Assembly (NCBI GenBank): GCA_017428945.1
Contig: JAFRPW010000024.1
Coordinates: forward strand, 62,001 to 126,000
Length of the DNA: 64,000 bases
Direction: 5' to 3'
Source of the DNA: Bacteroidales bacterium
GTDB taxonomy: Bacteria > Bacteroidota > Bacteroidia > Bacteroidales > UBA932
Shown here: piece by piece, positions 1 to 64,000 of the stretch
Layout: every line of letters starts with the position of its first letter
How positions within the stretch are numbered: position 1 is the first letter of the stretch
Position numbers and translations under genes: made by a program
Notes under the pieces: model-generated
Seen by the model: only the letters and a program-made list of their open reading frames with translations
Database searches by the model: none
What the model was told of the DNA's origin: nothing

Positions 1-1574
1 AGCAGGGCATCCACCTCCTCCTTGGGGGCGATGAGCCCGGCGATATCCACCCACATTCCGGTGCCGACGGGCGTTGACGGCCGGAGCATTCGGCGCATAT
101 CGTCCTCACTCGCACCGGCGGGGAGATCCCTGAGGCGGGAGATGATGGAGTTTCCAAGGAACTTGATAATTGCAGTTCGGTAATATCGGAGACCCTGGCG
201 GAGGGAAGAGTTGCGGATCTTGGTGCTGTGGTAGCTGTAGAGGTCCGACAGTTCCCCGGAAGAGTACTGAAGGTTCTTCAGGAGTTTTGTGCCCTTTATC
301 ATCTTCTGGATGGTGAAAGGGGAGAGGAGGTTGTAGTTTATGCAGTCCAGGCGGTCGGGGTCCTTGCGGGCGTCGCGCTTTGGCCATTTCTGGGCGTCGC
401 GGATTGTACCCACGCTGCGAAGGTTCACTCCGGGAACAAGATACGTAGTGTTCTGCTGCTCAATAAGATATGAGAACGGCAGGTTTGTAGTGTCGCTATG
501 CGTAACATGCCTACCCATCACCAGCGAGAACGCCCCAATCCTTGAAGGCCAGAGGATATATGAATCGGACGATGTCTTGGACCCGCGCTCCATCACTCCC
601 TGATGTATGGGCCCCAGCTTGTACATGTGGTTACTCTGGTTGGAGCCGCTGCCGGCGTTCATGAAGGAGAACATGCCGGCAATGAGGAGGGTGCTCTTGT
701 GGTGCGTCACGGTGAAGGGGCCGGCAAAGATGGCGCAGGCCTCGCCGTTTTCCCCCTGGCAGTTGCTGAAAAAGAGGCTGTCCGATGCGCTGTATCCATG
801 CCCCAGCGTGCAGCACTGGCCCACGAAGCATCGCTCCAGGGTGGTGTTGTCGTTCACCGATGAGCCGGAGCAGATGATGAAATTATCGGCAATTACTCCA
901 TGGCCGATGACAACCGGCGCGGTCTCATTGGAGCATACGCTGCCGTTTCGGAGACGGGAGGTGCCGCTTATCTTGGCCCAGTCCCCGATGTTTACTCCGT
1001 TGATGTACTTGGTGTTACGGATACGGACGTGGTTGCCGATGCGCCCGCGGGTGCTCTCCCTGGAGGCGGCGTAATCTTCGATCAGCTTGTTGAGGGCGCA
1101 GACGGTGTCTGGATGGTGGCGGTACATGGCCAGGATGTATGCCGTCTGGGCAGAGAGGCGGTCGAAGATCTTGACCTCGCGGCCTCCGGTCTCGTTCAAA
1201 ACTGATACATCCACCCCGTTTCCAAAGCGGCAGGGCCCGTCCGTGAGGATGAGGTCCGCATTCTCTATATAGCAGTCCTGGCCGATATCGTAGTTTGCGA
1301 TGTAGTCCGTGACGTTCTCAATGAGGGTGTTGTCCCCGACGGTGACGTTATGGAGAGTTACCTCCCTGAGGCCGGAGTGCTTCTTGAGGCCTCCGGGTAG
1401 AGTGAAGGACGATTCAAACTTTCCGAACCTTACCTCTCCGGAAAAGCGGACGTTGCGGATATACTTGAGGGAATCCGGGTCCGATGTCTCTACGGTACCC
1501 CAGTCTTCTGCCTTGCAGCCCCTGGAAATCAGGAGGTCTATCTGCTCGCTGGTGAGTTTATTGTATTTTGACAT
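1..1574 (-). CDS. DUF4954 family beta-helix protein, 3' end cut by window edge
   Basis: An open frame runs on the minus strand from an ATG at 1574 to the left edge without a stop, giving about 524 residues of the N-terminal part. It begins MSKYNKLTSEQIDLL and is followed by a stretch typical of the Bacteroidota DUF4954 family (RNVRFSGEVRFG, then many short imperfect hexapeptide-like turns such as IGNHVRIRNTKYINGVNIGD). The family is predicted to form a left-handed beta-helix like that of acyl or nucleotidyl transferases; members usually have somewhat over 600 residues, so the C-terminal part is missing here. The enzymatic role is not established. It is divergent from the polysaccharide operon to its right and has its own promoter. 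Recognition of the family is from memory of its N-terminal motif; the uninterrupted 1.57 kb frame is directly visible. Confidence 0.85.
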   Translation of the reverse strand, partial: MSKYNKLTSEQIDLLISRGCKAEDWGTVETSDPDSLKYIRNVRFSGEVRFGKFESSFTLPGGLKKHSGLREVTLHNVTVGDNTLIENVTDYIANYDIGQDCYIENADLILTDGPCRFGNGVDVSVLNETGGREVKIFDRLSAQTAYILAMYRHHPDTVCALNKLIEDYAASRESTRGRIGNHVRIRNTKYINGVNIGDWAKISGTSRLRNGSVCSNETAPVVIGHGVIADNFIICSGSSVNDNTTLERCFVGQCCTLGHGYSASDSLFFSNCQGENGEACAIFAGPFTVTHHKSTLLIAGMFSFMNAGSGSNQSNHMYKLGPIHQGVMERGSKTSSDSYILWPSRIGAFSLVMGRHVTHSDTTNLPFSYLIEQQNTTYLVPGVNLRSVGTIRDAQKWPKRDARKDPDRLDCINYNLLSPFTIQKMIKGTKLLKNLQYSSGELSDLYSYHSTKIRNSSLRQGLRYYRTAIIKFLGNSIISRLRDLPAGASEDDMRRMLRPSTPVGTGMWVDIAGLIAPKEEVDAL

Positions 1575-1606
1575 ATTTCGGTCTGTTTCGTTTTATGTTC
1601 AAACTG

Positions 1607-1614
1607 CAAAGTTA
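1607..1614 (-). promoter_or_regulatory. -7 box of the DUF4954 gene promoter
   Basis: On the minus strand this reads TAACTTTG, a perfect match to the Bacteroidota sigma-ABfr -7 consensus TAnnTTTG, 33 bp before the ATG at 1574. I see no convincing -33 element at the usual distance, so the call rests on one box and its position. Confidence 0.5.
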
Positions 1615-1640
1615 TACAATAAATCCGGGATTCCGAAGAC

Positions 1641-1671
1641 TTGTGTATGTAAAATAAAAGCAGTATATTTG
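1641..1671 (+). promoter_or_regulatory. Promoter of the upxY operon
   Basis: TTG at 1641-1643 and TATATTTG at 1664-1671 fit the Bacteroidota -33 and -7 elements with a 20-bp spacer. Transcription would start near 1678, giving an untranslated leader of about 240 nt before upxY. A long leader is normal for UpxY-type loci, in which the antiterminator acts on its own transcript. Confidence 0.6.
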
Positions 1672-1708
1672 TATGTTTATATACGCATTTAAAAAAGGGC
1701 TGCAGCGG

Positions 1709-1808
1709 GGCGTTTGGATTAACGCCACACTGCGCGCGGGTGCGGAGAAAGCAAGAAAAGGCCCTTCCAACTGCCTGTATTTTAGCGCTTTCGGTTTTGA
1801 AAAGCGCT
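1709..1808 (+). promoter_or_regulatory. Leader RNA with two hairpins upstream of upxY
   Basis: The untranslated leader contains two perfect inverted repeats: GGCGTT/AACGCC at 1709-1714 and 1721-1726 with a 6-nt loop, and AGCGCTTT/AAAGCGCT at 1784-1791 and 1801-1808 with a 9-nt loop. Neither is followed by a U-run, so they are not plain intrinsic terminators. UpxY proteins are known to need sequences in the 5' leader for antitermination, and RfaH-type factors recognise a hairpin in the exposed non-template strand; either hairpin is a candidate. That role is inference. Confidence 0.4.
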
Positions 1809-1915
1809 GAACACGGGGAGTAGGAATTGTGTAACTTATTGATAGTTAATTATTTGCGTAACCCGCTGAATATTAGTCAATTATAAAATATCACACCAAG
1901 AGTTTCTTGTAAAAC

Positions 1916-2392
1916 ATGGGTCGCCCAAGGGAAAAATACTGGTACGCTCTCAAGGTCTATCGCGGAAAAATGGACCAGACGCTGAAGTTTTTCCGTGAGC
2001 ACAGATGCGAATTATTTTCCCCGGCAATTATCCCTTCGCTGCTTTTTGTGAAATGCCAGGGCTCTCTCCTGGAGAACAGCAGGAAGGATCACTGGGACAA
2101 GTACATGTTCTACAAGGACGCCAAACGGGAGCACCCCGGCCCCATTCCGGACCACGAGCTTGAGGCCTTCCGTCTTGCTACATCGGACCCAACAATCCAG
2201 GCGGAATACCTTGGAGAAGACACCCAGAAATACATGAGCGGGGACAAAGTCCGTGTCATAGACGGCCCCTACAAAGGCTACGAAGGCTTTATTCACCGCA
2301 TCAGGCACGACCGCAAGCTGGTCGTCTGCATCCAGGGCGTGGCCGTTGTCGCCTTCAGCGACGTCCGTATGGAGTTTGTAGAAAAACTATGA
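1916..2392 (+). CDS. upxY: UpxY-type transcription antiterminator (NusG paralogue)
   Basis: 158 residues. The N-terminal part (KYWYALKVYRGKMDQTLKFF) is a NusG N-terminal domain that would contact RNA polymerase. The C-terminal part around residues 108-140 (VRVIDGPYKGYEGFIHRI) is a KOW domain. Length and position as first gene of a polysaccharide operon, after a long leader, match Bacteroides UpxY proteins, which let polymerase read through their own capsule operon. The stop overlaps the start of rfbB (ATGA), so the two are translationally coupled. No UpxZ-like partner is visible next to it. Confidence in family is high; which genes it controls downstream of yhcH is unknown because about 850 bp without a clear plus-strand gene follow yhcH. 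Confidence 0.9.
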   Translation: MGRPREKYWYALKVYRGKMDQTLKFFREHRCELFSPAIIPSLLFVKCQGSLLENSRKDHWDKYMFYKDAKREHPGPIPDHELEAFRLATSDPTIQAEYLGEDTQKYMSGDKVRVIDGPYKGYEGFIHRIRHDRKLVVCIQGVAVVAFSDVRMEFVEKL

Positions 2393-3570
2393 AAAGAACA
2401 ATAATAATCACCGGCGGTGCCGGATTCATCGGCTCACACGTAGTGCGCCTCTTCGTAAACAAATACCCGGAGTACAGGATAATCAACCTGGACAAGCTCA
2501 CCTATGCGGGAAACCTTGCAAACCTCAGGGACATCGAGGACAAACCCAACTACAGGTTTGTGAAGATGGACATCTGCGACTTCGAGGGCGTCCTGAAGCT
2601 TATGCAGGAAGAACATGTAGACGGCATCATCCACCTAGCCGCCGAGTCCCACGTAGACCGCTCCATCAAGGACCCCTTCACCTTTGCCCAGACCAACGTC
2701 ATGGGCACCCTGTCCCTCCTCCAGGCCGCCAAGGCCGCCTGGGAGCCGAATGGCTACGTCATGCCCGGCCCCGACAACCACGTCATGCCCGGCCCCGACC
2801 GGGCATCTGTCCCTTGCCGCTTCTACCACATCTCCACCGACGAAGTCTACGGCGCCCTTGAAATGACCCACCCGGAGGGCATCGAGCCTCCTTTCACCAC
2901 AAAGGCATCGTCCGGGAAGCATCATCTGGCGTATGGGGAGAAGTTCTTCACGGAAGACCTCAAGTACCAGCCCCACAGCCCCTACAGTGCCGCCAAGGCG
3001 TCATCGGACCACTTTGTGAGGGCTTTCCACGATACCTTCGGGATGCCCACCATCGTCACAAACTGCTCCAACAACTACGGCCCCTACCAGTTCCCCGAGA
3101 AACTGATCCCTCTGTTCATCAACAACATCCGTCACCGGAAACCCCTTCCGGTCTACGGCAAAGGCGAGAACGTGAGGGATTGGTTGTATGTAGAGGACCA
3201 CGCCCGCGCCATCGATTTAATATTCCACGAGGGCAAAGTTGCCGAAACCTACAACATCGGCGGCTTCAACGAATGGAAGAACATCGACATCATCAAGGTG
3301 CTCATTAACACCGTAGACCGCCTCCTTGGCCGCCCTGAGGGTGCCGATATGGACCTGATCACATATGTGACAGACCGTGCCGGGCACGATTTGAGGTATG
3401 CAATTGATAGCTCGAAGTTACAGCGCGAACTTGGCTGGGAGCCCTCCCTCCAGTTCGAGGAAGGCATTGAGAAGACCGTTAAGTGGTACCTTGAGAACCA
3501 GGCCTGGATGGATAACGTCACTTCCGGGGATTACCAGAAGTATTACGAGGATATGTATAAAGGCAGATAA
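2389..3570 (+). CDS. rfbB: dTDP-glucose 4,6-dehydratase (first copy, with palindrome insertion)
   Basis: 393 residues of the extended SDR family. It converts dTDP-glucose to dTDP-4-keto-6-deoxyglucose. The N-terminal [10 protein letters not shown] is the NAD-binding Rossmann motif; STDEVYG and the active-site [10 protein letters not shown] (Tyr-x3-Lys) are present. A second copy lies at 41775-42908, which allows a direct comparison: the C-terminal two thirds are nearly identical in protein, but this copy has about 16 extra residues (around [16 protein letters not shown]) just before [11 protein letters not shown]. The extra piece is encoded by palindromic DNA at 2761-2806. Codon choice here is far richer in GC than in the second copy, so the two have different recent histories. 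The gene lies between upxY (4-bp overlap) and the sugar dehydrogenase (1-bp gap). Confidence 0.93.
2761..2806. repeat. Palindromic element inserted in frame in rfbB
   Basis: ATGCCCGG at 2785-2792 and CCGGGCAT at 2799-2806 form a perfect 8-bp hairpin with a 6-nt loop. A partial copy (ATGCCCGGCCCCGAC) sits directly before it at 2761-2775. The rfbB paralogue at 41.8 kb lacks this segment, so it is an insertion that keeps the frame. It belongs with the elements at 4061, 5626 and 5851. Confidence 0.8.
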
Positions 3571-3571
3571 T

Positions 3572-4846
3572 ATGAGAATCGCTATCGCCGGCATAGGCTA
3601 CGTGGGCCTTTCAATTGCTACCCTCCTGGCACAGCGCCATGAGGTGGTGGCGGTTGATGTTGTGCCGGAGAAGGTGGACGATGTCAATAAGAGGATTTGC
3701 CCGTTTGGCGATGAAGAGATAGCTCGATTCTTTGCTGAGAAGAAGCTTAATCTCAAAGCCACCCTTGATAACACCCAAGCATATAAAGATGCCGATTTCG
3801 TAGTCATAGCAACCCCTACAAACTACGACCCCGTCAAGAACTTCTTCGACACCACACACGTTGAGGAAGTCATCCAGTCCGTCCTGGCAGTCAATCCGCA
3901 GGCCGTGATGGTAATCAAATCCACCGTCCCCGTTGGCTACACCAAATCCCTGCAGGAGAAGCATCCGGAGACAAAACTCCTCTTCTCCCCGGAGTTTCTC
4001 CGCGAAAGCAAGGCGCTGTACGATAACCTCTATCCCAGCCGCATCATTGTTGGGTATGAGATGCCCGATCAGGTCGGGCATGACGCTTCGTCATTGCCGG
4101 CTACGACCGGCAATCTTAAACAGGCTGCTGAGACTTTCGCCTCTCTTCTAAAAGAAGCGGCATTGAATGACCCGGAGGTGCTTCTAATGGGCACCACGGA
4201 GGCCGAAGCCGTCAAACTCTTTGCCAACACCTACCTTGCCCTCCGGGTCTCTTACTTCAATGAGCTGGATACTTATGCGGAGATAAAAGGCCTTGATACT
4301 AAGGCTATTATAGAAGGCGTGTGTCTGGATCCCAGGATTGGGACTCACTACAACAACCCGTCCTTCGGGTACGGTGGATATTGCCTTCCTAAAGATACCA
4401 AGCAGTTGCTGGCCAATTATAACGATGTTCCGGAGAATCTTATCGGCGCCATTGTTGAGAGCAACCGAACCCGAAAAGACTTTATTGCAGACCGCGTACT
4501 CAGGCACGCCGGTTACTACAGCTATACAGGGACAAACGCCTTTGACGCAGCTTCGGAGAAAGAAGTGGTCATAGGCGTTTATCGTTTAACCATGAAGGCC
4601 GGAAGCGACAACTTCCGCCAGAGCGCCATCCAGGGCATCATGAAGCGCATTAAAGCCAAGGGCGCAAAAGTGATTGTGTACGAGCCCGTGCTCGAGGACG
4701 GCACAACCTTCTTCGGCTCCAAGGTCGTCAACAACCTGGCCGCCTTTAAAGCGCAGTCACACTGCATTATTGCAAATAGATATGACACCGTTCTGGACGA
4801 TGTCCAGGAAAAAGTTTATACAAGGGATATTTTTAAACGCGATTAA
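3572..4846 (+). CDS. ugd: UDP-glucose/GDP-mannose dehydrogenase family protein
   Basis: 424 residues. It probably oxidises a UDP-sugar to the uronic acid with two NAD+. [16 protein letters not shown] at the N-terminus is the Rossmann glycine motif (GxGxxG); [15 protein letters not shown] contains the catalytic cysteine and the lysine-aspartate pair typical of the family. The ATG at 3572 was chosen because it directly follows the rfbB stop and starts at MRIAIAG; an upstream in-frame extension would lie inside rfbB. The protein carries an 18-residue in-frame insertion ([18 protein letters not shown]) encoded by the palindromes at 4061-4114. The exact UDP-sugar substrate cannot be told from the sequence. 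Confidence 0.88.
4061..4114. repeat. 54-bp double-hairpin element inserted in frame
   Basis: Two hairpins: ATGCCCGA/TCGGGCAT at 4061-4068 and 4074-4081, and ATTGCCGG/CCGGCAAT at 4093-4100 and 4107-4114, separated by 11 bp. The unit is exactly 54 bp (18 codons) and has the same layout, hairpin - 11 bp - hairpin, as the element at 5626-5679 in the superoxide dismutase gene. It sits in a loop region between well-conserved parts of the dehydrogenase. Confidence 0.85.
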
Positions 4847-4847
4847 T

Positions 4848-5387
4848 ATGAACCTCAAAGGATCCAAAACCGAAAAGAACCTCCTGGAAGCCTTCGCCGG
4901 CGAGTCCCAGGCCCGTAACAAGTACACCTACTACGCCTCCAAGGCCAAGAAGGACGGCTATGTACAGATCTCCAAGATCTTCGAGGAGACCGCTGCCAAC
5001 GAGAAAGAGCACGCCGAGATCTGGTTCAAATACCTCCACGGCGGCAAAGTCCCCGGCACCGTAGAGAACCTGAAGGATGCCGCCAATGGCGAGAACTTCG
5101 AGTGGACAGATATGTACGCCCGCATGGCAAAAGAAGCCCGCGAGGAAGGCTTCGACGAGATTGCCGCCAAGTTCGAGATGGTGGGCGCCATCGAGAAAGA
5201 GCACGAGGAGCGCTACCGTAAGCTCCTTGCCAACATTGAAGAGGGTATTGTCTTCTCCCGCGACGGCGACTGCATCTGGCAGTGCTCCAACTGCGGCCAC
5301 ATTGTCATCGGCCCCAAGGCCCCGGAGATTTGCCCCGTGTGCGACCACCCGCAGAGCTACTTCCAGTTGAAGCCGGAGAATTATTAA
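4848..5387 (+). CDS. rbr: Rubrerythrin
   Basis: 179 residues. Rubrerythrins reduce hydrogen peroxide in anaerobes. The N-terminal ferritin-like part holds the diiron ligands in [25 protein letters not shown] and [11 protein letters not shown]; the C-terminal rubredoxin part has two CxxC knuckles, CSNC and CPVC. All expected metal ligands are present and the length is normal. The ATG at 4848 follows the dehydrogenase stop by one base and starts [16 protein letters not shown], the usual N-terminus. Tight packing with the sugar genes before and sodB after suggests one transcript, which would put peroxide defence under the same promoter as UDP-sugar synthesis. Confidence 0.95.
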
Positions 5388-5388
5388 T

Positions 5389-6006
5389 ATGTTTAAACTG
5401 ATAGACTTACCATACGCATCTCTGGCACCTGTCATCAGTGACGAGACATTGTCTTTTCATTACGGCAAGCATCTGCAAGCGTATGTAGATAACTTGAACA
5501 AGTTGATTGCTGGGACAGAGTTTGAGGGGAAGAGCCTGGAAGATATTGTCAAGAACTCCACCGGCGCCATCTTTAACAACGCCGGCCAGATTCTGAATCA
5601 CGAGCTCTACTTCACGCAGTTCAAGACCCCCGATCAGGTCGGGGGTAACGGTGCGTCATTGCCGGCCCCGACCGGCAATCTCCTCAAACAGATTGAGAAG
5701 CAGTGGGGCACCCTGGACGCCTTCATGGCCGAGTTCGAGCAGAAGGGCACAACCCTCTTCGGCTCCGGCTGGGTCTGGCTGCAGACCAACGCCGATGGCG
5801 AGCTCTCCATTGGCCAGTATGCCGGTGCAGACAACCCCGTTGCGCACGTCATGCCCGGCCAGACCGGGCATCTCAAACCCATCCTGACCTTCGACGTGTG
5901 GGAGCACGCCTACTACCTGGACTACCAGAACCGCCGCGCCGCCCACCTCAAGGAACTATGGAAGATTGTGGACTGGGAAGTAATTGAAAAGAGATTTACC
6001 AAGTAG
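5389..6006 (+). CDS. sodB: Superoxide dismutase [Fe/Mn] with two palindrome insertions
   Basis: 205 residues; iron/manganese superoxide dismutases usually have about 190-200. Metal ligands are visible: His in LSFHYGKHLQAY, His in ILNHELYF, and Asp/His in FDVWEHAYYLDYQNRR. Two segments look inserted: PDQVGGNGASLPAPTGN after the ELYFTQFK strand (DNA 5626-5679) and VMPGQTGH before LKPILTFDVWEH (DNA 5851-5871). Both lie in surface loops between catalytic elements, so the enzyme is probably active. It follows rubrerythrin by one base; the pair would detoxify superoxide and then peroxide in the cytoplasm. Confidence 0.93.
   Translation: MFKLIDLPYASLAPVISDETLSFHYGKHLQAYVDNLNKLIAGTEFEGKSLEDIVKNSTGAIFNNAGQILNHELYFTQFKTPDQVGGNGASLPAPTGNLLKQIEKQWGTLDAFMAEFEQKGTTLFGSGWVWLQTNADGELSIGQYAGADNPVAHVMPGQTGHLKPILTFDVWEHAYYLDYQNRRAAHLKELWKIVDWEVIEKRFTK
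5626..5679. repeat. 54-bp double-hairpin element inserted in frame
   Basis: ACCCCCGA/TCGGGGGT at 5626-5633 and 5639-5646, then 11 bp, then ATTGCCGG/CCGGCAAT at 5658-5665 and 5672-5679. The first hairpin has different outer bases from its counterpart at 4061, but both arms changed together so the stem is kept. This covariation suggests the fold, not only the sequence, is maintained. Confidence 0.85.
5851..5871. repeat. Single-hairpin palindrome inserted in frame in sodB
   Basis: ATGCCCGG at 5851-5858 and CCGGGCAT at 5864-5871 with a 5-nt loop; 21 bp, read as seven codons (MPGQTGH). It is a single-hairpin version of the elements at 4061 and 5626. Confidence 0.8.
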
Positions 6007-6010
6007 TTTT

Positions 6011-6469
6011 ATGATTTACGATCACATCAAGAACATCGGGCTGTACAAGGGCCTCACGCCCGCGCTGGATCTGGCGCTGGACTATATTGTAAAAGTCTCT
6101 GCTGAAGTAGAGAACGGTACCGTACAGCTGGAACACGGTGTGAAGGCTGTTGTGAGCGCGTATGAGACCCGTTTGGTGAACGAGAAGGGATACGAGGCGC
6201 ATCGCAAGTATGCCGATGTCCAGTACGCAGTCTCCGGCCGTGAACTGGTCCGTTGCAAGCCCCTGGAGCAGGTGGTGGAGAGCATCCCGTACGATGAATC
6301 CAAGGACGCCGCCCGCTACACCGACTGCCCCGGCGCCGACCTGGTGATAGGCGAGGGTTACTTCCTGGTAGTTTTCCCCGATGATGCCCACGAACCTTGC
6401 CTGGCTGCTGATGGAAAACCGGGAGCCGTGAAGAAAGTGGTGATGAAGGTGCCGGTTGAGGCTAGTTAA
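6011..6469 (+). CDS. YhcH/YjgK/YiaL (DUF386) family protein
   Basis: 152 residues. The family forms a cupin-like fold and is linked to handling of sialic acid, uronates or other sugars; some members are annotated as beta-galactosidase subunit beta or as anomerases. MIYDHIKNIGLYKGLTPALD at the start and EAHRKYADVQYAVSGRE, FPDDAHEPCLA and VKKVVMKVPV later are hallmark stretches, including histidines of the presumed metal site. The ATG at 6011, four bases after the sodB stop, was preferred because the family starts at this point. It is the last gene of the tight upxY-led run. Confidence 0.85.
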   Translation: MIYDHIKNIGLYKGLTPALDLALDYIVKVSAEVENGTVQLEHGVKAVVSAYETRLVNEKGYEAHRKYADVQYAVSGRELVRCKPLEQVVESIPYDESKDAARYTDCPGADLVIGEGYFLVVFPDDAHEPCLAADGKPGAVKKVVMKVPVEAS

Positions 6470-6564
6470 TAGGCGGCCAACACCATTATATCAAAAGGGG
6501 CCCCCAATGGTGGGCACACCTTTTGCCGGATGGGTAAACAGAATACGGCAAAGCCGTCAAGGAA

Positions 6565-6702
6565 CTACGTCAACTTTCGAAGACGCGTTCGGATGGTTTC
6601 CGTCGCAACCCTCAGAACCTTTGAGATTGATCTGAGTGATTCTCTGACCTGCTGGATTTCCAGGGTGAAGCCAAATGAAAACGTGGTTTTGAGTTTGACC
6701 AT
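6565..6702 (-). CDS. Possible 45-residue basic protein
   Basis: ATG at 6702, stop at 6565-6567; begins MVKLKTTFSFGFTLEIQQV and ends in an arginine-rich tail (TIRTRLRKLT). It is listed only because a near-perfect promoter points at it from 160 bp upstream. I recognise no family and coding is unproven; the transcript could instead be non-coding. Confidence 0.25.
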   Translation of the reverse strand: MVKLKTTFSFGFTLEIQQVRESLRSISKVLRVATETIRTRLRKLT

Positions 6703-6792
6703 ATACAAGAGTGTGTTTGTTGGTTTGTTAAGAATTCCATTGGATTAGATTGAGGACCGTTACCTCAGGGAGTACGCATCCGTGTAAAGAAG

Positions 6793-6824
6793 TAGAGCAC
6801 CTCCCGGTTAAAGGAAATGCTCTA
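6793..6824 (-). repeat. Inverted repeat in the minus-strand leader
   Basis: TAGAGCA at 6793-6799 pairs with TGCTCTA at 6818-6824 around an 18-nt loop. In the transcript expected from the minus-strand promoter at 6864-6895 this hairpin would lie about 35-65 nt from the start. No U-run follows on either strand. Confidence 0.4.
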
Positions 6825-6863
6825 TGTTAATTGCCCTTTCTCAAGGGGCCACACTCTGTACTG

Positions 6864-6895
6864 CAAAGGTATGCAATGTTTTTTGAAAAACAAAG
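6864..6895 (-). promoter_or_regulatory. Strong minus-strand promoter with no recognised gene
   Basis: On the minus strand, CTTTG (6891-6895) and TACCTTTG (6864-6871) match the -33 and -7 elements with exactly 19 bp between. This is as good as the promoter of the cobalamin riboswitch in this window. The transcript would run leftward into 6850-6470, where only a 45-codon frame and a hairpin are visible. Confidence 0.6.
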
Positions 6896-7140
6896 ATGCT
6901 GTTGAGAAAAAAGTAGAGCACGAGTTAACTTGTCAAAGAACGTTATTGGCCGCAAGGTAAAAATAGTTATCCGTTTCATCACTAAAAGAAACGTTTAATT
7001 ACTATTTTACTGATAGTTAACAAGTCACGAAGGCGGAATAAACGGAATAATGAACATTTTTGAGCACGTTTGACAAAGTGCGTTTTGGAAGGAATTGAGG
7101 ATCAGCCCGTAAAGTATTATCCGTTTCGCTTTTCGTTTCA

Positions 7141-7155
7141 CATCATTGGACGCAA
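7141..7155 (+). repeat. Direct repeat, left copy (flanks KAP gene)
   Basis: CATCATTGGACGCAA, identical to 10597-10611. A weaker relative (ATTGGCCGCAA followed by TATCCGTTTCATC) lies at about 6945. The pair brackets the KAP NTPase gene and its small downstream frame. Confidence 0.5.
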
Positions 7156-7318
7156 TTATGTCAAGATAGGCTCCAAGATAAAGAAACGCTAGTATTATAC
7201 ATTAAACAATTAGCTGGTAACAAGTTAACGTTACCGATATAAAGAGAGAACCGCTGAGTCACGTAGTGCCGAGTGCGAGCCTACAAGGGCGAGAAGAGAA
7301 ATGTATTAGTAAGGCAGT

Positions 7319-10300
7319 ATGATGAAACCATTTATCGAAGACAACGAACGGGTTCTGAGTGCAACTACTGATTTATTGAAAACCAGTGTTTATGCAGATG
7401 ACCTTGAAAAGGTGATAGAGAACACCCCGAGGAACAGGGTGTTCACTATTGGTGTGTTCGGAGGTTGGGGTACTGGTAAATCATCAATCATTCGAACAGC
7501 ACAGGATAGTATTGAGGCAAAGCACGGCAAAGTACGCTTTATTACCTACGATGCATGGAAGTATGCCAATGACTCTTTCCGCAGGATGTTCCTTTTGAGG
7601 GTTCAGCAGGAACTAAAGATGCAGAAGACAGAGGAAATGAGTCGGTTCTATCAGTCTGAAACGTCAGAACAAGAACCGAAGACCGTCTTATCTGTTAAAG
7701 GACTTGTCATTGCTATCACAGTATTTGCGGTGTTGCTTTTACTCTTATGGCTTACCCCTTTGAAATTTGAATGGAAGGTTGGTGTGACAACCATTGGAAC
7801 ACTTTTGTCATTGATAGTAAGTTTGCTTAATGGCTGCTTTTATGACTTGAAGGTAACCATAAGTAAACCAGCCATCTTTGCTCCCGAACAATTCGAGGCT
7901 TGCTTTAAAAATATGATGAGTAAGTGTCTCAAGGAAAGGTCTTGGATTAATGAGCAATGGTCTAGATTGAGGGATTATGTTGAAACAGGTGAGTCATCAG
8001 TAATAGGTCTTGAGAAGCTTGTCATTGTGATTGACAATATTGATCGTTGCCCCAGCGATATGGCTTATCAGCTTTTGACTGACGTAAAGACTTTCCTTAG
8101 CAACGAGGAATACAGCCTCGTATTCATTGTCCCTGTTGACGATGAAGCATTGAAGAAGCATCTGTTCCGCAGATGGAATAAAGCCAACGAAGAAGATATA
8201 AATAAGGAGAAAGAAGAGTTCCTACGCAAGTTCTTTAATGTTACACTTAGAATAAAGCCTCACCAGGTACCTGAGTTACAGCGCTTTGCCCATGAGATAA
8301 ATAAGGAGAACAATCTTGGCTTTTCAAACGATACTTTGGCTATAGTAGCTAAAGAGTTCGCAGACACCCCCCGCAGAATTATCCAGCTTCTTAACAACTT
8401 GAGCGGTGATCTTGCTTTATATGAAGAAGACTTTGCCGCTAAGTATGAGACAGCGATTTGTGCTGCATTGATATTACACGAAGCTTATCCTAAGTTCTAT
8501 CTAAGAGCCACGAAGGACTTGGACGTTATTCGTAAGTTTGATACTGAAGATAAGGAGGCCGCGGAGGAATTGAAAGCATTTATGCGCGTGGCAGATGTAA
8601 TATTGAAACGTACTCCATTGGAAGCCTTGCAACGTATTTTTACAAATACTTCATCAATCTTTAGCGAGTTGCCTACTGATATTCAAAGGGCTGTGCGCAC
8701 ATTTGATGCCCCAAAGGTTATTGAATATGCCACAGCTAATGGTGATAAAAAGACAACTCTTGTGGATTATGCCTTCGAAGCTCTGAGCACTGATGTTAAA
8801 TACGGCGCAACATCTCAAACCACACAGTGGGTTGATTTCCTAAGCATACTATTTAAAGAAGCACTATTTGATAGCTCCAGATTCAAGACTATAGACGATA
8901 CTCTATCTTCTTATTATAAGACCGCTATAGCAAACACTGATTGCCAAGATGCTCTTTGTCTTTTGGGGGCAAAGATGCAAGAGTCAGGCCATGAAATCCT
9001 ATACGGTTCCATTCTCGATTTTTTAAAAGGAGAGAAAGCCGAGGAGGACGATAATTATGAGAGTATTCTTAAGGCATACCTTGAGAACTTTACGTCTGAG
9101 CAGAATTGTGCTGATATTACCCCCGTTGTTGAACAATACTACTCAACTAATTCCATTGATCAGGAGTTCGCTTGGACAGAGTGTCAAAAGAAGAATCTCT
9201 TTGGAGACACCTTCGTAAATAAGCAAATAAAACTTATGTCAGCCTCTGATAATAGGGCAATAGTAGATGACATTATTTGGTGTATTAAAAATAATAAGGA
9301 GTTGTCTGGCAGTACGTATTCTGCTTTGTTCGCCAAATTCATAGAATTATTTGGCGCATCTCGTGGCAAGTCAAAGAATCAGTATGTAGAGTTAATAAAC
9401 CAATTACAGCCGGTACTAGAATCTATTGGAACGTCAATACTCGACAATGAACCAGTTCATCTTTATGAATTAATCACAAAGAATAGAGGAATACCCCGCC
9501 CATCATATCCATCAAGTCCTCAACATGATACACAGAAATCAATACTTGATGAAGTTGTTGAAGAAGAAGCAAAAGCAGTTGTTTCCTTCTGTTATGAGAT
9601 TACCCGTATAACAGGTGGCAAAGTGGATGTTAGTGCCGCGATCAGTAGACTTTACACAAAGTGCCAAGATGCTGTTATTGAAGGCGCATTGAGAATACAC
9701 TCATTACGTATTTCTTTAGCTCCTTTCGCAAAAACTCTCGTATTGTCTACGGAATATGAAGACGAGCGAGTGATAAAGGTTCTGGAGATTGTTTTAACTC
9801 GTCAGCCAGATGGTAAAATGATGTTGGATGACGACCTGATAAAAGAGAAGATTCATAACCTAATTGACAATTCAAACATTAAGAGTGTTGAGACCCTATT
9901 GAAAAATCTTGTAGCAGATAATCTAATTATTGGATTTATTACCGATTATGTCGCCTCATTGGATAGTGAGACTATTAACACTCTTCCGGTATCTGTTTCA
10001 GAATATGCAGTATCCACTTTTAATAGAGACAATGCATCTGCATATGAGGACAATGAAGACTTCTTGATTTTCGTATTAAAAAAGGGTAAAGCCAACCAGA
10101 AAAAAGAAGTTGTTAATCTCATGAAAGCAAAGCTACTTAAGGAAGAGAATTTGGAGATGGTTGTTAATGTACTTGGTAATCTTGAGACTGAAGATCAAAC
10201 ACTTCTGAAATCTATAGTTGGCGAGATAGAATCTGTTCAAAGTAGTGATAGTATCGATGAGGAAACAAAAGAGAAACTTGCGACTTTAGCTACTAAACTG

Positions 10301-10354
10301 TCTGGCAAAAAGAAAACAAAAGGATTCATTGAACAATTGTTGAATAAGCAATAG
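7319..10354 (+). CDS. KAP family P-loop NTPase with membrane segments
   Basis: 1011 residues. Walker A is GGWGTGKSS at residues 48-56; Walker B with its acidic pair is in LVIVIDNIDRCPSD at about 232-245. Two hydrophobic stretches (about residues 123-142 and 153-168) between these motifs are the membrane helices inserted in the NTPase domain that define many KAP proteins. A long, mostly helical C-terminal part follows with no recognised domain. KAP NTPases are named after Kidins220, ARMS and PifA; PifA excludes phage T7, and the family is frequent in bacterial defence islands. Here the gene stands just before a NACHT-TIR pair. Its own transcription unit is likely, because there is a 465-bp gap after the small frame that follows. 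A phage-defence role is inference from family and place. Confidence 0.85.
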   Translation: MMKPFIEDNERVLSATTDLLKTSVYADDLEKVIENTPRNRVFTIGVFGGWGTGKSSIIRTAQDSIEAKHGKVRFITYDAWKYANDSFRRMFLLRVQQELKMQKTEEMSRFYQSETSEQEPKTVLSVKGLVIAITVFAVLLLLLWLTPLKFEWKVGVTTIGTLLSLIVSLLNGCFYDLKVTISKPAIFAPEQFEACFKNMMSKCLKERSWINEQWSRLRDYVETGESSVIGLEKLVIVIDNIDRCPSDMAYQLLTDVKTFLSNEEYSLVFIVPVDDEALKKHLFRRWNKANEEDINKEKEEFLRKFFNVTLRIKPHQVPELQRFAHEINKENNLGFSNDTLAIVAKEFADTPRRIIQLLNNLSGDLALYEEDFAAKYETAICAALILHEAYPKFYLRATKDLDVIRKFDTEDKEAAEELKAFMRVADVILKRTPLEALQRIFTNTSSIFSELPTDIQRAVRTFDAPKVIEYATANGDKKTTLVDYAFEALSTDVKYGATSQTTQWVDFLSILFKEALFDSSRFKTIDDTLSSYYKTAIANTDCQDALCLLGAKMQESGHEILYGSILDFLKGEKAEEDDNYESILKAYLENFTSEQNCADITPVVEQYYSTNSIDQEFAWTECQKKNLFGDTFVNKQIKLMSASDNRAIVDDIIWCIKNNKELSGSTYSALFAKFIELFGASRGKSKNQYVELINQLQPVLESIGTSILDNEPVHLYELITKNRGIPRPSYPSSPQHDTQKSILDEVVEEEAKAVVSFCYEITRITGGKVDVSAAISRLYTKCQDAVIEGALRIHSLRISLAPFAKTLVLSTEYEDERVIKVLEIVLTRQPDGKMMLDDDLIKEKIHNLIDNSNIKSVETLLKNLVADNLIIGFITDYVASLDSETINTLPVSVSEYAVSTFNRDNASAYEDNEDFLIFVLKKGKANQKKEVVNLMKAKLLKEENLEMVVNVLGNLETEDQTLLKSIVGEIESVQSSDSIDEETKEKLATLATKLSGKKKTKGFIEQLLNKQ

Positions 10355-10369
10355 TTATGGATCTCTGAT

Positions 10370-10519
10370 ATGATGAAAACGATGAAGCGGTGGTTTAAAG
10401 ACATATGGCATGATCCATACCATTTTCTAAGAGCAGATAGTGTATTTGAAGAAAAACAGATTATTGATGATGCATGGAATCAATATAACTACTGCTCGAA
10501 TATATCCAACCCATCCTAA
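10370..10519 (+). CDS. Small 49-residue protein downstream of KAP NTPase
   Basis: Begins MMKTMKRWFKDIWHDPYHFL and ends NYCSNISNPS. It starts 16 bp after the KAP stop, in the same direction, and so could be co-transcribed. It is rich in aromatic residues at the N-terminus and acidic in the middle. No family recognised; it could be a small partner of the KAP protein or chance coding. Confidence 0.4.
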   Translation: MMKTMKRWFKDIWHDPYHFLRADSVFEEKQIIDDAWNQYNYCSNISNPS

Positions 10520-10596
10520 CTAACTGACACTCAAGTCAATAGCACCTAACCGTTACGCCTTTTGCTCAACCAGCTGCACATAGCCCCAATATTGAG

Positions 10597-10611
10597 CATC
10601 ATTGGACGCAA
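10597..10611 (+). repeat. Direct repeat, right copy (flanks KAP gene)
   Basis: Identical to 7141-7155 over 15 bp. TATCCGTT lies about 30 bp further on, echoing the TATCCGTTT found twice near the left copy. It may be the trace of an insertion boundary. Confidence 0.5.
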
Positions 10612-10659
10612 ATGCAACGCCGCTGCAAGAATTTTAAAGAACTATCCGTTGTGCGTGTT

Positions 10660-10926
10660 TCATTGCCCGGTTGTGCAAGAACTCAGCACCTTATGTAGTA
10701 AAAACGCCTGCACGTTACTAATATTTTTCGAACCCTGAAAGCCGCATTTCACCGAAAACGCAAAAAACTCCAAATAACCGAACGCCATCGAACACAAGTG
10801 TCCTCCACCCCCGACACCCGATGCGCCCCCGCTCGCCAAGAAGAAAACACCCGCCGATAACACCGCGAAGACCCCCACACCCGCGAGCAAACAAAACCAG
10901 AAAAAAAAACGTTTCAAAAACGCCAT
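10660..10926 (-). CDS. Possible 88-residue membrane protein
   Basis: ATG at 10926. The N-terminus MAFLKRFFFWFCLLAGVGVF continues into an alanine/valine-rich stretch that would make one membrane helix, then a glycine-rich turn (GGASGVGGGG) and a cysteine-containing tail. It lies in the gap between the KAP and NACHT genes on the opposite strand. The DNA is compositionally skewed (few T on the plus strand), which can create chance frames. No family is recognised. Confidence 0.3.
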   Translation of the reverse strand: MAFLKRFFFWFCLLAGVGVFAVLSAGVFFLASGGASGVGGGGHLCSMAFGYLEFFAFSVKCGFQGSKNISNVQAFLLHKVLSSCTTGQ

Positions 10927-10984
10927 AGTATTAATTGTTACTTTTCTAACAAAATAATAAGCAACATAATCCAAACCACCGCAA

Positions 10985-13900
10985 ATGATTTCCTGGATTG
11001 ACATAGTTAGCCTCATTATCACCACCCTTCAGGGAGCCTCATCTGTCATTAAGCAGGTAGCCCAGAAGCATCCCGGCCTTACCGACCGGGCACAGGCATG
11101 CTATGCCGATGCCCTCAGGGAATGGGCCACAAACAAAGCCATCCGCAAACAATGGGAAACAACCCTCCCCACGGCGGCAGCCCTCACAACATATCTCACC
11201 TCCAACCAGACAATCGACACCGAGGTTAATTCACTTCTCAAAAAATGGGTAGACAAACTTCTGGCCGATGAAGTTTGCGGCGCCTTCATCCTTGAAGCCC
11301 GACAGGTTGGACTCCTATCCTCCATCGATAGAGGCATCCATGAAATCTTGGCCACCATTAAGGCTCCTTACAACACACTTTACACCGCTTCCTCTGCGCT
11401 ACGTGCATATTTCTCCGATATCATCCCAGGGTATCATATCCCGCGTCAGGAAACAGATATACTGTATAACTGGCTCTCAACCCCGGCTGACCCAGAGGAA
11501 ACACAAGTTGACAGAATCGCAGTCCTCCTTGCTGGTGCCGGTCTTGGCAAGACCGTTATCCTGAAAGACCTGCAAGACAAATTGGAACAAGAAGGCACTC
11601 CTGTACTCGGTATTAAGTCCGATATCATTTTCGATACCTCAGATATTACCCTCGATAAGGCCCTTAATCTTGGAGCCCCTGCAGCAGAAGTTATCAAGCA
11701 GATTGCGCTTGACCAAAAGACAGTAATTCTTATCGACCAGATAGATGCCCTTTCTGCCGTCCTCTCTGCAGACCGGCGTCCATTGGCATCCATCACCACA
11801 TTCATCAATGAGGTTACCCGTATCCCTAACGTCCGGGTCATCGTCTCTTGTCGTCAATATGACTTTGACTATGAGAGCGCCTTCGTCAGATATAAGCACT
11901 GTGAAAAAGTCCGACTTCAGGAACTCACGGATGAAAACGTGGCCGAAGCCCTCGCCGCAGCTGGAATACCTGCAGAGCAGCTCAGCAATACCGTTAAGAC
12001 CTTCCTGCGTTCACCTTTGAACCTCTTCCTCTATTGCCGTCTGGCCGACCGCACTCGTGTCAACAACAGCCCTACGCTTCAGGATCTTTATGGCTCTCTC
12101 TGGCAAGAAATCATCATTGACAAAGCTGGAGCCAATACAAATACCCTTGTTCAAAGCCTTGATGAGATATCCAACAAGATGAGCCAGCGCCAGGTACTTA
12201 CCGTCAACTCCGGTATCCTGCCTTCGGAAACCGCCCACCAGCGCAAATACCTCATCTCCAACGCTCTCTTGAAGGAAGTTGGAACCAATAGTATTCAGTT
12301 TGCCCACCAGACTCTTTTCGAATACATCGCCGCCAGACTCTTTGTTGAAAAAGGCCGTACTCTTGATACTCTCCTGAAAGGAAAGCATCAAGGTCTTTTC
12401 CTTCGCCCGCAACTTAAACAAATCCTCGACTACCAGCGCAACGCGGACACACCAGCTTACGCGGCCAACATCCGTGAAATCCTATTTGCCAAGGATCAAG
12501 GCGGTAAAGACAAATATCGCTTCCAACTCAAGCAGCTTGTAATAACCACGCTCGCATATTACCCTAGCTTTTTGAATATAGAAAAAGTAATTGTTCGCCA
12601 ACTCCTGCAAGACCCTGAGCTCAGTCCCATCATTCTGTCTGCCATTACTACTTCTGACGGCATAGACCTCCTCTGGGAATACATCTGTGATAATGGCGGT
12701 GTCCGGTCAGTAAACAGAGTCTATCTTCAGAGCTACATCAACGCTGTTTGTGTCATTGGTGAGACAGACATCCATAAAGCCACTACATACCTTGCCCAAG
12801 TTTCCGATGTTGCTGATGATGCAGAGCTTCGCAGGCAGTTCGTATGGGCTATTGATTCCCTTCCCGTTGGAGAAAAAACCTCAACGATGCTGTGGAATCT
12901 TATCAGGAAATACGGAGTAGATGGCGGAGACATAGAAGTAAGCAGTCTCCTAAACCGACTCCTAAAATACGACCCTCAGTCCGTTGGCGACTACCTCACC
13001 AGTCTGCTCAAAGACTACGTAAAAGAGAACACCAGCAAATGGTCCATTGATGTTCCCCATAACTTTGAGACAATCGTTGAAAACCTCCAGCATGAGAATC
13101 CGTATGCGTTCCTACCCATCGGGCTCAATATGCTCGACATTATTCTCGCAGCTTCAGAAGAGTTCCAAGGCGATGATATCCATTCAGCTGCCGTCCTCTA
13201 TCTCTACAACCGCCGCAATAGTGCCATACACTTTGACGATTGGCTGCTGGACAAACTGCAGGATACCGTTGAGGCGCAAGTCGAGGCTGGCTCTCAGGAA
13301 ATAGATACACTTCTAGACCAACTAGCGGCAACAAACAATGCAGCGAAACACCTCATCGCCCTTGCTGGATGGCGCAGGGATGTTGCCCGCTACAAAGAGA
13401 AGATATACAACTATCTGGAATCCAATCTTGGCAAGAAGTTCCATGCGTCCTATCTTGAATACCAACAGAAGATACTTTTTGAATCAGTATTTCCACTTCT
13501 GACCTCAGACCAACAAGGCCCCCTTATCCACAAGATCGACCTCATTGAGCCCGATTGGGAAAAAGTCCCCCTCAAAGGTGAGGGGAGAGTCCCCATCCTC
13601 AAGGTAGGTTATACCAAAGCCCAATACTATAGCTTGGTTCCGGAAAACATACTCAGGACGTACAAAAAAGAATATAAAGACTATCAGACCCTTCGCCGCA
13701 AGTACCCTAACGTTGAGGTTCGCGAGCCCAACCACATGGAGACTCGCATAGGTTGGGCTTCTGTCCCTGAGTCCAAAGTTATGAAGATGTCTAAAAAAGA
13801 CCTGATTCAATTGGCCAGGAAATATGACAAGGATGGCTACATGGACTGGGATACGCCAACTCGCCGGGGAAACGCACTGGAATTTGCTTCCCGTGCCGAA

Positions 13901-15151
13901 AAGGAACCGGGTTTTATGTACGATGTCTACTCTTCCATGTTGGACACAGACCCAAGCCTCAGCTACTTTGTTGTAGAAGGACTTGAGGGACTCCGAAAAG
14001 GTCAATGTGAAGAAGCAAAGGTTTCTGCATTAATAGAAAAGACAATAGCCATCCTCCCGGACGATGTAAACACCATAGACCCTACAGTCGCTTTCCAACT
14101 CATCCGCGAGGCAGACTCATACATCAAATCCGATACGGTTCCCCCAGAGGCGCTATGGAACTTCCTTTTCAAAGTCGCCCTTACTGCCAAGGAAAAAGAC
14201 GATTCCGCAATAGAACGGGTCGATGTTAACGACGGTATCAACCAACTTCGGGGTAGCGCTGTAGAGTACCTGGTACAATTGTATTACTGCAAGGAATATA
14301 CAGACCGTATCTTTGATGTCTTGGACAATGTTGCCCGCACTGGGAACGTGGCTACCCGCTGTGCCCTCCTGTTCCAGGCCGCATTATTGTTGAATGCAAG
14401 CCACGAGAAAACCCTCAATCTTTTTCTTACTGCCGTTTCAAGAGATTATAACGTCAATCTCCTCCGGATGCAAATCCATAACGTCAATCCGCTGGTGTAC
14501 CTGGCAAAGGCAGATTTCGACAAGTTGAGGGACTATTTCGAAGCCTGCATCAAAGAACCGGCATCCCACGAAGCCAACATTGTCATCCTCTTTGCTTCCT
14601 GGTTGCGGGATACTCCAGGGGCGGAAGAACTTACTTACCGTATGGCCGACTCTTCGATGGAAGGTAAGTTCCATCTGGTAAGATACATTAGCAATATCTA
14701 TAAACCTGCCTATCACGACAAGTGTCAGAAAGTCTTGCTTCGCTACCTGAATGTAGATGAAAAGGATTTGGGCCGGTCTTATGACGAGGTGGCGGATACT
14801 TACAAACAATGGCCCCGCAAGGAACTTAAGGAATACCTGGTTCAGTATCTGAACTCTCCGCTGGCCCGTTATGCTGGCCACGAAACGAATAACTTCTTGA
14901 AAGAAGAATGTCGCCTTCATCCGGAAGATTGTCTTACTTGGATTAGTGCATTATACAATGCAAAGAAAGGTGTAGCCGATAGGTACCAGCTCTCAGAGTA
15001 CACACAGATCCTGATAGAGGCATACAACAGTATTTGTAAGTATGACAACCAGAGCCCTGTGCTGGAGGAGGCTATGGATATGTTTGATGAACTGCTTCGC
15101 AACAATATCCAGAATCGAGTTTTGGAGAAGTATCTTAAAGAAGCCAGCTGA
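10985..15151 (+). CDS. Large NACHT/STAND-type ATPase with long helical-repeat C-terminus
   Basis: 1388 residues. The NTPase core has Walker A GAGLGKT at 184-190, Walker B ILIDQID at 247-253, and a sensor-like VIVSCRQ at 284-290, in the order of STAND/NACHT ATPases. Residues 1-170 are helical and may be a small effector or adaptor. After about residue 450 there are some 900 residues of alpha-helical repeats without motifs, as in the ligand-sensing arm of bacterial NLR-like (Avs) proteins. The next gene, 5 bp on, is a TIR protein; separate sensor and TIR effector genes are a known arrangement. The likely model is that phage-component binding to the repeats drives oligomerisation and turns on the TIR enzyme. 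Family fit is good; the trigger and the link to TIR are inference. Confidence 0.8.
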   Translation: MISWIDIVSLIITTLQGASSVIKQVAQKHPGLTDRAQACYADALREWATNKAIRKQWETTLPTAAALTTYLTSNQTIDTEVNSLLKKWVDKLLADEVCGAFILEARQVGLLSSIDRGIHEILATIKAPYNTLYTASSALRAYFSDIIPGYHIPRQETDILYNWLSTPADPEETQVDRIAVLLAGAGLGKTVILKDLQDKLEQEGTPVLGIKSDIIFDTSDITLDKALNLGAPAAEVIKQIALDQKTVILIDQIDALSAVLSADRRPLASITTFINEVTRIPNVRVIVSCRQYDFDYESAFVRYKHCEKVRLQELTDENVAEALAAAGIPAEQLSNTVKTFLRSPLNLFLYCRLADRTRVNNSPTLQDLYGSLWQEIIIDKAGANTNTLVQSLDEISNKMSQRQVLTVNSGILPSETAHQRKYLISNALLKEVGTNSIQFAHQTLFEYIAARLFVEKGRTLDTLLKGKHQGLFLRPQLKQILDYQRNADTPAYAANIREILFAKDQGGKDKYRFQLKQLVITTLAYYPSFLNIEKVIVRQLLQDPELSPIILSAITTSDGIDLLWEYICDNGGVRSVNRVYLQSYINAVCVIGETDIHKATTYLAQVSDVADDAELRRQFVWAIDSLPVGEKTSTMLWNLIRKYGVDGGDIEVSSLLNRLLKYDPQSVGDYLTSLLKDYVKENTSKWSIDVPHNFETIVENLQHENPYAFLPIGLNMLDIILAASEEFQGDDIHSAAVLYLYNRRNSAIHFDDWLLDKLQDTVEAQVEAGSQEIDTLLDQLAATNNAAKHLIALAGWRRDVARYKEKIYNYLESNLGKKFHASYLEYQQKILFESVFPLLTSDQQGPLIHKIDLIEPDWEKVPLKGEGRVPILKVGYTKAQYYSLVPENILRTYKKEYKDYQTLRRKYPNVEVREPNHMETRIGWASVPESKVMKMSKKDLIQLARKYDKDGYMDWDTPTRRGNALEFASRAEKEPGFMYDVYSSMLDTDPSLSYFVVEGLEGLRKGQCEEAKVSALIEKTIAILPDDVNTIDPTVAFQLIREADSYIKSDTVPPEALWNFLFKVALTAKEKDDSAIERVDVNDGINQLRGSAVEYLVQLYYCKEYTDRIFDVLDNVARTGNVATRCALLFQAALLLNASHEKTLNLFLTAVSRDYNVNLLRMQIHNVNPLVYLAKADFDKLRDYFEACIKEPASHEANIVILFASWLRDTPGAEELTYRMADSSMEGKFHLVRYISNIYKPAYHDKCQKVLLRYLNVDEKDLGRSYDEVADTYKQWPRKELKEYLVQYLNSPLARYAGHETNNFLKEECRLHPEDCLTWISALYNAKKGVADRYQLSEYTQILIEAYNSICKYDNQSPVLEEAMDMFDELLRNNIQNRVLEKYLKEAS

Positions 15152-15156
15152 CGCCT

Positions 15157-15732
15157 ATGAACGGAAAGATATTCATATCCTATAGTTGGAGTGAGCCTTC
15201 AGGTAGTATCGTCAACAACTGGCTTGTTCCTGCTATCAAGGCTGCCGGAATCAATTGCCTTGTAGATAAAGAGGCTTGTGGTTACAATGCTAATATCGAT
15301 AAGTTTGAAGCGGAACTTCCATTGGCTGCCAAGGTCGTGTTGGTTGTAAGTCCTGCGTTTTTTCAGTCTCCTGATTGTATGTTCGAAGCTGCGCTTGCTG
15401 TAAGCAAGTGTGATATTGAGAAGCAGGTCTATGTGATTAATCTGCAGAATTACAATTTCAGGAAAGATGATAAGAACCTGCTTAGCGAGACGTCAGCGTA
15501 TTTTGAAAACTTGAAGATGAAGACTCAAGAGGCCATAGAGAAGTTGCCGGATTCAGCTAAAGGGTCAATGAAAGATGATTTGCGTAAGATTAATACTGTC
15601 CTTGGCAATTTGACTGCATTGTGGCGGATGTTGAAATCCAAGAATTCTGGTTCGTTTGATATGCTGTCGAAAGACGGCTTCAAGTTGGTTTGTGAAGCGA
15701 TTAGTGAAAGTTTGAAAGAAGCATCAGTATAG
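15157..15732 (+). CDS. TIR domain protein, probable NAD-cleaving effector
   Basis: 191 residues. The start KIFISYSWSEPSG is the TIR/SEFIR box 1; Glu77 in SPDCMFEAALAV occupies the place of the catalytic glutamate of NADase TIR domains. The TIR part takes up about residues 1-120; the rest is a charged helical tail. It begins 5 bp after the NACHT ATPase stop and has no ATPase of its own, so it is probably the effector of that sensor. Active TIR domains degrade NAD+ or make cyclic ADP-ribose signals and kill or arrest the infected cell. Whether this one does cannot be seen. Confidence 0.78.
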   Translation: MNGKIFISYSWSEPSGSIVNNWLVPAIKAAGINCLVDKEACGYNANIDKFEAELPLAAKVVLVVSPAFFQSPDCMFEAALAVSKCDIEKQVYVINLQNYNFRKDDKNLLSETSAYFENLKMKTQEAIEKLPDSAKGSMKDDLRKINTVLGNLTALWRMLKSKNSGSFDMLSKDGFKLVCEAISESLKEASV

Positions 15733-15734
15733 AT

Positions 15735-15857
15735 ATGTACACAGCGAAAGTTTATACCGTCTCTATCGTCTTGCCAGGCGTGACCATAGAAGAACACAAT
15801 GGTGTTGAGGTGCTAAAGATCATAAATTACAAAGTCCTCAATCAATATTGGAGTTGA
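15735..15857 (+). pseudogene. Truncated relative of the gene at 15942
   Basis: 40 residues beginning MYTAKVYTVSIVLPGVTIEEH. This aligns with the start of the next gene (MFEAKVYTAAILSLSGMMDETH), which is 138 residues long, but a stop cuts it off. It sits 2 bp after the TIR stop. It looks like the remnant of a third gene of the NACHT-TIR operon, of which a diverged copy persists nearby. Confidence 0.55.
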
Positions 15858-15941
15858 GGCGTAATGGTTGGATCATATTTATTGGACTGATAAACACCAG
15901 CCAGCTGCCAATAAAGAGAGCATTGAATGTGTTAACTGATT

Positions 15942-16358
15942 ATGTTTGAAGCAAAAGTATATACCGCAGCCATCCTGTCGCTGAGCGGGATGATGGACGA
16001 GACCCATACCGCCCGCCAGACCGTGAGCCGCTTTAACCAGCAGCATGCTGCCTCCACCGGCCGGCTCTTTCTGCCCGTGGACGATCCTCAGGCTGCTGAT
16101 GTGGTGATTGGCATTGTGGACAATTGGGTTAAAGACACCGTCTGGGTGGATGACTGCATCCGTCAGGGCAAGCACGTCACGCTGCTGTTCAGTGCCTTCC
16201 AAGACCCTAATAACACTATCCCCTGCGAGCACAGTGAGGTGGAAGCCTTCCGTGAGAGCCTGCAAGGCCGCTGCCGGTGTGTGGCGTATAGAAATGCTGC
16301 CGAGTTGAAGGAGAAAGTGACAAAGACGCTCCAGGCACAAATGGCTTGCAGCCATTAG
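15942..16358 (+). CDS. DUF4062-like / TIR-like effector-type protein
   Basis: 138 residues. The start FEAKVYTAAILSLSGMMDE, the middle DAQ-like segment PQAADVVIGIVDNW and the later GKHVTLLFSAF resemble the Bacteroidota family that starts AKVYKVxIASPxDV, related to DUF4062 and distantly to TIR folds, which occurs in predicted signalling and defence operons. The protein is short for that group and lacks a C-terminal fusion. Base composition is higher in GC than the upstream genes. The family assignment is by motif memory only; the resemblance to the fragment at 15735 is directly visible. Confidence 0.5.
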   Translation: MFEAKVYTAAILSLSGMMDETHTARQTVSRFNQQHAASTGRLFLPVDDPQAADVVIGIVDNWVKDTVWVDDCIRQGKHVTLLFSAFQDPNNTIPCEHSEVEAFRESLQGRCRCVAYRNAAELKEKVTKTLQAQMACSH

Positions 16359-16638
16359 AGCCTTCCGCTAAAGGAAGCGGTACAGCCCGTGGCTCCGTAA
16401 ACTCCGCCACCGGCTGTGGATAATTTAACAGGAGCACGGCTCCTAACAAAAAAGAGAAAGACGTAAATTAACAGTTAACAAATTAACATCACATTGCGGC
16501 ACAGAGCCAACAGGCCTTTACGCGCAGCCTGTGGCTCTTGGATGACGGCGGGTGACTGCAATCTTCCGCACAGTTGCAGCCCCGCCAGTCTGGCCGCAAG
16601 ACAGACAAGATTTATTATATTAACAAATACCAGGTATT
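16359..16638. other. Intergenic, inverted repeats only
   Basis: 280 bp without a gene. GAGCC/GGCTC at about 16359-16395 encloses a second small stem, and GAGCCaACAGGC near 16505 pairs imperfectly with GCCTGTGGCTC near 16527. One of these may end transcription of the upstream gene, but neither has a clear U-run. Confidence 0.35.
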
Positions 16639-16968
16639 ATGAGAATTGAGATTGAAGGGATTGATAACGTTACCATTAAGGAGCGTATCAGAAAGATGAT
16701 TAAGGACGGAGAAGTTCTTACATGGAAGTTTGTAACTGAGGAAAATCACTCAAGACTGATGCATACGGGCGATAAGCAGTATGAGGATGTGGTGTTGAAG
16801 TTCCTGACTAAGGAAGGTGAGAATAATGTGACGATTGAACCCAAAGTTAGAAATGGAGTTAAAGATATAGAGATCGCAAAGAATCATTTTGGAGTAGTGA
16901 TGGGTAGATTCGCAGAGTTGTTGAACTGTCACTTCGCTGACATAAAAACATATAAAACAATCATATAA
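16639..16968 (+). CDS. Hypothetical 109-residue protein
   Basis: Begins MRIEIEGIDNVTIKERIRKM. Mixed alpha/beta, charged, with no membrane segment, signal peptide or known motif. It stands alone between the defence-like genes and the polysaccharide locus, with an AT-rich upstream region. The ATG is preceded by no better start. I do not recognise it. Confidence 0.55.
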   Translation: MRIEIEGIDNVTIKERIRKMIKDGEVLTWKFVTEENHSRLMHTGDKQYEDVVLKFLTKEGENNVTIEPKVRNGVKDIEIAKNHFGVVMGRFAELLNCHFADIKTYKTII

Positions 16969-17033
16969 AGTTTTATACATCCCATTTGCCGTGAGGCTAT
17001 ATATAATGAATCGTTATTAGTGGGGCGGGGAGT

Positions 17034-17076
17034 CATCAGGTGTTTTCATAAAGGATAAAGTATCAATAACCTGATG
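17034..17076 (+). promoter_or_regulatory. Inverted repeat upstream of the flippase gene
   Basis: CATCAGGT at 17034-17041 and ACCTGATG at 17069-17076 are perfect 8-bp arms separated by 27 bp. It lies 75 bp before the flippase ATG, at the start of the main polysaccharide gene run, so it may be an operator or attenuator. No clear -33/-7 pair was found nearby. Confidence 0.4.
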
Positions 17077-17150
17077 CGTCAGTACCATTTCAAAAAAACT
17101 AATATTGGTATTTGATTGCGCTAGATAATAATCGTTTTCTATCGATAAAG

Positions 17151-18476
17151 ATGAATTTGCTTAAAAAAATAGACGGAAATAAAAGAAAGGTCCTGACTAA
17201 TGTATTCTGGGCAATGCTGGGCAAAATTGTTAGTATGCTTGGCGCATTGTTTGTCGGAATACTGGTGGCTCGTTATCTCGGACCTGCTCAATATGGTTTG
17301 ATGAACTATGTTATCAGCTACGTCACATTGTTTAGCGTTATAGCATCATTCGGAATGACTAACATTGAGGTTAGGGAGTTGTCAAATGCTAATGATAATA
17401 AGGATATAATACTAGGAACGTGCTTCCGTTTAAGATTTTTCTTTTCCACAATAGCTTATCTTATACTAGCGTTGTCGCTGTTTATCTATAAAGCTGACAG
17501 TTTTACTACCACAATGATACTTCTCTATGGAGTAACACTCTATACATCAAACTGTTTTGAATTAATACGTAATTATTTTACTTCAATTCTTAAGAACGAG
17601 TATGTAGTAAAATCGGAAATAGCACGTACCCTTATTGGGGCCTGTATTAAAATCTTTCTTCTTTACATACATGCACCCCTTTCTTTTTTTATTGCTGCGG
17701 TAGTTTTAGATAGCATCATGGTTTCCAGTGGCTATGTTATTTCTTATAACAAAGAAGTTGGTTCTATGAGAGGATGGAAATTTGATAAGGCATTTGTCCC
17801 TTATATAGTAAGACAATCATTCCCTCTTTTATTATCTGGTGCCGCTATTATAATTTATCAACGTATTGATCAAGTGATGATAGGTAATATGATTGATAAA
17901 GAATCTGTGGGTTATTTTGCAACCGCTTGTAAGTTCCTTGAAGTTGTACTATATATACCAACAATTTTAGTTCAAACCATTACACCATTATTGGTGCAGT
18001 GGAAAGCTGAAGATGAGAACAAGTATAACGTGATGTCACAACGCTTTATAAATATTGTTGTATGGACATCTATATTAATGGCTTTATTTGTGTCTTTGAT
18101 TTCTTACTGGCTAATCAGGTATACTTATGGGATGATGTATATTGCAGCAGTTCCAATACTTCAAATAATGGCTTGGAAAGTTGTTGGAATGGCATTGTCA
18201 AGTACTGGGGGGCAATTAATTATAATTGAAAAAAAACAAAAATGGGCGGTTATAAGAAATTTATGCGGTTGTGTCGTTTGTGTTTTATTAAATCTCCTGT
18301 TTATTCCGCGCTATGGCGCAGTAGGTTCTGCTATAGTAACTATTTGTACTGTTATGACTTCTGGCTATCTTGCTAATGTTCTAATTCCCCCTTATCGCAA
18401 ATTCTTTAAGATGGAAACAATTGCGCTTGTGACAGGTTGGAAAGATCTTATATACATTAAAACTTTTTTTAAATAG
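17151..18476 (+). CDS. wzx: Oligosaccharide flippase (Wzx family)
   Basis: 441 residues, strongly hydrophobic with about 12-14 membrane helices. The start (VLTNVFWAMLGKIVSMLGALFVGILVARYLGP in two adjoining parts, residues 14-45) is typical of the polysaccharide synthesis (RfbX/Wzx) flippases in the MOP superfamily. It would move the lipid-linked repeat unit across the inner membrane. The ATG at 17151 was preferred to an upstream TTG because it precedes the usual KK-rich N-terminus. The gene is clearly richer in AT than the flanks, as are the next three, which is common for transferred capsule genes. It opens a run of closely spaced genes. Confidence 0.88.
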   Translation: MNLLKKIDGNKRKVLTNVFWAMLGKIVSMLGALFVGILVARYLGPAQYGLMNYVISYVTLFSVIASFGMTNIEVRELSNANDNKDIILGTCFRLRFFFSTIAYLILALSLFIYKADSFTTTMILLYGVTLYTSNCFELIRNYFTSILKNEYVVKSEIARTLIGACIKIFLLYIHAPLSFFIAAVVLDSIMVSSGYVISYNKEVGSMRGWKFDKAFVPYIVRQSFPLLLSGAAIIIYQRIDQVMIGNMIDKESVGYFATACKFLEVVLYIPTILVQTITPLLVQWKAEDENKYNVMSQRFINIVVWTSILMALFVSLISYWLIRYTYGMMYIAAVPILQIMAWKVVGMALSSTGGQLIIIEKKQKWAVIRNLCGCVVCVLLNLLFIPRYGAVGSAIVTICTVMTSGYLANVLIPPYRKFFKMETIALVTGWKDLIYIKTFFK

Positions 18477-18480
18477 AATT

Positions 18481-19461
18481 ATGAGAAATTTTATACGTAG
18501 AATAATTCTTCAAACAAAGCTTGAGAGCCTATTTGCTAAGGAAGCATGGCATTTTTGGCGTTTCACTAGAAGATATAATGCATCAAACCATACTGATAAG
18601 GATATAGAAAAAATGCAGTATACACTTTCCCGTGAAACACATACAATTGAAAAGGGTATGTCAATGCGAAATCCGAGGAAGGGATTTGGCCAAGAAAAAG
18701 TTTCAAACCTGATTAATAGACTAAAAAAGTATAATCAATTATATGGCATGACGGATTCTTCATTCTTGTACTATCCATTAAGTACAATAAAGTCTTATAT
18801 TGAGTACACTAATAAAACGGGTGTCTCTATACCTGATATTGAAGAATCGTATGCAGAGTTGTTAAATACAACAGATTTTGAGTTAGTTAATGTCGAGTCT
18901 GGTATCGTAAGAGAGAGTAAAGAACATATACAATCATTATGTAACAAGGACTTTGAAAGTTTGCTCTTTAGTAGGCATTCTCTACGTTATTTCAGTAAGA
19001 GGCCCGTGTCGAAAGATATACTTGATAAGGCTCTTATTTTGGCACAACGTACGCCTTCAGCTTGCAACCGACAGGGGTGGAAGGCTCATGTTTTTATGGG
19101 TAATCGAAGTGTTGAATTAATTCGTTGGCAAGGCGGAAGCCGTGGATTTGAAGATGAAATAAGATGTGCAATTCTGGTAACAGCAAATTTAAAGGCCTTT
19201 CTGTCCTTTGAAGTACATCAGGCTTATGTAGATGGCGGTCTTTATGCAATGAATTTAATTAATGCGCTTCACTCACTTGGTCTGGGAACAATTCCTTTAA
19301 GTACTGCCTTTCAATATCAGAAACTTGCAATACTAAAGTCTTTTGGTATTCCGGAAAACGAAGTACCTATACTCATTATTGGAGTTGGTCATTTGCTGGA
19401 TGAGTTTAATGTTGCAGTTTCAACAAGAAAAGATATAGTGTTAACAACCATTTGGCATTAA
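18481..19461 (+). CDS. Nitroreductase-family protein of the polysaccharide locus
   Basis: 326 residues. The C-terminal half (residues about 155-326) has the FMN-binding start SRHSLRYFSKRPV and AQRTPSACNRQGW of the nitroreductase fold, plus YVDGGLYAMNLINALHSLGL. The N-terminal 150 residues are an extension found in capsule-locus members (LSRETHTIEKGMSMRNPRKGF split over residues 50-70). The gene is directly followed by a polysaccharide pyruvyl transferase, a pairing seen in other loci. The redox reaction is unknown. Confidence 0.8.
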   Translation: MRNFIRRIILQTKLESLFAKEAWHFWRFTRRYNASNHTDKDIEKMQYTLSRETHTIEKGMSMRNPRKGFGQEKVSNLINRLKKYNQLYGMTDSSFLYYPLSTIKSYIEYTNKTGVSIPDIEESYAELLNTTDFELVNVESGIVRESKEHIQSLCNKDFESLLFSRHSLRYFSKRPVSKDILDKALILAQRTPSACNRQGWKAHVFMGNRSVELIRWQGGSRGFEDEIRCAILVTANLKAFLSFEVHQAYVDGGLYAMNLINALHSLGLGTIPLSTAFQYQKLAILKSFGIPENEVPILIIGVGHLLDEFNVAVSTRKDIVLTTIWH

Positions 19462-19465
19462 AAAT

Positions 19466-20611
19466 ATGAAGTTTTACTTCCCCGTGCATTTGGATGGTGG
19501 TAATCGCGGTTGTGAGGCTATTGCCAAGTCTACTGCCATTCTTTTGAATCAACCCAAGGAAAACATTATTGGGTTGTGTACTGATATCCCAACAGATAAT
19601 AAACTTGGATTGAATCAGTGTGTTACATTAAGGCATGTTGAGCTCCCTTTATATCAACGTGTCATTAACAGATTATCGCGCTATCTTCATTTAGACTCCC
19701 TACGTCGTAGCATTTATGATTATTTTCTGAAGCCAATGAAGAAAGAAGATATCATGATTTCTACTGGTGGCGATATGATGTGTTATGGTAATAATTTTGT
19801 GATTGAAACCAATGATATAGCAACAAGAAAAGGATGCAAGACGGTCTTGTGGGGTTGTTCTATGGCTGCATCAAATCTAACACCGGAAAAAGAAAAAACA
19901 CTGAGAAAGTTTGATGTGGTTTATGCCAGAGAAAGTTTGACATATGATTTTTTTAAGAGTTTGGGGCTAAATAATGTGATATGCTATCCGGACCCAGCCT
20001 TTTTGTTAAAACCAAAAGAAGTGGCACTGCCCGCCCTAATAAAGAATGGCAATTGTGTTGGTATAAATATTTCAAACTATACAGTTGGCGCTTTCACTTT
20101 AGACACTCCTTTTGGTCAGGAGGTAAAGCAACTGCTAGATTATATCATTCATAAAACAACAAAGAGTATTATACTTATTCCCCACGTGTTGTGGAATAAA
20201 CAAGATGATAGACTTGTAATGAAAGCTGTTTTGGATGATTATAAAGATAATATCGATAGGTTCCTACTATTAGATTCTGAAAATTATAATTATCAGGAGA
20301 TACGTTATATTATATCAAAGTTAGATATTTTTATTGGGGCAAGAACGCACTCAATGATATCTGCATATTCATGTTGTGTTCCTTCTATTGCGTTAGGGTA
20401 TTCGATTAAGTCTAAAGGAATAGCGAAGGACCTTGGCTTATCTGACAAGTTAATTGTTGATACCAAGAATTACAAGTCTGGTGACTTGTTAAACTCCTTT
20501 ATTTATACTCAGGAGCACTGTTCTGATATCAGTCAACATCTTCATACCATCATGCCTCCATATATTGAACAATTAGATAAACTTAAGAAAGAAGTTTCTA
20601 CGTTGCTTTAA
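19466..20611 (+). CDS. Polysaccharide pyruvyl transferase family protein
   Basis: 381 residues. The family (CsaB/WcaK) transfers pyruvate from phosphoenolpyruvate to form a ketal on a sugar. HLDGGNRGCEAIAKSTA near the start, ISTGGDMMCYG, VVYARESLTYDF, PDPAFLL and GARTHSMISAYSC in the C-terminal part match the conserved order of the family. Starts five bases after the nitroreductase stop. Addition of an acidic pyruvate group to the repeat unit is the likely outcome. Confidence 0.87.
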   Translation: MKFYFPVHLDGGNRGCEAIAKSTAILLNQPKENIIGLCTDIPTDNKLGLNQCVTLRHVELPLYQRVINRLSRYLHLDSLRRSIYDYFLKPMKKEDIMISTGGDMMCYGNNFVIETNDIATRKGCKTVLWGCSMAASNLTPEKEKTLRKFDVVYARESLTYDFFKSLGLNNVICYPDPAFLLKPKEVALPALIKNGNCVGINISNYTVGAFTLDTPFGQEVKQLLDYIIHKTTKSIILIPHVLWNKQDDRLVMKAVLDDYKDNIDRFLLLDSENYNYQEIRYIISKLDIFIGARTHSMISAYSCCVPSIALGYSIKSKGIAKDLGLSDKLIVDTKNYKSGDLLNSFIYTQEHCSDISQHLHTIMPPYIEQLDKLKKEVSTLL

Positions 20612-20636
20612 TAACAGGTAAACATTGAATTATTAA

Positions 20637-21950
20637 ATGGCGTCGACATTATTATATACGAGAGGGCGAAGTGTAAGCATCTGGGAAAAGATGCTATTGT
20701 GGTATTTTCCTTTGTGCTTAATGTATGTGCTTTTGGGGATGCGAGGAATTGATACACATTTAATCTTACCATTACAGGCTTTTATCTTTGTATATGGCAT
20801 CCTTGCTTTTTTAGGTAAGGAAGGACAGAAGGATTATAAAATTCTTGTTGCCTTCTTTATGTTTTATTCCCTTTTTTCTATTTGTTGGGTTGAAAGCCAA
20901 TTGTTGGATGGCTTCATAAATGATGCTCGAGTTGTCGTTTTACCCATGTTCGCTATTTTTATAGGCATGAGTAATAATAGCGATAAGTTGTATAAGGTAT
21001 TTATATATGTTGTGGTCATTTCAATGATAATCGGCCTTTTTTTATATTTCGTTCAGCCAGCTTGGTTTATTGAAAGAATGGTGGAAAAGTGGAATGAGGC
21101 CTGGTACTCTGAAGGAGGCGCTACTGAGGATAATATATTGTCAGGGCGGTATGCATGGGCCTCTAGATTTAGTGCCATCTATGGAACTCCATATGGTGTT
21201 TCCTATTTTGGGACTTTTGCATTATGTCTTTTGACCATAGATATATATAAGAAAGAAGAGAATAGATTGATTAATAAAAGGTGGTTGCAATTGTTTTTTT
21301 TTGTTATCCTTGCCGTTTCTGTGGTATTGGGCCAGAATAGAGTTGCTATGGTTTATTTAGTCTTATTGGCTCTTTGGGGATTGTTTTATGGAATACGGTA
21401 TAAGCGTCCCGAAAGAAAGATATTCCTAAAATTAATGTTTGGACTATTATTGATAGGTTTTGTAGTGCTAATAAGATTTGGTGACAATGATTTTGTTACC
21501 ATGATTAAAGACACGCTAATTGAGAGATTTGAGGATACGCATGAAAATGGTCTTCATAATACTGCGAGAGATAACCAGATCAGCGTAACGCTTAATTCAT
21601 GGAACAATTACATAGTTGGAGAAGGTCTTGGCAGCAGAGGTGGTGTTGTTAGAAGTCATGGGCATCCTGGCGTTACAGACAATGGATATGTTAAACTAAT
21701 AGTTGAGCAGGGAGTGTTTGGCTTTATACTATTGTTATTTCTTTTCATACGATCAATGCTAAAAGCATTTAAGAATAGAAAAGTTTTGTATGCTGAGTTT
21801 TTTATATTGGGATATGTCCTATTTGCTATGATTGGAGCAAACCCTTTAGGAATGGAGTATGATTATATGATTATTATGTGGTTCGCAATGGGACATATTT
21901 GGAACAAGCAGTATATAGAAACATGTAGAATAATGGGAAATCATATTTGA
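20637..21950 (+). CDS. wzy: O-antigen/capsule repeat-unit polymerase (Wzy-like)
   Basis: 437 residues with about 10-12 membrane helices and a large periplasmic loop holding GLGSRGGV and HGHPGVTDNGYVKLIVEQG, the pattern of O-antigen ligase/polymerase proteins near their last helices. Its place between pyruvyl transferase and glycosyltransferases fits a Wzy polymerase. The start is an ATG at 20637, 25 bp after the previous stop. Wzy proteins diverge greatly, so the call is from topology and context. Confidence 0.8.
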   Translation: MASTLLYTRGRSVSIWEKMLLWYFPLCLMYVLLGMRGIDTHLILPLQAFIFVYGILAFLGKEGQKDYKILVAFFMFYSLFSICWVESQLLDGFINDARVVVLPMFAIFIGMSNNSDKLYKVFIYVVVISMIIGLFLYFVQPAWFIERMVEKWNEAWYSEGGATEDNILSGRYAWASRFSAIYGTPYGVSYFGTFALCLLTIDIYKKEENRLINKRWLQLFFFVILAVSVVLGQNRVAMVYLVLLALWGLFYGIRYKRPERKIFLKLMFGLLLIGFVVLIRFGDNDFVTMIKDTLIERFEDTHENGLHNTARDNQISVTLNSWNNYIVGEGLGSRGGVVRSHGHPGVTDNGYVKLIVEQGVFGFILLLFLFIRSMLKAFKNRKVLYAEFFILGYVLFAMIGANPLGMEYDYMIIMWFAMGHIWNKQYIETCRIMGNHI

Positions 21951-21951
21951 A

Positions 21952-23058
21952 ATGAAAAAACCAGAAATAATAGCTTTTTATCTTCCTCAATTCCATCCAT
22001 TCAAAGAAAACGACGAATGGTGGGGGAAGGGCTTTACAGAGTGGACTAATGTGGGAAAGGCAAAACCTTTGTTTAAGGGTCACAACCAGCCTCGTGTTCC
22101 TACAGAATTGGGATACTATGACTTGCGTCTTCCAATTATTCGTGAGCAGCAAGCAGAAATGGCACGTGACGCTGGCGTAACCGCTTTCTGCTATTGGCAT
22201 TATTGGTTTGGTAATGGCAAACGCTTGATACCTGAAGTATTTAACGAAGTGCTTGAAAGCGGTAAACCTGATTTCCCTTTCTGTTTGGGTTGGGCCAACC
22301 ATAGTTGGTTTGCCAAAAATTGGAATAGTGATGGGACTACTACTGAGAGGATGCTTATGGAGCAGACATATCCTGGTATTGAGGATGAGAAGATGCATTT
22401 TTCATTTCTATTGAAAGCCTTTAATGATCCGAGATATGTCAAGATTGACGGAGCGCCGCTTCTGTATATTTTCGCCCCACGCGACCTGCTACAGGAATAT
22501 GTAGAGAACTTCCGTAAATGGACTAAGGAAGCAGGTTTCCCGGATATTTATTTAGTAGCCAACTTAACCGATGCTAGGCTGCCAAAGGAAGATTTTTTGA
22601 AAATGGGCTATAACGCAGTCTCTTATCAGCGGTTAGGTGCAAAAATGATTACGGGTACGGATGCTAAAGCGAAAGCTAAACGAGCTTTTGTACGTTGGGG
22701 ATTAAAGATAAAAGGCTTCATAAAACATAGACCACCCTTTATGCATGACTATAAGACATTATATCATGAGTTATTGGCAAAAGAGGATTATGAAGAAGAA
22801 GTAATCCCAGCGATTGTACCCCAGTGGGATCATACCCCTCGTTCTGGTTGGAATGGTACATTGTTCGTTAATGCCACTCCAGAGTATTTTTACCAGCATG
22901 CAAAGGAGGTCTTAAGTGCCGTTAAAGGAAAGAAGCATCCAATTGTTTTCTTGAAATCGTGGAACGAATGGGGTGAAGGAAATATGATGGAACCAGACAT
23001 AACATATGGACGTGGGTTTATTGATGCTTTACGAAAAGTAGTGGATGAGAATGATTAA
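21952..23058 (+). CDS. WbsX-like protein (GH99-like domain)
   Basis: 368 residues. IIAFYLPQFHPFKENDEWWG and GFTEWTNVGKAKPLF followed by CYWHYWF, WANHSW and SWNEWGEGNMMEPD are the signature segments of the WbsX / glycosyltransferase WbsX family with a GH99-like TIM barrel, common in O-antigen and capsule loci. Whether it makes or breaks a glycosidic bond is unsettled. It starts one base after the wzy stop. Confidence 0.87.
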   Translation: MKKPEIIAFYLPQFHPFKENDEWWGKGFTEWTNVGKAKPLFKGHNQPRVPTELGYYDLRLPIIREQQAEMARDAGVTAFCYWHYWFGNGKRLIPEVFNEVLESGKPDFPFCLGWANHSWFAKNWNSDGTTTERMLMEQTYPGIEDEKMHFSFLLKAFNDPRYVKIDGAPLLYIFAPRDLLQEYVENFRKWTKEAGFPDIYLVANLTDARLPKEDFLKMGYNAVSYQRLGAKMITGTDAKAKAKRAFVRWGLKIKGFIKHRPPFMHDYKTLYHELLAKEDYEEEVIPAIVPQWDHTPRSGWNGTLFVNATPEYFYQHAKEVLSAVKGKKHPIVFLKSWNEWGEGNMMEPDITYGRGFIDALRKVVDEND

Positions 23059-23066
23059 TTCGCGGT

Positions 23067-24188
23067 ATGTCTAACAAACCAGTTTTAGTTTATTATAGCC
23101 TAGATTGTTTTATTCAGGTCGATGATACTGTACTGAGTCATTTAGCAAATGACTTTAAGGTAGTGTGGTTTTATTTATATGAATCCATGCAAGCTAATAC
23201 CATGCGGTATAATCCCGAAAAGGCACAAGAGTATGCTGATAAATACGGCATAACCATGGAGATTGTAGATCCAAAGATGCGTCGTCGTAATCCGAAGAAC
23301 ATCCTGTTCTATAAAAATCTGGCAAAACGCATAAACAGTTACAATCCTGATATTGTCTATGCCTGTGAGATGTTTCCTTTCTGGATGCTAACATACCGGT
23401 ACGTTAAGTGTAAGAACAAGGTATATGGCATCCACGATGTATTACCTCATTATGAGAAAGCCAGTATTATCAAGAAGTGGATACTCAAAAAGAAGGAGCA
23501 GTATATAAAACAGAAGTTCGACCACATTGTGACATTCTCAAAGAATCAGCAAGCCCTGCTGAAAGAGCATTTCGGTAAGGATTCAGATATGGTTGGAATG
23601 AGTTATAAGTACTTTGGGGATTCTAAACTTTCACCGTCTCCTTTTGAGAATGGTGTAAAGATTCTTTTCTTCGGTATTATCAGCCACTATAAAGGACTTG
23701 ACTTGCTTATACAGGCAATGGAAGAACTGAAATTAGATGGCGTGAATAACTTACAACTCACAATTGCCGGCAGGGGCGAATCCTGGTCTGAGTGTCTACC
23801 ATTGATAAAGACCCCGGAACTATATAACCTACAGGTGCGTTTTATTGAGAATGCTGAAATTCCCGACCTTATGGGCTCACATCACTTTATAGTACTTCCT
23901 TACCGGAGTGCTACACAATCCGGACCTCTGGTGGCAGCATTAGGCTATGGAATTCCTGTGGTTGCGCCAAGTTTCGGTTGTTTTACAGATACGGTAAACA
24001 ATGATACTGCAATTCTATACGAACAAGGAAGTTTGAAGGATGCCCTTCAAAAGGTTTCACGGATGACTAGATTTGAATATGAAAAGATGAGGGAGGCAAT
24101 GGCTGTGCTTCGTGAACAGTACTCGGAGAAAAACATTGCAGCAAACTATATTAAAGCTTTCAAAAAAGTTTTGAACAAGAAGAATTAA
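23067..24188 (+). CDS. Glycosyltransferase family 4 protein
   Basis: 373 residues. The C-terminal half has the GT-B pattern: KILFFGIISHYKGLDLLIQA (donor domain start), LTIAGRGE, and VLPYRSATQSGPLVAALGYG with the region before PVVAPSFG where GT4 enzymes bind the nucleotide sugar. The sugar and acceptor cannot be told. Nine bases separate it from the WbsX-like gene. Confidence 0.85.
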   Translation: MSNKPVLVYYSLDCFIQVDDTVLSHLANDFKVVWFYLYESMQANTMRYNPEKAQEYADKYGITMEIVDPKMRRRNPKNILFYKNLAKRINSYNPDIVYACEMFPFWMLTYRYVKCKNKVYGIHDVLPHYEKASIIKKWILKKKEQYIKQKFDHIVTFSKNQQALLKEHFGKDSDMVGMSYKYFGDSKLSPSPFENGVKILFFGIISHYKGLDLLIQAMEELKLDGVNNLQLTIAGRGESWSECLPLIKTPELYNLQVRFIENAEIPDLMGSHHFIVLPYRSATQSGPLVAALGYGIPVVAPSFGCFTDTVNNDTAILYEQGSLKDALQKVSRMTRFEYEKMREAMAVLREQYSEKNIAANYIKAFKKVLNKKN

Positions 24189-24198
24189 ACTATTATAT

Positions 24199-25401
24199 AT
24201 GAAGGAATCCATAAATAATCCAGTAGTTATACTTGGCGGGAATATCAACGGGCTAGGTATTGTAAGAAGTTTCCAGAAGACCAAGATTCCTGTTTATGTA
24301 CTTATTCAAGATAGGGATATTACCAGATGGAGTCGTTTCTGCAAAACAGTACATTGTCCCGACCCTAAAACGGATTCGTTCGCTCCTTTTTTATATGAGT
24401 TTTGTAAAGGTTTTGAAGTGAAGCCGGTTTTGTTTGCCACAGCCGACATTTTTTTAATGCCGCTTATTCATCATAAAAAACAATTAGAAGAAGTAGCATA
24501 TATTCCCACTTGTGAACCAGAACTATTTGACAAACTTATCGAGAAGAAATATCTATATGCATTTGCAGAAAGTGTCGGAGTATCATGCCCGAAAACTAAG
24601 AATCTGCAGGCTGAAGAGCTTGATGATAAAGTCGTTGATGGAATGCTCTATCCTCTTATTATTAAGCCGTCGGTAAATATTACTTTTCAAAAGACTTTTG
24701 GGCAGAAAGCCTTACTTGTTAAAGATGATAAAGAGTTGGCTGGTTTTATAGAAGAAGTAAAAAAACATAGCTATGCCAGCCCCATAATAATCCAAGAGTA
24801 TATACCTGGCGATATGACAACGCTTCACACTATTACTAGCTATGTTGATAAGAAGCATGAGATCAGAGGTTATTCTATTGGACATAAGATCCGGCAATAC
24901 CCCGCAAAGACGGGCACTATCACTGCCGGATTGGTCGACCATGTGGAATCTATATTGGAGATGTCAAAACGGTTTGTCAAGGAAGTGGGCTTTTATGGCA
25001 TTTCTAATATAGAATATAAATATGATTCACGGGATGGACAGTATAAATTAATGGAAATCAATCCACGTACAGGCCTTTGGAATTTATCGGTCTTAGAAAG
25101 CGGCATTAATCTTCCTCTGATGGCATACAGAGATATATTGGGTCAAACAATTCAAGATGAAAGCAACAAAGAAGGAAAGCTGATTTGGGCTTATACTATA
25201 TTTGATTTACTTGTGTCGTTAAACGGATATAAAAGCAGTGGGGAACCAGAAGAGACTCTATCATATTCTCAATGGAGAAAGAGCCTTAAAAACTATAAGA
25301 AGGTTGATGCAATTTTTAAGTGGAACGACCCCATTCCTTTCATAGTTGATTCATCGAATTTAATTGTTGCAAGCATTAAGAGAGTGCTAAAAAAGAAATA
25401 A
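24199..25401 (+). CDS. ATP-grasp ligase (carboxylate-amine type)
   Basis: 400 residues. An N-terminal pre-ATP-grasp part (VVILGGNINGLGIVRSFQK) precedes an ATP-grasp fold: LIIKPSVN, IIQEYIPGDMTTLH and the Mg-binding MEINPRTGLWNLSV. The family forms amide or similar bonds between a carboxylate, activated as acyl phosphate, and an amine. It precedes two opine dehydrogenases and a B12-dependent mutase, so a likely job is to join a modified amino acid to another group, perhaps the amino sugar. The substrate is inference; the fold is clear. Confidence 0.85.
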   Translation: MKESINNPVVILGGNINGLGIVRSFQKTKIPVYVLIQDRDITRWSRFCKTVHCPDPKTDSFAPFLYEFCKGFEVKPVLFATADIFLMPLIHHKKQLEEVAYIPTCEPELFDKLIEKKYLYAFAESVGVSCPKTKNLQAEELDDKVVDGMLYPLIIKPSVNITFQKTFGQKALLVKDDKELAGFIEEVKKHSYASPIIIQEYIPGDMTTLHTITSYVDKKHEIRGYSIGHKIRQYPAKTGTITAGLVDHVESILEMSKRFVKEVGFYGISNIEYKYDSRDGQYKLMEINPRTGLWNLSVLESGINLPLMAYRDILGQTIQDESNKEGKLIWAYTIFDLLVSLNGYKSSGEPEETLSYSQWRKSLKNYKKVDAIFKWNDPIPFIVDSSNLIVASIKRVLKKK

Positions 25402-25438
25402 ACTGGGTATAACCTTAAGATATTCATTTGGTGTTTGA

Positions 25439-26506
25439 ATGAGAGTTTCGGTATTAGGAACAGGAAACGGCGGACAAGCCATCGCAGGCTGGCTTACTAC
25501 GCAAGGGCATTCAGTCAGTCTTTACGGTAGAAATGAAAGCATTGTTGAATTTCTAAATTCTCGCAAGAGTATAGAACTTACGGGTGCTATTAATGGTGTT
25601 GGTGTTCTAGCTGAGGTTACTGGCAACATTCATCGTTCGGTATCTGGTGCTGATGTAATAATGATTGTCACCACAGCAAATGCTCATGGTGCTATAGCCC
25701 GTCAAATAGCCGGTGATTTAAGTGATGGCCAAGTTATTATTTTGAACCCTGGTCGTACAGGTGGTGCACTGGAGTTCAAACGCGCACTTGAAGCTGCGGG
25801 TTGCAATGCACGAGTATATGTGGCAGAAGCACAAACGCTGGTTTATGCCTGCCGTCTAGTAGAGAATGGCTTGGTAAATATCATTGGAGTCAAGGATAAG
25901 GTTCTTCTTTCTGCAGTCCCTTCATCTGACACAGAATATGTACTTTCCAAGATAACTCCCGCATATCCCTGCTTCTGTGCTGCTGAAAACGTGCTGCGAA
26001 CATCGCTGGAAAACATTGGAGCCATGTTCCATCCCTGTGTGCTGCTTTTCAATGCCGCCACAATTGAACGTCACGATGTATTCTGGTTCTACAGGGACAT
26101 GACCCCGGAGATAGCCAACTTCATTGAAGAGTTTGACAAAGAGCGTTTGGCCGTTGGGAAGGCGTACGGTATAGATCTTCTTAGCGTAAACGAATGGATT
26201 AGTTACGCCTATCCTGCTACACAAGGAACAACACTCTGTGAAAAGATGAAAAACAATCCTGCCTATCACGATATTAAGTCACCCTCAACTATCTTCACCC
26301 GTCAGCTGACGGAGGATATTCCAACAGGTGTGCTTCCAATTATGGAACTTGGAGAGGCTGCCGGTGTTGAGGTCCATCTTCTTCGTTCTATGGTGGATAT
26401 CTGCAGCCGCCTGTTGAGGATTGATTTCAGAAAAGACGGACGTACCTTAGAGCATCTGGGATTGGCTGGAAAGACTAAAGATGAGATATTGACTTATCTC
26501 TCATAA
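25439..26506 (+). CDS. NAD/NADP octopine/nopaline dehydrogenase family protein, copy 1
   Basis: 355 residues. The Rossmann start VLGTGNGGQAIAGWL and the C-terminal opine dehydrogenase domain (FDKERLAVGKAYGIDLLSV, RQLTEDIPTGVLPIMELG) are clear. The family reductively joins an amino acid amine to a 2-keto acid with NAD(P)H. The gene next to it is a close paralogue that shares most of the sequence (roughly two thirds identical by eye). Both cover the full family length, so both are probably active, perhaps on different partners. Confidence 0.85.
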   Translation: MRVSVLGTGNGGQAIAGWLTTQGHSVSLYGRNESIVEFLNSRKSIELTGAINGVGVLAEVTGNIHRSVSGADVIMIVTTANAHGAIARQIAGDLSDGQVIILNPGRTGGALEFKRALEAAGCNARVYVAEAQTLVYACRLVENGLVNIIGVKDKVLLSAVPSSDTEYVLSKITPAYPCFCAAENVLRTSLENIGAMFHPCVLLFNAATIERHDVFWFYRDMTPEIANFIEEFDKERLAVGKAYGIDLLSVNEWISYAYPATQGTTLCEKMKNNPAYHDIKSPSTIFTRQLTEDIPTGVLPIMELGEAAGVEVHLLRSMVDICSRLLRIDFRKDGRTLEHLGLAGKTKDEILTYLS

Positions 26507-26525
26507 TAGTTAATGGAATAGTAAT

Positions 26526-27596
26526 ATGAAATACGCGGTATTAGGTGCTGGCAATGGTGGGCAAGCTTTATCTGGATGGCTTGCCATGCACGGTCATGAG
26601 GTATGGCTTTACGAAATTGTTGAAGAAAAGGTCGAGGCGTTAGCAAAAAAGAAAGAGATTTACCTTCAAGGTGCTATACAAGGTGTTGGCAAATTGGCTA
26701 GTGTTTCCAATGAAATAAAATCTACGGTAGAGGGTGCAGATATTATCATGGTGGTTACTACAGCAAATGCCCATGCTGCCGTGGCCCGTTCACTAGCAGG
26801 TATTCTAACGGACGACCAGGTGATTATACTTAACCCTGGGCGCACGGGTGGCGCACTTGAGTTCAAACGCATGCTGAATGCAAGTGGCTGCAAAGCACGC
26901 GTATATGTAGCAGAAGCACAGACCTTAGTTTATGCCGCCCGTTTGATAGAAGAAGGAACGGTAAACATTATTGGTGTGAAGGATAAGGTGCTGTTGGCAG
27001 CCGTTCCCGCTACGGATACGGCGTATGTGCTGGAAAAGATTATTCCCGATTTCCCGATGTTCTGTCCTGCAAAGAATGTATTGCGTACCTCATTGGAGAA
27101 TATAGGAGCCATGTTCCATCCCTGTGTGCTACTCTTCAATGCGGCCACGGTGGAGCGTAACTCCGTGTTCTGGTTCTATAGGGACATGACTCCTAAGATT
27201 GCAGACTTCATAGAGAAGTTTGACAAGGAGCGTCTGGCAGTTGGTAAGGCATACGGTATTGACCTGCTCAGCGTGAGCGAGTGGATTAGTTATGCCTATC
27301 CGGGAACGCCTGGAGACACTCTCTGTGAGAAGATGAAAAACAATCCTGCATATCATGATATTAAGTCACCCTCTACTATATTTACCCGCCAGTTGACGGA
27401 AGACATCCCTACAGGTGTTTTACCTATCATGGAATTGGGTGAGGTGGCAGGAGTGCCTGTACCATTAATGCGCTCCATGGTAGAGATATGTGGTAACTTG
27501 TTAGATATAGATTTTCGTGAGAAAGGCCGCACATTAGAGCATCTTGGCCTTGCCGGAAAGACAAAAGATGAAATCATAGAGTACTTGTCGCGATGA
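26526..27596 (+). CDS. NAD/NADP octopine/nopaline dehydrogenase family protein, copy 2
   Basis: 356 residues, tandem paralogue of the gene before it, with GAGNGGQALSGWLAMHG at the nucleotide-binding start and the same C-terminal domain (FDKERLAVGKAYGIDLLSV, RQLTEDIPTGVLPIMELG). The N-terminal NAD(P) domain has diverged more than the C-terminal domain, which fits two enzymes acting on related substrates. The stop overlaps the start of the mutase gene (ATGA), so the two are translationally coupled and probably act in one pathway. Confidence 0.85.
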   Translation: MKYAVLGAGNGGQALSGWLAMHGHEVWLYEIVEEKVEALAKKKEIYLQGAIQGVGKLASVSNEIKSTVEGADIIMVVTTANAHAAVARSLAGILTDDQVIILNPGRTGGALEFKRMLNASGCKARVYVAEAQTLVYAARLIEEGTVNIIGVKDKVLLAAVPATDTAYVLEKIIPDFPMFCPAKNVLRTSLENIGAMFHPCVLLFNAATVERNSVFWFYRDMTPKIADFIEKFDKERLAVGKAYGIDLLSVSEWISYAYPGTPGDTLCEKMKNNPAYHDIKSPSTIFTRQLTEDIPTGVLPIMELGEVAGVPVPLMRSMVEICGNLLDIDFREKGRTLEHLGLAGKTKDEIIEYLSR

Positions 27597-29458
27597 AAGA
27601 AAAAGTGAAGAGCACCGATGTATTCGGATTCATTAAACCTTTGGTAGATGTTCACACCATGGGTGTGTTCACCATAGCTAACCTCTTGATGGATTGCGGA
27701 TACAAGGTTTACGTATCAAACGATGATGTGAACGAAGCAGTACAGGATCTTCGCAAACTAAATAATTATGGTCTTTTAAAACGTTGGCTGTTAGATAAAC
27801 ATATTAATCGTCTGGGTTTCAGCTACAGACTTGACCCCGTTGAGGGATGTGACTACTTTATGTCTCTTTATGAGCATCTTGAAAATGACAAGATGTTTGC
27901 CAAGGATGGCGGCCCGCTTACACAGATTTTCTTTGCTGGTTTGCCGGATACTTGTGATAGGGTAAAAGGAAAGACCAAAGGTTCTGTATTGGTGTTCCCA
28001 GGCAACGAGACTCCGATTGAATCTCTTCGTATGCTCAAAGTACCGGAAGAGAGTCTTCCCGGAACGCTGATTGAAGACAATGCCTACGATAATATGCGTT
28101 GGGCGTTTGCAAAAGAGCTTATTGAGAGTGGCCGCTGGCAACTGGAGTCATATCAAGACCATTACGGCTATCCCTCCTGCGGTACTAAGAAAGACAAGTT
28201 TGTTGATAGGTTGAATTATGCAAGGGAGAAACATTCGCTTCCTATCATCCGTACGCACTCTGGCCCATACAATCCCAATCGTTTGGAGGCTCTGAAAGAA
28301 TATAATTCCTGGATTAAGGATTTGGCACAATCTAAATTACTTGACGTGCTGTCCATAGGTAGTTCTCAACTTACACAATCTCATTTTGGTGAAGATTGGA
28401 AAGACCTCCCAAACGGAGGTGGCGTACCGGTAAACTCTGAGATTGAATACAGTATCATACGGGAAAACGCTTCACCGATGCTTGTCCGTACCTATTCTGG
28501 AACAAAGAACCTTCCTGATCTTGCAAGGATACACGAGAGGGCTCTGAATATCTCTTGGCACGCTCTGTCATTCTGGTGGTTTGATGAACTTGACGGACGA
28601 GGCAACAATACCTTGTTGGAAAATCTTAAAGAGCATTTTGAGGTAGTACGATATGCTATTGCCACAGACAAGCCTGTGGAGCCTAACGTGCCTCATCATT
28701 TTGCTTTCCGAGGGGCTGACGACATTACCTATATCATCTCTGGCTATCTTGCTGCGAAAGCTTGCAAGAAGCTTGGGTTGAGGCACATGGTTCTTCAGAA
28801 TATGCTTAATACGCCTAAATATACTTGGGGAGCAGAGGACTTGGCAAAAGGACGAACAATGATAAAGTTAGTGCGTTCTCTTGAGGATGCCAACTTCAAG
28901 GTGAGTCTCCAGAGTCGTGCGGGTCTGGATTATTTTGCTCCAGATTTGGAATACGCCAAGATTCAGCTAGCCGCAGTGACTTGTATGATGGATGACATTG
29001 ATCCGGGTAATGACAATAGCCCTGAGATTATTCATGTGGTGAATTATTCTGAGGCAGTCCGGCTGGCCACTCCGCCTGTTATTAAGGACAGTATTAAGAT
29101 CACACTTTCTGCACTTCATGAGTACCGTCTTGCCCGCAAGCTGGGCAAGATACCCGATATGCGCTATGATCCTGATGTAAAAGAGCGTGCTGATTCTCTT
29201 TATGAAGAATGTGTGGAATCTATCAAGTTGTTGGAGAAAGCCATTCCTAACCTGTACTCGCCCGAAGGCTTCTATAAGGTATTTGTTGAGGGTTTCCTTC
29301 CTGTTCCTTATCTAATGGATCAGCATAGAAAGTTCCCCAAGGCCAGACAATACAGAACGGCCATCAAGAATGGCGGTATTCGTGTGGTGGATGAGGAGGG
29401 AAATATCATTTACACCCCTGACCGTTATAGGAAGATTATTGACCAAATGGAGAAATAG
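27593..29458 (+). CDS. Single-chain cobalamin-dependent mutase, methylaspartate (glutamate) mutase-like
   Basis: 621 residues. The N-terminus has D19-V-H21-T-M-G24, the DxHxxG motif whose histidine binds cobalt in base-off corrinoid mutases, in the context PLVDVHTMGVFTIANLLMDC of a Rossmann-like B12 domain (about residues 1-200). The rest (about 200-621) resembles the catalytic TIM-barrel subunit GlmE of glutamate mutase: PIIRTHSGPYNPNRLEAL, ARIHERALNISWHALSFWWF, VLQNMLNTPKYTWG, SLQSRAGLDYF. Clostridial glutamate mutase has separate S and E chains; here they are fused. The next gene is the adenosyltransferase that makes its cofactor. The substrate is probably an amino acid or derivative, rearranged on its carbon skeleton. 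A whole polysaccharide-locus pathway around it is inference. Confidence 0.75.
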   Translation: MKEKVKSTDVFGFIKPLVDVHTMGVFTIANLLMDCGYKVYVSNDDVNEAVQDLRKLNNYGLLKRWLLDKHINRLGFSYRLDPVEGCDYFMSLYEHLENDKMFAKDGGPLTQIFFAGLPDTCDRVKGKTKGSVLVFPGNETPIESLRMLKVPEESLPGTLIEDNAYDNMRWAFAKELIESGRWQLESYQDHYGYPSCGTKKDKFVDRLNYAREKHSLPIIRTHSGPYNPNRLEALKEYNSWIKDLAQSKLLDVLSIGSSQLTQSHFGEDWKDLPNGGGVPVNSEIEYSIIRENASPMLVRTYSGTKNLPDLARIHERALNISWHALSFWWFDELDGRGNNTLLENLKEHFEVVRYAIATDKPVEPNVPHHFAFRGADDITYIISGYLAAKACKKLGLRHMVLQNMLNTPKYTWGAEDLAKGRTMIKLVRSLEDANFKVSLQSRAGLDYFAPDLEYAKIQLAAVTCMMDDIDPGNDNSPEIIHVVNYSEAVRLATPPVIKDSIKITLSALHEYRLARKLGKIPDMRYDPDVKERADSLYEECVESIKLLEKAIPNLYSPEGFYKVFVEGFLPVPYLMDQHRKFPKARQYRTAIKNGGIRVVDEEGNIIYTPDRYRKIIDQMEK

Positions 29459-29460
29459 AT

Positions 29461-29955
29461 ATGTCCATTACAACTAAAAGAGGAGATGAGGGTATGACCT
29501 CACTCATTGGCGGACAGCGAGTATTAAAATGTGATGACAGGGTAGAGGCGTACGGAACAGTAGACGAATTGTCTGCATTCATAGGTATTCTTCACGATAC
29601 CATTCAGGACACGGAAGATAATACGAAGGCTTTCCTGATGGACATTCAAAAGAACTTGCTAACGGTTGAAGCGATATTCGCTAGCCCGGAGGAGGGTAAG
29701 ATTCCTCATTTAGATCCGTCTGCTATTGTTGCAGTGGCTGATAGAATTGCTGCGTTAGAGAATGAGTTGCCTCCTTTCAGGTCTTTTATAATGCCTGGTG
29801 GGAATCTTGCCGCTTCCTATGCTCATGTATGCAGAACAATTTGCCGCAGAGCTGAACGCCGGGCAGTTAAGATTGTGGCAAAGGGAGTAGAACTACAATA
29901 CCTTAACAGGTTGTCAGACTACTTCTTCATTCTAGCGAGAAAGCTATCAGTTTAA
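29461..29955 (+). CDS. Cob(I)alamin adenosyltransferase, PduO type
   Basis: 164 residues. Starts SITTKRGDEGMTSLIGGQRV, the ATP-binding N-terminus of PduO-type ATR, followed by VEAYGTVDELSAFIG and, near the C-terminus, CRTICRRAERRAV and YLNRLSDYFFILAR. It transfers the 5'-deoxyadenosyl group from ATP to cob(I)alamin and delivers adenosylcobalamin. It starts two bases after the mutase stop, which strongly supports the mutase being adenosylcobalamin-dependent. The 3' end overlaps the convergent permease gene by four bases. Confidence 0.93.
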   Translation: MSITTKRGDEGMTSLIGGQRVLKCDDRVEAYGTVDELSAFIGILHDTIQDTEDNTKAFLMDIQKNLLTVEAIFASPEEGKIPHLDPSAIVAVADRIAALENELPPFRSFIMPGGNLAASYAHVCRTICRRAERRAVKIVAKGVELQYLNRLSDYFFILARKLSV

Positions 29956-30749
29956 GCCTCCTTGCCTTTGATGAATATCAACGCCATTAGAGGCAATGCG
30001 ATAATTGCCATCGTTGCGCTAATGGGCAAATAGATGCCAAAATTGACATACTGAACAACCAGATAGGTGACAAGCAGAAGCCCGATTCCCATAGTACTGG
30101 AAATAAGGTAATGCTTTCTAATGTCGGTATTCTTGCAGATAAGCCTGCTAAGATTTGGTACGCCAAGAGATATAAATCCAATAGGGCCACATATACTGAC
30201 GGCACTTGTAACAAGGCACATTATTGCAAGAAGAAGCAGTGCCTTGCCAAGGTTTGCGATTTCTATCTCACCCTTAAAATGGCGTGTTAATGTCTTGGCT
30301 TGTGTTAATGCAGCCAAAAGCCCTACGGAAAAAAGAACAAGAGAAAAGATAATATCACCCGACGTAACACCCTCAAGGCGGAAGTTGGCAGCACCCCAAA
30401 GATAGTATTGTTTCAGAAGGTCTCCAGTTGGTGCATTGGTAACGACAATAGTTCCTAACGAACCGATGAAGGTACCGAAAAGAATGCCAAAGGTAATAAG
30501 CTGCTGGGTATTCACTTTTAAGGTGACAAAGAAACAAACAAGTGTGCAAATAAGCGTGCAGATGAAACTGCCAACGGTCAGTGAACACCAGCCACTCATG
30601 GTTGCGGCAGCAGCCCCCAGGCAGGCGGCACTGCCCAGCCCAAGGCTGTAAACATCACCCAACTGGTTACGCCATAAGTACTGCATTTGAATACCACCTA
30701 CAGGCAGAGCAATGCCGGAAAGGACAACGTAAAGGAGACTTAAAAACAT
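29952..30749 (-). CDS. btuC: FecCD/BtuC-type ABC permease, short form
   Basis: 265 residues with about seven or eight membrane helices. LSGIALPVGGIQMQYLWRNQ matches the second-helix signature of the FecCD/BtuC family (usually GxxLALSGxxxQ...RNPLA), and CGPIGFISLGVPNLSRLI near the C-terminus matches the conserved GxIxFVGLxxPHxxR loop. Family members usually have about 330 residues; this one begins just before helix 2, so the first helix seems lacking. The ATG at 30749 follows the btuB-like stop by four bases. Cobalamin as substrate is inferred from the operon and riboswitch. No ATPase (BtuD) or periplasmic binding protein (BtuF) gene is adjacent. Confidence 0.72.
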   Translation of the reverse strand: MFLSLLYVVLSGIALPVGGIQMQYLWRNQLGDVYSLGLGSAACLGAAAATMSGWCSLTVGSFICTLICTLVCFFVTLKVNTQQLITFGILFGTFIGSLGTIVVTNAPTGDLLKQYYLWGAANFRLEGVTSGDIIFSLVLFSVGLLAALTQAKTLTRHFKGEIEIANLGKALLLLAIMCLVTSAVSICGPIGFISLGVPNLSRLICKNTDIRKHYLISSTMGIGLLLVTYLVVQYVNFGIYLPISATMAIIALPLMALIFIKGKEA

Positions 30750-30753
30750 AGTA

Positions 30754-32709
30754 TCAAAACTTATAATCAACAGTTAATAGGGCATTGAATCCGGGCATGG
30801 GGTAGCCTTGTACAATTTGGTAGTGCGTATTGAAGATATTGTTGAGATTTAAACCAACAGACAAGGACGGTAAGACAGAACAGGTTATTATGGCATCACT
30901 GATTGACCAAGGTTCTATGTAATAATCCGGGATGTTGGCTGTCCGTGACCATTTGCCACTTGTTAGCGTAGTGTCCCAGATGAATGAAAACTTACGCCAT
31001 TGAGCTTGAAATGCAAGGCTTCCGCTATGAAGCGGAATGTAAGGAATCTGATTCCCATAGGTTTGGCTTTCAGGGTCGCTATGATCAAGGGCTTGTTGAA
31101 AAGAATAACGGAAAGTAGCGCTGAGGTTGAGCTCGTTGATGTGATATAAAAAAGATGCTTTGGCATCAAGACCGGTTACATCTACCGTTCCGATGTTGAG
31201 CATTGTCCAACGAAATTGTGATGAAGTAGGGATGGCGACAATCTTATCAGTAACGCGATTATAATATGGCGATAATCTTAGTTCTGCTTGCCATACTTTG
31301 CTGTTGAAGCTGAAACGAAAATCAGATCCGAACTGAAAGGCTAACTCCGGTGCAAGGGATGAATTGCCCATTTGACTGTAGTATAAATCATTAAAAGAAG
31401 GGAGACGGTAACTGCGTTTAACATAGGCATCAACCTCAACCCACTTGAACGGATTCCAAAAGAGACTGACAGAAGGCATCCAAGCGTCACGATAACGGTT
31501 GTCACGGCTCCAGCCACCTGCGTTGGGTGTGTCAAAAGTATCCCAAGCCCCCATATATACCAGATGGGCTGCTGCACGGAACTTCTCCCATGCAATTCTG
31601 GAAGACAAAGCTCCGGTAAAGGATGTGCGATGGGGCGTTACAAATTGCCCTACATCTGAAACAAGAGTGTTGTACTGAACATCAGTACTGAGGTCAACCG
31701 ACCAAGGACTTGCAATAATGTACGAATGGGCGAGAGAAGCGTAACCTGACTGTTGCCTGTAATGCAAGTCATAAGGCATTGCCATAGGATTCTTCTCCGG
31801 ATGTGTATTATAGTGTGTGTAATTGTTGGAGTATTTGAAGCGAAGGGCTGTAGAGTATTGTTTTGACCAGTCTTGGGTCCACGAACCTTGAACGAAGATA
31901 TCCTGGTCAGCTTGGCGTTCCGCACTGAAAGGAAAACCCATCGCACGACGGATGACAGGGCCAGGGAAACCACGTTCAGAACCGTAAGAGTAGGCTCTTA
32001 CTTGCCAGTCGCTATCCTTGAGATGCCCAAACAGTTGGGCTTCCAGACGCAGGCTTTTGATGTCTCCGTTCTCGCGAACCAGAGTGGTATCAATACAAGG
32101 ATATTTGTACTTGCCGTTGCTAGTAAGGAACTCGCCCGATGTGCGGAGTGTAATAGAAGAAGATAGGTCTTTGTCCCATCTAATGGATGGGTTAATGGTC
32201 ACAAAAGAACCTGCACGTAGTTTTAGCATCACTTCGCTGCCGTTTAATGGTCTGGGACGTTCAGTGTTTAGGTGGACAGCGGCCCCTGAGGCATACTCCT
32301 TCGCCGTTTGCAGGCGATGCGTTTTCTGACCATTGAAAAGAGAGACAGTTTCAATGCCATCCGTTGAGAAACGGCCCAGATCAACCTGCATGTTTTGCGC
32401 ATTGTCAATCTGGATACCGTCCAGGAAGATACCAACGTGTTCACTGCCCAGACTGCGGACATTGATGGTTTTCAGGCCACCAACACCGCCGTAGTCTTTG
32501 ACTTGGACGCCTGTAAAGTTGCGGAGAACATCAGCAACTTGAGTTGGAACGGTCACTTGGGAGGAAAGCCGGACGCTTTCTGACGGACGAACCACAGGAA
32601 GAGTTATGATTGAAGAGATTTGAGCAGCCTTAAGCGTATCCGCCTCCTGTGCAAAGATACACAAAGGGGCGGATACGATAAGAAAAAAAGTCAAACGCCA
32701 GCGCAACAT
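30754..32709 (-). CDS. btuB: TonB-dependent receptor, BtuB-like cobalamin transporter
   Basis: 651 residues from the ATG at 32709, which overlaps the upstream stop (TAATG). A signal peptide (MLRWRLTFFLIVSAPLCIFA) precedes a plug domain with VADVLRNFTGVQVKDYGGVG and VNVRSLGSEHVGIFLDG-like segments, then a beta-barrel ending in an aromatic (VDYKF), as outer-membrane barrels do. It lies in an operon with a BtuG-like lipoprotein and a permease behind a cobalamin riboswitch, so cobalamin or another corrinoid is the likely cargo. Confidence 0.88.
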   Translation of the reverse strand: MLRWRLTFFLIVSAPLCIFAQEADTLKAAQISSIITLPVVRPSESVRLSSQVTVPTQVADVLRNFTGVQVKDYGGVGGLKTINVRSLGSEHVGIFLDGIQIDNAQNMQVDLGRFSTDGIETVSLFNGQKTHRLQTAKEYASGAAVHLNTERPRPLNGSEVMLKLRAGSFVTINPSIRWDKDLSSSITLRTSGEFLTSNGKYKYPCIDTTLVRENGDIKSLRLEAQLFGHLKDSDWQVRAYSYGSERGFPGPVIRRAMGFPFSAERQADQDIFVQGSWTQDWSKQYSTALRFKYSNNYTHYNTHPEKNPMAMPYDLHYRQQSGYASLAHSYIIASPWSVDLSTDVQYNTLVSDVGQFVTPHRTSFTGALSSRIAWEKFRAAAHLVYMGAWDTFDTPNAGGWSRDNRYRDAWMPSVSLFWNPFKWVEVDAYVKRSYRLPSFNDLYYSQMGNSSLAPELAFQFGSDFRFSFNSKVWQAELRLSPYYNRVTDKIVAIPTSSQFRWTMLNIGTVDVTGLDAKASFLYHINELNLSATFRYSFQQALDHSDPESQTYGNQIPYIPLHSGSLAFQAQWRKFSFIWDTTLTSGKWSRTANIPDYYIEPWSISDAIITCSVLPSLSVGLNLNNIFNTHYQIVQGYPMPGFNALLTVDYKF

Positions 32710-33875
32710 TACCAAATGGCAAAGTGGCCCGGACAAACGCCAGCTGTTACCGTCCAGACTTTACTGCCATTGTTGTAAAGGCTTACGGAACCGGGATTGA
32801 AATAGTCACCGGCATCACCAATGAGGAAAGTAGAGCTGCTGACAGCACAGAGACTGTAAAGAGAAGTGGCGGAAACAGAAAGATTCATATCAGTCTTTGT
32901 TCCGTTCTTGCAAGACCAGGCCTTCCAGGTTTTGGCGGCCGTCCAGTCAAACTCTTCCTCTGCACCAATGCAGTAAATAGTACCATTGTTAATGGATGAG
33001 ACGCTAACATAGTCAGCGATATGTTTCACAGCATCAGAGGTATTGATCATATAAAGACCGGAATGAATGCTCCAATAGTTGCCAAGGGTGGTTACATAGA
33101 TGTTGCCCGTACCGTCAGCATAGACGTTTTTCAGGTTGACCTGAACTTCAACGTTCTTTGTTACTTTGAAAGTCTTGGTATTTATGATAGAAACAGTGTT
33201 GTCGTATGAATAGTTGGGAGGGAGCTGACTGGAAATGCCACCGGAGTTGGCAACATAGAGTTTGCCGTTGTAACAGGCCAGACCCTCCGGCTGGTATCCG
33301 ACTTCAACTGAACCTTCCACTTTTTTGGTGCTGAGATTGATACGATAAACTTGGCCTTTGGGATTCTTGGAATCTGTGATGGTATAGTTTCCGTTGGCAT
33401 CGTAAGAGCCGTTTGCGTAAGCTCCAGCCCAGGAAGAAACATAAGCATAGGTGTCATCAAAAGCAATACTACGGGGCGTGGCCACCTGAATAGCAGCAAT
33501 TTCGGTCTCATCCTTTGCAGAGATGACCTCCACGATACCCGAGTTGTTGATGACCATCCAAACCTCATCACCGTGAACGGCAATGTCGTTACCCACGTCA
33601 CCAAGACCGGCACCGGCATCAGGGTTCATCTTCTTGAAGACGCCTGTGACGTAATTGCCGTCACTGATGCGAAGGAAATCAAGGCTGGCGTTGTTGGAGC
33701 CCATACCGCCTTCGTTGAGCATGAAGATTTTTTTGACATTAGCAGAAATGCTTGAAACATCGACCTTCTCGCCGGTCAGATCAGCGTCCTTGTAAACCTC
33801 AGGAATGGGATCCTTCTGGCACGCGAAAGCAGATAATAGCGCACCACAAAGCAAAAGCAAACGTGCTTTTTTCAT
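32709..33875 (-). CDS. btuG: BtuG-like surface lipoprotein with beta-propeller (DUF5074/YncE type)
   Basis: 388 residues. Lipoprotein signal MKKARLLLLCGALLSAFACQ with the lipobox cysteine at about residue 19. The rest is a seven-bladed-propeller type sequence: IFMLNEGGMGSNNASLDFL, VGNDIAVHGDEVWMVIN, TPRSIAFDDTYAYVSSW, YQPEGLACYNGKLYVANSGG, DGTGNIYVTTLG. This matches the BtuG family of Bacteroides, which binds cobalamin very tightly on the cell surface and hands it to BtuB. First gene after the riboswitch; its last bases overlap the btuB start. Confidence 0.87.
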   Translation of the reverse strand: MKKARLLLLCGALLSAFACQKDPIPEVYKDADLTGEKVDVSSISANVKKIFMLNEGGMGSNNASLDFLRISDGNYVTGVFKKMNPDAGAGLGDVGNDIAVHGDEVWMVINNSGIVEVISAKDETEIAAIQVATPRSIAFDDTYAYVSSWAGAYANGSYDANGNYTITDSKNPKGQVYRINLSTKKVEGSVEVGYQPEGLACYNGKLYVANSGGISSQLPPNYSYDNTVSIINTKTFKVTKNVEVQVNLKNVYADGTGNIYVTTLGNYWSIHSGLYMINTSDAVKHIADYVSVSSINNGTIYCIGAEEEFDWTAAKTWKAWSCKNGTKTDMNLSVSATSLYSLCAVSSSTFLIGDAGDYFNPGSVSLYNNGSKVWTVTAGVCPGHFAIW

Positions 33876-33924
33876 GATAGATAAAGATTTAACGTTACCG
33901 CAAGGACTTGTCCCCGAGCCCCGA

Positions 33925-34115
33925 TGCTAAACTTGACAATGGCAGGTCTTCTGACTTCTCCCAGCGCTTGCGCCTTCTCGAAGGAACAAGTCCTTCAATG
34001 GCTAAAGAATGCTGCGCTGATAAGGATGACACAGCTGCGGGCACAGTCCCGGAATCACACCGGCTTCCCTTTTGAGCTTGCCGGAGAGACCTCCGGACGA
34101 AGCACCATAGTCCGC
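33925..34115 (-). promoter_or_regulatory. Cobalamin riboswitch
   Basis: On the minus strand the conserved B12 box is present in full: AAGCCGGTGTGATTCC then GGGACTGTGCCCGC and AGCTGT (about 34068-34032), followed at a distance by the second conserved part GTCAGAAGACCTGCC (about 33955-33937) before the btuG start. These match the adenosylcobalamin riboswitch consensus in order and spacing. It begins just after the predicted transcription start and ends about 50 nt before the btuG ATG, so it would shut off translation or transcription of the uptake operon when cobalamin is plentiful. Confidence 0.93.
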
Positions 34116-34117
34116 TA

Positions 34118-34149
34118 CAAATTTAGTTAAAATAGACATTTTGACAAAG
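34118..34149 (-). promoter_or_regulatory. Promoter of the cobalamin uptake operon
   Basis: CTTTG at 34145-34149 and TAAATTTG at 34118-34125 on the minus strand, exactly 19 bp apart, match the Bacteroidota -33 and -7 elements. The start point expected near 34110 coincides with the 5' edge of the riboswitch. Confidence 0.75.
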
Positions 34150-34210
34150 AAAGGCGAGGAAAAGCGACAAAAAGTGGCTAAATTAGCCTAATTATTCAAA
34201 AATTGACAAT

Positions 34211-34762
34211 ATGGCTGTACGATTTGTTGAAGGACCTATAACTGACTTTGTAAAGACTTGTGTTGATGTTCCCAGATTCTTGGCTTGTTGCAGAGAATGT
34301 CCCAATTATAATAAAAGGTGGTCCTGTCCCCCCTATGATTTCTCTGTGGAGAGCGTTTGGAACCAGTACGCGGATATCTTATTGTATGAAGAGAAGATTA
34401 TCATGAAGCCCGAATTACGGGAGAAGTATTACAGTCAGGAAGAAATCAATGAACGGAGTCGAGCGTTGCTTGCACCAGCTAAAAGACAAATGACTGATAC
34501 TCTCCTAACGATGGAGAAAGATTATCCAGGAAGCAGGGCTCTCTTTGCTGGTACGTGTGAGATATGCGAACAATGTGATAAGGAGAAGGGTATATCATGT
34601 CGACATCCTGATTTAATGAGGTATTCAATAGAGGCACTTGGTGGTAATGTGGCAAAGGCGGTACAGATATATTTTGATGATACAATTCTCTGGGCTGAGA
34701 ATGGACACTTGCCGGAGTATTTTATACTTTTAGGTGGACTTATGAAGTCTAAAGTGAAATAG
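34211..34762 (+). CDS. DUF2284 cysteine-rich metal-binding protein
   Basis: 183 residues. N-terminal CRECPNYNKRWSCPPY and C-terminal CEICEQCDKEKGISCRHP carry the cysteine clusters of the DUF2284 family, thought to bind a metal or iron-sulphur cluster. Its biochemical role is unknown. It is divergent from the cobalamin operon and starts about 60 bp from that operon's promoter; members of the family often lie near corrinoid genes, so a part in cobalamin handling is possible. It is followed 8 bp later by polysaccharide genes. Confidence 0.8.
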   Translation: MAVRFVEGPITDFVKTCVDVPRFLACCRECPNYNKRWSCPPYDFSVESVWNQYADILLYEEKIIMKPELREKYYSQEEINERSRALLAPAKRQMTDTLLTMEKDYPGSRALFAGTCEICEQCDKEKGISCRHPDLMRYSIEALGGNVAKAVQIYFDDTILWAENGHLPEYFILLGGLMKSKVK

Positions 34763-34770
34763 ACAATACT

Positions 34771-35688
34771 ATGCATATATACAATATTAATTTTTCAATA
34801 CGAGTTTTTGAAACGTCTCAAGAACAGCCACATTTTTCGATGGCTGGCGGAAAGACTATTCTTACAATTAAGAGCAACAAACAGTTGTTCAATCCAAACG
34901 CGTCAGTCATTATTGCAGACCCGTTCTTGTTCTTAAACGGTGATACGCTATATTTGTTCTATGAACATCTGACACGCTGGTTTGGAACAGGGCGTATATG
35001 CATGAGGTCAACAAAAGACCTTAAGACTTGGACTGAGGAAAAAAACGTATTAGTGGAGCCTTTCCATCTATCTTTCCCTTTTGTTTTTGAGGATGGAGGC
35101 AAAGTATATATGTTGCCGGAAACAGGTGGCGATAAGAGCATTACGCTTTACGAGGCGGAAGACGATACGTTGACACATTGGCGCAAAGTCAAGAAATTGA
35201 AAGAAGATAATGAGCCGTGGTATGATTCCGTAATCCATAAGAAAGACGGTAAGTATTATTTATTTACTGGCCATGATGATGATGTTCAACAGGTTCAACA
35301 TCTTTTTGTCTCAGATAAACTAACAGGGCCGTATGAGGAGCATCCGGCATCACCTATATGTGTAGGTCGAGACAAGGCAAGGAATGCAGGTTCGCTTATC
35401 GAGATAGATGGGAGTCTTTACCGTCCTGTTCAGGTTTGTCTGAACAGCTATGGAGAGCAGACATCTGTAATGCGGATCGAAAAGCTAACGCCCACCGAGT
35501 ATAATGAGATTCCCTATAAGTTGAATATTATTGATACTGAACAGGCTCCATATAAGAGTGGTGGACACCAGTGGAGCCAGGTTGAGTTCTTGGGGCGTAA
35601 GGTCATTGCAACAGATTACAGAGAAAAGAACTATAACGTGATAGAAACTTTCCGCAAGGCGGTTTATGTTCTGAAAACAAAGCATTAA
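34771..35688 (+). CDS. Beta-propeller protein related to glucosamine inositolphosphorylceramide transferase N-domain
   Basis: 305 residues. VIIADPFLFLNGDTLYLFYE, FPFVFEDGGKVYMLPETGG, SITLYEAEDD and YYLFTGHDDD are the repeat-like blades of a five-bladed propeller similar to glycoside hydrolase clans F/J and to the GINT1-like family present in many polysaccharide loci. No signal peptide, so it acts in the cytoplasm, most likely as a glycosyl transferase or transferase accessory. The reaction is not known. Confidence 0.68.
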   Translation: MHIYNINFSIRVFETSQEQPHFSMAGGKTILTIKSNKQLFNPNASVIIADPFLFLNGDTLYLFYEHLTRWFGTGRICMRSTKDLKTWTEEKNVLVEPFHLSFPFVFEDGGKVYMLPETGGDKSITLYEAEDDTLTHWRKVKKLKEDNEPWYDSVIHKKDGKYYLFTGHDDDVQQVQHLFVSDKLTGPYEEHPASPICVGRDKARNAGSLIEIDGSLYRPVQVCLNSYGEQTSVMRIEKLTPTEYNEIPYKLNIIDTEQAPYKSGGHQWSQVEFLGRKVIATDYREKNYNVIETFRKAVYVLKTKH

Positions 35689-35700
35689 AAATCGACATAT

Positions 35701-37107
35701 ATGAGTAATTATATTAAAATACTTATTCTTTGTCTGGCGGTAGTTCTTTTTAACCCCAACGTTAATGCACAAGAGAATCTGCAATCGATTATTTACGTAT
35801 CATCTTCCCAAGGAAATGATGCCAATGATGGTCTTACGCCAGAGAAACCTGTGAGAACTATTAAGGAAGGGGTGGCAAGAGGGAAAAAGGTTCTTTTGAA
35901 GGCAGGTGATGTGTTCTATGAATCGCTATATGCCACAAACAGAACTGTTGATAGATATGGAAAAGGTCATAACCCTTCATTGATTGGCTATAAGAGACTC
36001 ATAGAGCCCCGATGGGAAAGAGTGGACAATAACATTTGGAAGATAAGTCTTGCGGAAGATAATTTTACAGGTTATAATGAGGTTGGGCCCTCTCTGCTGA
36101 ATAATATTGGCTGTATCCATGAATATGATAAGGATTTGATACATGGCGGAAGGTGTGAGTTCTTAAGTGAATTGAAAAGGGACTGGGATTTTTGGCAAAC
36201 AGAGCATCATGAACGTGACATTGACCCAAATGAGTTTAATTATGTATATTTATATCTTGAGTCTAATCCTAACGATTTAAAACTGGAATTTGCCGTAAGT
36301 GAGTTTTGTGCATACCTTGAACGTTCCACCGTTGAACACATCAATTTCTATGGTTTCGGTTATGGCGTGGAATGTAAAACGAAAACCATTGTTAGGAATT
36401 GTAGAGTTGATGCAATGGGGGGTAGAGTTTGGTTAGGACAAAGTTCATTTGGGAGGCTTGGTAACGGTATTGAGTTTTATGTGTCTTCAGATATGGAAGA
36501 CTGCATTATTGAAGGTAATTACATTTCGCGCTGTTATGATTGCGGTATTACTATACAGGCTTATGGCTGCGGAAAAGCAACTCCTAGGAACTTTATCATT
36601 CAGGACAACCTTATAATGAATTGCTGCCAAGGTTGGGAAGATTTTCTTCGCAATGCACCAGAAGTGGTATTTGAGAACTGCGTCTTTAGAAATAATGTTG
36701 TCTTAAATAGTGGCGAAAGCGGATTTTCATATCCTGATGTGCGAGCCATTTATTGCCATGTCTTAGGATATAATAGTGCTGGTGACAAAGGGATGCAGTT
36801 TGAAAACAATGTGTTTGCTAAGGGTAATTTCTTTTGTGGAGCACCTTATAATAAAAAGTATCGTTCTAATATTTGGAGGGGGAATAAGTGTTATATCTCT
36901 CCCGGTAATCATCTGATAGCTCATTTTAGGGGGAAGCAAGATGTAGTCAGAATGAACAATAGCCTTAAAGAATCAGCGGCTGAAATAGAGCAATATCGGG
37001 ACTTGACAAATGATCAAACTACAAAGTTTGTTGTTCTGTCAGAAAAGAAGATGGAAAGGAAGGTCAAGCAACTCCAGAAAAAATATCTCAGATCCCATAG
37101 TTACTGA
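35701..37107 (+). CDS. Exported right-handed beta-helix protein
   Basis: 468 residues. A signal peptide (ILILCLAVVLFNPNVNA, about residues 7-23) is followed by YVSSSQGNDANDGLTPEKPV and RTIKEGVARGKKVLLKAGD, the standard entry of secreted parallel beta-helix proteins (pectate lyase/polysaccharide lyase fold), then repeated short strands with asparagines (IIEGNYISRCYDCGI, IIQDNLIMNCC, FRNNVVLNSGESGF). In a biosynthesis locus it may trim or modify the polymer in the periplasm. Substrate unknown. Stop overlaps the next start by one base. Confidence 0.78.
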   Translation: MSNYIKILILCLAVVLFNPNVNAQENLQSIIYVSSSQGNDANDGLTPEKPVRTIKEGVARGKKVLLKAGDVFYESLYATNRTVDRYGKGHNPSLIGYKRLIEPRWERVDNNIWKISLAEDNFTGYNEVGPSLLNNIGCIHEYDKDLIHGGRCEFLSELKRDWDFWQTEHHERDIDPNEFNYVYLYLESNPNDLKLEFAVSEFCAYLERSTVEHINFYGFGYGVECKTKTIVRNCRVDAMGGRVWLGQSSFGRLGNGIEFYVSSDMEDCIIEGNYISRCYDCGITIQAYGCGKATPRNFIIQDNLIMNCCQGWEDFLRNAPEVVFENCVFRNNVVLNSGESGFSYPDVRAIYCHVLGYNSAGDKGMQFENNVFAKGNFFCGAPYNKKYRSNIWRGNKCYISPGNHLIAHFRGKQDVVRMNNSLKESAAEIEQYRDLTNDQTTKFVVLSEKKMERKVKQLQKKYLRSHSY

Positions 37108-38336
37108 TGAAAGTATTACAAATAAATAATGTGCATTACCGCCGTGGTGGTGCTGATGCAGTGTATCTTAACACAGCGGAACTGCTCCAGCAGCACGGCA
37201 ATGAGGTAGTGTTCTTCAATATGGTGAAGAATGGGAATCTGCCGTGCAAGGATGACAAGTATTGGGTCTCAAGTCTGGATTCAAGGCCCAAAGGTGTTAA
37301 GTCTAAACTCATAGAACTGCGAAACTTTTTTGATAATCCAGAAGCTGCACGCAAGATAGAAGAGCTGATAATAGCCGAGAAACCAGACATAGCCCACATC
37401 CATCTGTTTTGGGGTATGGGTATATCACCGTCTATTACCAAGGTATTGAAGAAGTATCATATTCCTCTGGTTCATACCGCCCACGACTATCACTTGATTT
37501 GTCCTGTGGCACTGCTTATGGATTCCAAAGGGCAGGTTTGTGAGGCTTGCAAAGGTAAACATTTCTATAAGGCTGCCCTGAAAGGGTGTTCGCATAACGG
37601 ACGAGTGGCTACTTGTATTAAAGCGGCAGAGCAATATTACCATAACTGGAAATACGACCCCGTGGATGTGCTACAAGGTATTATCTATGTGAGCACCTTC
37701 TCGAGAAACAAGCATCTGGAATATATGCCATCTTTGGCCATGGTTAAGTCCACAGTGCTTTATAACTTTAACCAGATAGGGGAGCTGCGACAGGATTACA
37801 GTGGGAAATACTACCTTTATTATGGACGTTTGGCACAGGAGAAAGGACTGTTTACACTGCTTGATGCATTCCGTCAGAAATCTTCCCTACCGTTGAAGAT
37901 TGTTGGGGCAGGTCCGTTGGAAAACGCTCTTAAACAAAAGTTGCCTGCCAATGTGGAAATGCTTGGGCCAAAGTATGGCGAAGAGTTGTTTGAGTTGGTG
38001 AAGGGGGCAAAGTTTGTATGTGTGTCTTCAGAGTGCTATGAGAACAACCCCCTTACCATAGTGGAGGCCTATTCCAAAGGCGTACCGGTGATAGGTTCCA
38101 GACTTGGCGGTATTACTGAAATTATACGCGACGGTGAGACGGGTTTCCTTTTTGAGCACAAAAATTCTTCGGATTTATGCAAGTGTCTTGAAAAAGCAGA
38201 AGCACTATCAGAAAGTGATTATAATAATATGTGCAGGGCTGCATACTCTTTTGCACAGGAAAACTTCAGCAGTGAGCGTCATTATGAACGGCTAATGGCC
38301 TTCTACAATGAAGTAATATCATCTAACAAGCATTGA
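37107..38336 (+). CDS. Glycosyltransferase family 4 protein
   Basis: 409 residues. MKVLQINNVHYRRGGADAVY is the N-terminal acceptor-domain start of GT4; HIHLFWGMGISPSI and VHTAHDYHLICP follow; the donor domain has YYGRLAQEKGLFTLLDAF, LKIVGAGP and SSECYENNPLTIVEAYSKG, which includes the E-x7-E motif, then PVIGSRLGGITEII. A cysteine-rich insert (CEACKGKHFYKAALKGC) is common in this subgroup. Donor sugar unknown. Confidence 0.9.
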   Translation: MKVLQINNVHYRRGGADAVYLNTAELLQQHGNEVVFFNMVKNGNLPCKDDKYWVSSLDSRPKGVKSKLIELRNFFDNPEAARKIEELIIAEKPDIAHIHLFWGMGISPSITKVLKKYHIPLVHTAHDYHLICPVALLMDSKGQVCEACKGKHFYKAALKGCSHNGRVATCIKAAEQYYHNWKYDPVDVLQGIIYVSTFSRNKHLEYMPSLAMVKSTVLYNFNQIGELRQDYSGKYYLYYGRLAQEKGLFTLLDAFRQKSSLPLKIVGAGPLENALKQKLPANVEMLGPKYGEELFELVKGAKFVCVSSECYENNPLTIVEAYSKGVPVIGSRLGGITEIIRDGETGFLFEHKNSSDLCKCLEKAEALSESDYNNMCRAAYSFAQENFSSERHYERLMAFYNEVISSNKH

Positions 38337-38338
38337 TT

Positions 38339-38803
38339 ATGTCCTTGAGAGTTACGGTAATATATTTCCTAAGTAAGTTAGTGCGCTCGTGGCGCATGAG
38401 GTTACTGCATGCCAAGGGTTATACCAACATAGCAAAGAACACGGTGATAGAGTCTGGTGTAAAACTTGATAAACTCAATCCTAAAGGAATTCATATTGGT
38501 ACCGGTTGCCTGATAGCATCTGGCACCACCATCCTTTCACACGAACATATATTCGTGAAGCCTGACGGCAGCTACTATTTCAAAGATACATATATTGGAA
38601 ATAACTGCTTTGTGGGCGTTAATTCATTGATTTGTCCAGGTGTACATATAGGCAACGAATGTGTAGTTGGGGGGGGGACAATTGTAACAAAAGATGTTCC
38701 TGACAACTGTATGGTAGTGGGAGTTCCTGCTAAGATCGTGAAGACCGGAATACAAATGAACAATCATGCAAGACTGGAAGGCGATTTCAAATACAAGGAG
38801 TAA
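38339..38803 (+). CDS. Hexapeptide-repeat acyltransferase (serine acetyltransferase-like)
   Basis: 154 residues. Left-handed beta-helix turns (VIESGVKLDKLNPKGIHIG, YIGNNCFVGVNSLICPGVHIG, NECVVGGGTIVTKDVPDN) and the C-terminal VVGVPAKIV typify sugar O-acetyltransferases. The start at 38339 follows the previous stop by two bases. A run of eight Gs at 38672-38679 lies inside the frame and is a possible slippage (phase variation) site, although the frame is intact here. It likely acetylates a repeat-unit sugar. Confidence 0.85.
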   Translation: MSLRVTVIYFLSKLVRSWRMRLLHAKGYTNIAKNTVIESGVKLDKLNPKGIHIGTGCLIASGTTILSHEHIFVKPDGSYYFKDTYIGNNCFVGVNSLICPGVHIGNECVVGGGTIVTKDVPDNCMVVGVPAKIVKTGIQMNNHARLEGDFKYKE

Positions 38804-38813
38804 ACAATAATAC

Positions 38814-39719
38814 ATGAATAAAAAGAAGATTTACATTGCCGGTTGTGGCGGTATGTTGGGGGAAGCTTTCTACCAGCAGTTCAAGGATGATTATATCATC
38901 AAGTGTACGGACAAGGACGTGAATGCGGATTGGCTCTCATTCCTGGACTTCAGGGATTATGATGCCTACCGCAAGGACGTGGAAGAGTTCCAGCCGGACT
39001 ACTTGTTCCATCTGGGTGCCTACACTGACTTGGAGTGGTGCGAGCAGAATGCGGACGAGGTGTATCTGACGAACACCCTCTGTGTAGAGAATGCTGTATA
39101 TATTGCTAACTCATTGGATATTCCTTTGCTATATATCAGTACGGCTGGTATCTTCGATGGAAAGAAGCAACTCTACGACGACTGGGATCAACCCAATCCG
39201 CTTGGAGTCTATGCCCGCAGTAAATATATGGGAGAGCGCTTTGTGGTAGAGAATGCCAAGCGCTATTTGGTATGTCGTGCAGGCTGGATGATGGGTGCTG
39301 GTCCCAATAAGGACAAGAAGTTTATCCAGAAGATTATGAAGCAGCTGAAGGATGGAAAGAAAGAACTGTTCATTGTGAACGACAAGGACGGCACGCCCAC
39401 TTATACACAAGATTTTGCCCGCACGGTGAAGAACTTGATTCATAAGGAATATTGGGGACTGTATAACTGCGTTTGCGGCGGTCAGACTAGCCGCTTGGAG
39501 GTGTGTCAGGAATTGCTTAAGATACTTGGTTTAGAGGATGAGATTAAGATCAATGTGGTGACATCCGAGTATTTTGCAAAAGAATATTTCGCAGACCGTC
39601 CAGCTTGTGAACGTTTGTGGACACGCAAGTTGAACCTGCGAGGAGTGAATGCTATGCGTGACTGGCGTGTTTCACTTAAGGAATACATAGAGAATTACTA
39701 CCAAGGATATTTAGCATGA
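38814..39719 (+). CDS. RmlD-like sugar nucleotide reductase (SDR family)
   Basis: 301 residues. IYIAGCGGMLGEAFYQQF is the nucleotide-binding start; STAGIFDGKKQLYDDW and YARSKYMGERFV contain the Ser and Tyr-x3-Lys active site of the RmlD substrate-binding family. A better match to rfbD lies at 40838, so this is probably a reductase for a different 4-keto sugar. The stop overlaps the next start (ATGA). Confidence 0.8.
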   Translation: MNKKKIYIAGCGGMLGEAFYQQFKDDYIIKCTDKDVNADWLSFLDFRDYDAYRKDVEEFQPDYLFHLGAYTDLEWCEQNADEVYLTNTLCVENAVYIANSLDIPLLYISTAGIFDGKKQLYDDWDQPNPLGVYARSKYMGERFVVENAKRYLVCRAGWMMGAGPNKDKKFIQKIMKQLKDGKKELFIVNDKDGTPTYTQDFARTVKNLIHKEYWGLYNCVCGGQTSRLEVCQELLKILGLEDEIKINVVTSEYFAKEYFADRPACERLWTRKLNLRGVNAMRDWRVSLKEYIENYYQGYLA

Positions 39720-40834
39720 AGAAAGTAGCATTGATTGGAACCAACGGAGTGCCGGCGCATTATGGCGGCATCGAAACGCTGGCAGAATATTTGACAAGAG
39801 ATTTGAACGAGGATTATGACTTGTATTGCTATTGTTCTAAAACACCAAAGGAAAAGCAATTGCAATCCTATCATAATACAAAGTTGATATATATACCACT
39901 GAAGGCCAATGGTTGGCAATCCATTTTTTATGATGGATGGACTATCCTGCGTTCTCTTTGCAAACATGATGTCCTGGCTATCTTGGGATGTAGTTGTCCG
40001 CCCGCTATGTTTTTTAAGGTGTTTACCAAGAAACGAATTCTGTTGAATGCCATTGGTGGAAAGGAAACGGAGAAGGTAAGAGGTCTTAAACTATTTGGTC
40101 GCATTGAAGTGGCCATGAAGAAGTGGATGGAAGGAATACAGGCACGGTATGCTGATGTGGTGATTGTGGATAATGCAGCCAATGTGGAGGTGTTTGAAAA
40201 GAAGCATCATGTAAAGGCGGTATTGGCTGAGTATGGAGGTGATCATGCTATTGCTGAGCCAATCACAGATGAGGCCATAAAGAAGTATCCTTTCCTGAAA
40301 GGGAAATATGACGTTACCGTTTCAAGGGCACAGGAGGATATGAATATCCATATGGTAATTGACGCATACAAGAAAGTACCAGAAAGAACTGTTGTGATTG
40401 TGTCTAACTGGCAGAAATCAGAGTATGGCCAGAAACTCTATGCAGAGAACGCAGGGAAATATGATAATATCATTCTGTTGAATGCTATTTATGACCAGAA
40501 AGAATTGAATACTATCCGTAGCAATGCAGCCCTCTATCTGCACACACATTCAATGTGCGGAACAGCGCCCTCATTGGTGGAGGCTATGTATCTGGGGCTG
40601 CCTGTTATCTGTTTCAAAGTACCCACTAATCTGGAAACGACTGAACATAAGTCAATCTATTTTGAGACGGTGCCTGAACTGGTAAAGGAACTTCAAGAAC
40701 TGAATGACACAACGATAGAACAATTAAAGAATGATTTGAAGGAGATAGCCAACCGCAGGTATTATTGGGAACGCATCTCTGGAATCTATAGAGAATGCAT
40801 CAATAAATGCATTGCCATGCAAGACAAGAAATAG
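39716..40834 (+). CDS. DUF1972 family glycosyltransferase (rhamnosyltransferase-like)
   Basis: 372 residues. VALIGTNGVPAHYGGIETLA is the hallmark N-terminus of DUF1972 glycosyltransferases, several of which transfer rhamnose. DNAANVEVFEKKHHVK and, in the donor domain, LYLHTHSMCGTAPSLVEAMY with PVICFKVPTNLE follow. Neighbouring rhamnose genes make dTDP-L-rhamnose the likely donor. Confidence 0.88.
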   Translation: MKKVALIGTNGVPAHYGGIETLAEYLTRDLNEDYDLYCYCSKTPKEKQLQSYHNTKLIYIPLKANGWQSIFYDGWTILRSLCKHDVLAILGCSCPPAMFFKVFTKKRILLNAIGGKETEKVRGLKLFGRIEVAMKKWMEGIQARYADVVIVDNAANVEVFEKKHHVKAVLAEYGGDHAIAEPITDEAIKKYPFLKGKYDVTVSRAQEDMNIHMVIDAYKKVPERTVVIVSNWQKSEYGQKLYAENAGKYDNIILLNAIYDQKELNTIRSNAALYLHTHSMCGTAPSLVEAMYLGLPVICFKVPTNLETTEHKSIYFETVPELVKELQELNDTTIEQLKNDLKEIANRRYYWERISGIYRECINKCIAMQDKK

Positions 40835-40837
40835 AGT

Positions 40838-41764
40838 ATGAATGTGTTAGTGACTGGAGCCAACGGACAGTTGGGCAATGAAATACGTATAGTATCTAAG
40901 AATAGTACAGACAAGTATATCTTTACTGACGTAGTGGAGTCATCTGAAGAATCCACTGCTATGTTGAAGAAACTGGCAGGTGAGGATGTTGATACATCTA
41001 CAACCAAGCTTGACATCACCAATCTTGATGCAATCCGTAAGATGGTAAGAGAGAATGACGTCAAAGTCATTGTCAATTGTGCAGCTTGGACAAATGTTGA
41101 TGGGGCAGAAGATCCGGAGAAATATGACCTTGTTGAGTTGCTAAATGCCAAAGCTCCAGAAAACTTGGCTGTAGCCATGAAAGAGGTAAATGGCCTGCTG
41201 GTACATATCTCTACGGACTATGTCTTTGGGAAGGAGCCCTATAACACACCCTGCAAAGAAGATCAGCAGGGAACCCCCACGGGTGTTTATGGGCTGACAA
41301 AGCTTCATGGGGAAAATGCTATTCGGAAGTCAGAGTGCAAATCTGTGATTATCCGTACAGCATGGCTTTATAGTGAGTTTGGAAAGAACTTCGTTAAGAC
41401 CATGTTGAATCTGACTGCAACCAAACCTCAGTTGAAGGTGGTATTTGACCAAGTAGGAACGCCGACGTATGCCTATGATTTGGCCAATGTCATAATAAAG
41501 TTATTGGAAGACCCCAAGGAAGGAATCTATCATTTCAGTAATGAGGGCGTTTGCAGTTGGTTTGACTTCACCAAAATGATAGCAGAGTGTGTGGGTAATA
41601 CAGGATGCGACATACAACCTTGTCATAGTGACGAGTTCCCGAGTAAGGTTAAACGGCCTGCGTATTCTGTTCTGGACAAGACCAAGATTAAGGAAACACT
41701 TGGAATCAGAATCCCTTACTGGACAGATTCGTTGAAGTTGTGTATAAAGAATTTGGAACGATAA
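40838..41764 (+). CDS. rfbD: dTDP-4-dehydrorhamnose reductase
   Basis: 308 residues. VLVTGANGQLGNEIRI (Rossmann), VNCAAWTNVDGAEDPE, HISTDYVFGKEP, YGLTKLHGENAIR (Tyr-x3-Lys) and IIRTAWLYSEFGKNFVKTM are diagnostic for RmlD, the last step of dTDP-L-rhamnose synthesis. It contains an insert around TDVVESSEESTAMLKKLAGE that is usual in Bacteroidota rfbD. Together with rfbB, rfbA and rfbC in the next 5 kb the pathway is complete. Confidence 0.93.
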   Translation: MNVLVTGANGQLGNEIRIVSKNSTDKYIFTDVVESSEESTAMLKKLAGEDVDTSTTKLDITNLDAIRKMVRENDVKVIVNCAAWTNVDGAEDPEKYDLVELLNAKAPENLAVAMKEVNGLLVHISTDYVFGKEPYNTPCKEDQQGTPTGVYGLTKLHGENAIRKSECKSVIIRTAWLYSEFGKNFVKTMLNLTATKPQLKVVFDQVGTPTYAYDLANVIIKLLEDPKEGIYHFSNEGVCSWFDFTKMIAECVGNTGCDIQPCHSDEFPSKVKRPAYSVLDKTKIKETLGIRIPYWTDSLKLCIKNLER

Positions 41765-41774
41765 GTTAGTAATT

Positions 41775-42908
41775 ATGCAGAATATCATTATTACCGGCGG
41801 TGCCGGATTTATTGGAAGTCATGTGGTACGCTTGTTTGTGAACAAGTACCCACAATACAACATCTACAATGTAGATAAATTGACGTACGCTGGTAATCTG
41901 GCGAATCTGAAGGATATAGAGGATAAGCCCAATTATCATTTTATCAAAGCTGATATTTGCGACTTTGAGACGATGCTGGATATTATGCAGCGCGATCAAA
42001 TTGATGGTATCATTCACCTGGCGGCAGAAAGTCATGTTGACCGCTCCATCAAAGATCCGTTTACTTTTGCTCAAACCAATGTAATGGGTACTTTGAGCCT
42101 ATTGCAGGCAGCTAAAGCTTATTGGGAGTCACTTCCTGAAAAGTATGAAGGTAAGCGCTTCTATCATATCTCTACAGATGAGGTTTATGGCGCATTGCAG
42201 ATGACGCATCCAGAAGGGATAGTGCCTCCGTTCACCACAAAGGCAAGTAGCGGGAAGCACCATCTTGCTTATGGCGAGAAGTTCTTTACGGAGGATTTGA
42301 AGTACCAGCCGCATAGCCCGTATAGTGCAGCCAAGGCAAGCAGTGACCACTTTGTGCGTGCGTTCCATGACACGTTTGGCATGCCTACCATTGTTACCAA
42401 CTGCTCGAATAACTATGGCCCATATCAGTTTCCTGAGAAGTTGATACCTCTGTTCATCAACAATATACGGCATCGCAAACCGCTTCCAGTGTATGGCAAG
42501 GGAGAAAATGTTCGTGACTGGTTGTACGTTGAAGATCATGCACGCGCTATTGATACCATTTTCCACAATGGTAAAATAGCAGAAACCTACAATATCGGTG
42601 GCTTCAACGAGTGGAAGAACATTGACATTATCAAGGTTCTCATCAATACCGTTGACCGTTTACTTGGCAGACCTGAGGGTGCAGACATGGACTTGATTAC
42701 ATACATAACCGACCGTGCCGGGCACGATTTGAGATATGCTATTGACAGCACCAAGCTTCAAAAAGAACTCGGGTGGGAACCCAGCCTTCAGTTTGAAGAA
42801 GGGATAGAGAAGACTGTGAAATGGTATCTGGATAATCAAGAATGGTTGGATAATGTGACCAGCGGTGATTACCAAAAGTATTATGATAATATGTACAAAA
42901 ACAGATAA
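41775..42908 (+). CDS. rfbB: dTDP-glucose 4,6-dehydratase (second copy)
   Basis: 377 residues. Same enzyme as at 2389 but without the palindrome-encoded insertion and with AT-richer codons. [32 protein letters not shown] and [15 protein letters not shown] give the NAD site and the Tyr-x3-Lys catalytic residues. It lies in the canonical rfbD-rfbB-rfbA order, so it is the dedicated rhamnose pathway enzyme of this locus. Confidence 0.95.
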   Translation: MQNIIITGGAGFIGSHVVRLFVNKYPQYNIYNVDKLTYAGNLANLKDIEDKPNYHFIKADICDFETMLDIMQRDQIDGIIHLAAESHVDRSIKDPFTFAQTNVMGTLSLLQAAKAYWESLPEKYEGKRFYHISTDEVYGALQMTHPEGIVPPFTTKASSGKHHLAYGEKFFTEDLKYQPHSPYSAAKASSDHFVRAFHDTFGMPTIVTNCSNNYGPYQFPEKLIPLFINNIRHRKPLPVYGKGENVRDWLYVEDHARAIDTIFHNGKIAETYNIGGFNEWKNIDIIKVLINTVDRLLGRPEGADMDLITYITDRAGHDLRYAIDSTKLQKELGWEPSLQFEEGIEKTVKWYLDNQEWLDNVTSGDYQKYYDNMYKNR

Positions 42909-42911
42909 AAT

Positions 42912-43829
42912 ATGAAAGGCATCGTTCTCGCCGGTGGTTCCGGCACCAGGCTTTACCCTATTACTAAGGGTGTGAGCAAACAGTTGCTCCCTATTTATGA
43001 TAAACCAATGGTTTATTATCCCATCAGTGCGCTGATGCTTGCAGGCATTCGCGACATCCTGATTATTTCAACACCTTATGACCTTCCTGGGTTTAAACGT
43101 CTGTTGGGTGATGGCTCTGATTATGGAGTTCACTTTGAGTATGCCGAACAGCCCTCACCGGACGGCTTGGCTCAAGCGTTCATCATCGGTGAGAAGTTTA
43201 TTGGTAATGACAGTGCTTGCCTTGTATTGGGTGACAACATTTTCTACGGAGCAGGATTTACCGGATTGCTGAGCAAAGCAGTCGAGGATGCAGAAAAGAA
43301 TGCAAAGGCCACCGTATTTGGTTACTGGGTGAATGATCCCGAGCGTTACGGAGTGGCAGAGTTTGACAAGGATGGAAACTGTCTTAGCATTGAAGAAAAG
43401 CCTAAAGAGCCAAAGAGCAATTACGCAGTCGTTGGATTGTATTTCTATCCCAACAAGGTGGTGGAAGTAGCAAAACATATCAAGCCTAGTGCCCGTGGAG
43501 AATTAGAGATTACCACCGTTAACCAGGAATTCTTGAAGGATGGTGAACTGAAAGTACAGGTTTTTGGCCGTGGCTTTGCTTGGTTAGACACCGGCACTCA
43601 TGATTCATTAAGCGAGGCTTCCACCTTTGTAGAGGTGATTGAGAAACGCCAGGGCTTAAAGGTAGCTTGCTTGGAGGCTATAGCCTACCGCAAGGGTTGG
43701 ATTAGTGAAGAGCGTATGCGAGAACTTGCAGAGCCTATGAAGAAAAACCAGTACGGTCAGTATCTTCTTCAGGTGATTGATGAGAAGAAGCGTGAGGTTG
43801 ATGCAGACACATTTAGAATTATCAAATAA
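42912..43829 (+). CDS. rfbA: Glucose-1-phosphate thymidylyltransferase
   Basis: 305 residues. [20 protein letters not shown] and [18 protein letters not shown] are the nucleotide-binding signature; [14 protein letters not shown] and [17 protein letters not shown] with [19 protein letters not shown] are diagnostic for RmlA. It makes dTDP-glucose, the first step of rhamnose synthesis, and starts four bases after rfbB. Confidence 0.96.
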
Positions 43830-43839
43830 TAACATAGAT

Positions 43840-44757
43840 ATGAAGACAATAGCAATGACGGGTGCATCAGGTTTTATTGGTCAGCACCTGCTCCGGCATT
43901 ATTTGGAAGAGGGCGCACATGTAATAGCTTTTGTTCCAGATCCGGAGAATATGGAAGAGTATAAGAAGTATCCTAACTTTGAGTTGGTAAAAGCCTTCTT
44001 TGAGGATTTTGACCATCTCTCAGAACTAACCCAGACTAGAGACATAGATATCTTCTATTACCTGTCGTGGGGCGGCTATGGTAAGGCTACCAATGACTAT
44101 GCTGCTCAGATTCAGAATATCAAGCCGATCTGTGATGCCGTGGCAGAGGCTGGTAAGATGGGTTGCAAGCGTTTCTTGTTTAGCACCTCATTCTCAGAGT
44201 ATATGATTAGTGAACACGAGACGTTGAGTCATAATGCAGGTGCACATTGCAATGTGTATGGTGCGGCCAAACAGGCGGCCCGTGTGATGGCTCATGCTGT
44301 GGCAGCACAGAAGGGTGTTCCGTTCCTGTGTGTGGCTTTTGCCAACACCTTTGGCGTAGGTGACAGGTCACACCGTTCCACCAATCTGTTTATACACAAA
44401 CTGCTCCGTGGCGAATCACTTGACCTGACAGAGGGTATCCATCTGTATGATTGGAACTATATAGAGGACACCATTGCCGGATTGGTGCTGGCTGGAGAAA
44501 AAGGCAAGATTGACTCTGTGTATTATATTGGCAGTGACCGTCGACGTCCGTTGAAGGATATAGTAGGTGAGGTTCGCGACATACTGGCACCGGGCGTAGA
44601 AATTCGTTTGGGGACCTATAAGGAAGATTTCCATGTGGACTACACCAGTGTGGATGTAACCAAACTTTACAGAGATACGGGCTATCAACCTAAATGGGAC
44701 TTTAAAGAAGCAGTGCTGAAAACTGCTGAGTGGGTCAAGACGCTTGACTGGGAGTAA
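43840..44757 (+). CDS. NAD-dependent epimerase/dehydratase (SDR)
   Basis: 305 residues. MTGASGFIGQHLLRHYLEE is the nucleotide-binding start. The catalytic region around FSTSFSEYM and VYGAAKQAARVMAHA has Tyr-x3-Lys. It starts 11 bp after rfbA; the in-frame ATG at 43840 is preferred because an earlier one lies inside rfbA. Product sugar unknown. The gene separates rfbA from rfbC, which is unusual for a rhamnose cluster. Confidence 0.82.
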   Translation: MKTIAMTGASGFIGQHLLRHYLEEGAHVIAFVPDPENMEEYKKYPNFELVKAFFEDFDHLSELTQTRDIDIFYYLSWGGYGKATNDYAAQIQNIKPICDAVAEAGKMGCKRFLFSTSFSEYMISEHETLSHNAGAHCNVYGAAKQAARVMAHAVAAQKGVPFLCVAFANTFGVGDRSHRSTNLFIHKLLRGESLDLTEGIHLYDWNYIEDTIAGLVLAGEKGKIDSVYYIGSDRRRPLKDIVGEVRDILAPGVEIRLGTYKEDFHVDYTSVDVTKLYRDTGYQPKWDFKEAVLKTAEWVKTLDWE

Positions 44758-44876
44758 TTCGGTTATCGGTTATCGGGGGGCGGCAAATACGGACAACGCA
44801 AAACGTACGGCAACCTATAACCGCTCAACGTTAAACAAGCGATAACCTATAACTATTAAACTTAAAACGCAAACAA
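44758..44876. repeat. Degenerate period-7 repeat region before rfbC
   Basis: Just after the epimerase stop, GGTTATC occurs twice in tandem (44761-44774), and from about 44812 the sequence continues in loose 7-base steps of the complementary type (AACCTAT, AACCGCT, CAACGTT, AAACAAG, CGATAAC, CTATAAC). The two halves can pair with each other. This is the only gap over 100 bp between genes in the 37-53 kb run. Confidence 0.5.
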
Positions 44877-45446
44877 ATGGCTTATAAAAAGATAGAAACA
44901 AAACTGCCTGGGGTGGTGATACTGGAACCCCAGTGCTTTGGAGATAGCAGAGGCTGGTTTATGGAGAGTTGGTCTCAGAAGAATATGGAAGAGGTGGGCA
45001 TTAACGTGAACTTTGTGCAGGATAACCAGAGTTTCACGGCCAAGAAGGGAACCATTCGCGGTATCCACTATCAGCAGAACCCGATGGCACAGGCCAAGTT
45101 GGTGCGTGTGGTTAGGGGCGCTGTTGTAGATATTGCGGTGGATATTCGTAAAGGATCACCTACATACGGACAGTGGACAGCGGTGGAACTGTCTGCGGAG
45201 AATAAGAAGCAGTTCTATATTCCGCAAGGATTCGGGCATGCATTTCTGACGCTGACGGACGATGTGGAGTTCTGCTACAAGTGTGACAACCTGTACAGCA
45301 AGGAGTGTGACAGGAATATCCGTTGGAACGACCCTGACATTAATGTGGATTGGAAGTCTTTGGGATTGGAAGGGGAGCCTATTTTGTCAGACAAGGATGC
45401 GAATGCTCCGTTGCTGAAAGACAGCGATTGTAATTTCAAGATATAG
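44877..45446 (+). CDS. rfbC: dTDP-4-dehydrorhamnose 3,5-epimerase
   Basis: 189 residues of the RmlC cupin family. GVVILEPQCFGDSRGWFMES, FVQDNQSFTAKKGTIRGIHY (with the catalytic His) and FYIPQGFGHAFLTLTDDVEF with YKCDNLY are diagnostic. Completes the dTDP-L-rhamnose pathway. It follows the only long gap in this part of the locus, so it may have its own promoter, though none is clear. Confidence 0.95.
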   Translation: MAYKKIETKLPGVVILEPQCFGDSRGWFMESWSQKNMEEVGINVNFVQDNQSFTAKKGTIRGIHYQQNPMAQAKLVRVVRGAVVDIAVDIRKGSPTYGQWTAVELSAENKKQFYIPQGFGHAFLTLTDDVEFCYKCDNLYSKECDRNIRWNDPDINVDWKSLGLEGEPILSDKDANAPLLKDSDCNFKI

Positions 45447-45456
45447 TACACAGGGA

Positions 45457-46452
45457 ATGGCAGACAAGAAACGAATCAACTGGCTTCTCATCCTGCAAGG
45501 ATGGGCCATGCTTTGGGTTGTCATTGGCCATGCTTTTTTAGGCGTGGCCGGTGAAGGTCCAGTATGGGAAAATGCGCTGTTTCATTTTGCCTATTCATTC
45601 CACATGCCATTGTTTATGCTGGTGTCAGGATGGCTTTTTTACCTGACGAGATTGAAGCATAACGAAGCATCTTGGGGGGGGCAAAAATGGACTTATTCTA
45701 GCATAATCAAGGATAAAACACTGCGATTGCTTCTGCCTGGATTAGTATTCAGTTTGTTGGCATTAGCCCTGAAACTTGCATTTCCGGGCGAGATGTCAAG
45801 ACAAGTTGGGATCAGCGTGCAGGAGCTCATTCATTCCTATGTATATCCCAATGACAATCCGATGCGGGAACTGTGGTTTATAGCAACACTGTTTTGGCTT
45901 TTCCTGTTGACACCTTTATGGAAAATTGTGCTGAAAAGAGAGTGGACGGTATGGGGTACAATGATAGTTTTGGCCGTATTGCATTTTTGGCATCCTGATA
46001 TAGAGTTGTTATGTTTAGGCAGAGTTTTCAACTATGGGATATGGTTCTATCTGGGTGTGGTAATCTCGAAGCAGGACTGGGTTGATAATTATTTGGTAAA
46101 GCAGCCGTGGTTGGTTCTGTTGAGCGGAATTGTAGCTTATGTGATAGGATATTTCACGATAGGTTTCGTGACTACATTAGGTGGGATTGTCCTTTCATTT
46201 GGGCTTGCTCTTTTGCTTGACAAATATCTTCCCAGAACATTTGCGACATTCCGTGATTATACGTATCAGATATTCCTGATGGGTATCTTTGCCCAAATGC
46301 TGGTGAAGATTGTGTATAGGCATATCAGTCTGCCCTATTTCCCGACATACCTTGTGTGCATTGCAGTTGGTTTGTATGTGCCAGTTGTCATATCAAAGAT
46401 TATAGAAAAGATAAACTGGAAGCCCTTGTCGCTTAGTGTCGGTCTTAAATAG
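45457..46452 (+). CDS. Membrane acyltransferase 3 family (fucose 4-O-acetyltransferase-like)
   Basis: 331 residues with about ten membrane helices. RINWLLILQGWAMLWVVIGH has the active-site histidine of the acyltransferase 3 family, followed by FAYSFHMPLFMLVSGWLFY. These enzymes O-acetylate extracellular glycans using cytoplasmic acetyl-CoA. A G-run of seven at 45675-45681 lies in the frame and could slip. The next gene encodes an SGNH hydrolase, a common partner. Confidence 0.87.
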   Translation: MADKKRINWLLILQGWAMLWVVIGHAFLGVAGEGPVWENALFHFAYSFHMPLFMLVSGWLFYLTRLKHNEASWGGQKWTYSSIIKDKTLRLLLPGLVFSLLALALKLAFPGEMSRQVGISVQELIHSYVYPNDNPMRELWFIATLFWLFLLTPLWKIVLKREWTVWGTMIVLAVLHFWHPDIELLCLGRVFNYGIWFYLGVVISKQDWVDNYLVKQPWLVLLSGIVAYVIGYFTIGFVTTLGGIVLSFGLALLLDKYLPRTFATFRDYTYQIFLMGIFAQMLVKIVYRHISLPYFPTYLVCIAVGLYVPVVISKIIEKINWKPLSLSVGLK

Positions 46453-46458
46453 CACAGG

Positions 46459-47817
46459 ATGAAAAGGTGGTTACCCATTTTGCTGATTCTTTTTGCTACT
46501 ACCCTCTCTTTAATAACTTGTAGCCTAAAGCATTATAAGACTGTCGGTGTTGAAGAGAAGGGTGTTGACAAAGAGTTGTCAAGTATCCCGTTGCTATCAG
46601 AATTGAATTATATATACGAGACTTATATTTCTGAGAATAGGAACTATACGACAAGGCTATATCTGAGTCATTTCCTTTCGAACGACTATAAGAATTCGGA
46701 TTTGTTTTTCGATAACCACCATCGTTCGATAGCACTTAAGCCCGAAACCGATAAAAAGACAGTTAAAGAGGTTAAGGCTAAGGTTATATCTGCTGGCTCA
46801 GGTTGTTCAACGATAGTAAGATTTATACGTCGCATCATCCCTGGTTATCTTTCCAAGAAAAAGAAACCACGAGTACTGGTTATTGGCGACTCTGTGACAA
46901 GTGGTTATGGATCAGAATCAAACAAATCGGAGAACTGGATGCCAAGTCAGTATTGGGCATACGCCAAGATGTTCTTCGAGTTGGAAAAGATTGACAATGG
47001 AAACAAAGCTGATGAGTATAATGCTCTGTTTATTGGCAGTTGGACTGACGGGAGTTTTACCATTCATCACAATGGTGTAGATCGTCGAGTAAAGGCAATG
47101 GCAGAAGGTTATGGAGGAGCTTCGTTAGAACAACTTTTTAAGCCTATCTTTGGGAATGCATACCTGCCAAACCGCTTTTATGATGAGACTAAGGGTACTT
47201 TCTCCATAAAGTCATATCTGTCAAAGTACAGGACAATGGATGATAATGGAGAAAGGTTGGTGTCATCAAAGATAAATCCGGCTGGCGAGTGTGTGAAAGG
47301 AACCGATGGAAAGGAGTATGTGATAGGCACGGAGATAACGTCTCAGGATAGACTTAGTAAGGTCGATGTATGTACACCATCGATTATTGTAATCAACCTT
47401 TGCCATAATACAACGCTGAAGAATTACCAAAAGAATATTGGGCCGGTGCTGAATACGATCAACAAAGAATTGCCGGATACTAAGGTCGTTCTAATGACAA
47501 TAGACGAGGCTGGTACATTATTCCCTACAGATTATCCAAATTATGCCGCAAGTCAAATCACATATACAGGTCTGCATGAAAAAAATGCTGCGATATATAA
47601 TTATCTGAAGGAGAAAGTTGAAAATGAGAGTAAGGGTGTATATGTGTTTGCCTCTCAGTTTGTGATGCCAACTATGGAGAGCGTTCCGTCGATCGAGAAG
47701 GAAGGGAAATATGGGAAGGACTCTTCGGTTATCGCCCCTAACTATCATCCAAATAATAAGGCACACGAGGTTTGGGGGTATGCATTATATTCTTTGATTA
47801 AGTGGATTATTTCGTGA
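46459..47817 (+). CDS. SGNH/GDSL hydrolase-type lipoprotein
   Basis: 452 residues. The N-terminus MKRWLPILLILFATTLSLIT then Cys resembles a lipoprotein signal (LITC lipobox at about residue 22). Around residue 140, VLVIGDSVTSGYGSES is the GDS block I; VIVINLCHNTT carries the block III Asn; and NYHPNNKAHEVWG near the C-terminus supplies the catalytic His. It probably transfers or removes acetyl groups on the exported polysaccharide, working with the acyltransferase before it. Confidence 0.82.
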   Translation: MKRWLPILLILFATTLSLITCSLKHYKTVGVEEKGVDKELSSIPLLSELNYIYETYISENRNYTTRLYLSHFLSNDYKNSDLFFDNHHRSIALKPETDKKTVKEVKAKVISAGSGCSTIVRFIRRIIPGYLSKKKKPRVLVIGDSVTSGYGSESNKSENWMPSQYWAYAKMFFELEKIDNGNKADEYNALFIGSWTDGSFTIHHNGVDRRVKAMAEGYGGASLEQLFKPIFGNAYLPNRFYDETKGTFSIKSYLSKYRTMDDNGERLVSSKINPAGECVKGTDGKEYVIGTEITSQDRLSKVDVCTPSIIVINLCHNTTLKNYQKNIGPVLNTINKELPDTKVVLMTIDEAGTLFPTDYPNYAASQITYTGLHEKNAAIYNYLKEKVENESKGVYVFASQFVMPTMESVPSIEKEGKYGKDSSVIAPNYHPNNKAHEVWGYALYSLIKWIIS

Positions 47818-47845
47818 AGATAAATTTAATTTATACTGTAAATAA

Positions 47846-48871
47846 ATGGAAAAAGTACGAGTAGGAATCATCGGTTTTGGCCGTATGGGTCTGACCCACT
47901 ACAGCATCATCAACACGCATCCGGCAGTGGAAATGACGGCCATCGCTGATACGTCGAGCACTATGCTCAACATGATTAAGAAGTATCTGCCGGCAGTGAA
48001 AATGTTTGAGGACTACAAAGACCTTCTGAACAGTGGTCTTGTGGATGCAGTAATCATCTGTACTCCGTCAATTCTTCACTATGATGCTTGCAAGCTGGCT
48101 GGTGAGAACGGAATAGCTGTATTCTGCGAAAAACCGTTTACTACATCCCCTGCTCAAGCTCTGGAACTGGCAGACCTGTTTGAAGGCAAGGGCTTGGTGA
48201 ATCAGGTGGGTTATGTTTACCGATTTGATGTAGTGTTCAACAAGGTGAAGGAGTACCTCCAGGCTGGCTTGATTGGTGACATTTGCCATGTAAATGCCCA
48301 GTTCCTGAGTGCTACTATCAGCAGTGCTAAACCGGCCAAGGGCTGGCGTGCAAAACGCGAGAACGGTGGTGGCGCCACTTATGAGATGGGTAGCCACGTG
48401 TTTGACCTGATGAACTTCTTCCTTGGTAAACAGACCAAGGTATATGGTTCTCTGCTGAATAAGGTATATTCTGACAGTGTTGAGGATGTTTGCTCTGTGG
48501 ATGTACAGTACAATAACACCACCTCTTGCTCAATGCATGTTAACTGGAGCGACTATACTTATCGCAAACCCATGCTGAAACTGGATTTCCACGGCACTAA
48601 AGGTAAGATTCAGGCAGACCTCTATGGTTTGAAGGTGTTCCTTCGTGAGGAGAACAAGCAGTTTAACTTGCCGGAGGGATGGACATCTACTCCTATGAAT
48701 ATGCTGCCAGATCCGTGTCCTTATTATGTTCGTGGCACCAGCTTCACCAACCAGCTCTATGCTTTTGCAGATGCCGTGTTGGAAAACAAGAAATCAACGG
48801 GATGTTCATTCCGTGAGGCCGCAGAGACCCAGGAACTGATTCATACCATTTTTGAGAACAACGAAAAATAA
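47846..48871 (+). CDS. Gfo/Idh/MocA family oxidoreductase
   Basis: 341 residues. VGIIGFGRMGLTHYSIINT is the NAD(P) Rossmann start; FCEKPFTTSPAQALELAD holds the EKP motif of the family; NGGGATYEMGSHVFDLMNFF holds the catalytic His region. These enzymes oxidise or reduce sugar nucleotides, often at C3. It is coupled with the unknown gene that follows by eight bases. Confidence 0.9.
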   Translation: MEKVRVGIIGFGRMGLTHYSIINTHPAVEMTAIADTSSTMLNMIKKYLPAVKMFEDYKDLLNSGLVDAVIICTPSILHYDACKLAGENGIAVFCEKPFTTSPAQALELADLFEGKGLVNQVGYVYRFDVVFNKVKEYLQAGLIGDICHVNAQFLSATISSAKPAKGWRAKRENGGGATYEMGSHVFDLMNFFLGKQTKVYGSLLNKVYSDSVEDVCSVDVQYNNTTSCSMHVNWSDYTYRKPMLKLDFHGTKGKIQADLYGLKVFLREENKQFNLPEGWTSTPMNMLPDPCPYYVRGTSFTNQLYAFADAVLENKKSTGCSFREAAETQELIHTIFENNEK

Positions 48872-48878
48872 TGCAGCC

Positions 48879-49757
48879 ATGGAGAAGATAGATAAGATAG
48901 TTTTTGGTGACAATCAGTTTTTTGGAATCAATCACCGTTCTCAGGAGAAGGCAGAGGAAATGTTGAAGCGCTTCAGTGATATTCATAATATCCTGAAGGT
49001 TTATGACGATGCATTTGACTGCGGAGTAAAGGCTGTGATGCTGAATAGCAATGACCGAGCAGAGGAGATATGCCAGTATTTCCGTGACCATAAGTCACAG
49101 TATGGAGACTTGGTTTGGTACCCCTCGGTACCTTATCCGCACAAGTACGCCAATATGGTGAATGAGTTGGGTATTTTCCCTGCCATCAGCGAGGTCTTGT
49201 TTAAGGGCAACTCGGCCGGTGGTGTGCTTAGCATGATTGGTAAAGGCGCAAGTGCTGTGCTGACCAAGGATGCTATGAAGATGATGGAAATGCTTTTGGA
49301 TGTAGAGTTTAAAATCTTCAGGGGACTGAATGTAAATACCTTCTTCCTGCTCAATCCTATTACCGACTTGATTCTGGGATACAACGTAAAAGAAGTGTTT
49401 GAGCATTATTGTGAATATGTTCGTAAGAAGTATAAATGCAATCCTGGTTTGATTACGTTGAACTTACCTTACTTGAAGAGTAAACTGGAGGAATGGGGTA
49501 TTGATGATGTTGTGATTTGTTCATCTATCAATGCAGCAGGTTTTAATATGCATCCTTCAATGGAGGCATATGAGAAGTGCATTACGGAGAACGATCCCAA
49601 CAAGTATCAATTGATGGCTATGAATGTGCTGGCATCTGGTTCTATTTCTGTTCAGGAGTCATTTGATTACATCAATAACTTGAATCTCCAGAGCGTTACA
49701 TTTGGTGCATCATCAAAAGGACACATACAGAGTTCGTTTGATGCTATTAAGATTTGA
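48879..49757 (+). CDS. Conserved unknown protein of polysaccharide loci
   Basis: 292 residues, starting MEKIDKIVFGDNQFFGINHR. The pattern of alternating beta strands and helices and the end GASSKGHIQSSFDAIKI suggest a TIM barrel, distantly like aldo-keto reductases or aldolases, but I recognise no catalytic set. It lies between a Gfo/Idh/MocA oxidoreductase and an epimerase, so it probably acts on the same sugar nucleotide. The ATG at 48879 is preferred to the out-of-frame one at 48871. Confidence 0.65.
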   Translation: MEKIDKIVFGDNQFFGINHRSQEKAEEMLKRFSDIHNILKVYDDAFDCGVKAVMLNSNDRAEEICQYFRDHKSQYGDLVWYPSVPYPHKYANMVNELGIFPAISEVLFKGNSAGGVLSMIGKGASAVLTKDAMKMMEMLLDVEFKIFRGLNVNTFFLLNPITDLILGYNVKEVFEHYCEYVRKKYKCNPGLITLNLPYLKSKLEEWGIDDVVICSSINAAGFNMHPSMEAYEKCITENDPNKYQLMAMNVLASGSISVQESFDYINNLNLQSVTFGASSKGHIQSSFDAIKI

Positions 49758-49763
49758 TTTAAT

Positions 49764-50711
49764 ATGAAGATACTTATAACAGGTATTCACGGCTTTGTCG
49801 GCTCTAATCTGGTAAGATATTTGGCTCCACAAAATGAGATATATGGGCTAGATATCATCGCACCTGAAAAGGAAGGTGTTGTCAAGACATACTCTTGGAA
49901 TGATCTGGATACAAGCGTGGTTCCAGATGTAGATGCTATCATTCACTTGGCGGGTAAAGCGCATGACACTAAGAATAAAACTTTGTCTGATGTTTACTTT
50001 AAGGTAAACAGGGACTTAACTATTAAGGTTTTTGATTACTTCTGTAAGCACCCACTCTCCAAGAAGTTTATTTTTTTCAGCACAGCTAAAGCTGCTGCTG
50101 ACAAGGTCAATGGAATATTGACAGAGGACGTTACACCTGCACCTGTTGGACCGTATGGAGAGAGCAAAATTGCGGCCGAACAGTATATTCTTAACTCTTT
50201 GAAAAATAGGCCCGATTGTTTCGTTGATAAGCAAGTATATATCTTTCGCCCATGCATGATTCATGGCCCAGGTAATAAGGGAAACTTGAATCTGCTGTAC
50301 AAAGTGGTTCGTAAGGGTATTCCATGGCCGTTAGGGGCATTTGAGAACAGAAGGACATTTACGAGCATTGAGAACATTTGCTTTGCTGTGAATGGCGTAC
50401 TGACAAAGGATGTTCCTTCTGGTATCTACAATATGGGTGATGATGAAGCTCTTTCTACCAATGAACTGATTGAGGAAATCTGCAAGAGTCTTGGTAAGAA
50501 AGCCCATATCTGGAAACTCCCCAAGGGACTGATGAATGGTGTGGCCAAGGTGGGTGGATGGTTGCACCTGCCGCTGAATCCGGAACGGTTGCGTAAACTC
50601 ACGGAGAGCTACATATCATCGAACGCCAAAATTAAGAAGGCTCTTGGTGTGGAGAAGATGCCTGTGGATGCAAGACAGGGATTGAAGGTTACTTTAGATA
50701 GTTTTAAATAA
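49764..50711 (+). CDS. NAD-dependent epimerase/dehydratase, partner of WecA-like transferase
   Basis: 315 residues. ILITGIHGFVGSNLVRYL, IIHLAGKAHDTKN, STAKAAADKV and PYGESKIAAEQYI (Tyr-x3-Lys) define the SDR family; RPCMIHGPGNKGNLNLLY and FTSIENICFAV are typical of the 4-epimerase/reductase group encoded just before WecA/WbpL-type initiating transferases. It probably makes the UDP-sugar that the next enzyme loads on the lipid. A truncated second copy lies at 55.8-56.3 kb. The stop overlaps the next start by one base. Confidence 0.87.
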   Translation: MKILITGIHGFVGSNLVRYLAPQNEIYGLDIIAPEKEGVVKTYSWNDLDTSVVPDVDAIIHLAGKAHDTKNKTLSDVYFKVNRDLTIKVFDYFCKHPLSKKFIFFSTAKAAADKVNGILTEDVTPAPVGPYGESKIAAEQYILNSLKNRPDCFVDKQVYIFRPCMIHGPGNKGNLNLLYKVVRKGIPWPLGAFENRRTFTSIENICFAVNGVLTKDVPSGIYNMGDDEALSTNELIEEICKSLGKKAHIWKLPKGLMNGVAKVGGWLHLPLNPERLRKLTESYISSNAKIKKALGVEKMPVDARQGLKVTLDSFK

Positions 50712-51718
50712 TGTGGGGATATATAAGTATTGCAGTCATATTGCTGGTTGCTGAGCTGGTCTATTTTAAGATAGCAGACCATTTTAACATAGTTGACAAA
50801 CCCAACGAGCGGTCATCGCACTCGCGTATTGTTTTGCGTGGTGGGGGCGTGATTTTTACGCTCTCCATTATTGCTTGGGCTGTGATGATGTTGGTGCAGG
50901 GGAATGATATTACCGGCTATATCCCATTCCTGATTGGGCTGCTGATGGTGGCAGGAATCAGCTTTGTGGATGATATTCATTCATTGCCGGATTCACTGCG
51001 TATGGCAGTGCAGATTGTGGCATTCTTGCTGATGTTCTGGAGCCTTGGCATGATGCAGTGGAGTATGTGGTGGGTGATCCCTATTGCACTGTTCTTCTGT
51101 GTGGGGGCAACGAATATCATCAATTTTATGGATGGTATCAATGGCATCACCGCCGGATATGGTCTGGCAATGCTTATCCCTATCTTACTGCTGAATATCA
51201 ATATGGAGTTTATGGAGCAATCCTACTTGATTGTTGCCATTATTGGTATTCTGGTATTCAGCTATTTTAATATGCGCCCCAAAGGTAAGGCAAAGTGTTT
51301 TGCCGGTGATGTGGGTAGCATAGCGATTGCTTTTATCATCCTGTTTGCTCTGGGTAAACTGATGCTGGCTACGGGTGACGTGACCTATATTGTGTTTTTC
51401 CTTTGGTATGGCGTTGATGGTGCTATGACCATTTTCCACCGCATTATGCTGCACGAGAACCTGGGGCAGGCACACCGTAAGCACGCATTCCAGCTGATGA
51501 GTAATGAACTGAAGATGGGGCATGTGACAGTCACGATGATTTACGCCATTGGACAGTTGGCGGTATCACTGGGATTTATCTATCTGTGCCCTGATACTGT
51601 GCTGGCGCACTGGATCTATTTGGTGGCGGCAGGATTGGTTCTGGCTGGGGCGTATGTGGTGTTTATGAAGAAGTATTATCATTTGCATGAGGAATATTTA
51701 GCAAGTTTGAAGAAATGA
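50711..51718 (+). CDS. Undecaprenyl-phosphate glycosyl-1-phosphate transferase, WecA/MraY family
   Basis: 335 residues, about 11 membrane helices. DKPNERSSHSRIVLRGGGVI, GATNIINFMDGINGITAGYG and CFAGDVGSIAIAF match the conserved cytoplasmic loops of the family (substrate and Mg sites), with HRKHAFQLM late in the protein. It starts the lipid-linked repeat unit by moving a HexNAc-1-phosphate to undecaprenyl phosphate. A paralogue is at 60506. Confidence 0.92.
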   Translation: MWGYISIAVILLVAELVYFKIADHFNIVDKPNERSSHSRIVLRGGGVIFTLSIIAWAVMMLVQGNDITGYIPFLIGLLMVAGISFVDDIHSLPDSLRMAVQIVAFLLMFWSLGMMQWSMWWVIPIALFFCVGATNIINFMDGINGITAGYGLAMLIPILLLNINMEFMEQSYLIVAIIGILVFSYFNMRPKGKAKCFAGDVGSIAIAFIILFALGKLMLATGDVTYIVFFLWYGVDGAMTIFHRIMLHENLGQAHRKHAFQLMSNELKMGHVTVTMIYAIGQLAVSLGFIYLCPDTVLAHWIYLVAAGLVLAGAYVVFMKKYYHLHEEYLASLKK

Positions 51719-52110
51719 AGATAACACAAGCATTGCTGGATAAACTTACAGCAGAAGCAAAGGCTTCGCCACGATTGAGGATGAACTTGGATTTGAGGAA
51801 TTCATCGGAAGACCAAAGCCAACGGATGCTGAATGCCATTGAACCAGGCTCAATAGTCCCCATACACAGGCATCAGAAGACATCTGAAACAGTGGTTTGC
51901 CTGAGAGGGCGGCTGGTTTGGGAGTATTATGATGAACTGGAAAGGACATGCACGGAGAGAATTGAACTGAGCCCGGGCGGTCCGGTGGTGGCACTGAATG
52001 TGCCGTGCGGACAGTGGCATACGGTGAAGGCGTTGGAATCCGGTTCTGTGATCCTGGAAGTGAAGGATGGACCGTATGAGCCCCAAAGCCCTGCTGATAT
52101 ACTGGGATGA
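51715..52110 (+). CDS. WbuC-type cupin metalloprotein
   Basis: 131 residues. PRLRMNLDLRNSSEDQSQRM and NAIEPGSIVPIHRHQKTSET with CGQWHTVKALESGSVILEVK give the cupin metal ligands (HRH and H). WbuC-family proteins are frequent in O-antigen loci with unknown function. Overlaps both neighbours by four bases (ATGA). A second complete copy lies at 61546 and a decayed one ends at 62354. Confidence 0.85.
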   Translation: MKITQALLDKLTAEAKASPRLRMNLDLRNSSEDQSQRMLNAIEPGSIVPIHRHQKTSETVVCLRGRLVWEYYDELERTCTERIELSPGGPVVALNVPCGQWHTVKALESGSVILEVKDGPYEPQSPADILG

Positions 52111-53225
52111 AGAGTCTTAACAACAACCAACAGGCATTCTTTGAGTTGTTGAGAGCCGGTCTTTGGAATGAGGAGGCACGGCTCTCGAAGTTTGGTGCCA
52201 TCAACCTGAAGGAGATCTGCCGGATTGCGGAAGAGCAATCTGTGGTGGGGCTTGTGGCTGCCGGACTTGAGCACGTGACGGACGTGAAGCTTCCGAAAGA
52301 AGAGGTGCTCCTGGTTGTGGGGCAGACGCTTCAGCTGGAGCAGCGGAACAAGGCCATGAATGCGTTTGTAGCTAAGTTGATAGGGCGCCTGAGGGATGCT
52401 GGTATATATGCATTGCTGGTGAAAGGGCAGGGGATTGCCCAGTGCTATGAAAAGCCGCTATGGAGAGCTTGCGGGGATGTGGACTTGCTGCTGAATGCGG
52501 ATGACTATGAAAAGGCGAAGAAGTTGCTGTTGCCGCTGGCTACGGAGGTGGAGACTGAGTATACGCATTTTAAGCATGTGGGAATGACCATAGATGGCTG
52601 GGTGGTGGAACTGCATGGGACGCTGCACAGCAGGTTATCGAAGCGGGTGGATAGGCAGATAGATGCGGTACAGGAGGATACGTTTAAGTTAGGGAATGTA
52701 CGGTCATGGGAAAATGGCGGGGTGACTGTGTTTTTGCCTGCCGTGGACAATGACGTGATTTTTGTGTTTACACATATATTGCACCATTTCTTCTTTGAGG
52801 GGATAGGGCTGCGGCAGATCTGCGACTGGTGCCGGTTGCTGTGGACGTATAGGTATGTGATTGATGTGGCAGGTTTGGCGTTACGCCTGGATGAAATGGG
52901 CATTATGAGCGAATGGAAGGCTTTTGCGACTTACGCTGTTGAGTATCTGGGGATGCCTGCGGAGGCGATGCCGCTGTATTCTGATGATGCTAAGTGGTCG
53001 CGGAAGGCTGTCAGGATAAATGCTTTTGTGCTGGAAGTGGGGAACTTTGGGCATAAGCAGCGGAGAGACTATGGCGGGATGAGCTATTTGAGGCGTAAGT
53101 TTGTCTCATTCTGGGGACGGTTGAGTGACATGCTACGGCACTTTAGTATATTCCCGCTGGATTCTATCCGGTTCTTTGGTGGCGTATTGCGGAGTGGACT
53201 GCATGCTGCGGTACGTGGTGAATAA
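52107..53225 (+). CDS. Nucleotidyltransferase-fold family protein (PF14907-like)
   Basis: 372 residues. ALLVKGQGIAQCYEKPLWRA followed by GDVDLLLNADDYEKAKKLL carries the DxD of the uncharacterised nucleotidyltransferase family; VVELHGTLHSRL and NDVIFVFTHILHHFFFEGIG follow. These proteins end many Bacteroidota polysaccharide loci; their substrate is not known. Confidence 0.78.
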   Translation: MKSLNNNQQAFFELLRAGLWNEEARLSKFGAINLKEICRIAEEQSVVGLVAAGLEHVTDVKLPKEEVLLVVGQTLQLEQRNKAMNAFVAKLIGRLRDAGIYALLVKGQGIAQCYEKPLWRACGDVDLLLNADDYEKAKKLLLPLATEVETEYTHFKHVGMTIDGWVVELHGTLHSRLSKRVDRQIDAVQEDTFKLGNVRSWENGGVTVFLPAVDNDVIFVFTHILHHFFFEGIGLRQICDWCRLLWTYRYVIDVAGLALRLDEMGIMSEWKAFATYAVEYLGMPAEAMPLYSDDAKWSRKAVRINAFVLEVGNFGHKQRRDYGGMSYLRRKFVSFWGRLSDMLRHFSIFPLDSIRFFGGVLRSGLHAAVRGE

Positions 53226-53238
53226 ATGTTTTGATATT

Positions 53239-53412
53239 ATGGATGCTGGTTTGATTAGTCGGTTACGGGAGTTTTTGGAAAGTGAGGCCCGGAGTTGCTC
53301 TATGGACTTTGGGTGCGTGACTCCGGAGTATGTTTATAGGATGTGGGGAGGAACTATTGCCTTAAATGAAATTGAAATCGCATTATCAGAAATAAAAAAC
53401 GAAGCCACATAA
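53239..53412 (+). CDS. Small conserved protein, 57 residues
   Basis: Starts MDAGLISRLREFLESEARSC and contains SMDFGCVTPEYVYRMWGG. A paralogue with the same core (SMDFGCITPEYVYRMWGG) lies at 56368-56544, so the frame is under selection. No known family. Each copy follows or lies near a duplicated end-of-locus module. The ATG at 53239 aligns with the paralogue; longer forms would extend into the preceding gene. Confidence 0.65.
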   Translation: MDAGLISRLREFLESEARSCSMDFGCVTPEYVYRMWGGTIALNEIEIALSEIKNEAT

Positions 53413-53414
53413 AA

Positions 53415-53447
53415 ATAGAGGCCCCCATAAGTGATGGAATCCTCTAT
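53415..53447 (+). terminator. Possible terminator hairpin at the end of the polysaccharide operon
   Basis: ATAGAGG (53415-53421) pairs with CCTCTAT (53441-53447), three bases after the stop of the 57-residue gene. A T-run does not follow, so it may act with help or mark a decayed terminator. Two GTTCAA heptamers (53448-53461) follow directly. Confidence 0.4.
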
Positions 53448-53565
53448 GGTTCAATGTTCAACGGTCTTGCGACCAGTTCAAAGTTTCACGGATAATCTCT
53501 CAACTCTCTGCGCAGCACGTTCATGGCATCGCTGGGGCAGGGTTTACGATTAATGATAGAGAGGA

Positions 53566-53721
53566 ATGATTACCATACAGAACTTATACAACATAGTTGG
53601 GAATAAGATTGCTAATGAGGCGCAGAAGGCTCTCATTAGGAATAACTTCCCTCCTCAAATAGCAGAGCAGATGTGTAATGCCATCGACGGGCAGGAGAGA
53701 GCTGAACACTTTCAACGTTAG
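53566..53721 (+). CDS. Possible 51-residue protein
   Basis: Starts MITIQNLYNIVGNKIANEAQ and ends ERAEHFQR. Amphipathic helices and normal composition; AGAGAGGA lies just before the ATG. Its stop overlaps the stop of the convergent smalltalk remnant. No family recognised, may be a fragment. Confidence 0.35.
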   Translation: MITIQNLYNIVGNKIANEAQKALIRNNFPPQIAEQMCNAIDGQERAEHFQR

Positions 53722-53946
53722 TGGAGACCCATGCAGCTGGTGGCACCTAGGGCGGTCAGGATGGCCGTGAGGATGCTGATGAGGGTCTGCAGGATGAACT
53801 TCCAGTGGTTTCTCTTGGAGTCATCGCCGGGGACCACAATGGGACCCACATCGGGAGCATCGGGGTTGGACACTACGTCGTTAACCGACTTGTTGATGGC
53901 CTTTCTTACGAGCTAGGCCAGAAGCTTCTGAAACAATTATTCCCAT
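53718..53946 (-). pseudogene. Frameshifted 'smalltalk'-type small protein
   Basis: On the minus strand, the open part 53718-53912 ends in KRNHWKFILQTLISIL then TAILTALGATSCMGLH, the single hydrophobic helix and Cys ending of Bacteroidota smalltalk proteins. Ahead of it is VRKAINKSVNDVVSNPDAPD. That frame has no ATG and meets a TAG at 53913-53915. A plausible ATG at 53946 (MGIIVSEASGL) is one base out of frame and would join it if a single base were removed near 53913. Such genes normally lie by polysaccharide loci beside HU-like and amidase genes, neither of which is intact here. Confidence 0.6.
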
Positions 53947-54018
53947 AATTCACGCTGTTTTTAAAACGTTAATTAATAGGTCACACAGATTTCAGCTGAA
54001 GTCGTTTTTCTCATTGTA

Positions 54019-54972
54019 ATGAAAAGAGCTTTTATTACCCTAATAACTTTTATTGTTTTTTTTGCTTCATTTGCTGCAGATAAGCCCACTGAGACCAGGC
54101 TAAAGCAAATTGAAGAGTCAGTTATTCAGATAAGCCAAGACCAGCATGTCTTGGAAGGAGAGCAGGATATCCTATACAAGAAGACCGTGGCAATCGACGA
54201 GTTAATTGCACAATCTACTTCAGCTATATCAAGTGAGATTGCTGCCAGCGATAGGCTAATGGGAATATTAACCATGGTATTATCAATTGTAGCGGTTTTC
54301 CTTGGGCTTTATGTGGCTTGGATGCAACGAAGAATGAGGAAAATGTCGGATACCGTGCGGAGTATGTCAGAAGAAGTTGAAAAGAAGAAGAATGAGGTAT
54401 CCGAATTGGTGGATATGATTAATACCAACTTCGACACATTGTATGAGAGAATAAGGAGAGCGGATACTAGAGCCTATGTTAAACGTCTTGAACAGGTGCC
54501 TCTGGATGATATGAATATAGGTGATTTGTTGCTTGCTAGAGATCTCGAGGATGAAGACTATGTGGCGCTAAAGAACGCTTACATGAAAGTGATTGAAATG
54601 GGGAAAGAAAACTACAGGCCAAGTTTTACCGGGCCATCGCACGGTGAGCGTTATCGGCTGCTTTTTTTCCAGCATTTTCTTGGCCAGGCAATTGAAGATG
54701 ATGCTATTAGGGATAGTGTTGTTGACGATTTCGACAGGTTGGTTCAGTGCTGTTTTGACAATGATATAAAAAAGTCCTTATCGGCCATTGCCCCCGTTTT
54801 AAGTAGGCGCAACGTCCCTTATGATAGGGTAATTGTTTTAAGGAAGCTTCTGGAAGCACTTGACAAGTCTGAATTCAAGGACAACCAACAGCTTTATGAC
54901 ATACTCCGGAATGGTATCGCCGATGAAGACTTATGGTCAGCCGCCCGCGCAACTATTTCGCCTCAACAATAA
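54019..54972 (+). CDS. Membrane protein with signal peptide and coiled coil
   Basis: 317 residues. An N-terminal signal peptide (RAFITLITFIVFFASFAA) precedes a helical periplasmic stretch, a membrane helix at about 80-103 (ILTMVLSIVAVFLGLYVAW) and a cytoplasmic coiled coil (TVRSMSEEVEKKKNEVSELV). The C-terminal 180 residues are helical and charged. No known family. It stands alone among remnants and may belong to a defence or envelope-stress function; nothing in the sequence settles it. Confidence 0.65.
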   Translation: MKRAFITLITFIVFFASFAADKPTETRLKQIEESVIQISQDQHVLEGEQDILYKKTVAIDELIAQSTSAISSEIAASDRLMGILTMVLSIVAVFLGLYVAWMQRRMRKMSDTVRSMSEEVEKKKNEVSELVDMINTNFDTLYERIRRADTRAYVKRLEQVPLDDMNIGDLLLARDLEDEDYVALKNAYMKVIEMGKENYRPSFTGPSHGERYRLLFFQHFLGQAIEDDAIRDSVVDDFDRLVQCCFDNDIKKSLSAIAPVLSRRNVPYDRVIVLRKLLEALDKSEFKDNQQLYDILRNGIADEDLWSAARATISPQQ

Positions 54973-55049
54973 AACTCATAGAGTGAAAGAGTCTCTTAGT
55001 GTATAGGCGTAATCTGATAGGAGGTAATCGTCCTTAAAAACTAATTGAA

Positions 55050-55553
55050 ATGAAACGAACAATTGCTTTATTACTGATGGTCGCCCTGGCGGCATCGTGC
55101 TATAAAGAAATCCCCCCTTCTGACGTCGTCGGTTCCTGGCTGGCGGTGCGTGAGGACTGGGTCATCGACAAGGATGGGAGTGTAACGAAGGAGTCATACG
55201 ATGCGGCCAAGGCGCCATCAGATGATTTTGCGGTTATGCAGTTGTATCATCCATCGTTGTATATGTTTGGCAGTAATCCTTCCAGTGAGGAGAAGAGTCT
55301 TCAGATGGTGTACTCTGATAGGTTTTCTCCTCTTGAGTCTGGTTCCACAAAGCATACCAGGGTTACTATTTCTGTAAGGTTGAGGAAACAAAAGATTAGC
55401 GGCGGCAGTGCGGAATGGGTGGTCGTTTCTGTGGATGATGAGAGTATGGTGATAGATTATGACAGTGGGGTTCTGAGTATTGACGGGGCCGCGGTTCGCA
55501 GAAAGTGCAGGTTTGTGTTTAAGAAGGTGGCGGAAGCTGTGGTGAGGGAGTGA
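55050..55553 (+). CDS. Small lipoprotein, lipocalin-like fold possible
   Basis: 167 residues. MKRTIALLLMVALAASCYKE has a clear lipobox (AASC). DVVGSWLAVREDWVIDKDGS and the beta-rich remainder resemble the lipocalin-like lipoproteins of Bacteroidota (a GxW near the start). Unknown role. Preceded by 77 bp without an obvious promoter. Confidence 0.6.
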   Translation: MKRTIALLLMVALAASCYKEIPPSDVVGSWLAVREDWVIDKDGSVTKESYDAAKAPSDDFAVMQLYHPSLYMFGSNPSSEEKSLQMVYSDRFSPLESGSTKHTRVTISVRLRKQKISGGSAEWVVVSVDDESMVIDYDSGVLSIDGAAVRRKCRFVFKKVAEAVVRE

Positions 55554-55670
55554 CTTTATCGTCCCGTCTGCCGCAACGAAGGACTGAACTTCGACGACCG
55601 GCGTATCATCAGGCCGGCGTACTTGAATGTGTTTGGAGAGAGGAAGTATGTTGGGTTGGAGGAGAGGTAG
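55554..55670 (+). pseudogene. Gene fragment after the lipoprotein gene
   Basis: Directly after the lipoprotein stop the frame reads 38 codons without a start (LYRPVCRNEGLNFDDRRIIR, then PAYLNVFGERKYVGLEER) and a stop. Composition is protein-like. It looks like the C-terminal end of a lost gene, but I do not recognise the family. Confidence 0.35.
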
Positions 55671-55807
55671 GGGGGGGATTGTGGTGTGATATCGGCGTCT
55701 GATGCGAGGTGGGATTGTCCTAAAGCGAACTATGGTCTCTTTGCACTCGCGTCTTAATCGGCATATAGAGAAAATGGGTTTAAACTTGCTTTACGGATGC
55801 GGATGCT

Positions 55808-56308
55808 GTGGCGGATGGGAAGACGGTGTCCATCATGCGGCCGTGTATGATTCTCGGCCCTGGCAACAAGGGGAATCTGAACTTGCTGTATGGTGTGGTG
55901 AGCAAAGGAATACCCTGGCCGTTGGGTGCATTCGAGAACAGGCGTTCGTTTACGAGCATCGGCAACCTGCAGGAGGTGATCAAGGGCCTGCTGACCAAGG
56001 ATGCCCCCAGCGGCATCTATCACATGGGTGATGATGAAGCACTATCCACTAACGAACTGATAGAGGTGATATGCAGTGCCCTGGGCAAGAAGGCGCGGAT
56101 TTGGCGGGTGCCGGAGGGGCTGATGCTCTTTGCTTCGCGCGTGGGCGACTGGCTCCACCTGCCCCTGAACAGTTTACGAATGCAGAAGTTGACTGAGAAC
56201 TATGTGGTGTCAAACGCCAAGATCAAGGCTGCCCTGGGCATGAAGGAGATGCCGGTGAGAGCGAAGGATGGGCTAAGGGAGACTATTAAGAGTTTTGCTG
56301 GGAAATAG
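55808..56308 (+). pseudogene. Truncated second copy of the epimerase
   Basis: The 166 residues match the C-terminal half of the epimerase at 49764: RPCMILGPGNKGNLNLLYGV, GIPWPLGAFENRRSFTSI, IYHMGDDEALSTNELIEVIC, LHLPLNSLRMQKLTENYVVS. The N-terminal 150 residues with the NAD site and catalytic Tyr-Lys are absent, and no such sequence is visible upstream. It cannot be a working dehydrogenase. Confidence 0.85.
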
Positions 56309-56309
56309 T

Positions 56310-56372
56310 TTACTGCTTACTGCTTACGGTTTAGGGTTATGACACTTAGGGTTCATGGTTCACGGTTATGAC
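56310..56372 (+). repeat. Degenerate tandem heptamers
   Basis: Nine successive 7-base steps beginning TTACTGC, TTACTGC, TTACGGT, TTAGGGT and ending TTCATGG, TTCACGG, TTATGAC. The period is exact although the units vary. It fills the gap between the epimerase remnant and the 58-residue gene and runs into that gene's start codon. Confidence 0.7.
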
Positions 56373-56544
56373 TGATACGACAATGATTGATAGGCTTAAG
56401 CAGTTTGTCGAGAGCGAAATGCGCTCTTGCTCAATGGACTTTGGTTGCATTACCCCTGAATACGTTTACCGTATGTGGGGAGGAAATGTTGCAATAGATG
56501 AGATTGCTAACGCTTTGGTAATTGTAAAACGCCAGTTGGTATGA
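56368..56544 (+). CDS. Small conserved protein, 58 residues (paralogue of 53239)
   Basis: Starts MTDTTMIDRLKQFVESEMRS and contains CSMDFGCITPEYVYRMWGG, shared with the protein at 53239-53412. The stop overlaps the next ATG (ATGA). DNA between the two paralogues differs at many synonymous positions, so the protein is conserved. No known function. Confidence 0.65.
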   Translation: MTDTTMIDRLKQFVESEMRSCSMDFGCITPEYVYRMWGGNVAIDEIANALVIVKRQLV

Positions 56545-56771
56545 CGCAAGACGAGCGTTGGCAACAAAACTATGAGGAGGTGACAAGCTTCCTTAATACC
56601 AATAGGAGGAACCTTTCTAAATATGACTTAACCGAAAGGCGCCTCTTCACGTGGCTCAAACATAACCGTAAACAAATGAATCAAGGGTTGTTGAAAGAAC
56701 CTCGCCTGAGCCAGTTCAAAGAGTTGCTGGAGGTGTGTGGACGGTATAAGAGGAAGAATCAATACGAATAG
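56541..56771 (+). CDS. Small helicase-associated (HA) domain-like protein
   Basis: 76 residues. DERWQQNYEEVTSFL, LTERRLFTWLKHNRKQMNQG and LSQFKELLEVCGRY follow the spacing of helicase-associated domains (W-x3-Y ... L-x2-W-x3-R-R ... F-x2-L). Alone it could bind DNA. It is coupled to the 58-residue gene and lies five bases before the HNH gene. Confidence 0.55.
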   Translation: MTQDERWQQNYEEVTSFLNTNRRNLSKYDLTERRLFTWLKHNRKQMNQGLLKEPRLSQFKELLEVCGRYKRKNQYE

Positions 56772-56775
56772 TATT

Positions 56776-57912
56776 ATGGCAGAAGAAAAATATTATTGCT
56801 ACATCTGTGGAGATGAGATAACGGATAAAAACAGTACCGACGAGCACATTATCCTAAATGCGCTTGGTGGTCATCTGCACTCATATACAGTGATTTGTAA
56901 GGACTGCAATACCAAGATGGGTGAAACGGCTGATGCTAAGTTGGCTGAGGATTTGTCGTTCTTCACAGATTTCTTAGGAGTGAAAAAGAACCGCCAGCAT
57001 GACCATAATCAGGTGATGACAGATGATGAAGGACACGAGATTGTAGTGGATGGTGGTGGCCGTAACCTGACCTTACGGAGGCCATATGTTGAAAACAAAG
57101 AAAAGGATGGCGTAAGGGAGATAAAGATGGCTGTTAGGAATAAAAAGGAACTGGATGGCTTCCTGAAGGGAATGGTGAAACGCAATGAACTTACACAAGC
57201 CCAGGCTGATGAAATATTGGCAAAAGCGAAAGTTACAGAGCATCATTCGCCGCTAAAAACGAGGACAGTAATCTCTGAAGAAGCTTTCCCTAGTATTATC
57301 AAGTCCGCGGCCAACTATTATGTGGATCAGACTCATGATATAAGCACTGTTAAAGCACTTGTACCCTATATTGAGGGGAAAGGGGATTGTAAGGATGTGC
57401 TTTACCTGCATCATTTCAAGACCTTGCCTTATCCAGAGATTAAAGGACAGGTGACACACATGATACATATAGAGGGTTCCGCTAAGACGGGACTGCTCTA
57501 TGCCATGATGGAGTACTACAGCATCTATGTGTATATGGTGGTGATTGACCGAAACTATAATGGTCAGGACATCAACATGACGTACACCTACGATGTGGTG
57601 GCTGGTCAAGAAGTGGATAGAACGTTTACGCTATCACTAACGATGAAGGAATTGGATGATTTCAGAAACCAGCCTTATGATGAATATGTGAAGTATTTGC
57701 CTTACGTTCAGAAAAGGGCAGATGCCGTGATGGCAGTTTGGGATGAGAAATTGCTTCATGAAGAATTGCATGAGGTAATAGATAAGGCCTTCAAGAAGTT
57801 TCCAGAAGGCTGTGTGATGACTCCAGATAAGATGGCCGTGGTGCAAAACGACATTATGGAGTATATAGAGAAGAAGATTGAAAGGTCGTTTAATTTGAAA
57901 GAAGGAAAGTGA
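56776..57912 (+). CDS. HNH endonuclease-domain protein
   Basis: 378 residues. The N-terminus has a zinc-bound HNH module: C8-x2-C11 (CYICGDEI), D22-E23-H24 in STDEHIILNALGG, and C41-x2-C44-N45 (ICKDCNTKMG). The remaining 320 residues have no recognised domain. HNH_5-type proteins of this shape occur as nuclease effectors in defence islands. The start MAEEKYYCYIC (56776) fits the module. Followed after 13 bp by a TIR/SEFIR protein in the same direction. Confidence 0.8.
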   Translation: MAEEKYYCYICGDEITDKNSTDEHIILNALGGHLHSYTVICKDCNTKMGETADAKLAEDLSFFTDFLGVKKNRQHDHNQVMTDDEGHEIVVDGGGRNLTLRRPYVENKEKDGVREIKMAVRNKKELDGFLKGMVKRNELTQAQADEILAKAKVTEHHSPLKTRTVISEEAFPSIIKSAANYYVDQTHDISTVKALVPYIEGKGDCKDVLYLHHFKTLPYPEIKGQVTHMIHIEGSAKTGLLYAMMEYYSIYVYMVVIDRNYNGQDINMTYTYDVVAGQEVDRTFTLSLTMKELDDFRNQPYDEYVKYLPYVQKRADAVMAVWDEKLLHEELHEVIDKAFKKFPEGCVMTPDKMAVVQNDIMEYIEKKIERSFNLKEGK

Positions 57913-57925
57913 GAAAAGGATAGTT

Positions 57926-59413
57926 ATGGAAAAAGTTTTTTCTCATATTCCATCACCATTTGATAATATTCCAGACGATTCGCCTGTAGTCTTTATCAGT
58001 TACTCATGGGATAGCCCTGAACACAAGGCTTGGGTCAGAAAGTTATCAGATGACTTACGGACAAAGTATTCTGTATATACCTTGCTAGACCAAAATAATA
58101 GAGGAGGGTTTGACTTAATAACCTTTATGACCAAAGGTGTTCAAAGAGCAGATAGGGTTTTGCTGATAGGAACGCCTGAGTACAGAAGAAAGTCTGAACT
58201 ATATGATGGGGGTGGAGTGAAATATGAAGACCAGCTTATAACCATAGAGTTGTACCATAAGATGGGCTCATCAAAATTTATCCCAGTTTTGAGAGAAGGA
58301 AAGTTTGATACTTCATTTACATCCATCATTGAGACAAGGACTGGTTATAGCATGGTAGATGATGGTGAATATGAAGAGGTGCTTTATAAACTTGCAGCAG
58401 ATCTTTGGAATAATCCTATTAATGCGGCACCGGCTCTAGGCCCAAAACCTTCATTCGCAGTCACTAATGTATCTGATAATGGAAATAATCAGGGTAAGAG
58501 GGAGGTAACGGTAGAATCATTTATCAGTGAAATAAAAAGACTTATATCTACCCCGAATAGTGATATTGCTTTTACTGAGATGATAGAGGAGGAGGGCGAA
58601 AAGGCTCATGAAAAGATTCTTGAAAAATCAGATTATAATTTTAGGGTTGATGCTGAAAGATTCAAAGAGTATAAAGATTATCATTTGAAGGCGGTTGAGA
58701 GATTAATAGCCGCATCAATAATCATAGTAAGACATGGTACACTCAAACAGCAACAATTGCTTGTTGATGCTATGGTTAAGCTATGTATGACAAGACCTTT
58801 AGGAAATGGGGAGTCGTCAGTTATTGGCACCTCCAATCTTCATTTACTTGGTGTGACTTTTCTGTTCCATACAATAGGCGTCGCCTCTGTCAAGTATGGA
58901 TATTTCCAGATATTACCTGAAATGATGAAAAGAGGGGTGCCTGCTGGTCATGCTTTGAGTTACAGCCACACATATTCTTTGGCTCATTTGGCTGGAACTA
59001 ACCATTGGAGTCGTGAAGAATTGTGCGATTACATGAACCAAGGTTGGTATTATCCATATAGTGAGCTTATTTCAAGAAGTTTGTTACCATTTTTTAAGAG
59101 TTATTTCTTGAATGATGACGAGTTCAGAAATGGATTTGCTATTTGGGAGCGGCTATTCTCAATGATGTATGTGTATTATAAAAGTGCACTCCTTCCTGAT
59201 TATGAGGTGTTCCCAAGTGGCCTTTTCCTTGGTGAGCGAATAGCAAGAAATACAATGATTGGTGGAGATTCGTACTCCCAGTTTTTTGCGGATGCTTTAA
59301 CGAAAAAAGATGAGTGGGAGCCATTGAAACAAGGCCTATTTGATGGTAGTTATTCACAGTTTGAGGATATTAATAAAAGAGCACAGGAGTATTATAGCAA
59401 GGGGATGTATTAA
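57926..59413 (+). CDS. SEFIR/TIR domain protein
   Basis: 495 residues. Residues 19-165 form a SEFIR-type TIR domain: SPVVFISYSWDSPEHKAWVR, KLSDDLRTKYSVYTLLDQ, and ADRVLLIGTPEYRRKSEL. The C-terminal 300 residues are helical without motifs and may sense a signal. SEFIR and TIR proteins act in signalling and in phage-triggered abortive infection. Its neighbours, an HNH nuclease before and a HEPN-like protein after, make defence plausible. Confidence 0.75.
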   Translation: MEKVFSHIPSPFDNIPDDSPVVFISYSWDSPEHKAWVRKLSDDLRTKYSVYTLLDQNNRGGFDLITFMTKGVQRADRVLLIGTPEYRRKSELYDGGGVKYEDQLITIELYHKMGSSKFIPVLREGKFDTSFTSIIETRTGYSMVDDGEYEEVLYKLAADLWNNPINAAPALGPKPSFAVTNVSDNGNNQGKREVTVESFISEIKRLISTPNSDIAFTEMIEEEGEKAHEKILEKSDYNFRVDAERFKEYKDYHLKAVERLIAASIIIVRHGTLKQQQLLVDAMVKLCMTRPLGNGESSVIGTSNLHLLGVTFLFHTIGVASVKYGYFQILPEMMKRGVPAGHALSYSHTYSLAHLAGTNHWSREELCDYMNQGWYYPYSELISRSLLPFFKSYFLNDDEFRNGFAIWERLFSMMYVYYKSALLPDYEVFPSGLFLGERIARNTMIGGDSYSQFFADALTKKDEWEPLKQGLFDGSYSQFEDINKRAQEYYSKGMY

Positions 59414-59533
59414 AAACGGTTGCTCCAGCCAACTTGCCGCAAAAGCGTCAAGTCCGCTTCCGTTCCAATAAGGAAGCAAGACCGCAGGCGACAAGCCGCC
59501 CACGGACTTGCAAAGTAAAACATCAACTATAAG

Positions 59534-60358
59534 ATGTGTAGAAAGCAATCAAAAATTATAAGCATACGTGAAGAGATTTTAGATGCTATTGACGAAGCTT
59601 TTCAAGTTATGGCAAAAAAGGATTATATATCCTTCATTCTCTTCATTGGACGTGCTGATATTATAAACGGCCTTAAACCATACCAAGGTACTGATTGTGT
59701 CATAGACTATCAATTGGATACAATCTATGATGAAACTCGTGCGGAGTTCTATGTCAGATATTTGAGAAGGAATTATTCCAGAGATGGTTTCACATACGAT
59801 GGCGATTCGGGTATTGATGACATGCATATTGAATTGATGATTTATTCTCATTTATGGGACTCATCCTATTACATCAAATCATTGATGCGGATAGCGTCTA
59901 TTGTAAATGGCAATGGGTATATTTGGAATCCGGAAATTGATTGGATGCACAAGGATGTCTTCATGAAAAAATGGATTATTGATCCTTTAAATGCCAGTGG
60001 TTTGAAACTAGGCCCCTTGGTTGAGACGTGTTATGATCCTAGTGTGAGAAATGCATTTGCTCATTCTCTGTACACAATTGATGCTGAAAGAAGGCAAATA
60101 ACCGTAAGACCAAGGAAAGGGATAAAGACTCTTTCATTTGATGAGTTTCAGTCTCTTTTTTTGCACTCCGTAATTCTCATGAACAAAATGGAGAATGCCC
60201 TGGAAACAAATCATAGAATGGCTGCTGAAAAGAATACAGCATTGACGGATGTTTTCATGACACCAGATGGGGTGAGAATACAAGTGTTTGGGGAGTTGGT
60301 CCAAAGAGGTAAGATTATTAATCCTGAGTTTAGAATAGCCAAGATAATAGGAGAGTAA
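59534..60358 (+). CDS. Possible HEPN-like protein
   Basis: 274 residues, mostly helical. R172-NAFA-H177 in the segment VRNAFAHSLY has the R-x4-H arrangement of HEPN ribonucleases, in the expected sequence context of a helix after a loop. No other domain seen. It follows the SEFIR gene by 120 bp, a region with no gene. HEPN proteins often act as toxins in defence. The motif alone is short, so the call is tentative. Confidence 0.5.
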   Translation: MCRKQSKIISIREEILDAIDEAFQVMAKKDYISFILFIGRADIINGLKPYQGTDCVIDYQLDTIYDETRAEFYVRYLRRNYSRDGFTYDGDSGIDDMHIELMIYSHLWDSSYYIKSLMRIASIVNGNGYIWNPEIDWMHKDVFMKKWIIDPLNASGLKLGPLVETCYDPSVRNAFAHSLYTIDAERRQITVRPRKGIKTLSFDEFQSLFLHSVILMNKMENALETNHRMAAEKNTALTDVFMTPDGVRIQVFGELVQRGKIINPEFRIAKIIGE

Positions 60359-60505
60359 ATTTGCCTGTTGAGAGGGCTGGAAAAACAGAGTGGGCGCACG
60401 CCCTGGCGGGCGGCCTCTCTGTGCGGGGAGCGGAAGGCTATTTGGGGCAACGCCCCAATGTGCCTGAAGCGGGGACTATAAACGAATAAAAGAAAATTAC
60501 AAAAT

Positions 60506-61549
60506 ATGGTTTGGACATACATTATTATCGCAGTGCTACTGCTGGCAGCGGAGTTGCTGTACTTTAAGATTGCAGACAAGTGCAACATCATTGACAAGCC
60601 CAACGAGCGGAGCTCTCACACTACCATTGTGCTTCGTGGTGGCGGTATCATCTTCACTTTGAGTATGATTGCCTGGGCGGTCCTGATGGTGGTGCAGGGG
60701 AATGATATTGTGCCTTATCTGCCGTTCCTGGTGGGTTTGATGATGATTGCTACGGTGAGCTTCTGGGATGATGTGCATTCGTTGCCGGATAGTTTGCGTA
60801 TGGCGGTACAGATTGTGTCCACACTCTTGATGTTCTGGTCGGTGGGGCTGTATACGGCAATCAGCCCGTGGTGGCTGATGGTGCTGATTGTGGTGGTGGC
60901 GTTGTTCTTCTGTGTGGGAGCCACCAACTTCATCAATTTTATGGATGGAATCAACGGAATCACAGCCGCTTATTCGTTCGCTATGTTGCTGCCTATACTC
61001 CTTTTGGATGTTTCAGGTTCCAAGTTTCAAGTTTCAGAGTTTATTGAACCGTCGTACCTGATTGTGGCCATCATTGGCATCATTGTATTCAGCATTTTCA
61101 ACTTCCGCCCGAAGGGGAAGGCGAAGTGCTTTGCCGGGGATGTAGGCAGCATTGGTATTGCGTTTATCATCCTCTTTGCCCTCGGTCGCTTGATGCTGGT
61201 CACTAAGGATGTGACATACATCATCTTCTTCTTGGTATATGGTGTGGACGGTACGCTCACCATCATCCACCGCATTATGCTGCACGAGAACCTGGGGCAG
61301 GCGCACAGGAAGCACGCTTATCAGCTGATGGCGAACGAGCTGGGGACTAGCCACGTGGTGGTTTCGTTGCTGTATATGGCTATTCAGTTGGTGATTTCTC
61401 TGGGATTTGTATACCTTTGCCCGAACACTATTCTGGCGCACTGGATCTACCTGATTGTGGCCGGTCTGGTGCTGGTGGCCGCCTACGTGCTGTTTATGAA
61501 GAAGAACTACCATCTTCACGAAGCTTACTTAAAATCATTGGAAAAATGA
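60506..61549 (+). CDS. WecA/MraY-family transferase, second copy, with heptamer insertion
   Basis: 347 residues, closely related along its whole length to the protein at 50711 (DKPNERSSHTTIVLRGGGII, GATNFINFMDGINGIT, CFAGDVGSIGIAF, HRKHAYQLM). It has about seven extra residues (SGSKFQVSEF region) in a periplasmic or cytoplasmic loop, encoded by four tandem heptamers at 61010-61037. All family motifs are kept, so it should be active. Two initiating transferases this close suggest two polysaccharide loci once adjoined here. Confidence 0.88.
   Translation: MVWTYIIIAVLLLAAELLYFKIADKCNIIDKPNERSSHTTIVLRGGGIIFTLSMIAWAVLMVVQGNDIVPYLPFLVGLMMIATVSFWDDVHSLPDSLRMAVQIVSTLLMFWSVGLYTAISPWWLMVLIVVVALFFCVGATNFINFMDGINGITAAYSFAMLLPILLLDVSGSKFQVSEFIEPSYLIVAIIGIIVFSIFNFRPKGKAKCFAGDVGSIGIAFIILFALGRLMLVTKDVTYIIFFLVYGVDGTLTIIHRIMLHENLGQAHRKHAYQLMANELGTSHVVVSLLYMAIQLVISLGFVYLCPNTILAHWIYLIVAGLVLVAAYVLFMKKNYHLHEAYLKSLEK
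61010..61037 (+). repeat. Four tandem heptamers inside a reading frame
   Basis: GTTTCAG, GTTCCAA, GTTTCAA, GTTTCAG. Because the paralogue at 50711 lacks them, this is an insertion. Three heptamers (21 bp) equal seven codons, so the frame is kept. Same period as at 56310 and 44758. Confidence 0.7.
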
Positions 61550-61950
61550 CAAACGAAAAGATAACACAGGGATTGATGGATGAGCTGACGGCGAAGGCTA
61601 AGGCGTCGCCACGGCTCAGGATGAATCTGGATCTGCGCAATTCGGATCAGGACGGTAGCCAGCGCATGCTGAACGCCATAGAACCGGGCAGCCCGCTGCC
61701 CATCCATCGGCACAAACATACTTCTGAAACGGTGGTTTGTCTTCGCGGACGGTTGGTATGGGAGTATTATGATGAATTGGAGAGAATCTGCATAGAGACA
61801 ATAGAGTTAAGCCCTAACGGTCAGGTCGTTGCCTTGAATATACCTGCCGGGCAATGGCATACGGTACGGGCCTTGGAGTCTGGCTCAGTGATCCTTGAGA
61901 TGAAGGAGGGGGCGTATGAGCCAATAGGGGAGGAGGATATATTGAGGTAG
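61546..61950 (+). CDS. WbuC-type cupin metalloprotein, second copy
   Basis: 134 residues, closely related to 51715. PRLRMNLDLRNSDQDGSQRM, PIHRHKHTSETVVCLRGRLV and AGQWHTVRALESGSVILEMK retain the cupin metal ligands. The ATG overlaps the stop of the transferase (ATGA), the same coupling as in the first copy; a longer upstream reading would lie inside the transferase gene. Confidence 0.85.
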   Translation: MTNEKITQGLMDELTAKAKASPRLRMNLDLRNSDQDGSQRMLNAIEPGSPLPIHRHKHTSETVVCLRGRLVWEYYDELERICIETIELSPNGQVVALNIPAGQWHTVRALESGSVILEMKEGAYEPIGEEDILR

Positions 61951-62162
61951 AGGATTCGGCAATCATCGTCCTTGAATGGTGACGGCCGGATGGCATCGGC
62001 AAAGGAGGTGTTCGACTATGGGGGCGCGCCGGAGGAGGAATCGGCAATACTGAGGATTTAGAGAAATAGTTGCCGGGAAATCGTTTAATCTGGAGTATTC
62101 GGACAGGTTTTCTGCGGTGGATGAGGGGACTAAGGAGAGGGCTGTGAGGAAGTTCTACCACA

Positions 62163-62354
62163 TACAAGGATGATGGCACTGTGATAGAAAGTGTTGTGCT
62201 ATCCCAAGAGGATGGACTATATGGTGTTGATATCCCTAAGGGCGTGTGGTACAAACTGGAGAGCCTGGAGTCAGGGAGTGTGGTGTTTGAATGCAAGGAA
62301 GGACCATTTGTGCCGCATGAGGTGGATGGGATTTTAGAATTGCCAAAGAAATAA
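62163..62354 (+). pseudogene. C-terminal fragment of a third cupin
   Basis: The frame ends IPKGVWYKLESLESGSVVFE and continues CKEGPFVPHEVDGILELPKK to a TAA. ESLESGSVVFECKEGPF aligns with ALESGSVILEMKEGAY of the cupins. The N-terminal half is gone; the preceding 200 bp (61951-62162) hold only broken frames such as LEYSDRFSAVDEGTKERAV. No function expected. Confidence 0.65.
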
Positions 62355-62444
62355 GAAGGGTGTTGAGTGCTTTGTGGCAGTTCTGTAGCTATGTTTTCTA
62401 GCCGCAGAGAAGACCGAAAGAATAGTTTAAAACCGGAGATAAAT

Positions 62445-63101
62445 ATGGAAGTATACAGGGATTATCGGGCAATCCACCATTGCCCAAGTGCTTATTTCCA
62501 AGAGCTTTTGAACCATTATCTTACTCATATAGATGGTTGGAAGCGCAGATGGGAAATGGAAGACAATTTTAAGAGGAATGCTATGCAGGAGCAAGCCGAC
62601 ATTATCTGTATAGAAACCCCTTCTATTTATTTCCAGAGAACGGAGATAAAAGGAGTAATCTGGATATGGGCATATGATACCAACATCGAGATTTTCAACA
62701 TAACACCACTAATAGGGAATCATCTGTCACCGTCTGAATACAATTATATAATCGAGGTGTTTGATGGGGAAATTATTAGAAAAATAGCAAAAGATGTTGA
62801 TATAGAAGTGCGCTTGTCAAAGCCCTATTTTGATATGGAGGATTGCATAGGAAGAGAAGGCTTAGAAGCACTTGAACTGTTCTCCCGGACGAGTAATCGT
62901 TCTACAGGGAATACGCACCATTCTGATTTTAAGAAGTGGGCTCACTTTATATTCATCGTGTTTAGGCAAGGCAGGAAGCTGTCGGCTGATTACTTAAGGG
63001 GATGGCTAATAGAAGATGGGTGGTCGGATGATATGGCTAACTCACTGAGTCTTGACTATGAGTATTCAATTCAATTACTAAGTGAGTATGAGGACTATTA
63101 G
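62445..63101 (+). CDS. Unknown protein, first gene of a PIN/MBL-type operon
   Basis: 218 residues from the ATG at 62445 (MEVYRDYRAIHHCPSAYF). Alpha/beta, no membrane segment. Its 3' end overlaps the PIN-like gene by 14 bp, so they are coupled. I do not recognise the family; it may be the sensor or adaptor of the system. Confidence 0.6.
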   Translation: MEVYRDYRAIHHCPSAYFQELLNHYLTHIDGWKRRWEMEDNFKRNAMQEQADIICIETPSIYFQRTEIKGVIWIWAYDTNIEIFNITPLIGNHLSPSEYNYIIEVFDGEIIRKIAKDVDIEVRLSKPYFDMEDCIGREGLEALELFSRTSNRSTGNTHHSDFKKWAHFIFIVFRQGRKLSADYLRGWLIEDGWSDDMANSLSLDYEYSIQLLSEYEDY

Positions 63102-63843
63102 TGAAACCGGGCTTGTAAAATACTCTATCACGGATTTCATAGATAACGTTTTTGCGGCAAATCCGGCGAAGATTTTATGTTGGGATACTTGCGGGTTATT
63201 GGATATTGTTAGATTTGTGTTTAGGCAAGAACCTATTCATACATTTGATTCTATCGTGGCAATACTGAATATGGTTGATAGTGGACAGGTATTATCAGTA
63301 GCATCTGAATTGACCATAAAAGAATGGAATGATAATGTTGACATCGTGTATGACTTCGTCTCTGACAGCTTCATAAAAACCACGAATTATCACTACATGG
63401 CATCTGATGCTATCAACAAGATAAAAAGCTTGACGCTACCAACAAGCCAATTATACGGGCAGGGACTGGAAGACGAATTGGTTGATATTGCAATTAGGAT
63501 ACTGAATAAGACTTATTTTATTAAAACTGATGAGGTCTCTAACGATGCAATAGTGCGGGTGAGCAACCACCAAGCCCCTGGTGGGAAAAAGAGCAAGAGT
63601 GAGGCTAAGGACTGTGTAATCTGGGAGACGATGTTAGCCTTGTCGAAGGGACTGAACAATTATCCGGACAAAATGAAAGTGCCTAATACTACCAAGGTGT
63701 TTTATACCGTGAATACGGATGATTTTGCTGATAAAAGTAGGAAACCCTATCAGTTCCAGCGAGTATTGTTAACAGAGGCTGCTGCTAATTCATTTCTGTG
63801 CTGCTTGACTTTTGCAGATGTTGAAACCGCACTGAAACGATAG
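63088..63843 (+). CDS. PIN-like nuclease domain protein
   Basis: 251 residues. KILCWDTCGLLDIV has the first PIN aspartate (D33); AKDCVIWETMLAL gives D175 and E180; VFYTVNTDDFAD gives N209 and D211/D212, so the acidic metal site is complete and in order. PIN proteins cut RNA. ATG at 63088 is preferred over a GTG two codons earlier. It is in one operon with the unknown gene before and the MBL-fold gene after. Confidence 0.7.
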   Translation: MRTISETGLVKYSITDFIDNVFAANPAKILCWDTCGLLDIVRFVFRQEPIHTFDSIVAILNMVDSGQVLSVASELTIKEWNDNVDIVYDFVSDSFIKTTNYHYMASDAINKIKSLTLPTSQLYGQGLEDELVDIAIRILNKTYFIKTDEVSNDAIVRVSNHQAPGGKKSKSEAKDCVIWETMLALSKGLNNYPDKMKVPNTTKVFYTVNTDDFADKSRKPYQFQRVLLTEAAANSFLCCLTFADVETALKR

Positions 63844-63852
63844 AAAAACGTT

Positions 63853-64000
63853 ATGTTAAAAATGCCACAAGTTTTTATACGCAGAACTATCCATCCGGTC
63901 GGTCAAGGAGCCTTCTACACTGAAAAGTTCTACAATGCGAAGGAGGAACAGTTGTATACGTTTGTGTATGACTGTGGTACTGAGACTGCCATAAAGAATA
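63853..64000 (+). CDS. MBL-fold metallohydrolase-like protein, cut by window edge
   Basis: 49 residues visible from MLKMPQVFIRRTIHPVGQGA. HPVGQGAFYTEKF and FVYDCGTET resemble the start of metallo-beta-lactamase-fold proteins found in defence operons (PVGQGxFY...VYDCGS). The metal-binding HxHxDH part would lie beyond the edge. A start nine bases later is also possible. Confidence 0.55.
   Translation, partial: MLKMPQVFIRRTIHPVGQGAFYTEKFYNAKEEQLYTFVYDCGTETAIKN

Follow-up and report, generated by a model that had tools for sequence, protein, structure and literature searches.

The window, a stretch of 64,000 nucleotides from a contig (JAFRPW010000024.1) of a Bacteroidales gut bacterium, carries five consecutive plus-strand genes, called as open reading frames where the initial annotation had placed them: an ATP-grasp protein (24199..25401, 400 aa), two opine dehydrogenases (25439..26506, 355 aa, and 26526..27596, 356 aa), a putative single-chain AdoCbl-type mutase family protein (27593..29458, 621 aa), assigned from its reading frame and family profile evidence, and a PduO-type cob(I)alamin adenosyltransferase (29461..29955, 164 aa). 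The identities first given to the ATP-grasp protein, the twin Octopine_DH proteins and PduO hold, all of them scoring above the family-model cut-offs (PF15632, 33.9 bits against 29.1, and PF02786, 28.6 against 19.8, for the ATP-grasp protein; PF02317, 137 and 134.6 bits against 30, for the dehydrogenases in order; PF01923, 176.1 against 24, and TIGR00636, 154.1 against 108.45, for PduO), and the ATGA coupling of the second dehydrogenase to the mutase is read directly as an overlap at 27593. The polysaccharide setting is likewise borne out by Pfam, with plus-strand genes for a flippase, a nitroreductase-like protein, a pyruvyl transferase, an O-antigen-ligase/Wzy-type protein, WbsX and a glycosyltransferase upstream (17112..24188), and, downstream on the same strand (34771..53225), GINT1_N/GH43-type, glycosyltransferase, dTDP-sugar, epimerase, acyltransferase, sugar-phosphate transferase and other genes, two of those in this interval being without a Pfam family. 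The Pfam scan of the locus found no DegT-type family, and therefore no amino-sugar acceptor is evident. The contig is native to its genus, since its glnS is 79-95% identical to that of 22 of 24 genus members (those with a good match) and at most 63% identical to that of the 16 other genomes searched; plasmid and phage records gave no match. An empty site was not seen in G019, the closest genus member by glnS, whose DNA matches stop about 27 kb into the contig, ahead of the locus.

Judged by its family, the 621-aa protein is very probably a mutase that depends on AdoCbl, most likely a single-chain one of the GlmE type. By itself it has no Pfam match at E ≤ 0.1, PF02310 and PF06368 included, and its sole NCBIfam match is unrelated and far under cut-off (0.012); the family, for which 215 relatives were found and 80 retained, falls under eight phylum labels, and the scans made turned up no Pfam or NCBIfam model dedicated to it. 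The predicted layout, an N-terminal B12-binding domain (about residues 14-122) followed by a GlmE-type barrel (about residues 202-608), is nevertheless supported by family evidence. The DxHxxG motif noted at the outset is present as DVHTMG at residues 19-24 (27647..27664, plus strand, by direct reading), a putative lower-ligand histidine motif; all 59 rows of the alignment keep H21 and G24, and at least 90% of them keep D19. PF02310 is matched at E ≤ 0.1 by 36 of the 59 aligned relatives (best 1.8e-5) and, at the N-terminus, by all six distant members scanned, three of them above cut-off. Downstream in the same chain, four of these six match PF06368 (1.1e-5 to 2.9e-4, under cut-off), three of the four coming from loci that had first been found with PF06368; of the three distant members that the mutase profile had brought in, L006 matches this model and L003 and L005 do not, nor does any of the four near-family members scanned. 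In hhalign, 75 family members aligned with 34 GlmE proteins at 94.1% probability (E 1.2e-7, 347 columns), against 0.1-0.7% for five unrelated control families; the first comparison of this kind, with only 4 GlmE sequences, was negative (0.75%), the signal turning strong only once 16 distant members and 30 further GlmE proteins had been added. The distant subfamily alone reached 29.8% locally and nothing globally, the 75-row set reaching 79.8% globally in that run, and a home-built GlmE profile gave only weak matches to the family (best E 0.0011 among 75 sequences). The GlmE-like barrel of the initial annotation thus stands at a distance, through the family profile comparison and the sub-threshold Pfam matches of distant members, and not from the window protein alone; searches for a solved relative, by sequence or with the 59-row profile, returned chance-level matches only.

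The two dehydrogenases share 77% identity, and the nearest solved relative of both, over the full length, is 1bg6 (E 4.5e-70 for the first copy and 1.9e-74 for the second), an N-(1-D-carboxylethyl)-L-norvaline dehydrogenase (CENDH); the Octopine_DH domain is kept, and H198 and D293 of the first copy, presumably the catalytic His and Asp of opine dehydrogenases, are invariant in 18 rows and aligned with 1bg6. What sets the window dehydrogenases apart from CENDH is their tie to a B12-type mutase. A dehydrogenase is present in 70 of the 80 mutase loci by tblastn, being missing from the fetched stretch in 9 of the 43 non-Bacteroidota loci (L053-L055, L057, L063, L064, L067, L074 and L084); the L053 genome (G495) nonetheless carries one next to a second mutase, a distant one (L168). 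Culturable carriers of the module include Bacteroides pyogenes DSM 19673 (L024) and Heminiphilus faecis AM35. In a survey of 395 genomes of the phylum, the window's own included and at most five candidates per genome scored, a match at E < 1e-100 occurred in exactly the five mutase-bearing genomes, the next best being 2.2e-13 over about 100 residues. The conserved unit is therefore the opine dehydrogenase with the mutase and not the five genes that had been read as one set, PduO being found by tblastn in none of the 80 loci, and only the window and its close relative L011 having two full-length dehydrogenases ahead of the mutase; that dehydrogenase and mutase form a functional pair can be held with high confidence. 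The ATP-grasp association fared better: in 34 of 36 Bacteroidota loci such a gene lies no more than four genes upstream, which makes it a regular third component there. The window copy occupies the same position as in other Bacteroidota loci but belongs to a separate sequence cluster (window, L011 and L016), and a PDB search gave no relative of it at E ≤ 0.001. Sugar-type gene clusters, labelled partly by eye, lie within five genes of the mutase in 33 of the 36 Bacteroidota loci but in only 6 of the 43 others. A polysaccharide-specific role, as proposed at first, is thus in agreement with the consistent sugar setting in Bacteroidota and not with the core pair, which is common outside polysaccharide loci, so that the job of the pair is broader than glycan decoration.

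In the window, PduO is also the first gene of a local block of about 5.3 kb (29493..34770) that includes a riboswitch-led uptake operon on the minus strand. This operon comprises a FecCD-type permease (29952..30770, 272 aa), which the NCBIfam BtuC and FhuB models match alike, all far under cut-off, and which would act in the BtuC role; a TonB-dependent receptor (30754..32736), for which the top NCBIfam model is TonB-B12 (1.4e-20, 73.4 bits, cut-off 599.7); and a DUF5074 protein (32709..33875, by Pfam), presumably BtuG-like. A cobalamin riboswitch (RF00174, 33924..34124, minus strand, 88.7 bits, gathering threshold 31.5) lies immediately upstream. By DNA comparison the block is missing in L011, which lacks most of PduO, the permease, the receptor, the DUF5074 protein, the riboswitch and DUF2284, the match between the two stopping at 29492 and restarting at 34945, within a gene (34771-35688) shared with L011; the repeats flanking the block are short imperfect pairs only. 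In the genus, one of 61 genomes carries the mutase and the sole PduO carrier is that same genome, the window's, a coincidence that supports B12 dependence. The window genome gave no match to PF02310 or NrdJ, and little else in the lineage hints at AdoCbl use; the PF02310 search was silent on the window mutase itself, and such a search can therefore miss divergent domains. An adenosyltransferase adjoining the mutase is rare elsewhere (2 of 80 loci), the two cases, L071 and L080 from Clostridia, having a BtuR-type enzyme, of a different family from PduO, directly 3' of the mutase. PduO was unmatched in 4 of the 35 mutase-bearing Bacteroidota genomes searched (37 loci), as well as in G092, and no cobalamin riboswitch was found in the 22 loci scanned of the 80.

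Taken as a whole, these data are best explained, with a modest lean in its favor, by a two-enzyme module that in Bacteroidota surface-polysaccharide clusters has an ATP-grasp partner and in the window a local B12 supply. The N-terminal domain of the mutase would bind AdoCbl, and its GlmE-type barrel would carry out a carbon-skeleton rearrangement on a substrate resembling an amino acid; the dehydrogenase, given its relationship to 1bg6 and the conserved His/Asp pair, may carry out an NAD(P)H-dependent reductive condensation of an amino acid with a 2-oxo acid, or act on such an adduct; the ATP-grasp ligase would join the product, through an amide bond, to the glycan precursor at one of its sugars or amino acids; and in the window's lineage the uptake genes and the PduO behind the mutase would supply the cofactor. 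In Bacteroidota the product is rather probably a substituent of the surface glycan, to which a rearranged amino acid or an opine would then be bound; the order, mutase first and dehydrogenase second, is put forward only tentatively. Few AdoCbl-dependent mutases exist, and they are well catalogued; a family such as this one, lacking a dedicated model in the scans made, found under eight phylum labels and tied to an opine dehydrogenase, is a sign of unknown metabolism. The usual pairing suggests that an unusual amino-acid building block is made by a route dependent on B12, undescribed insofar as no pertinent paper was found in the open-access literature. In gut Bacteroidota such a pathway would connect B12, a contested gut resource, with the structure of surface polysaccharides, which governs phage and immune recognition.

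Among the other readings, the most serious is that the output of the module is a free small molecule (an opine-type metallophore, an osmolyte or a peptide-like product) and that the polysaccharide setting is merely where the cassette happens to lie. This agrees with the many Bacillota in which the pair occurs without sugar genes, with the Ddl-like ATP-grasp proteins of 9 of the 43 non-Bacteroidota loci, 8 of them within the mutase gene run, and with the Asn-synthase-type gene in the mutase run of 3 of the 43 (the scans covered two of the Ddl-like proteins and one Asn-synthase); it is nonetheless unlikely in view of the constancy of sugar clusters and ATP-grasp genes in Bacteroidota described above. 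Less likely still is a catabolic module borrowed by Bacteroidota, in which the mutase starts breakdown and the dehydrogenase oxidizes the product: several carriers are, by record titles, Clostridia and relatives, presumably amino-acid fermenters, and in L055 and L064 the mutase is followed by T-box-led genes resembling an amino-acid ABC transporter, but this transporter is under leaders of its own, those two mutase genes have no dehydrogenase nearby, and the remaining recurrent partners, being ligases, speak for synthesis.

An ordinary single-chain glutamate mutase, whose 3-methylaspartate would serve catabolism or go into the glycan, would account for the barrel and for the weak matches, under cut-off, that distant members give to the S model of methylaspartate mutase, and the shared B12-binding domain with DxHxxG fits as well. 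The known enzyme (GlmE/MutE, PF06368, plus GlmS) has separate S and E subunits, whereas all 75 aligned members are a single open frame with the B12 domain N-terminal and no close identity to it; a true GlmE, encoded on its own at about 485 aa, occurs in 4 of 22 mutase-bearing genomes searched, so that both proteins coexist; and the regular partner is an opine dehydrogenase. Nor are the substrate arginines evidently kept, as R66, R100 and R149 of GlmE, which we take to have that function, face H222, T261 and R299 with low residue confidence and differently in the distant-subfamily alignment, an ambiguous mapping on which no conclusion is based. This reading is judged very unlikely, and the 3-methylaspartate offered initially as an example is not supported. 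The idea that the 621-aa protein no longer binds B12 and is not a mutase, PduO and the uptake genes being adjacent by chance, could be argued from the protein's own lack of a B12-binding match, but appears extremely improbable given the invariant H21 and G24, the different adenosyltransferase families beside the same gene, and the co-occurrence of mutase and PduO in the genus, a single case.

Returning to the two-enzyme module with its ligase, a bolder version of it is speculative and rather doubtful: a new AdoCbl mutase family would act on an opine (an N-carboxyalkyl amino acid), or yield a product turned directly into one, which in Bacteroidota would become a surface-glycan substituent and, if this is true, make capsule or O-antigen structure depend on environmental B12; a lineage without other AdoCbl enzymes that acquires the cassette would also take up B12-uptake and adenosylation genes; and the three enzymes, mutase, ATP-grasp ligase and dehydrogenase, would together be the B12 analogue of pyrrolysine assembly. 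In the latter route the skeleton mutase PylB, a radical SAM enzyme, is followed by an ATP-grasp ligase (PylC) and an NAD-dependent dehydrogenase (PylD), and the likeness is in logic only, the mutase here being of AdoCbl type and the dehydrogenase of opine type. Lysine 5,6- and ornithine 4,5-aminomutases, which are B12-dependent enzymes, gave profile probabilities of 0.3% and 0.5%, the latter aligning weakly and over the N-terminal domain only. The PylD model TIGR03911 gave 12.6 bits on a window dehydrogenase against a cut-off of 150.05, which is thus not PylD-type, while the ATP-grasp protein of L027, of the usual Bacteroidota type, narrowly passes PylC-like_N (PF21360, 28.1 bits, cut-off 27). 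In two Spirochaetota loci (L079 and L089), one full and one short dehydrogenase-like reading frame lie downstream of the mutase.

The five consecutive plus-strand genes listed in the initial annotation are present among the open reading frames of the window, namely an ATP-grasp protein (24199–25401), two Octopine_DH-type opine dehydrogenases (25439–26506 and 26526–27596), a 621-residue protein (27593–29458) and PduO (29461–29955), with the second dehydrogenase and the 621-residue gene overlapping at ATGA. Pfam and NCBIfam agree with the assignments of the ATP-grasp protein, both dehydrogenases and PduO, and the setting is indeed a surface-polysaccharide locus. The further claim of a GlmE-like B12-dependent mutase is supported at the level of the family, but the 621-residue protein of the window was itself assigned no family in the Pfam and NCBIfam scans, and is recognisable as a putative mutase only through its relatives. 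A possible defence island, with a KAP-family NTPase, a 1388-residue AAA/STAND-like protein and a TIR protein encoded consecutively, lies beside the polysaccharide locus at 7319–15732.

Of 275 pattern matches to a three-row alignment in genome contigs, 215 were relatives, and the loci of the best 80 (by record title, 37 from Bacteroidota and 43 from other phyla, including Bacillota, Spirochaetota, Armatimonadota, Thermotogota and Acidobacteriota) were compared. H21 and G24 of the DVHTMG motif (residues 19–24) are invariant in the 59-row family alignment, in which 36 rows match the B12-binding model PF02310 at E<=0.1; a B12-type motif pattern fits 71 of 75 members, with HxxG and YRL separated by the classical 41 residues in 15 members and by 52 residues in 54. 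In hhalign, these 75 members against 34 GlmE proteins reached 94.1% (E 1.2e-7, 347 columns), and five unrelated control families 0.1–0.7%; an earlier comparison with only four GlmE proteins was negative (0.75%). For methylmalonyl-CoA mutase, MCM (4.2%), and ornithine aminomutase (0.5%), the alignment is confined to family residues 14–127 and involves the C-terminal part of either protein, which is where the B12 domain is located. Taken together, the profiles and motifs point to what is very probably a family of single-chain, GlmE-type, AdoCbl-dependent mutases.

Searches with the GlmE model PF06368 in 22 and then 249 genomes also gave weak matches on reading frames of about 550 residues; among 20 such places inspected, the mutase profile picks out an encoded protein in 12 (E<=3.4e-70), with an adjacent dehydrogenase in 11 of them, and the remaining eight have neither. 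These 12, together with four loci recovered with the mutase sequence or profile (L003 and L005–L007), constitute a distant subfamily (n=16), with which the four, from the window's order or phylum, group in a quick-method tree; the window and 22 Bacteroidota rows form one side of a starred branch. All six distant members scanned match PF02310 at the N-terminus, three of them above its cut-off. Four also carry a PF06368 match within that chain, each below the model's cut-off; three of these four had been pre-picked by PF06368, and one of the other three scanned matches it. In four near-family members scanned, PF02310 is weak in two and PF06368 matches none. The distant subfamily by itself reached 29.8% against GlmE.

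The dehydrogenase–mutase pair recurs, but twin full-length dehydrogenases upstream of the mutase were seen only in the window and its close relative L011; L079 and L089 have one full and one short dehydrogenase-like frame downstream. Scored by tblastn (stretches of at least 150 residues), a dehydrogenase is present in 70 of the 80 loci, 36 of 37 from Bacteroidota (the exception, L052, begins inside the mutase gene at a contig end) and 34 of 43 from other phyla. According to a simple ORF caller, it is immediately next to the mutase in 33/36 and 29/43, respectively; genes intervene in L019 and L038, and the non-adjacency in L040 is an artefact of the caller. Nine non-Bacteroidota loci have no nearby dehydrogenase, and the genome of one locus without it (L053, a near-family mutase) also carries a distant-family mutase, L168, with its own dehydrogenase. 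Within the window's phylum, the mutase occurs in five of 395 genomes, the window's own included, and dehydrogenase matches at E<1e-100 in exactly those five, the next best being 2.2e-13 over about 100 residues (with no more than five candidates evaluated in each genome). The window's two dehydrogenases match CENDH (1bg6) along their full length, with the His and Asp positions retained. Next to the mutase, L056:8319–9986 encodes an opine dehydrogenase with an N-terminally fused PTS EIIA-2 domain (PF00359, 5.2e-15), to which the L050 dehydrogenase is similar in length.

The surroundings differ between phyla, in neighbour clusters labelled partly by eye: an ATP-grasp gene lies within four genes upstream of the mutase in 34/36 Bacteroidota loci vs 3/43 others, and, within five genes, DegT-looking genes in 23/36 vs 3/43 and sugar-type clusters in 33/36 vs 6/43. 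The pair is thus common outside polysaccharide loci. Family scans found no DegT in the window's own polysaccharide locus. Non-Bacteroidota loci have a Ddl-like ATP-grasp in 9/43 and an Asn-synthase-type gene within the mutase's gene run in 3/43. The L027 ATP-grasp, one of the usual Bacteroidota type, best matches a chain named phosphoribosylglycinamide synthetase (8.1e-17), followed by L-amino acid ligases (7.5e-11 and 1.9e-7), and narrowly matches the PylC N-terminal model. In L072, L078 and L083, a flavin amine-oxidase-like gene and one for a DUF2298 membrane protein come after the pair, assigned by family scan in L072 and by gene cluster in the other two. Tandem T-box leaders (L055:12001–12504, L064:2860–3404 and L067:16536–17102) precede amino-acid-ABC-transporter-like genes, close to mutase genes without a dehydrogenase.

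Mutase family membership, pairing with the dehydrogenase, the polysaccharide setting and the presence of cofactor genes are supported; in the proposed mechanism, the mutase would rearrange an amino-acid-like substrate, the dehydrogenase may make or consume an opine, and the ligase could attach the product.

Regarding the cofactor, window and L011 are 89% identical in DNA up to 29492 and 91% from 34945 onward, and the L011 locus lacks the genes from PduO through DUF2284, a stretch of about 5.3 kb that reaches to 34770. In this block, a cobalamin riboswitch heads a minus-strand operon of a permease, a receptor and a DUF5074 protein; the riboswitch, the sub-threshold best match of the receptor to TonB-B12 and the DUF5074 protein, which we take to be BtuG-like, suggest a role in B12 for the operon. 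A DUF2284 metal-binding protein (34211–34762, plus strand) is divergent from it. PduO occurs somewhere in the genome in 31 of 35 mutase-bearing Bacteroidota genomes, including that of L011. Mutase and PduO are both absent from the 60 other members of the window's genus (101 relatives searched, several genomes incomplete, the genus of unlisted relatives taken from the genus tally), a coincidence that amounts to one case rather than a statistic. Among relatives outside the genus, PduO is so common (36/40) that its presence is uninformative. Searches of the window's genome with PF02310 and NrdJ models gave no match to either. An adenosyltransferase is rare as a mutase neighbour (2/80 loci), a BtuR-type one following the mutase in L071 and L080.

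The contig is native to its genome, since its glnS is 79–95% identical to that of 22 of 24 genus members (the other two without a good copy) vs at most 63% in 16 genomes outside the genus. Tetranucleotide correlation with the genome is 0.89–0.95 for contig stretches outside the window vs 0.74–0.78 for the window from 17 kb on, and the polysaccharide locus therefore looks imported.
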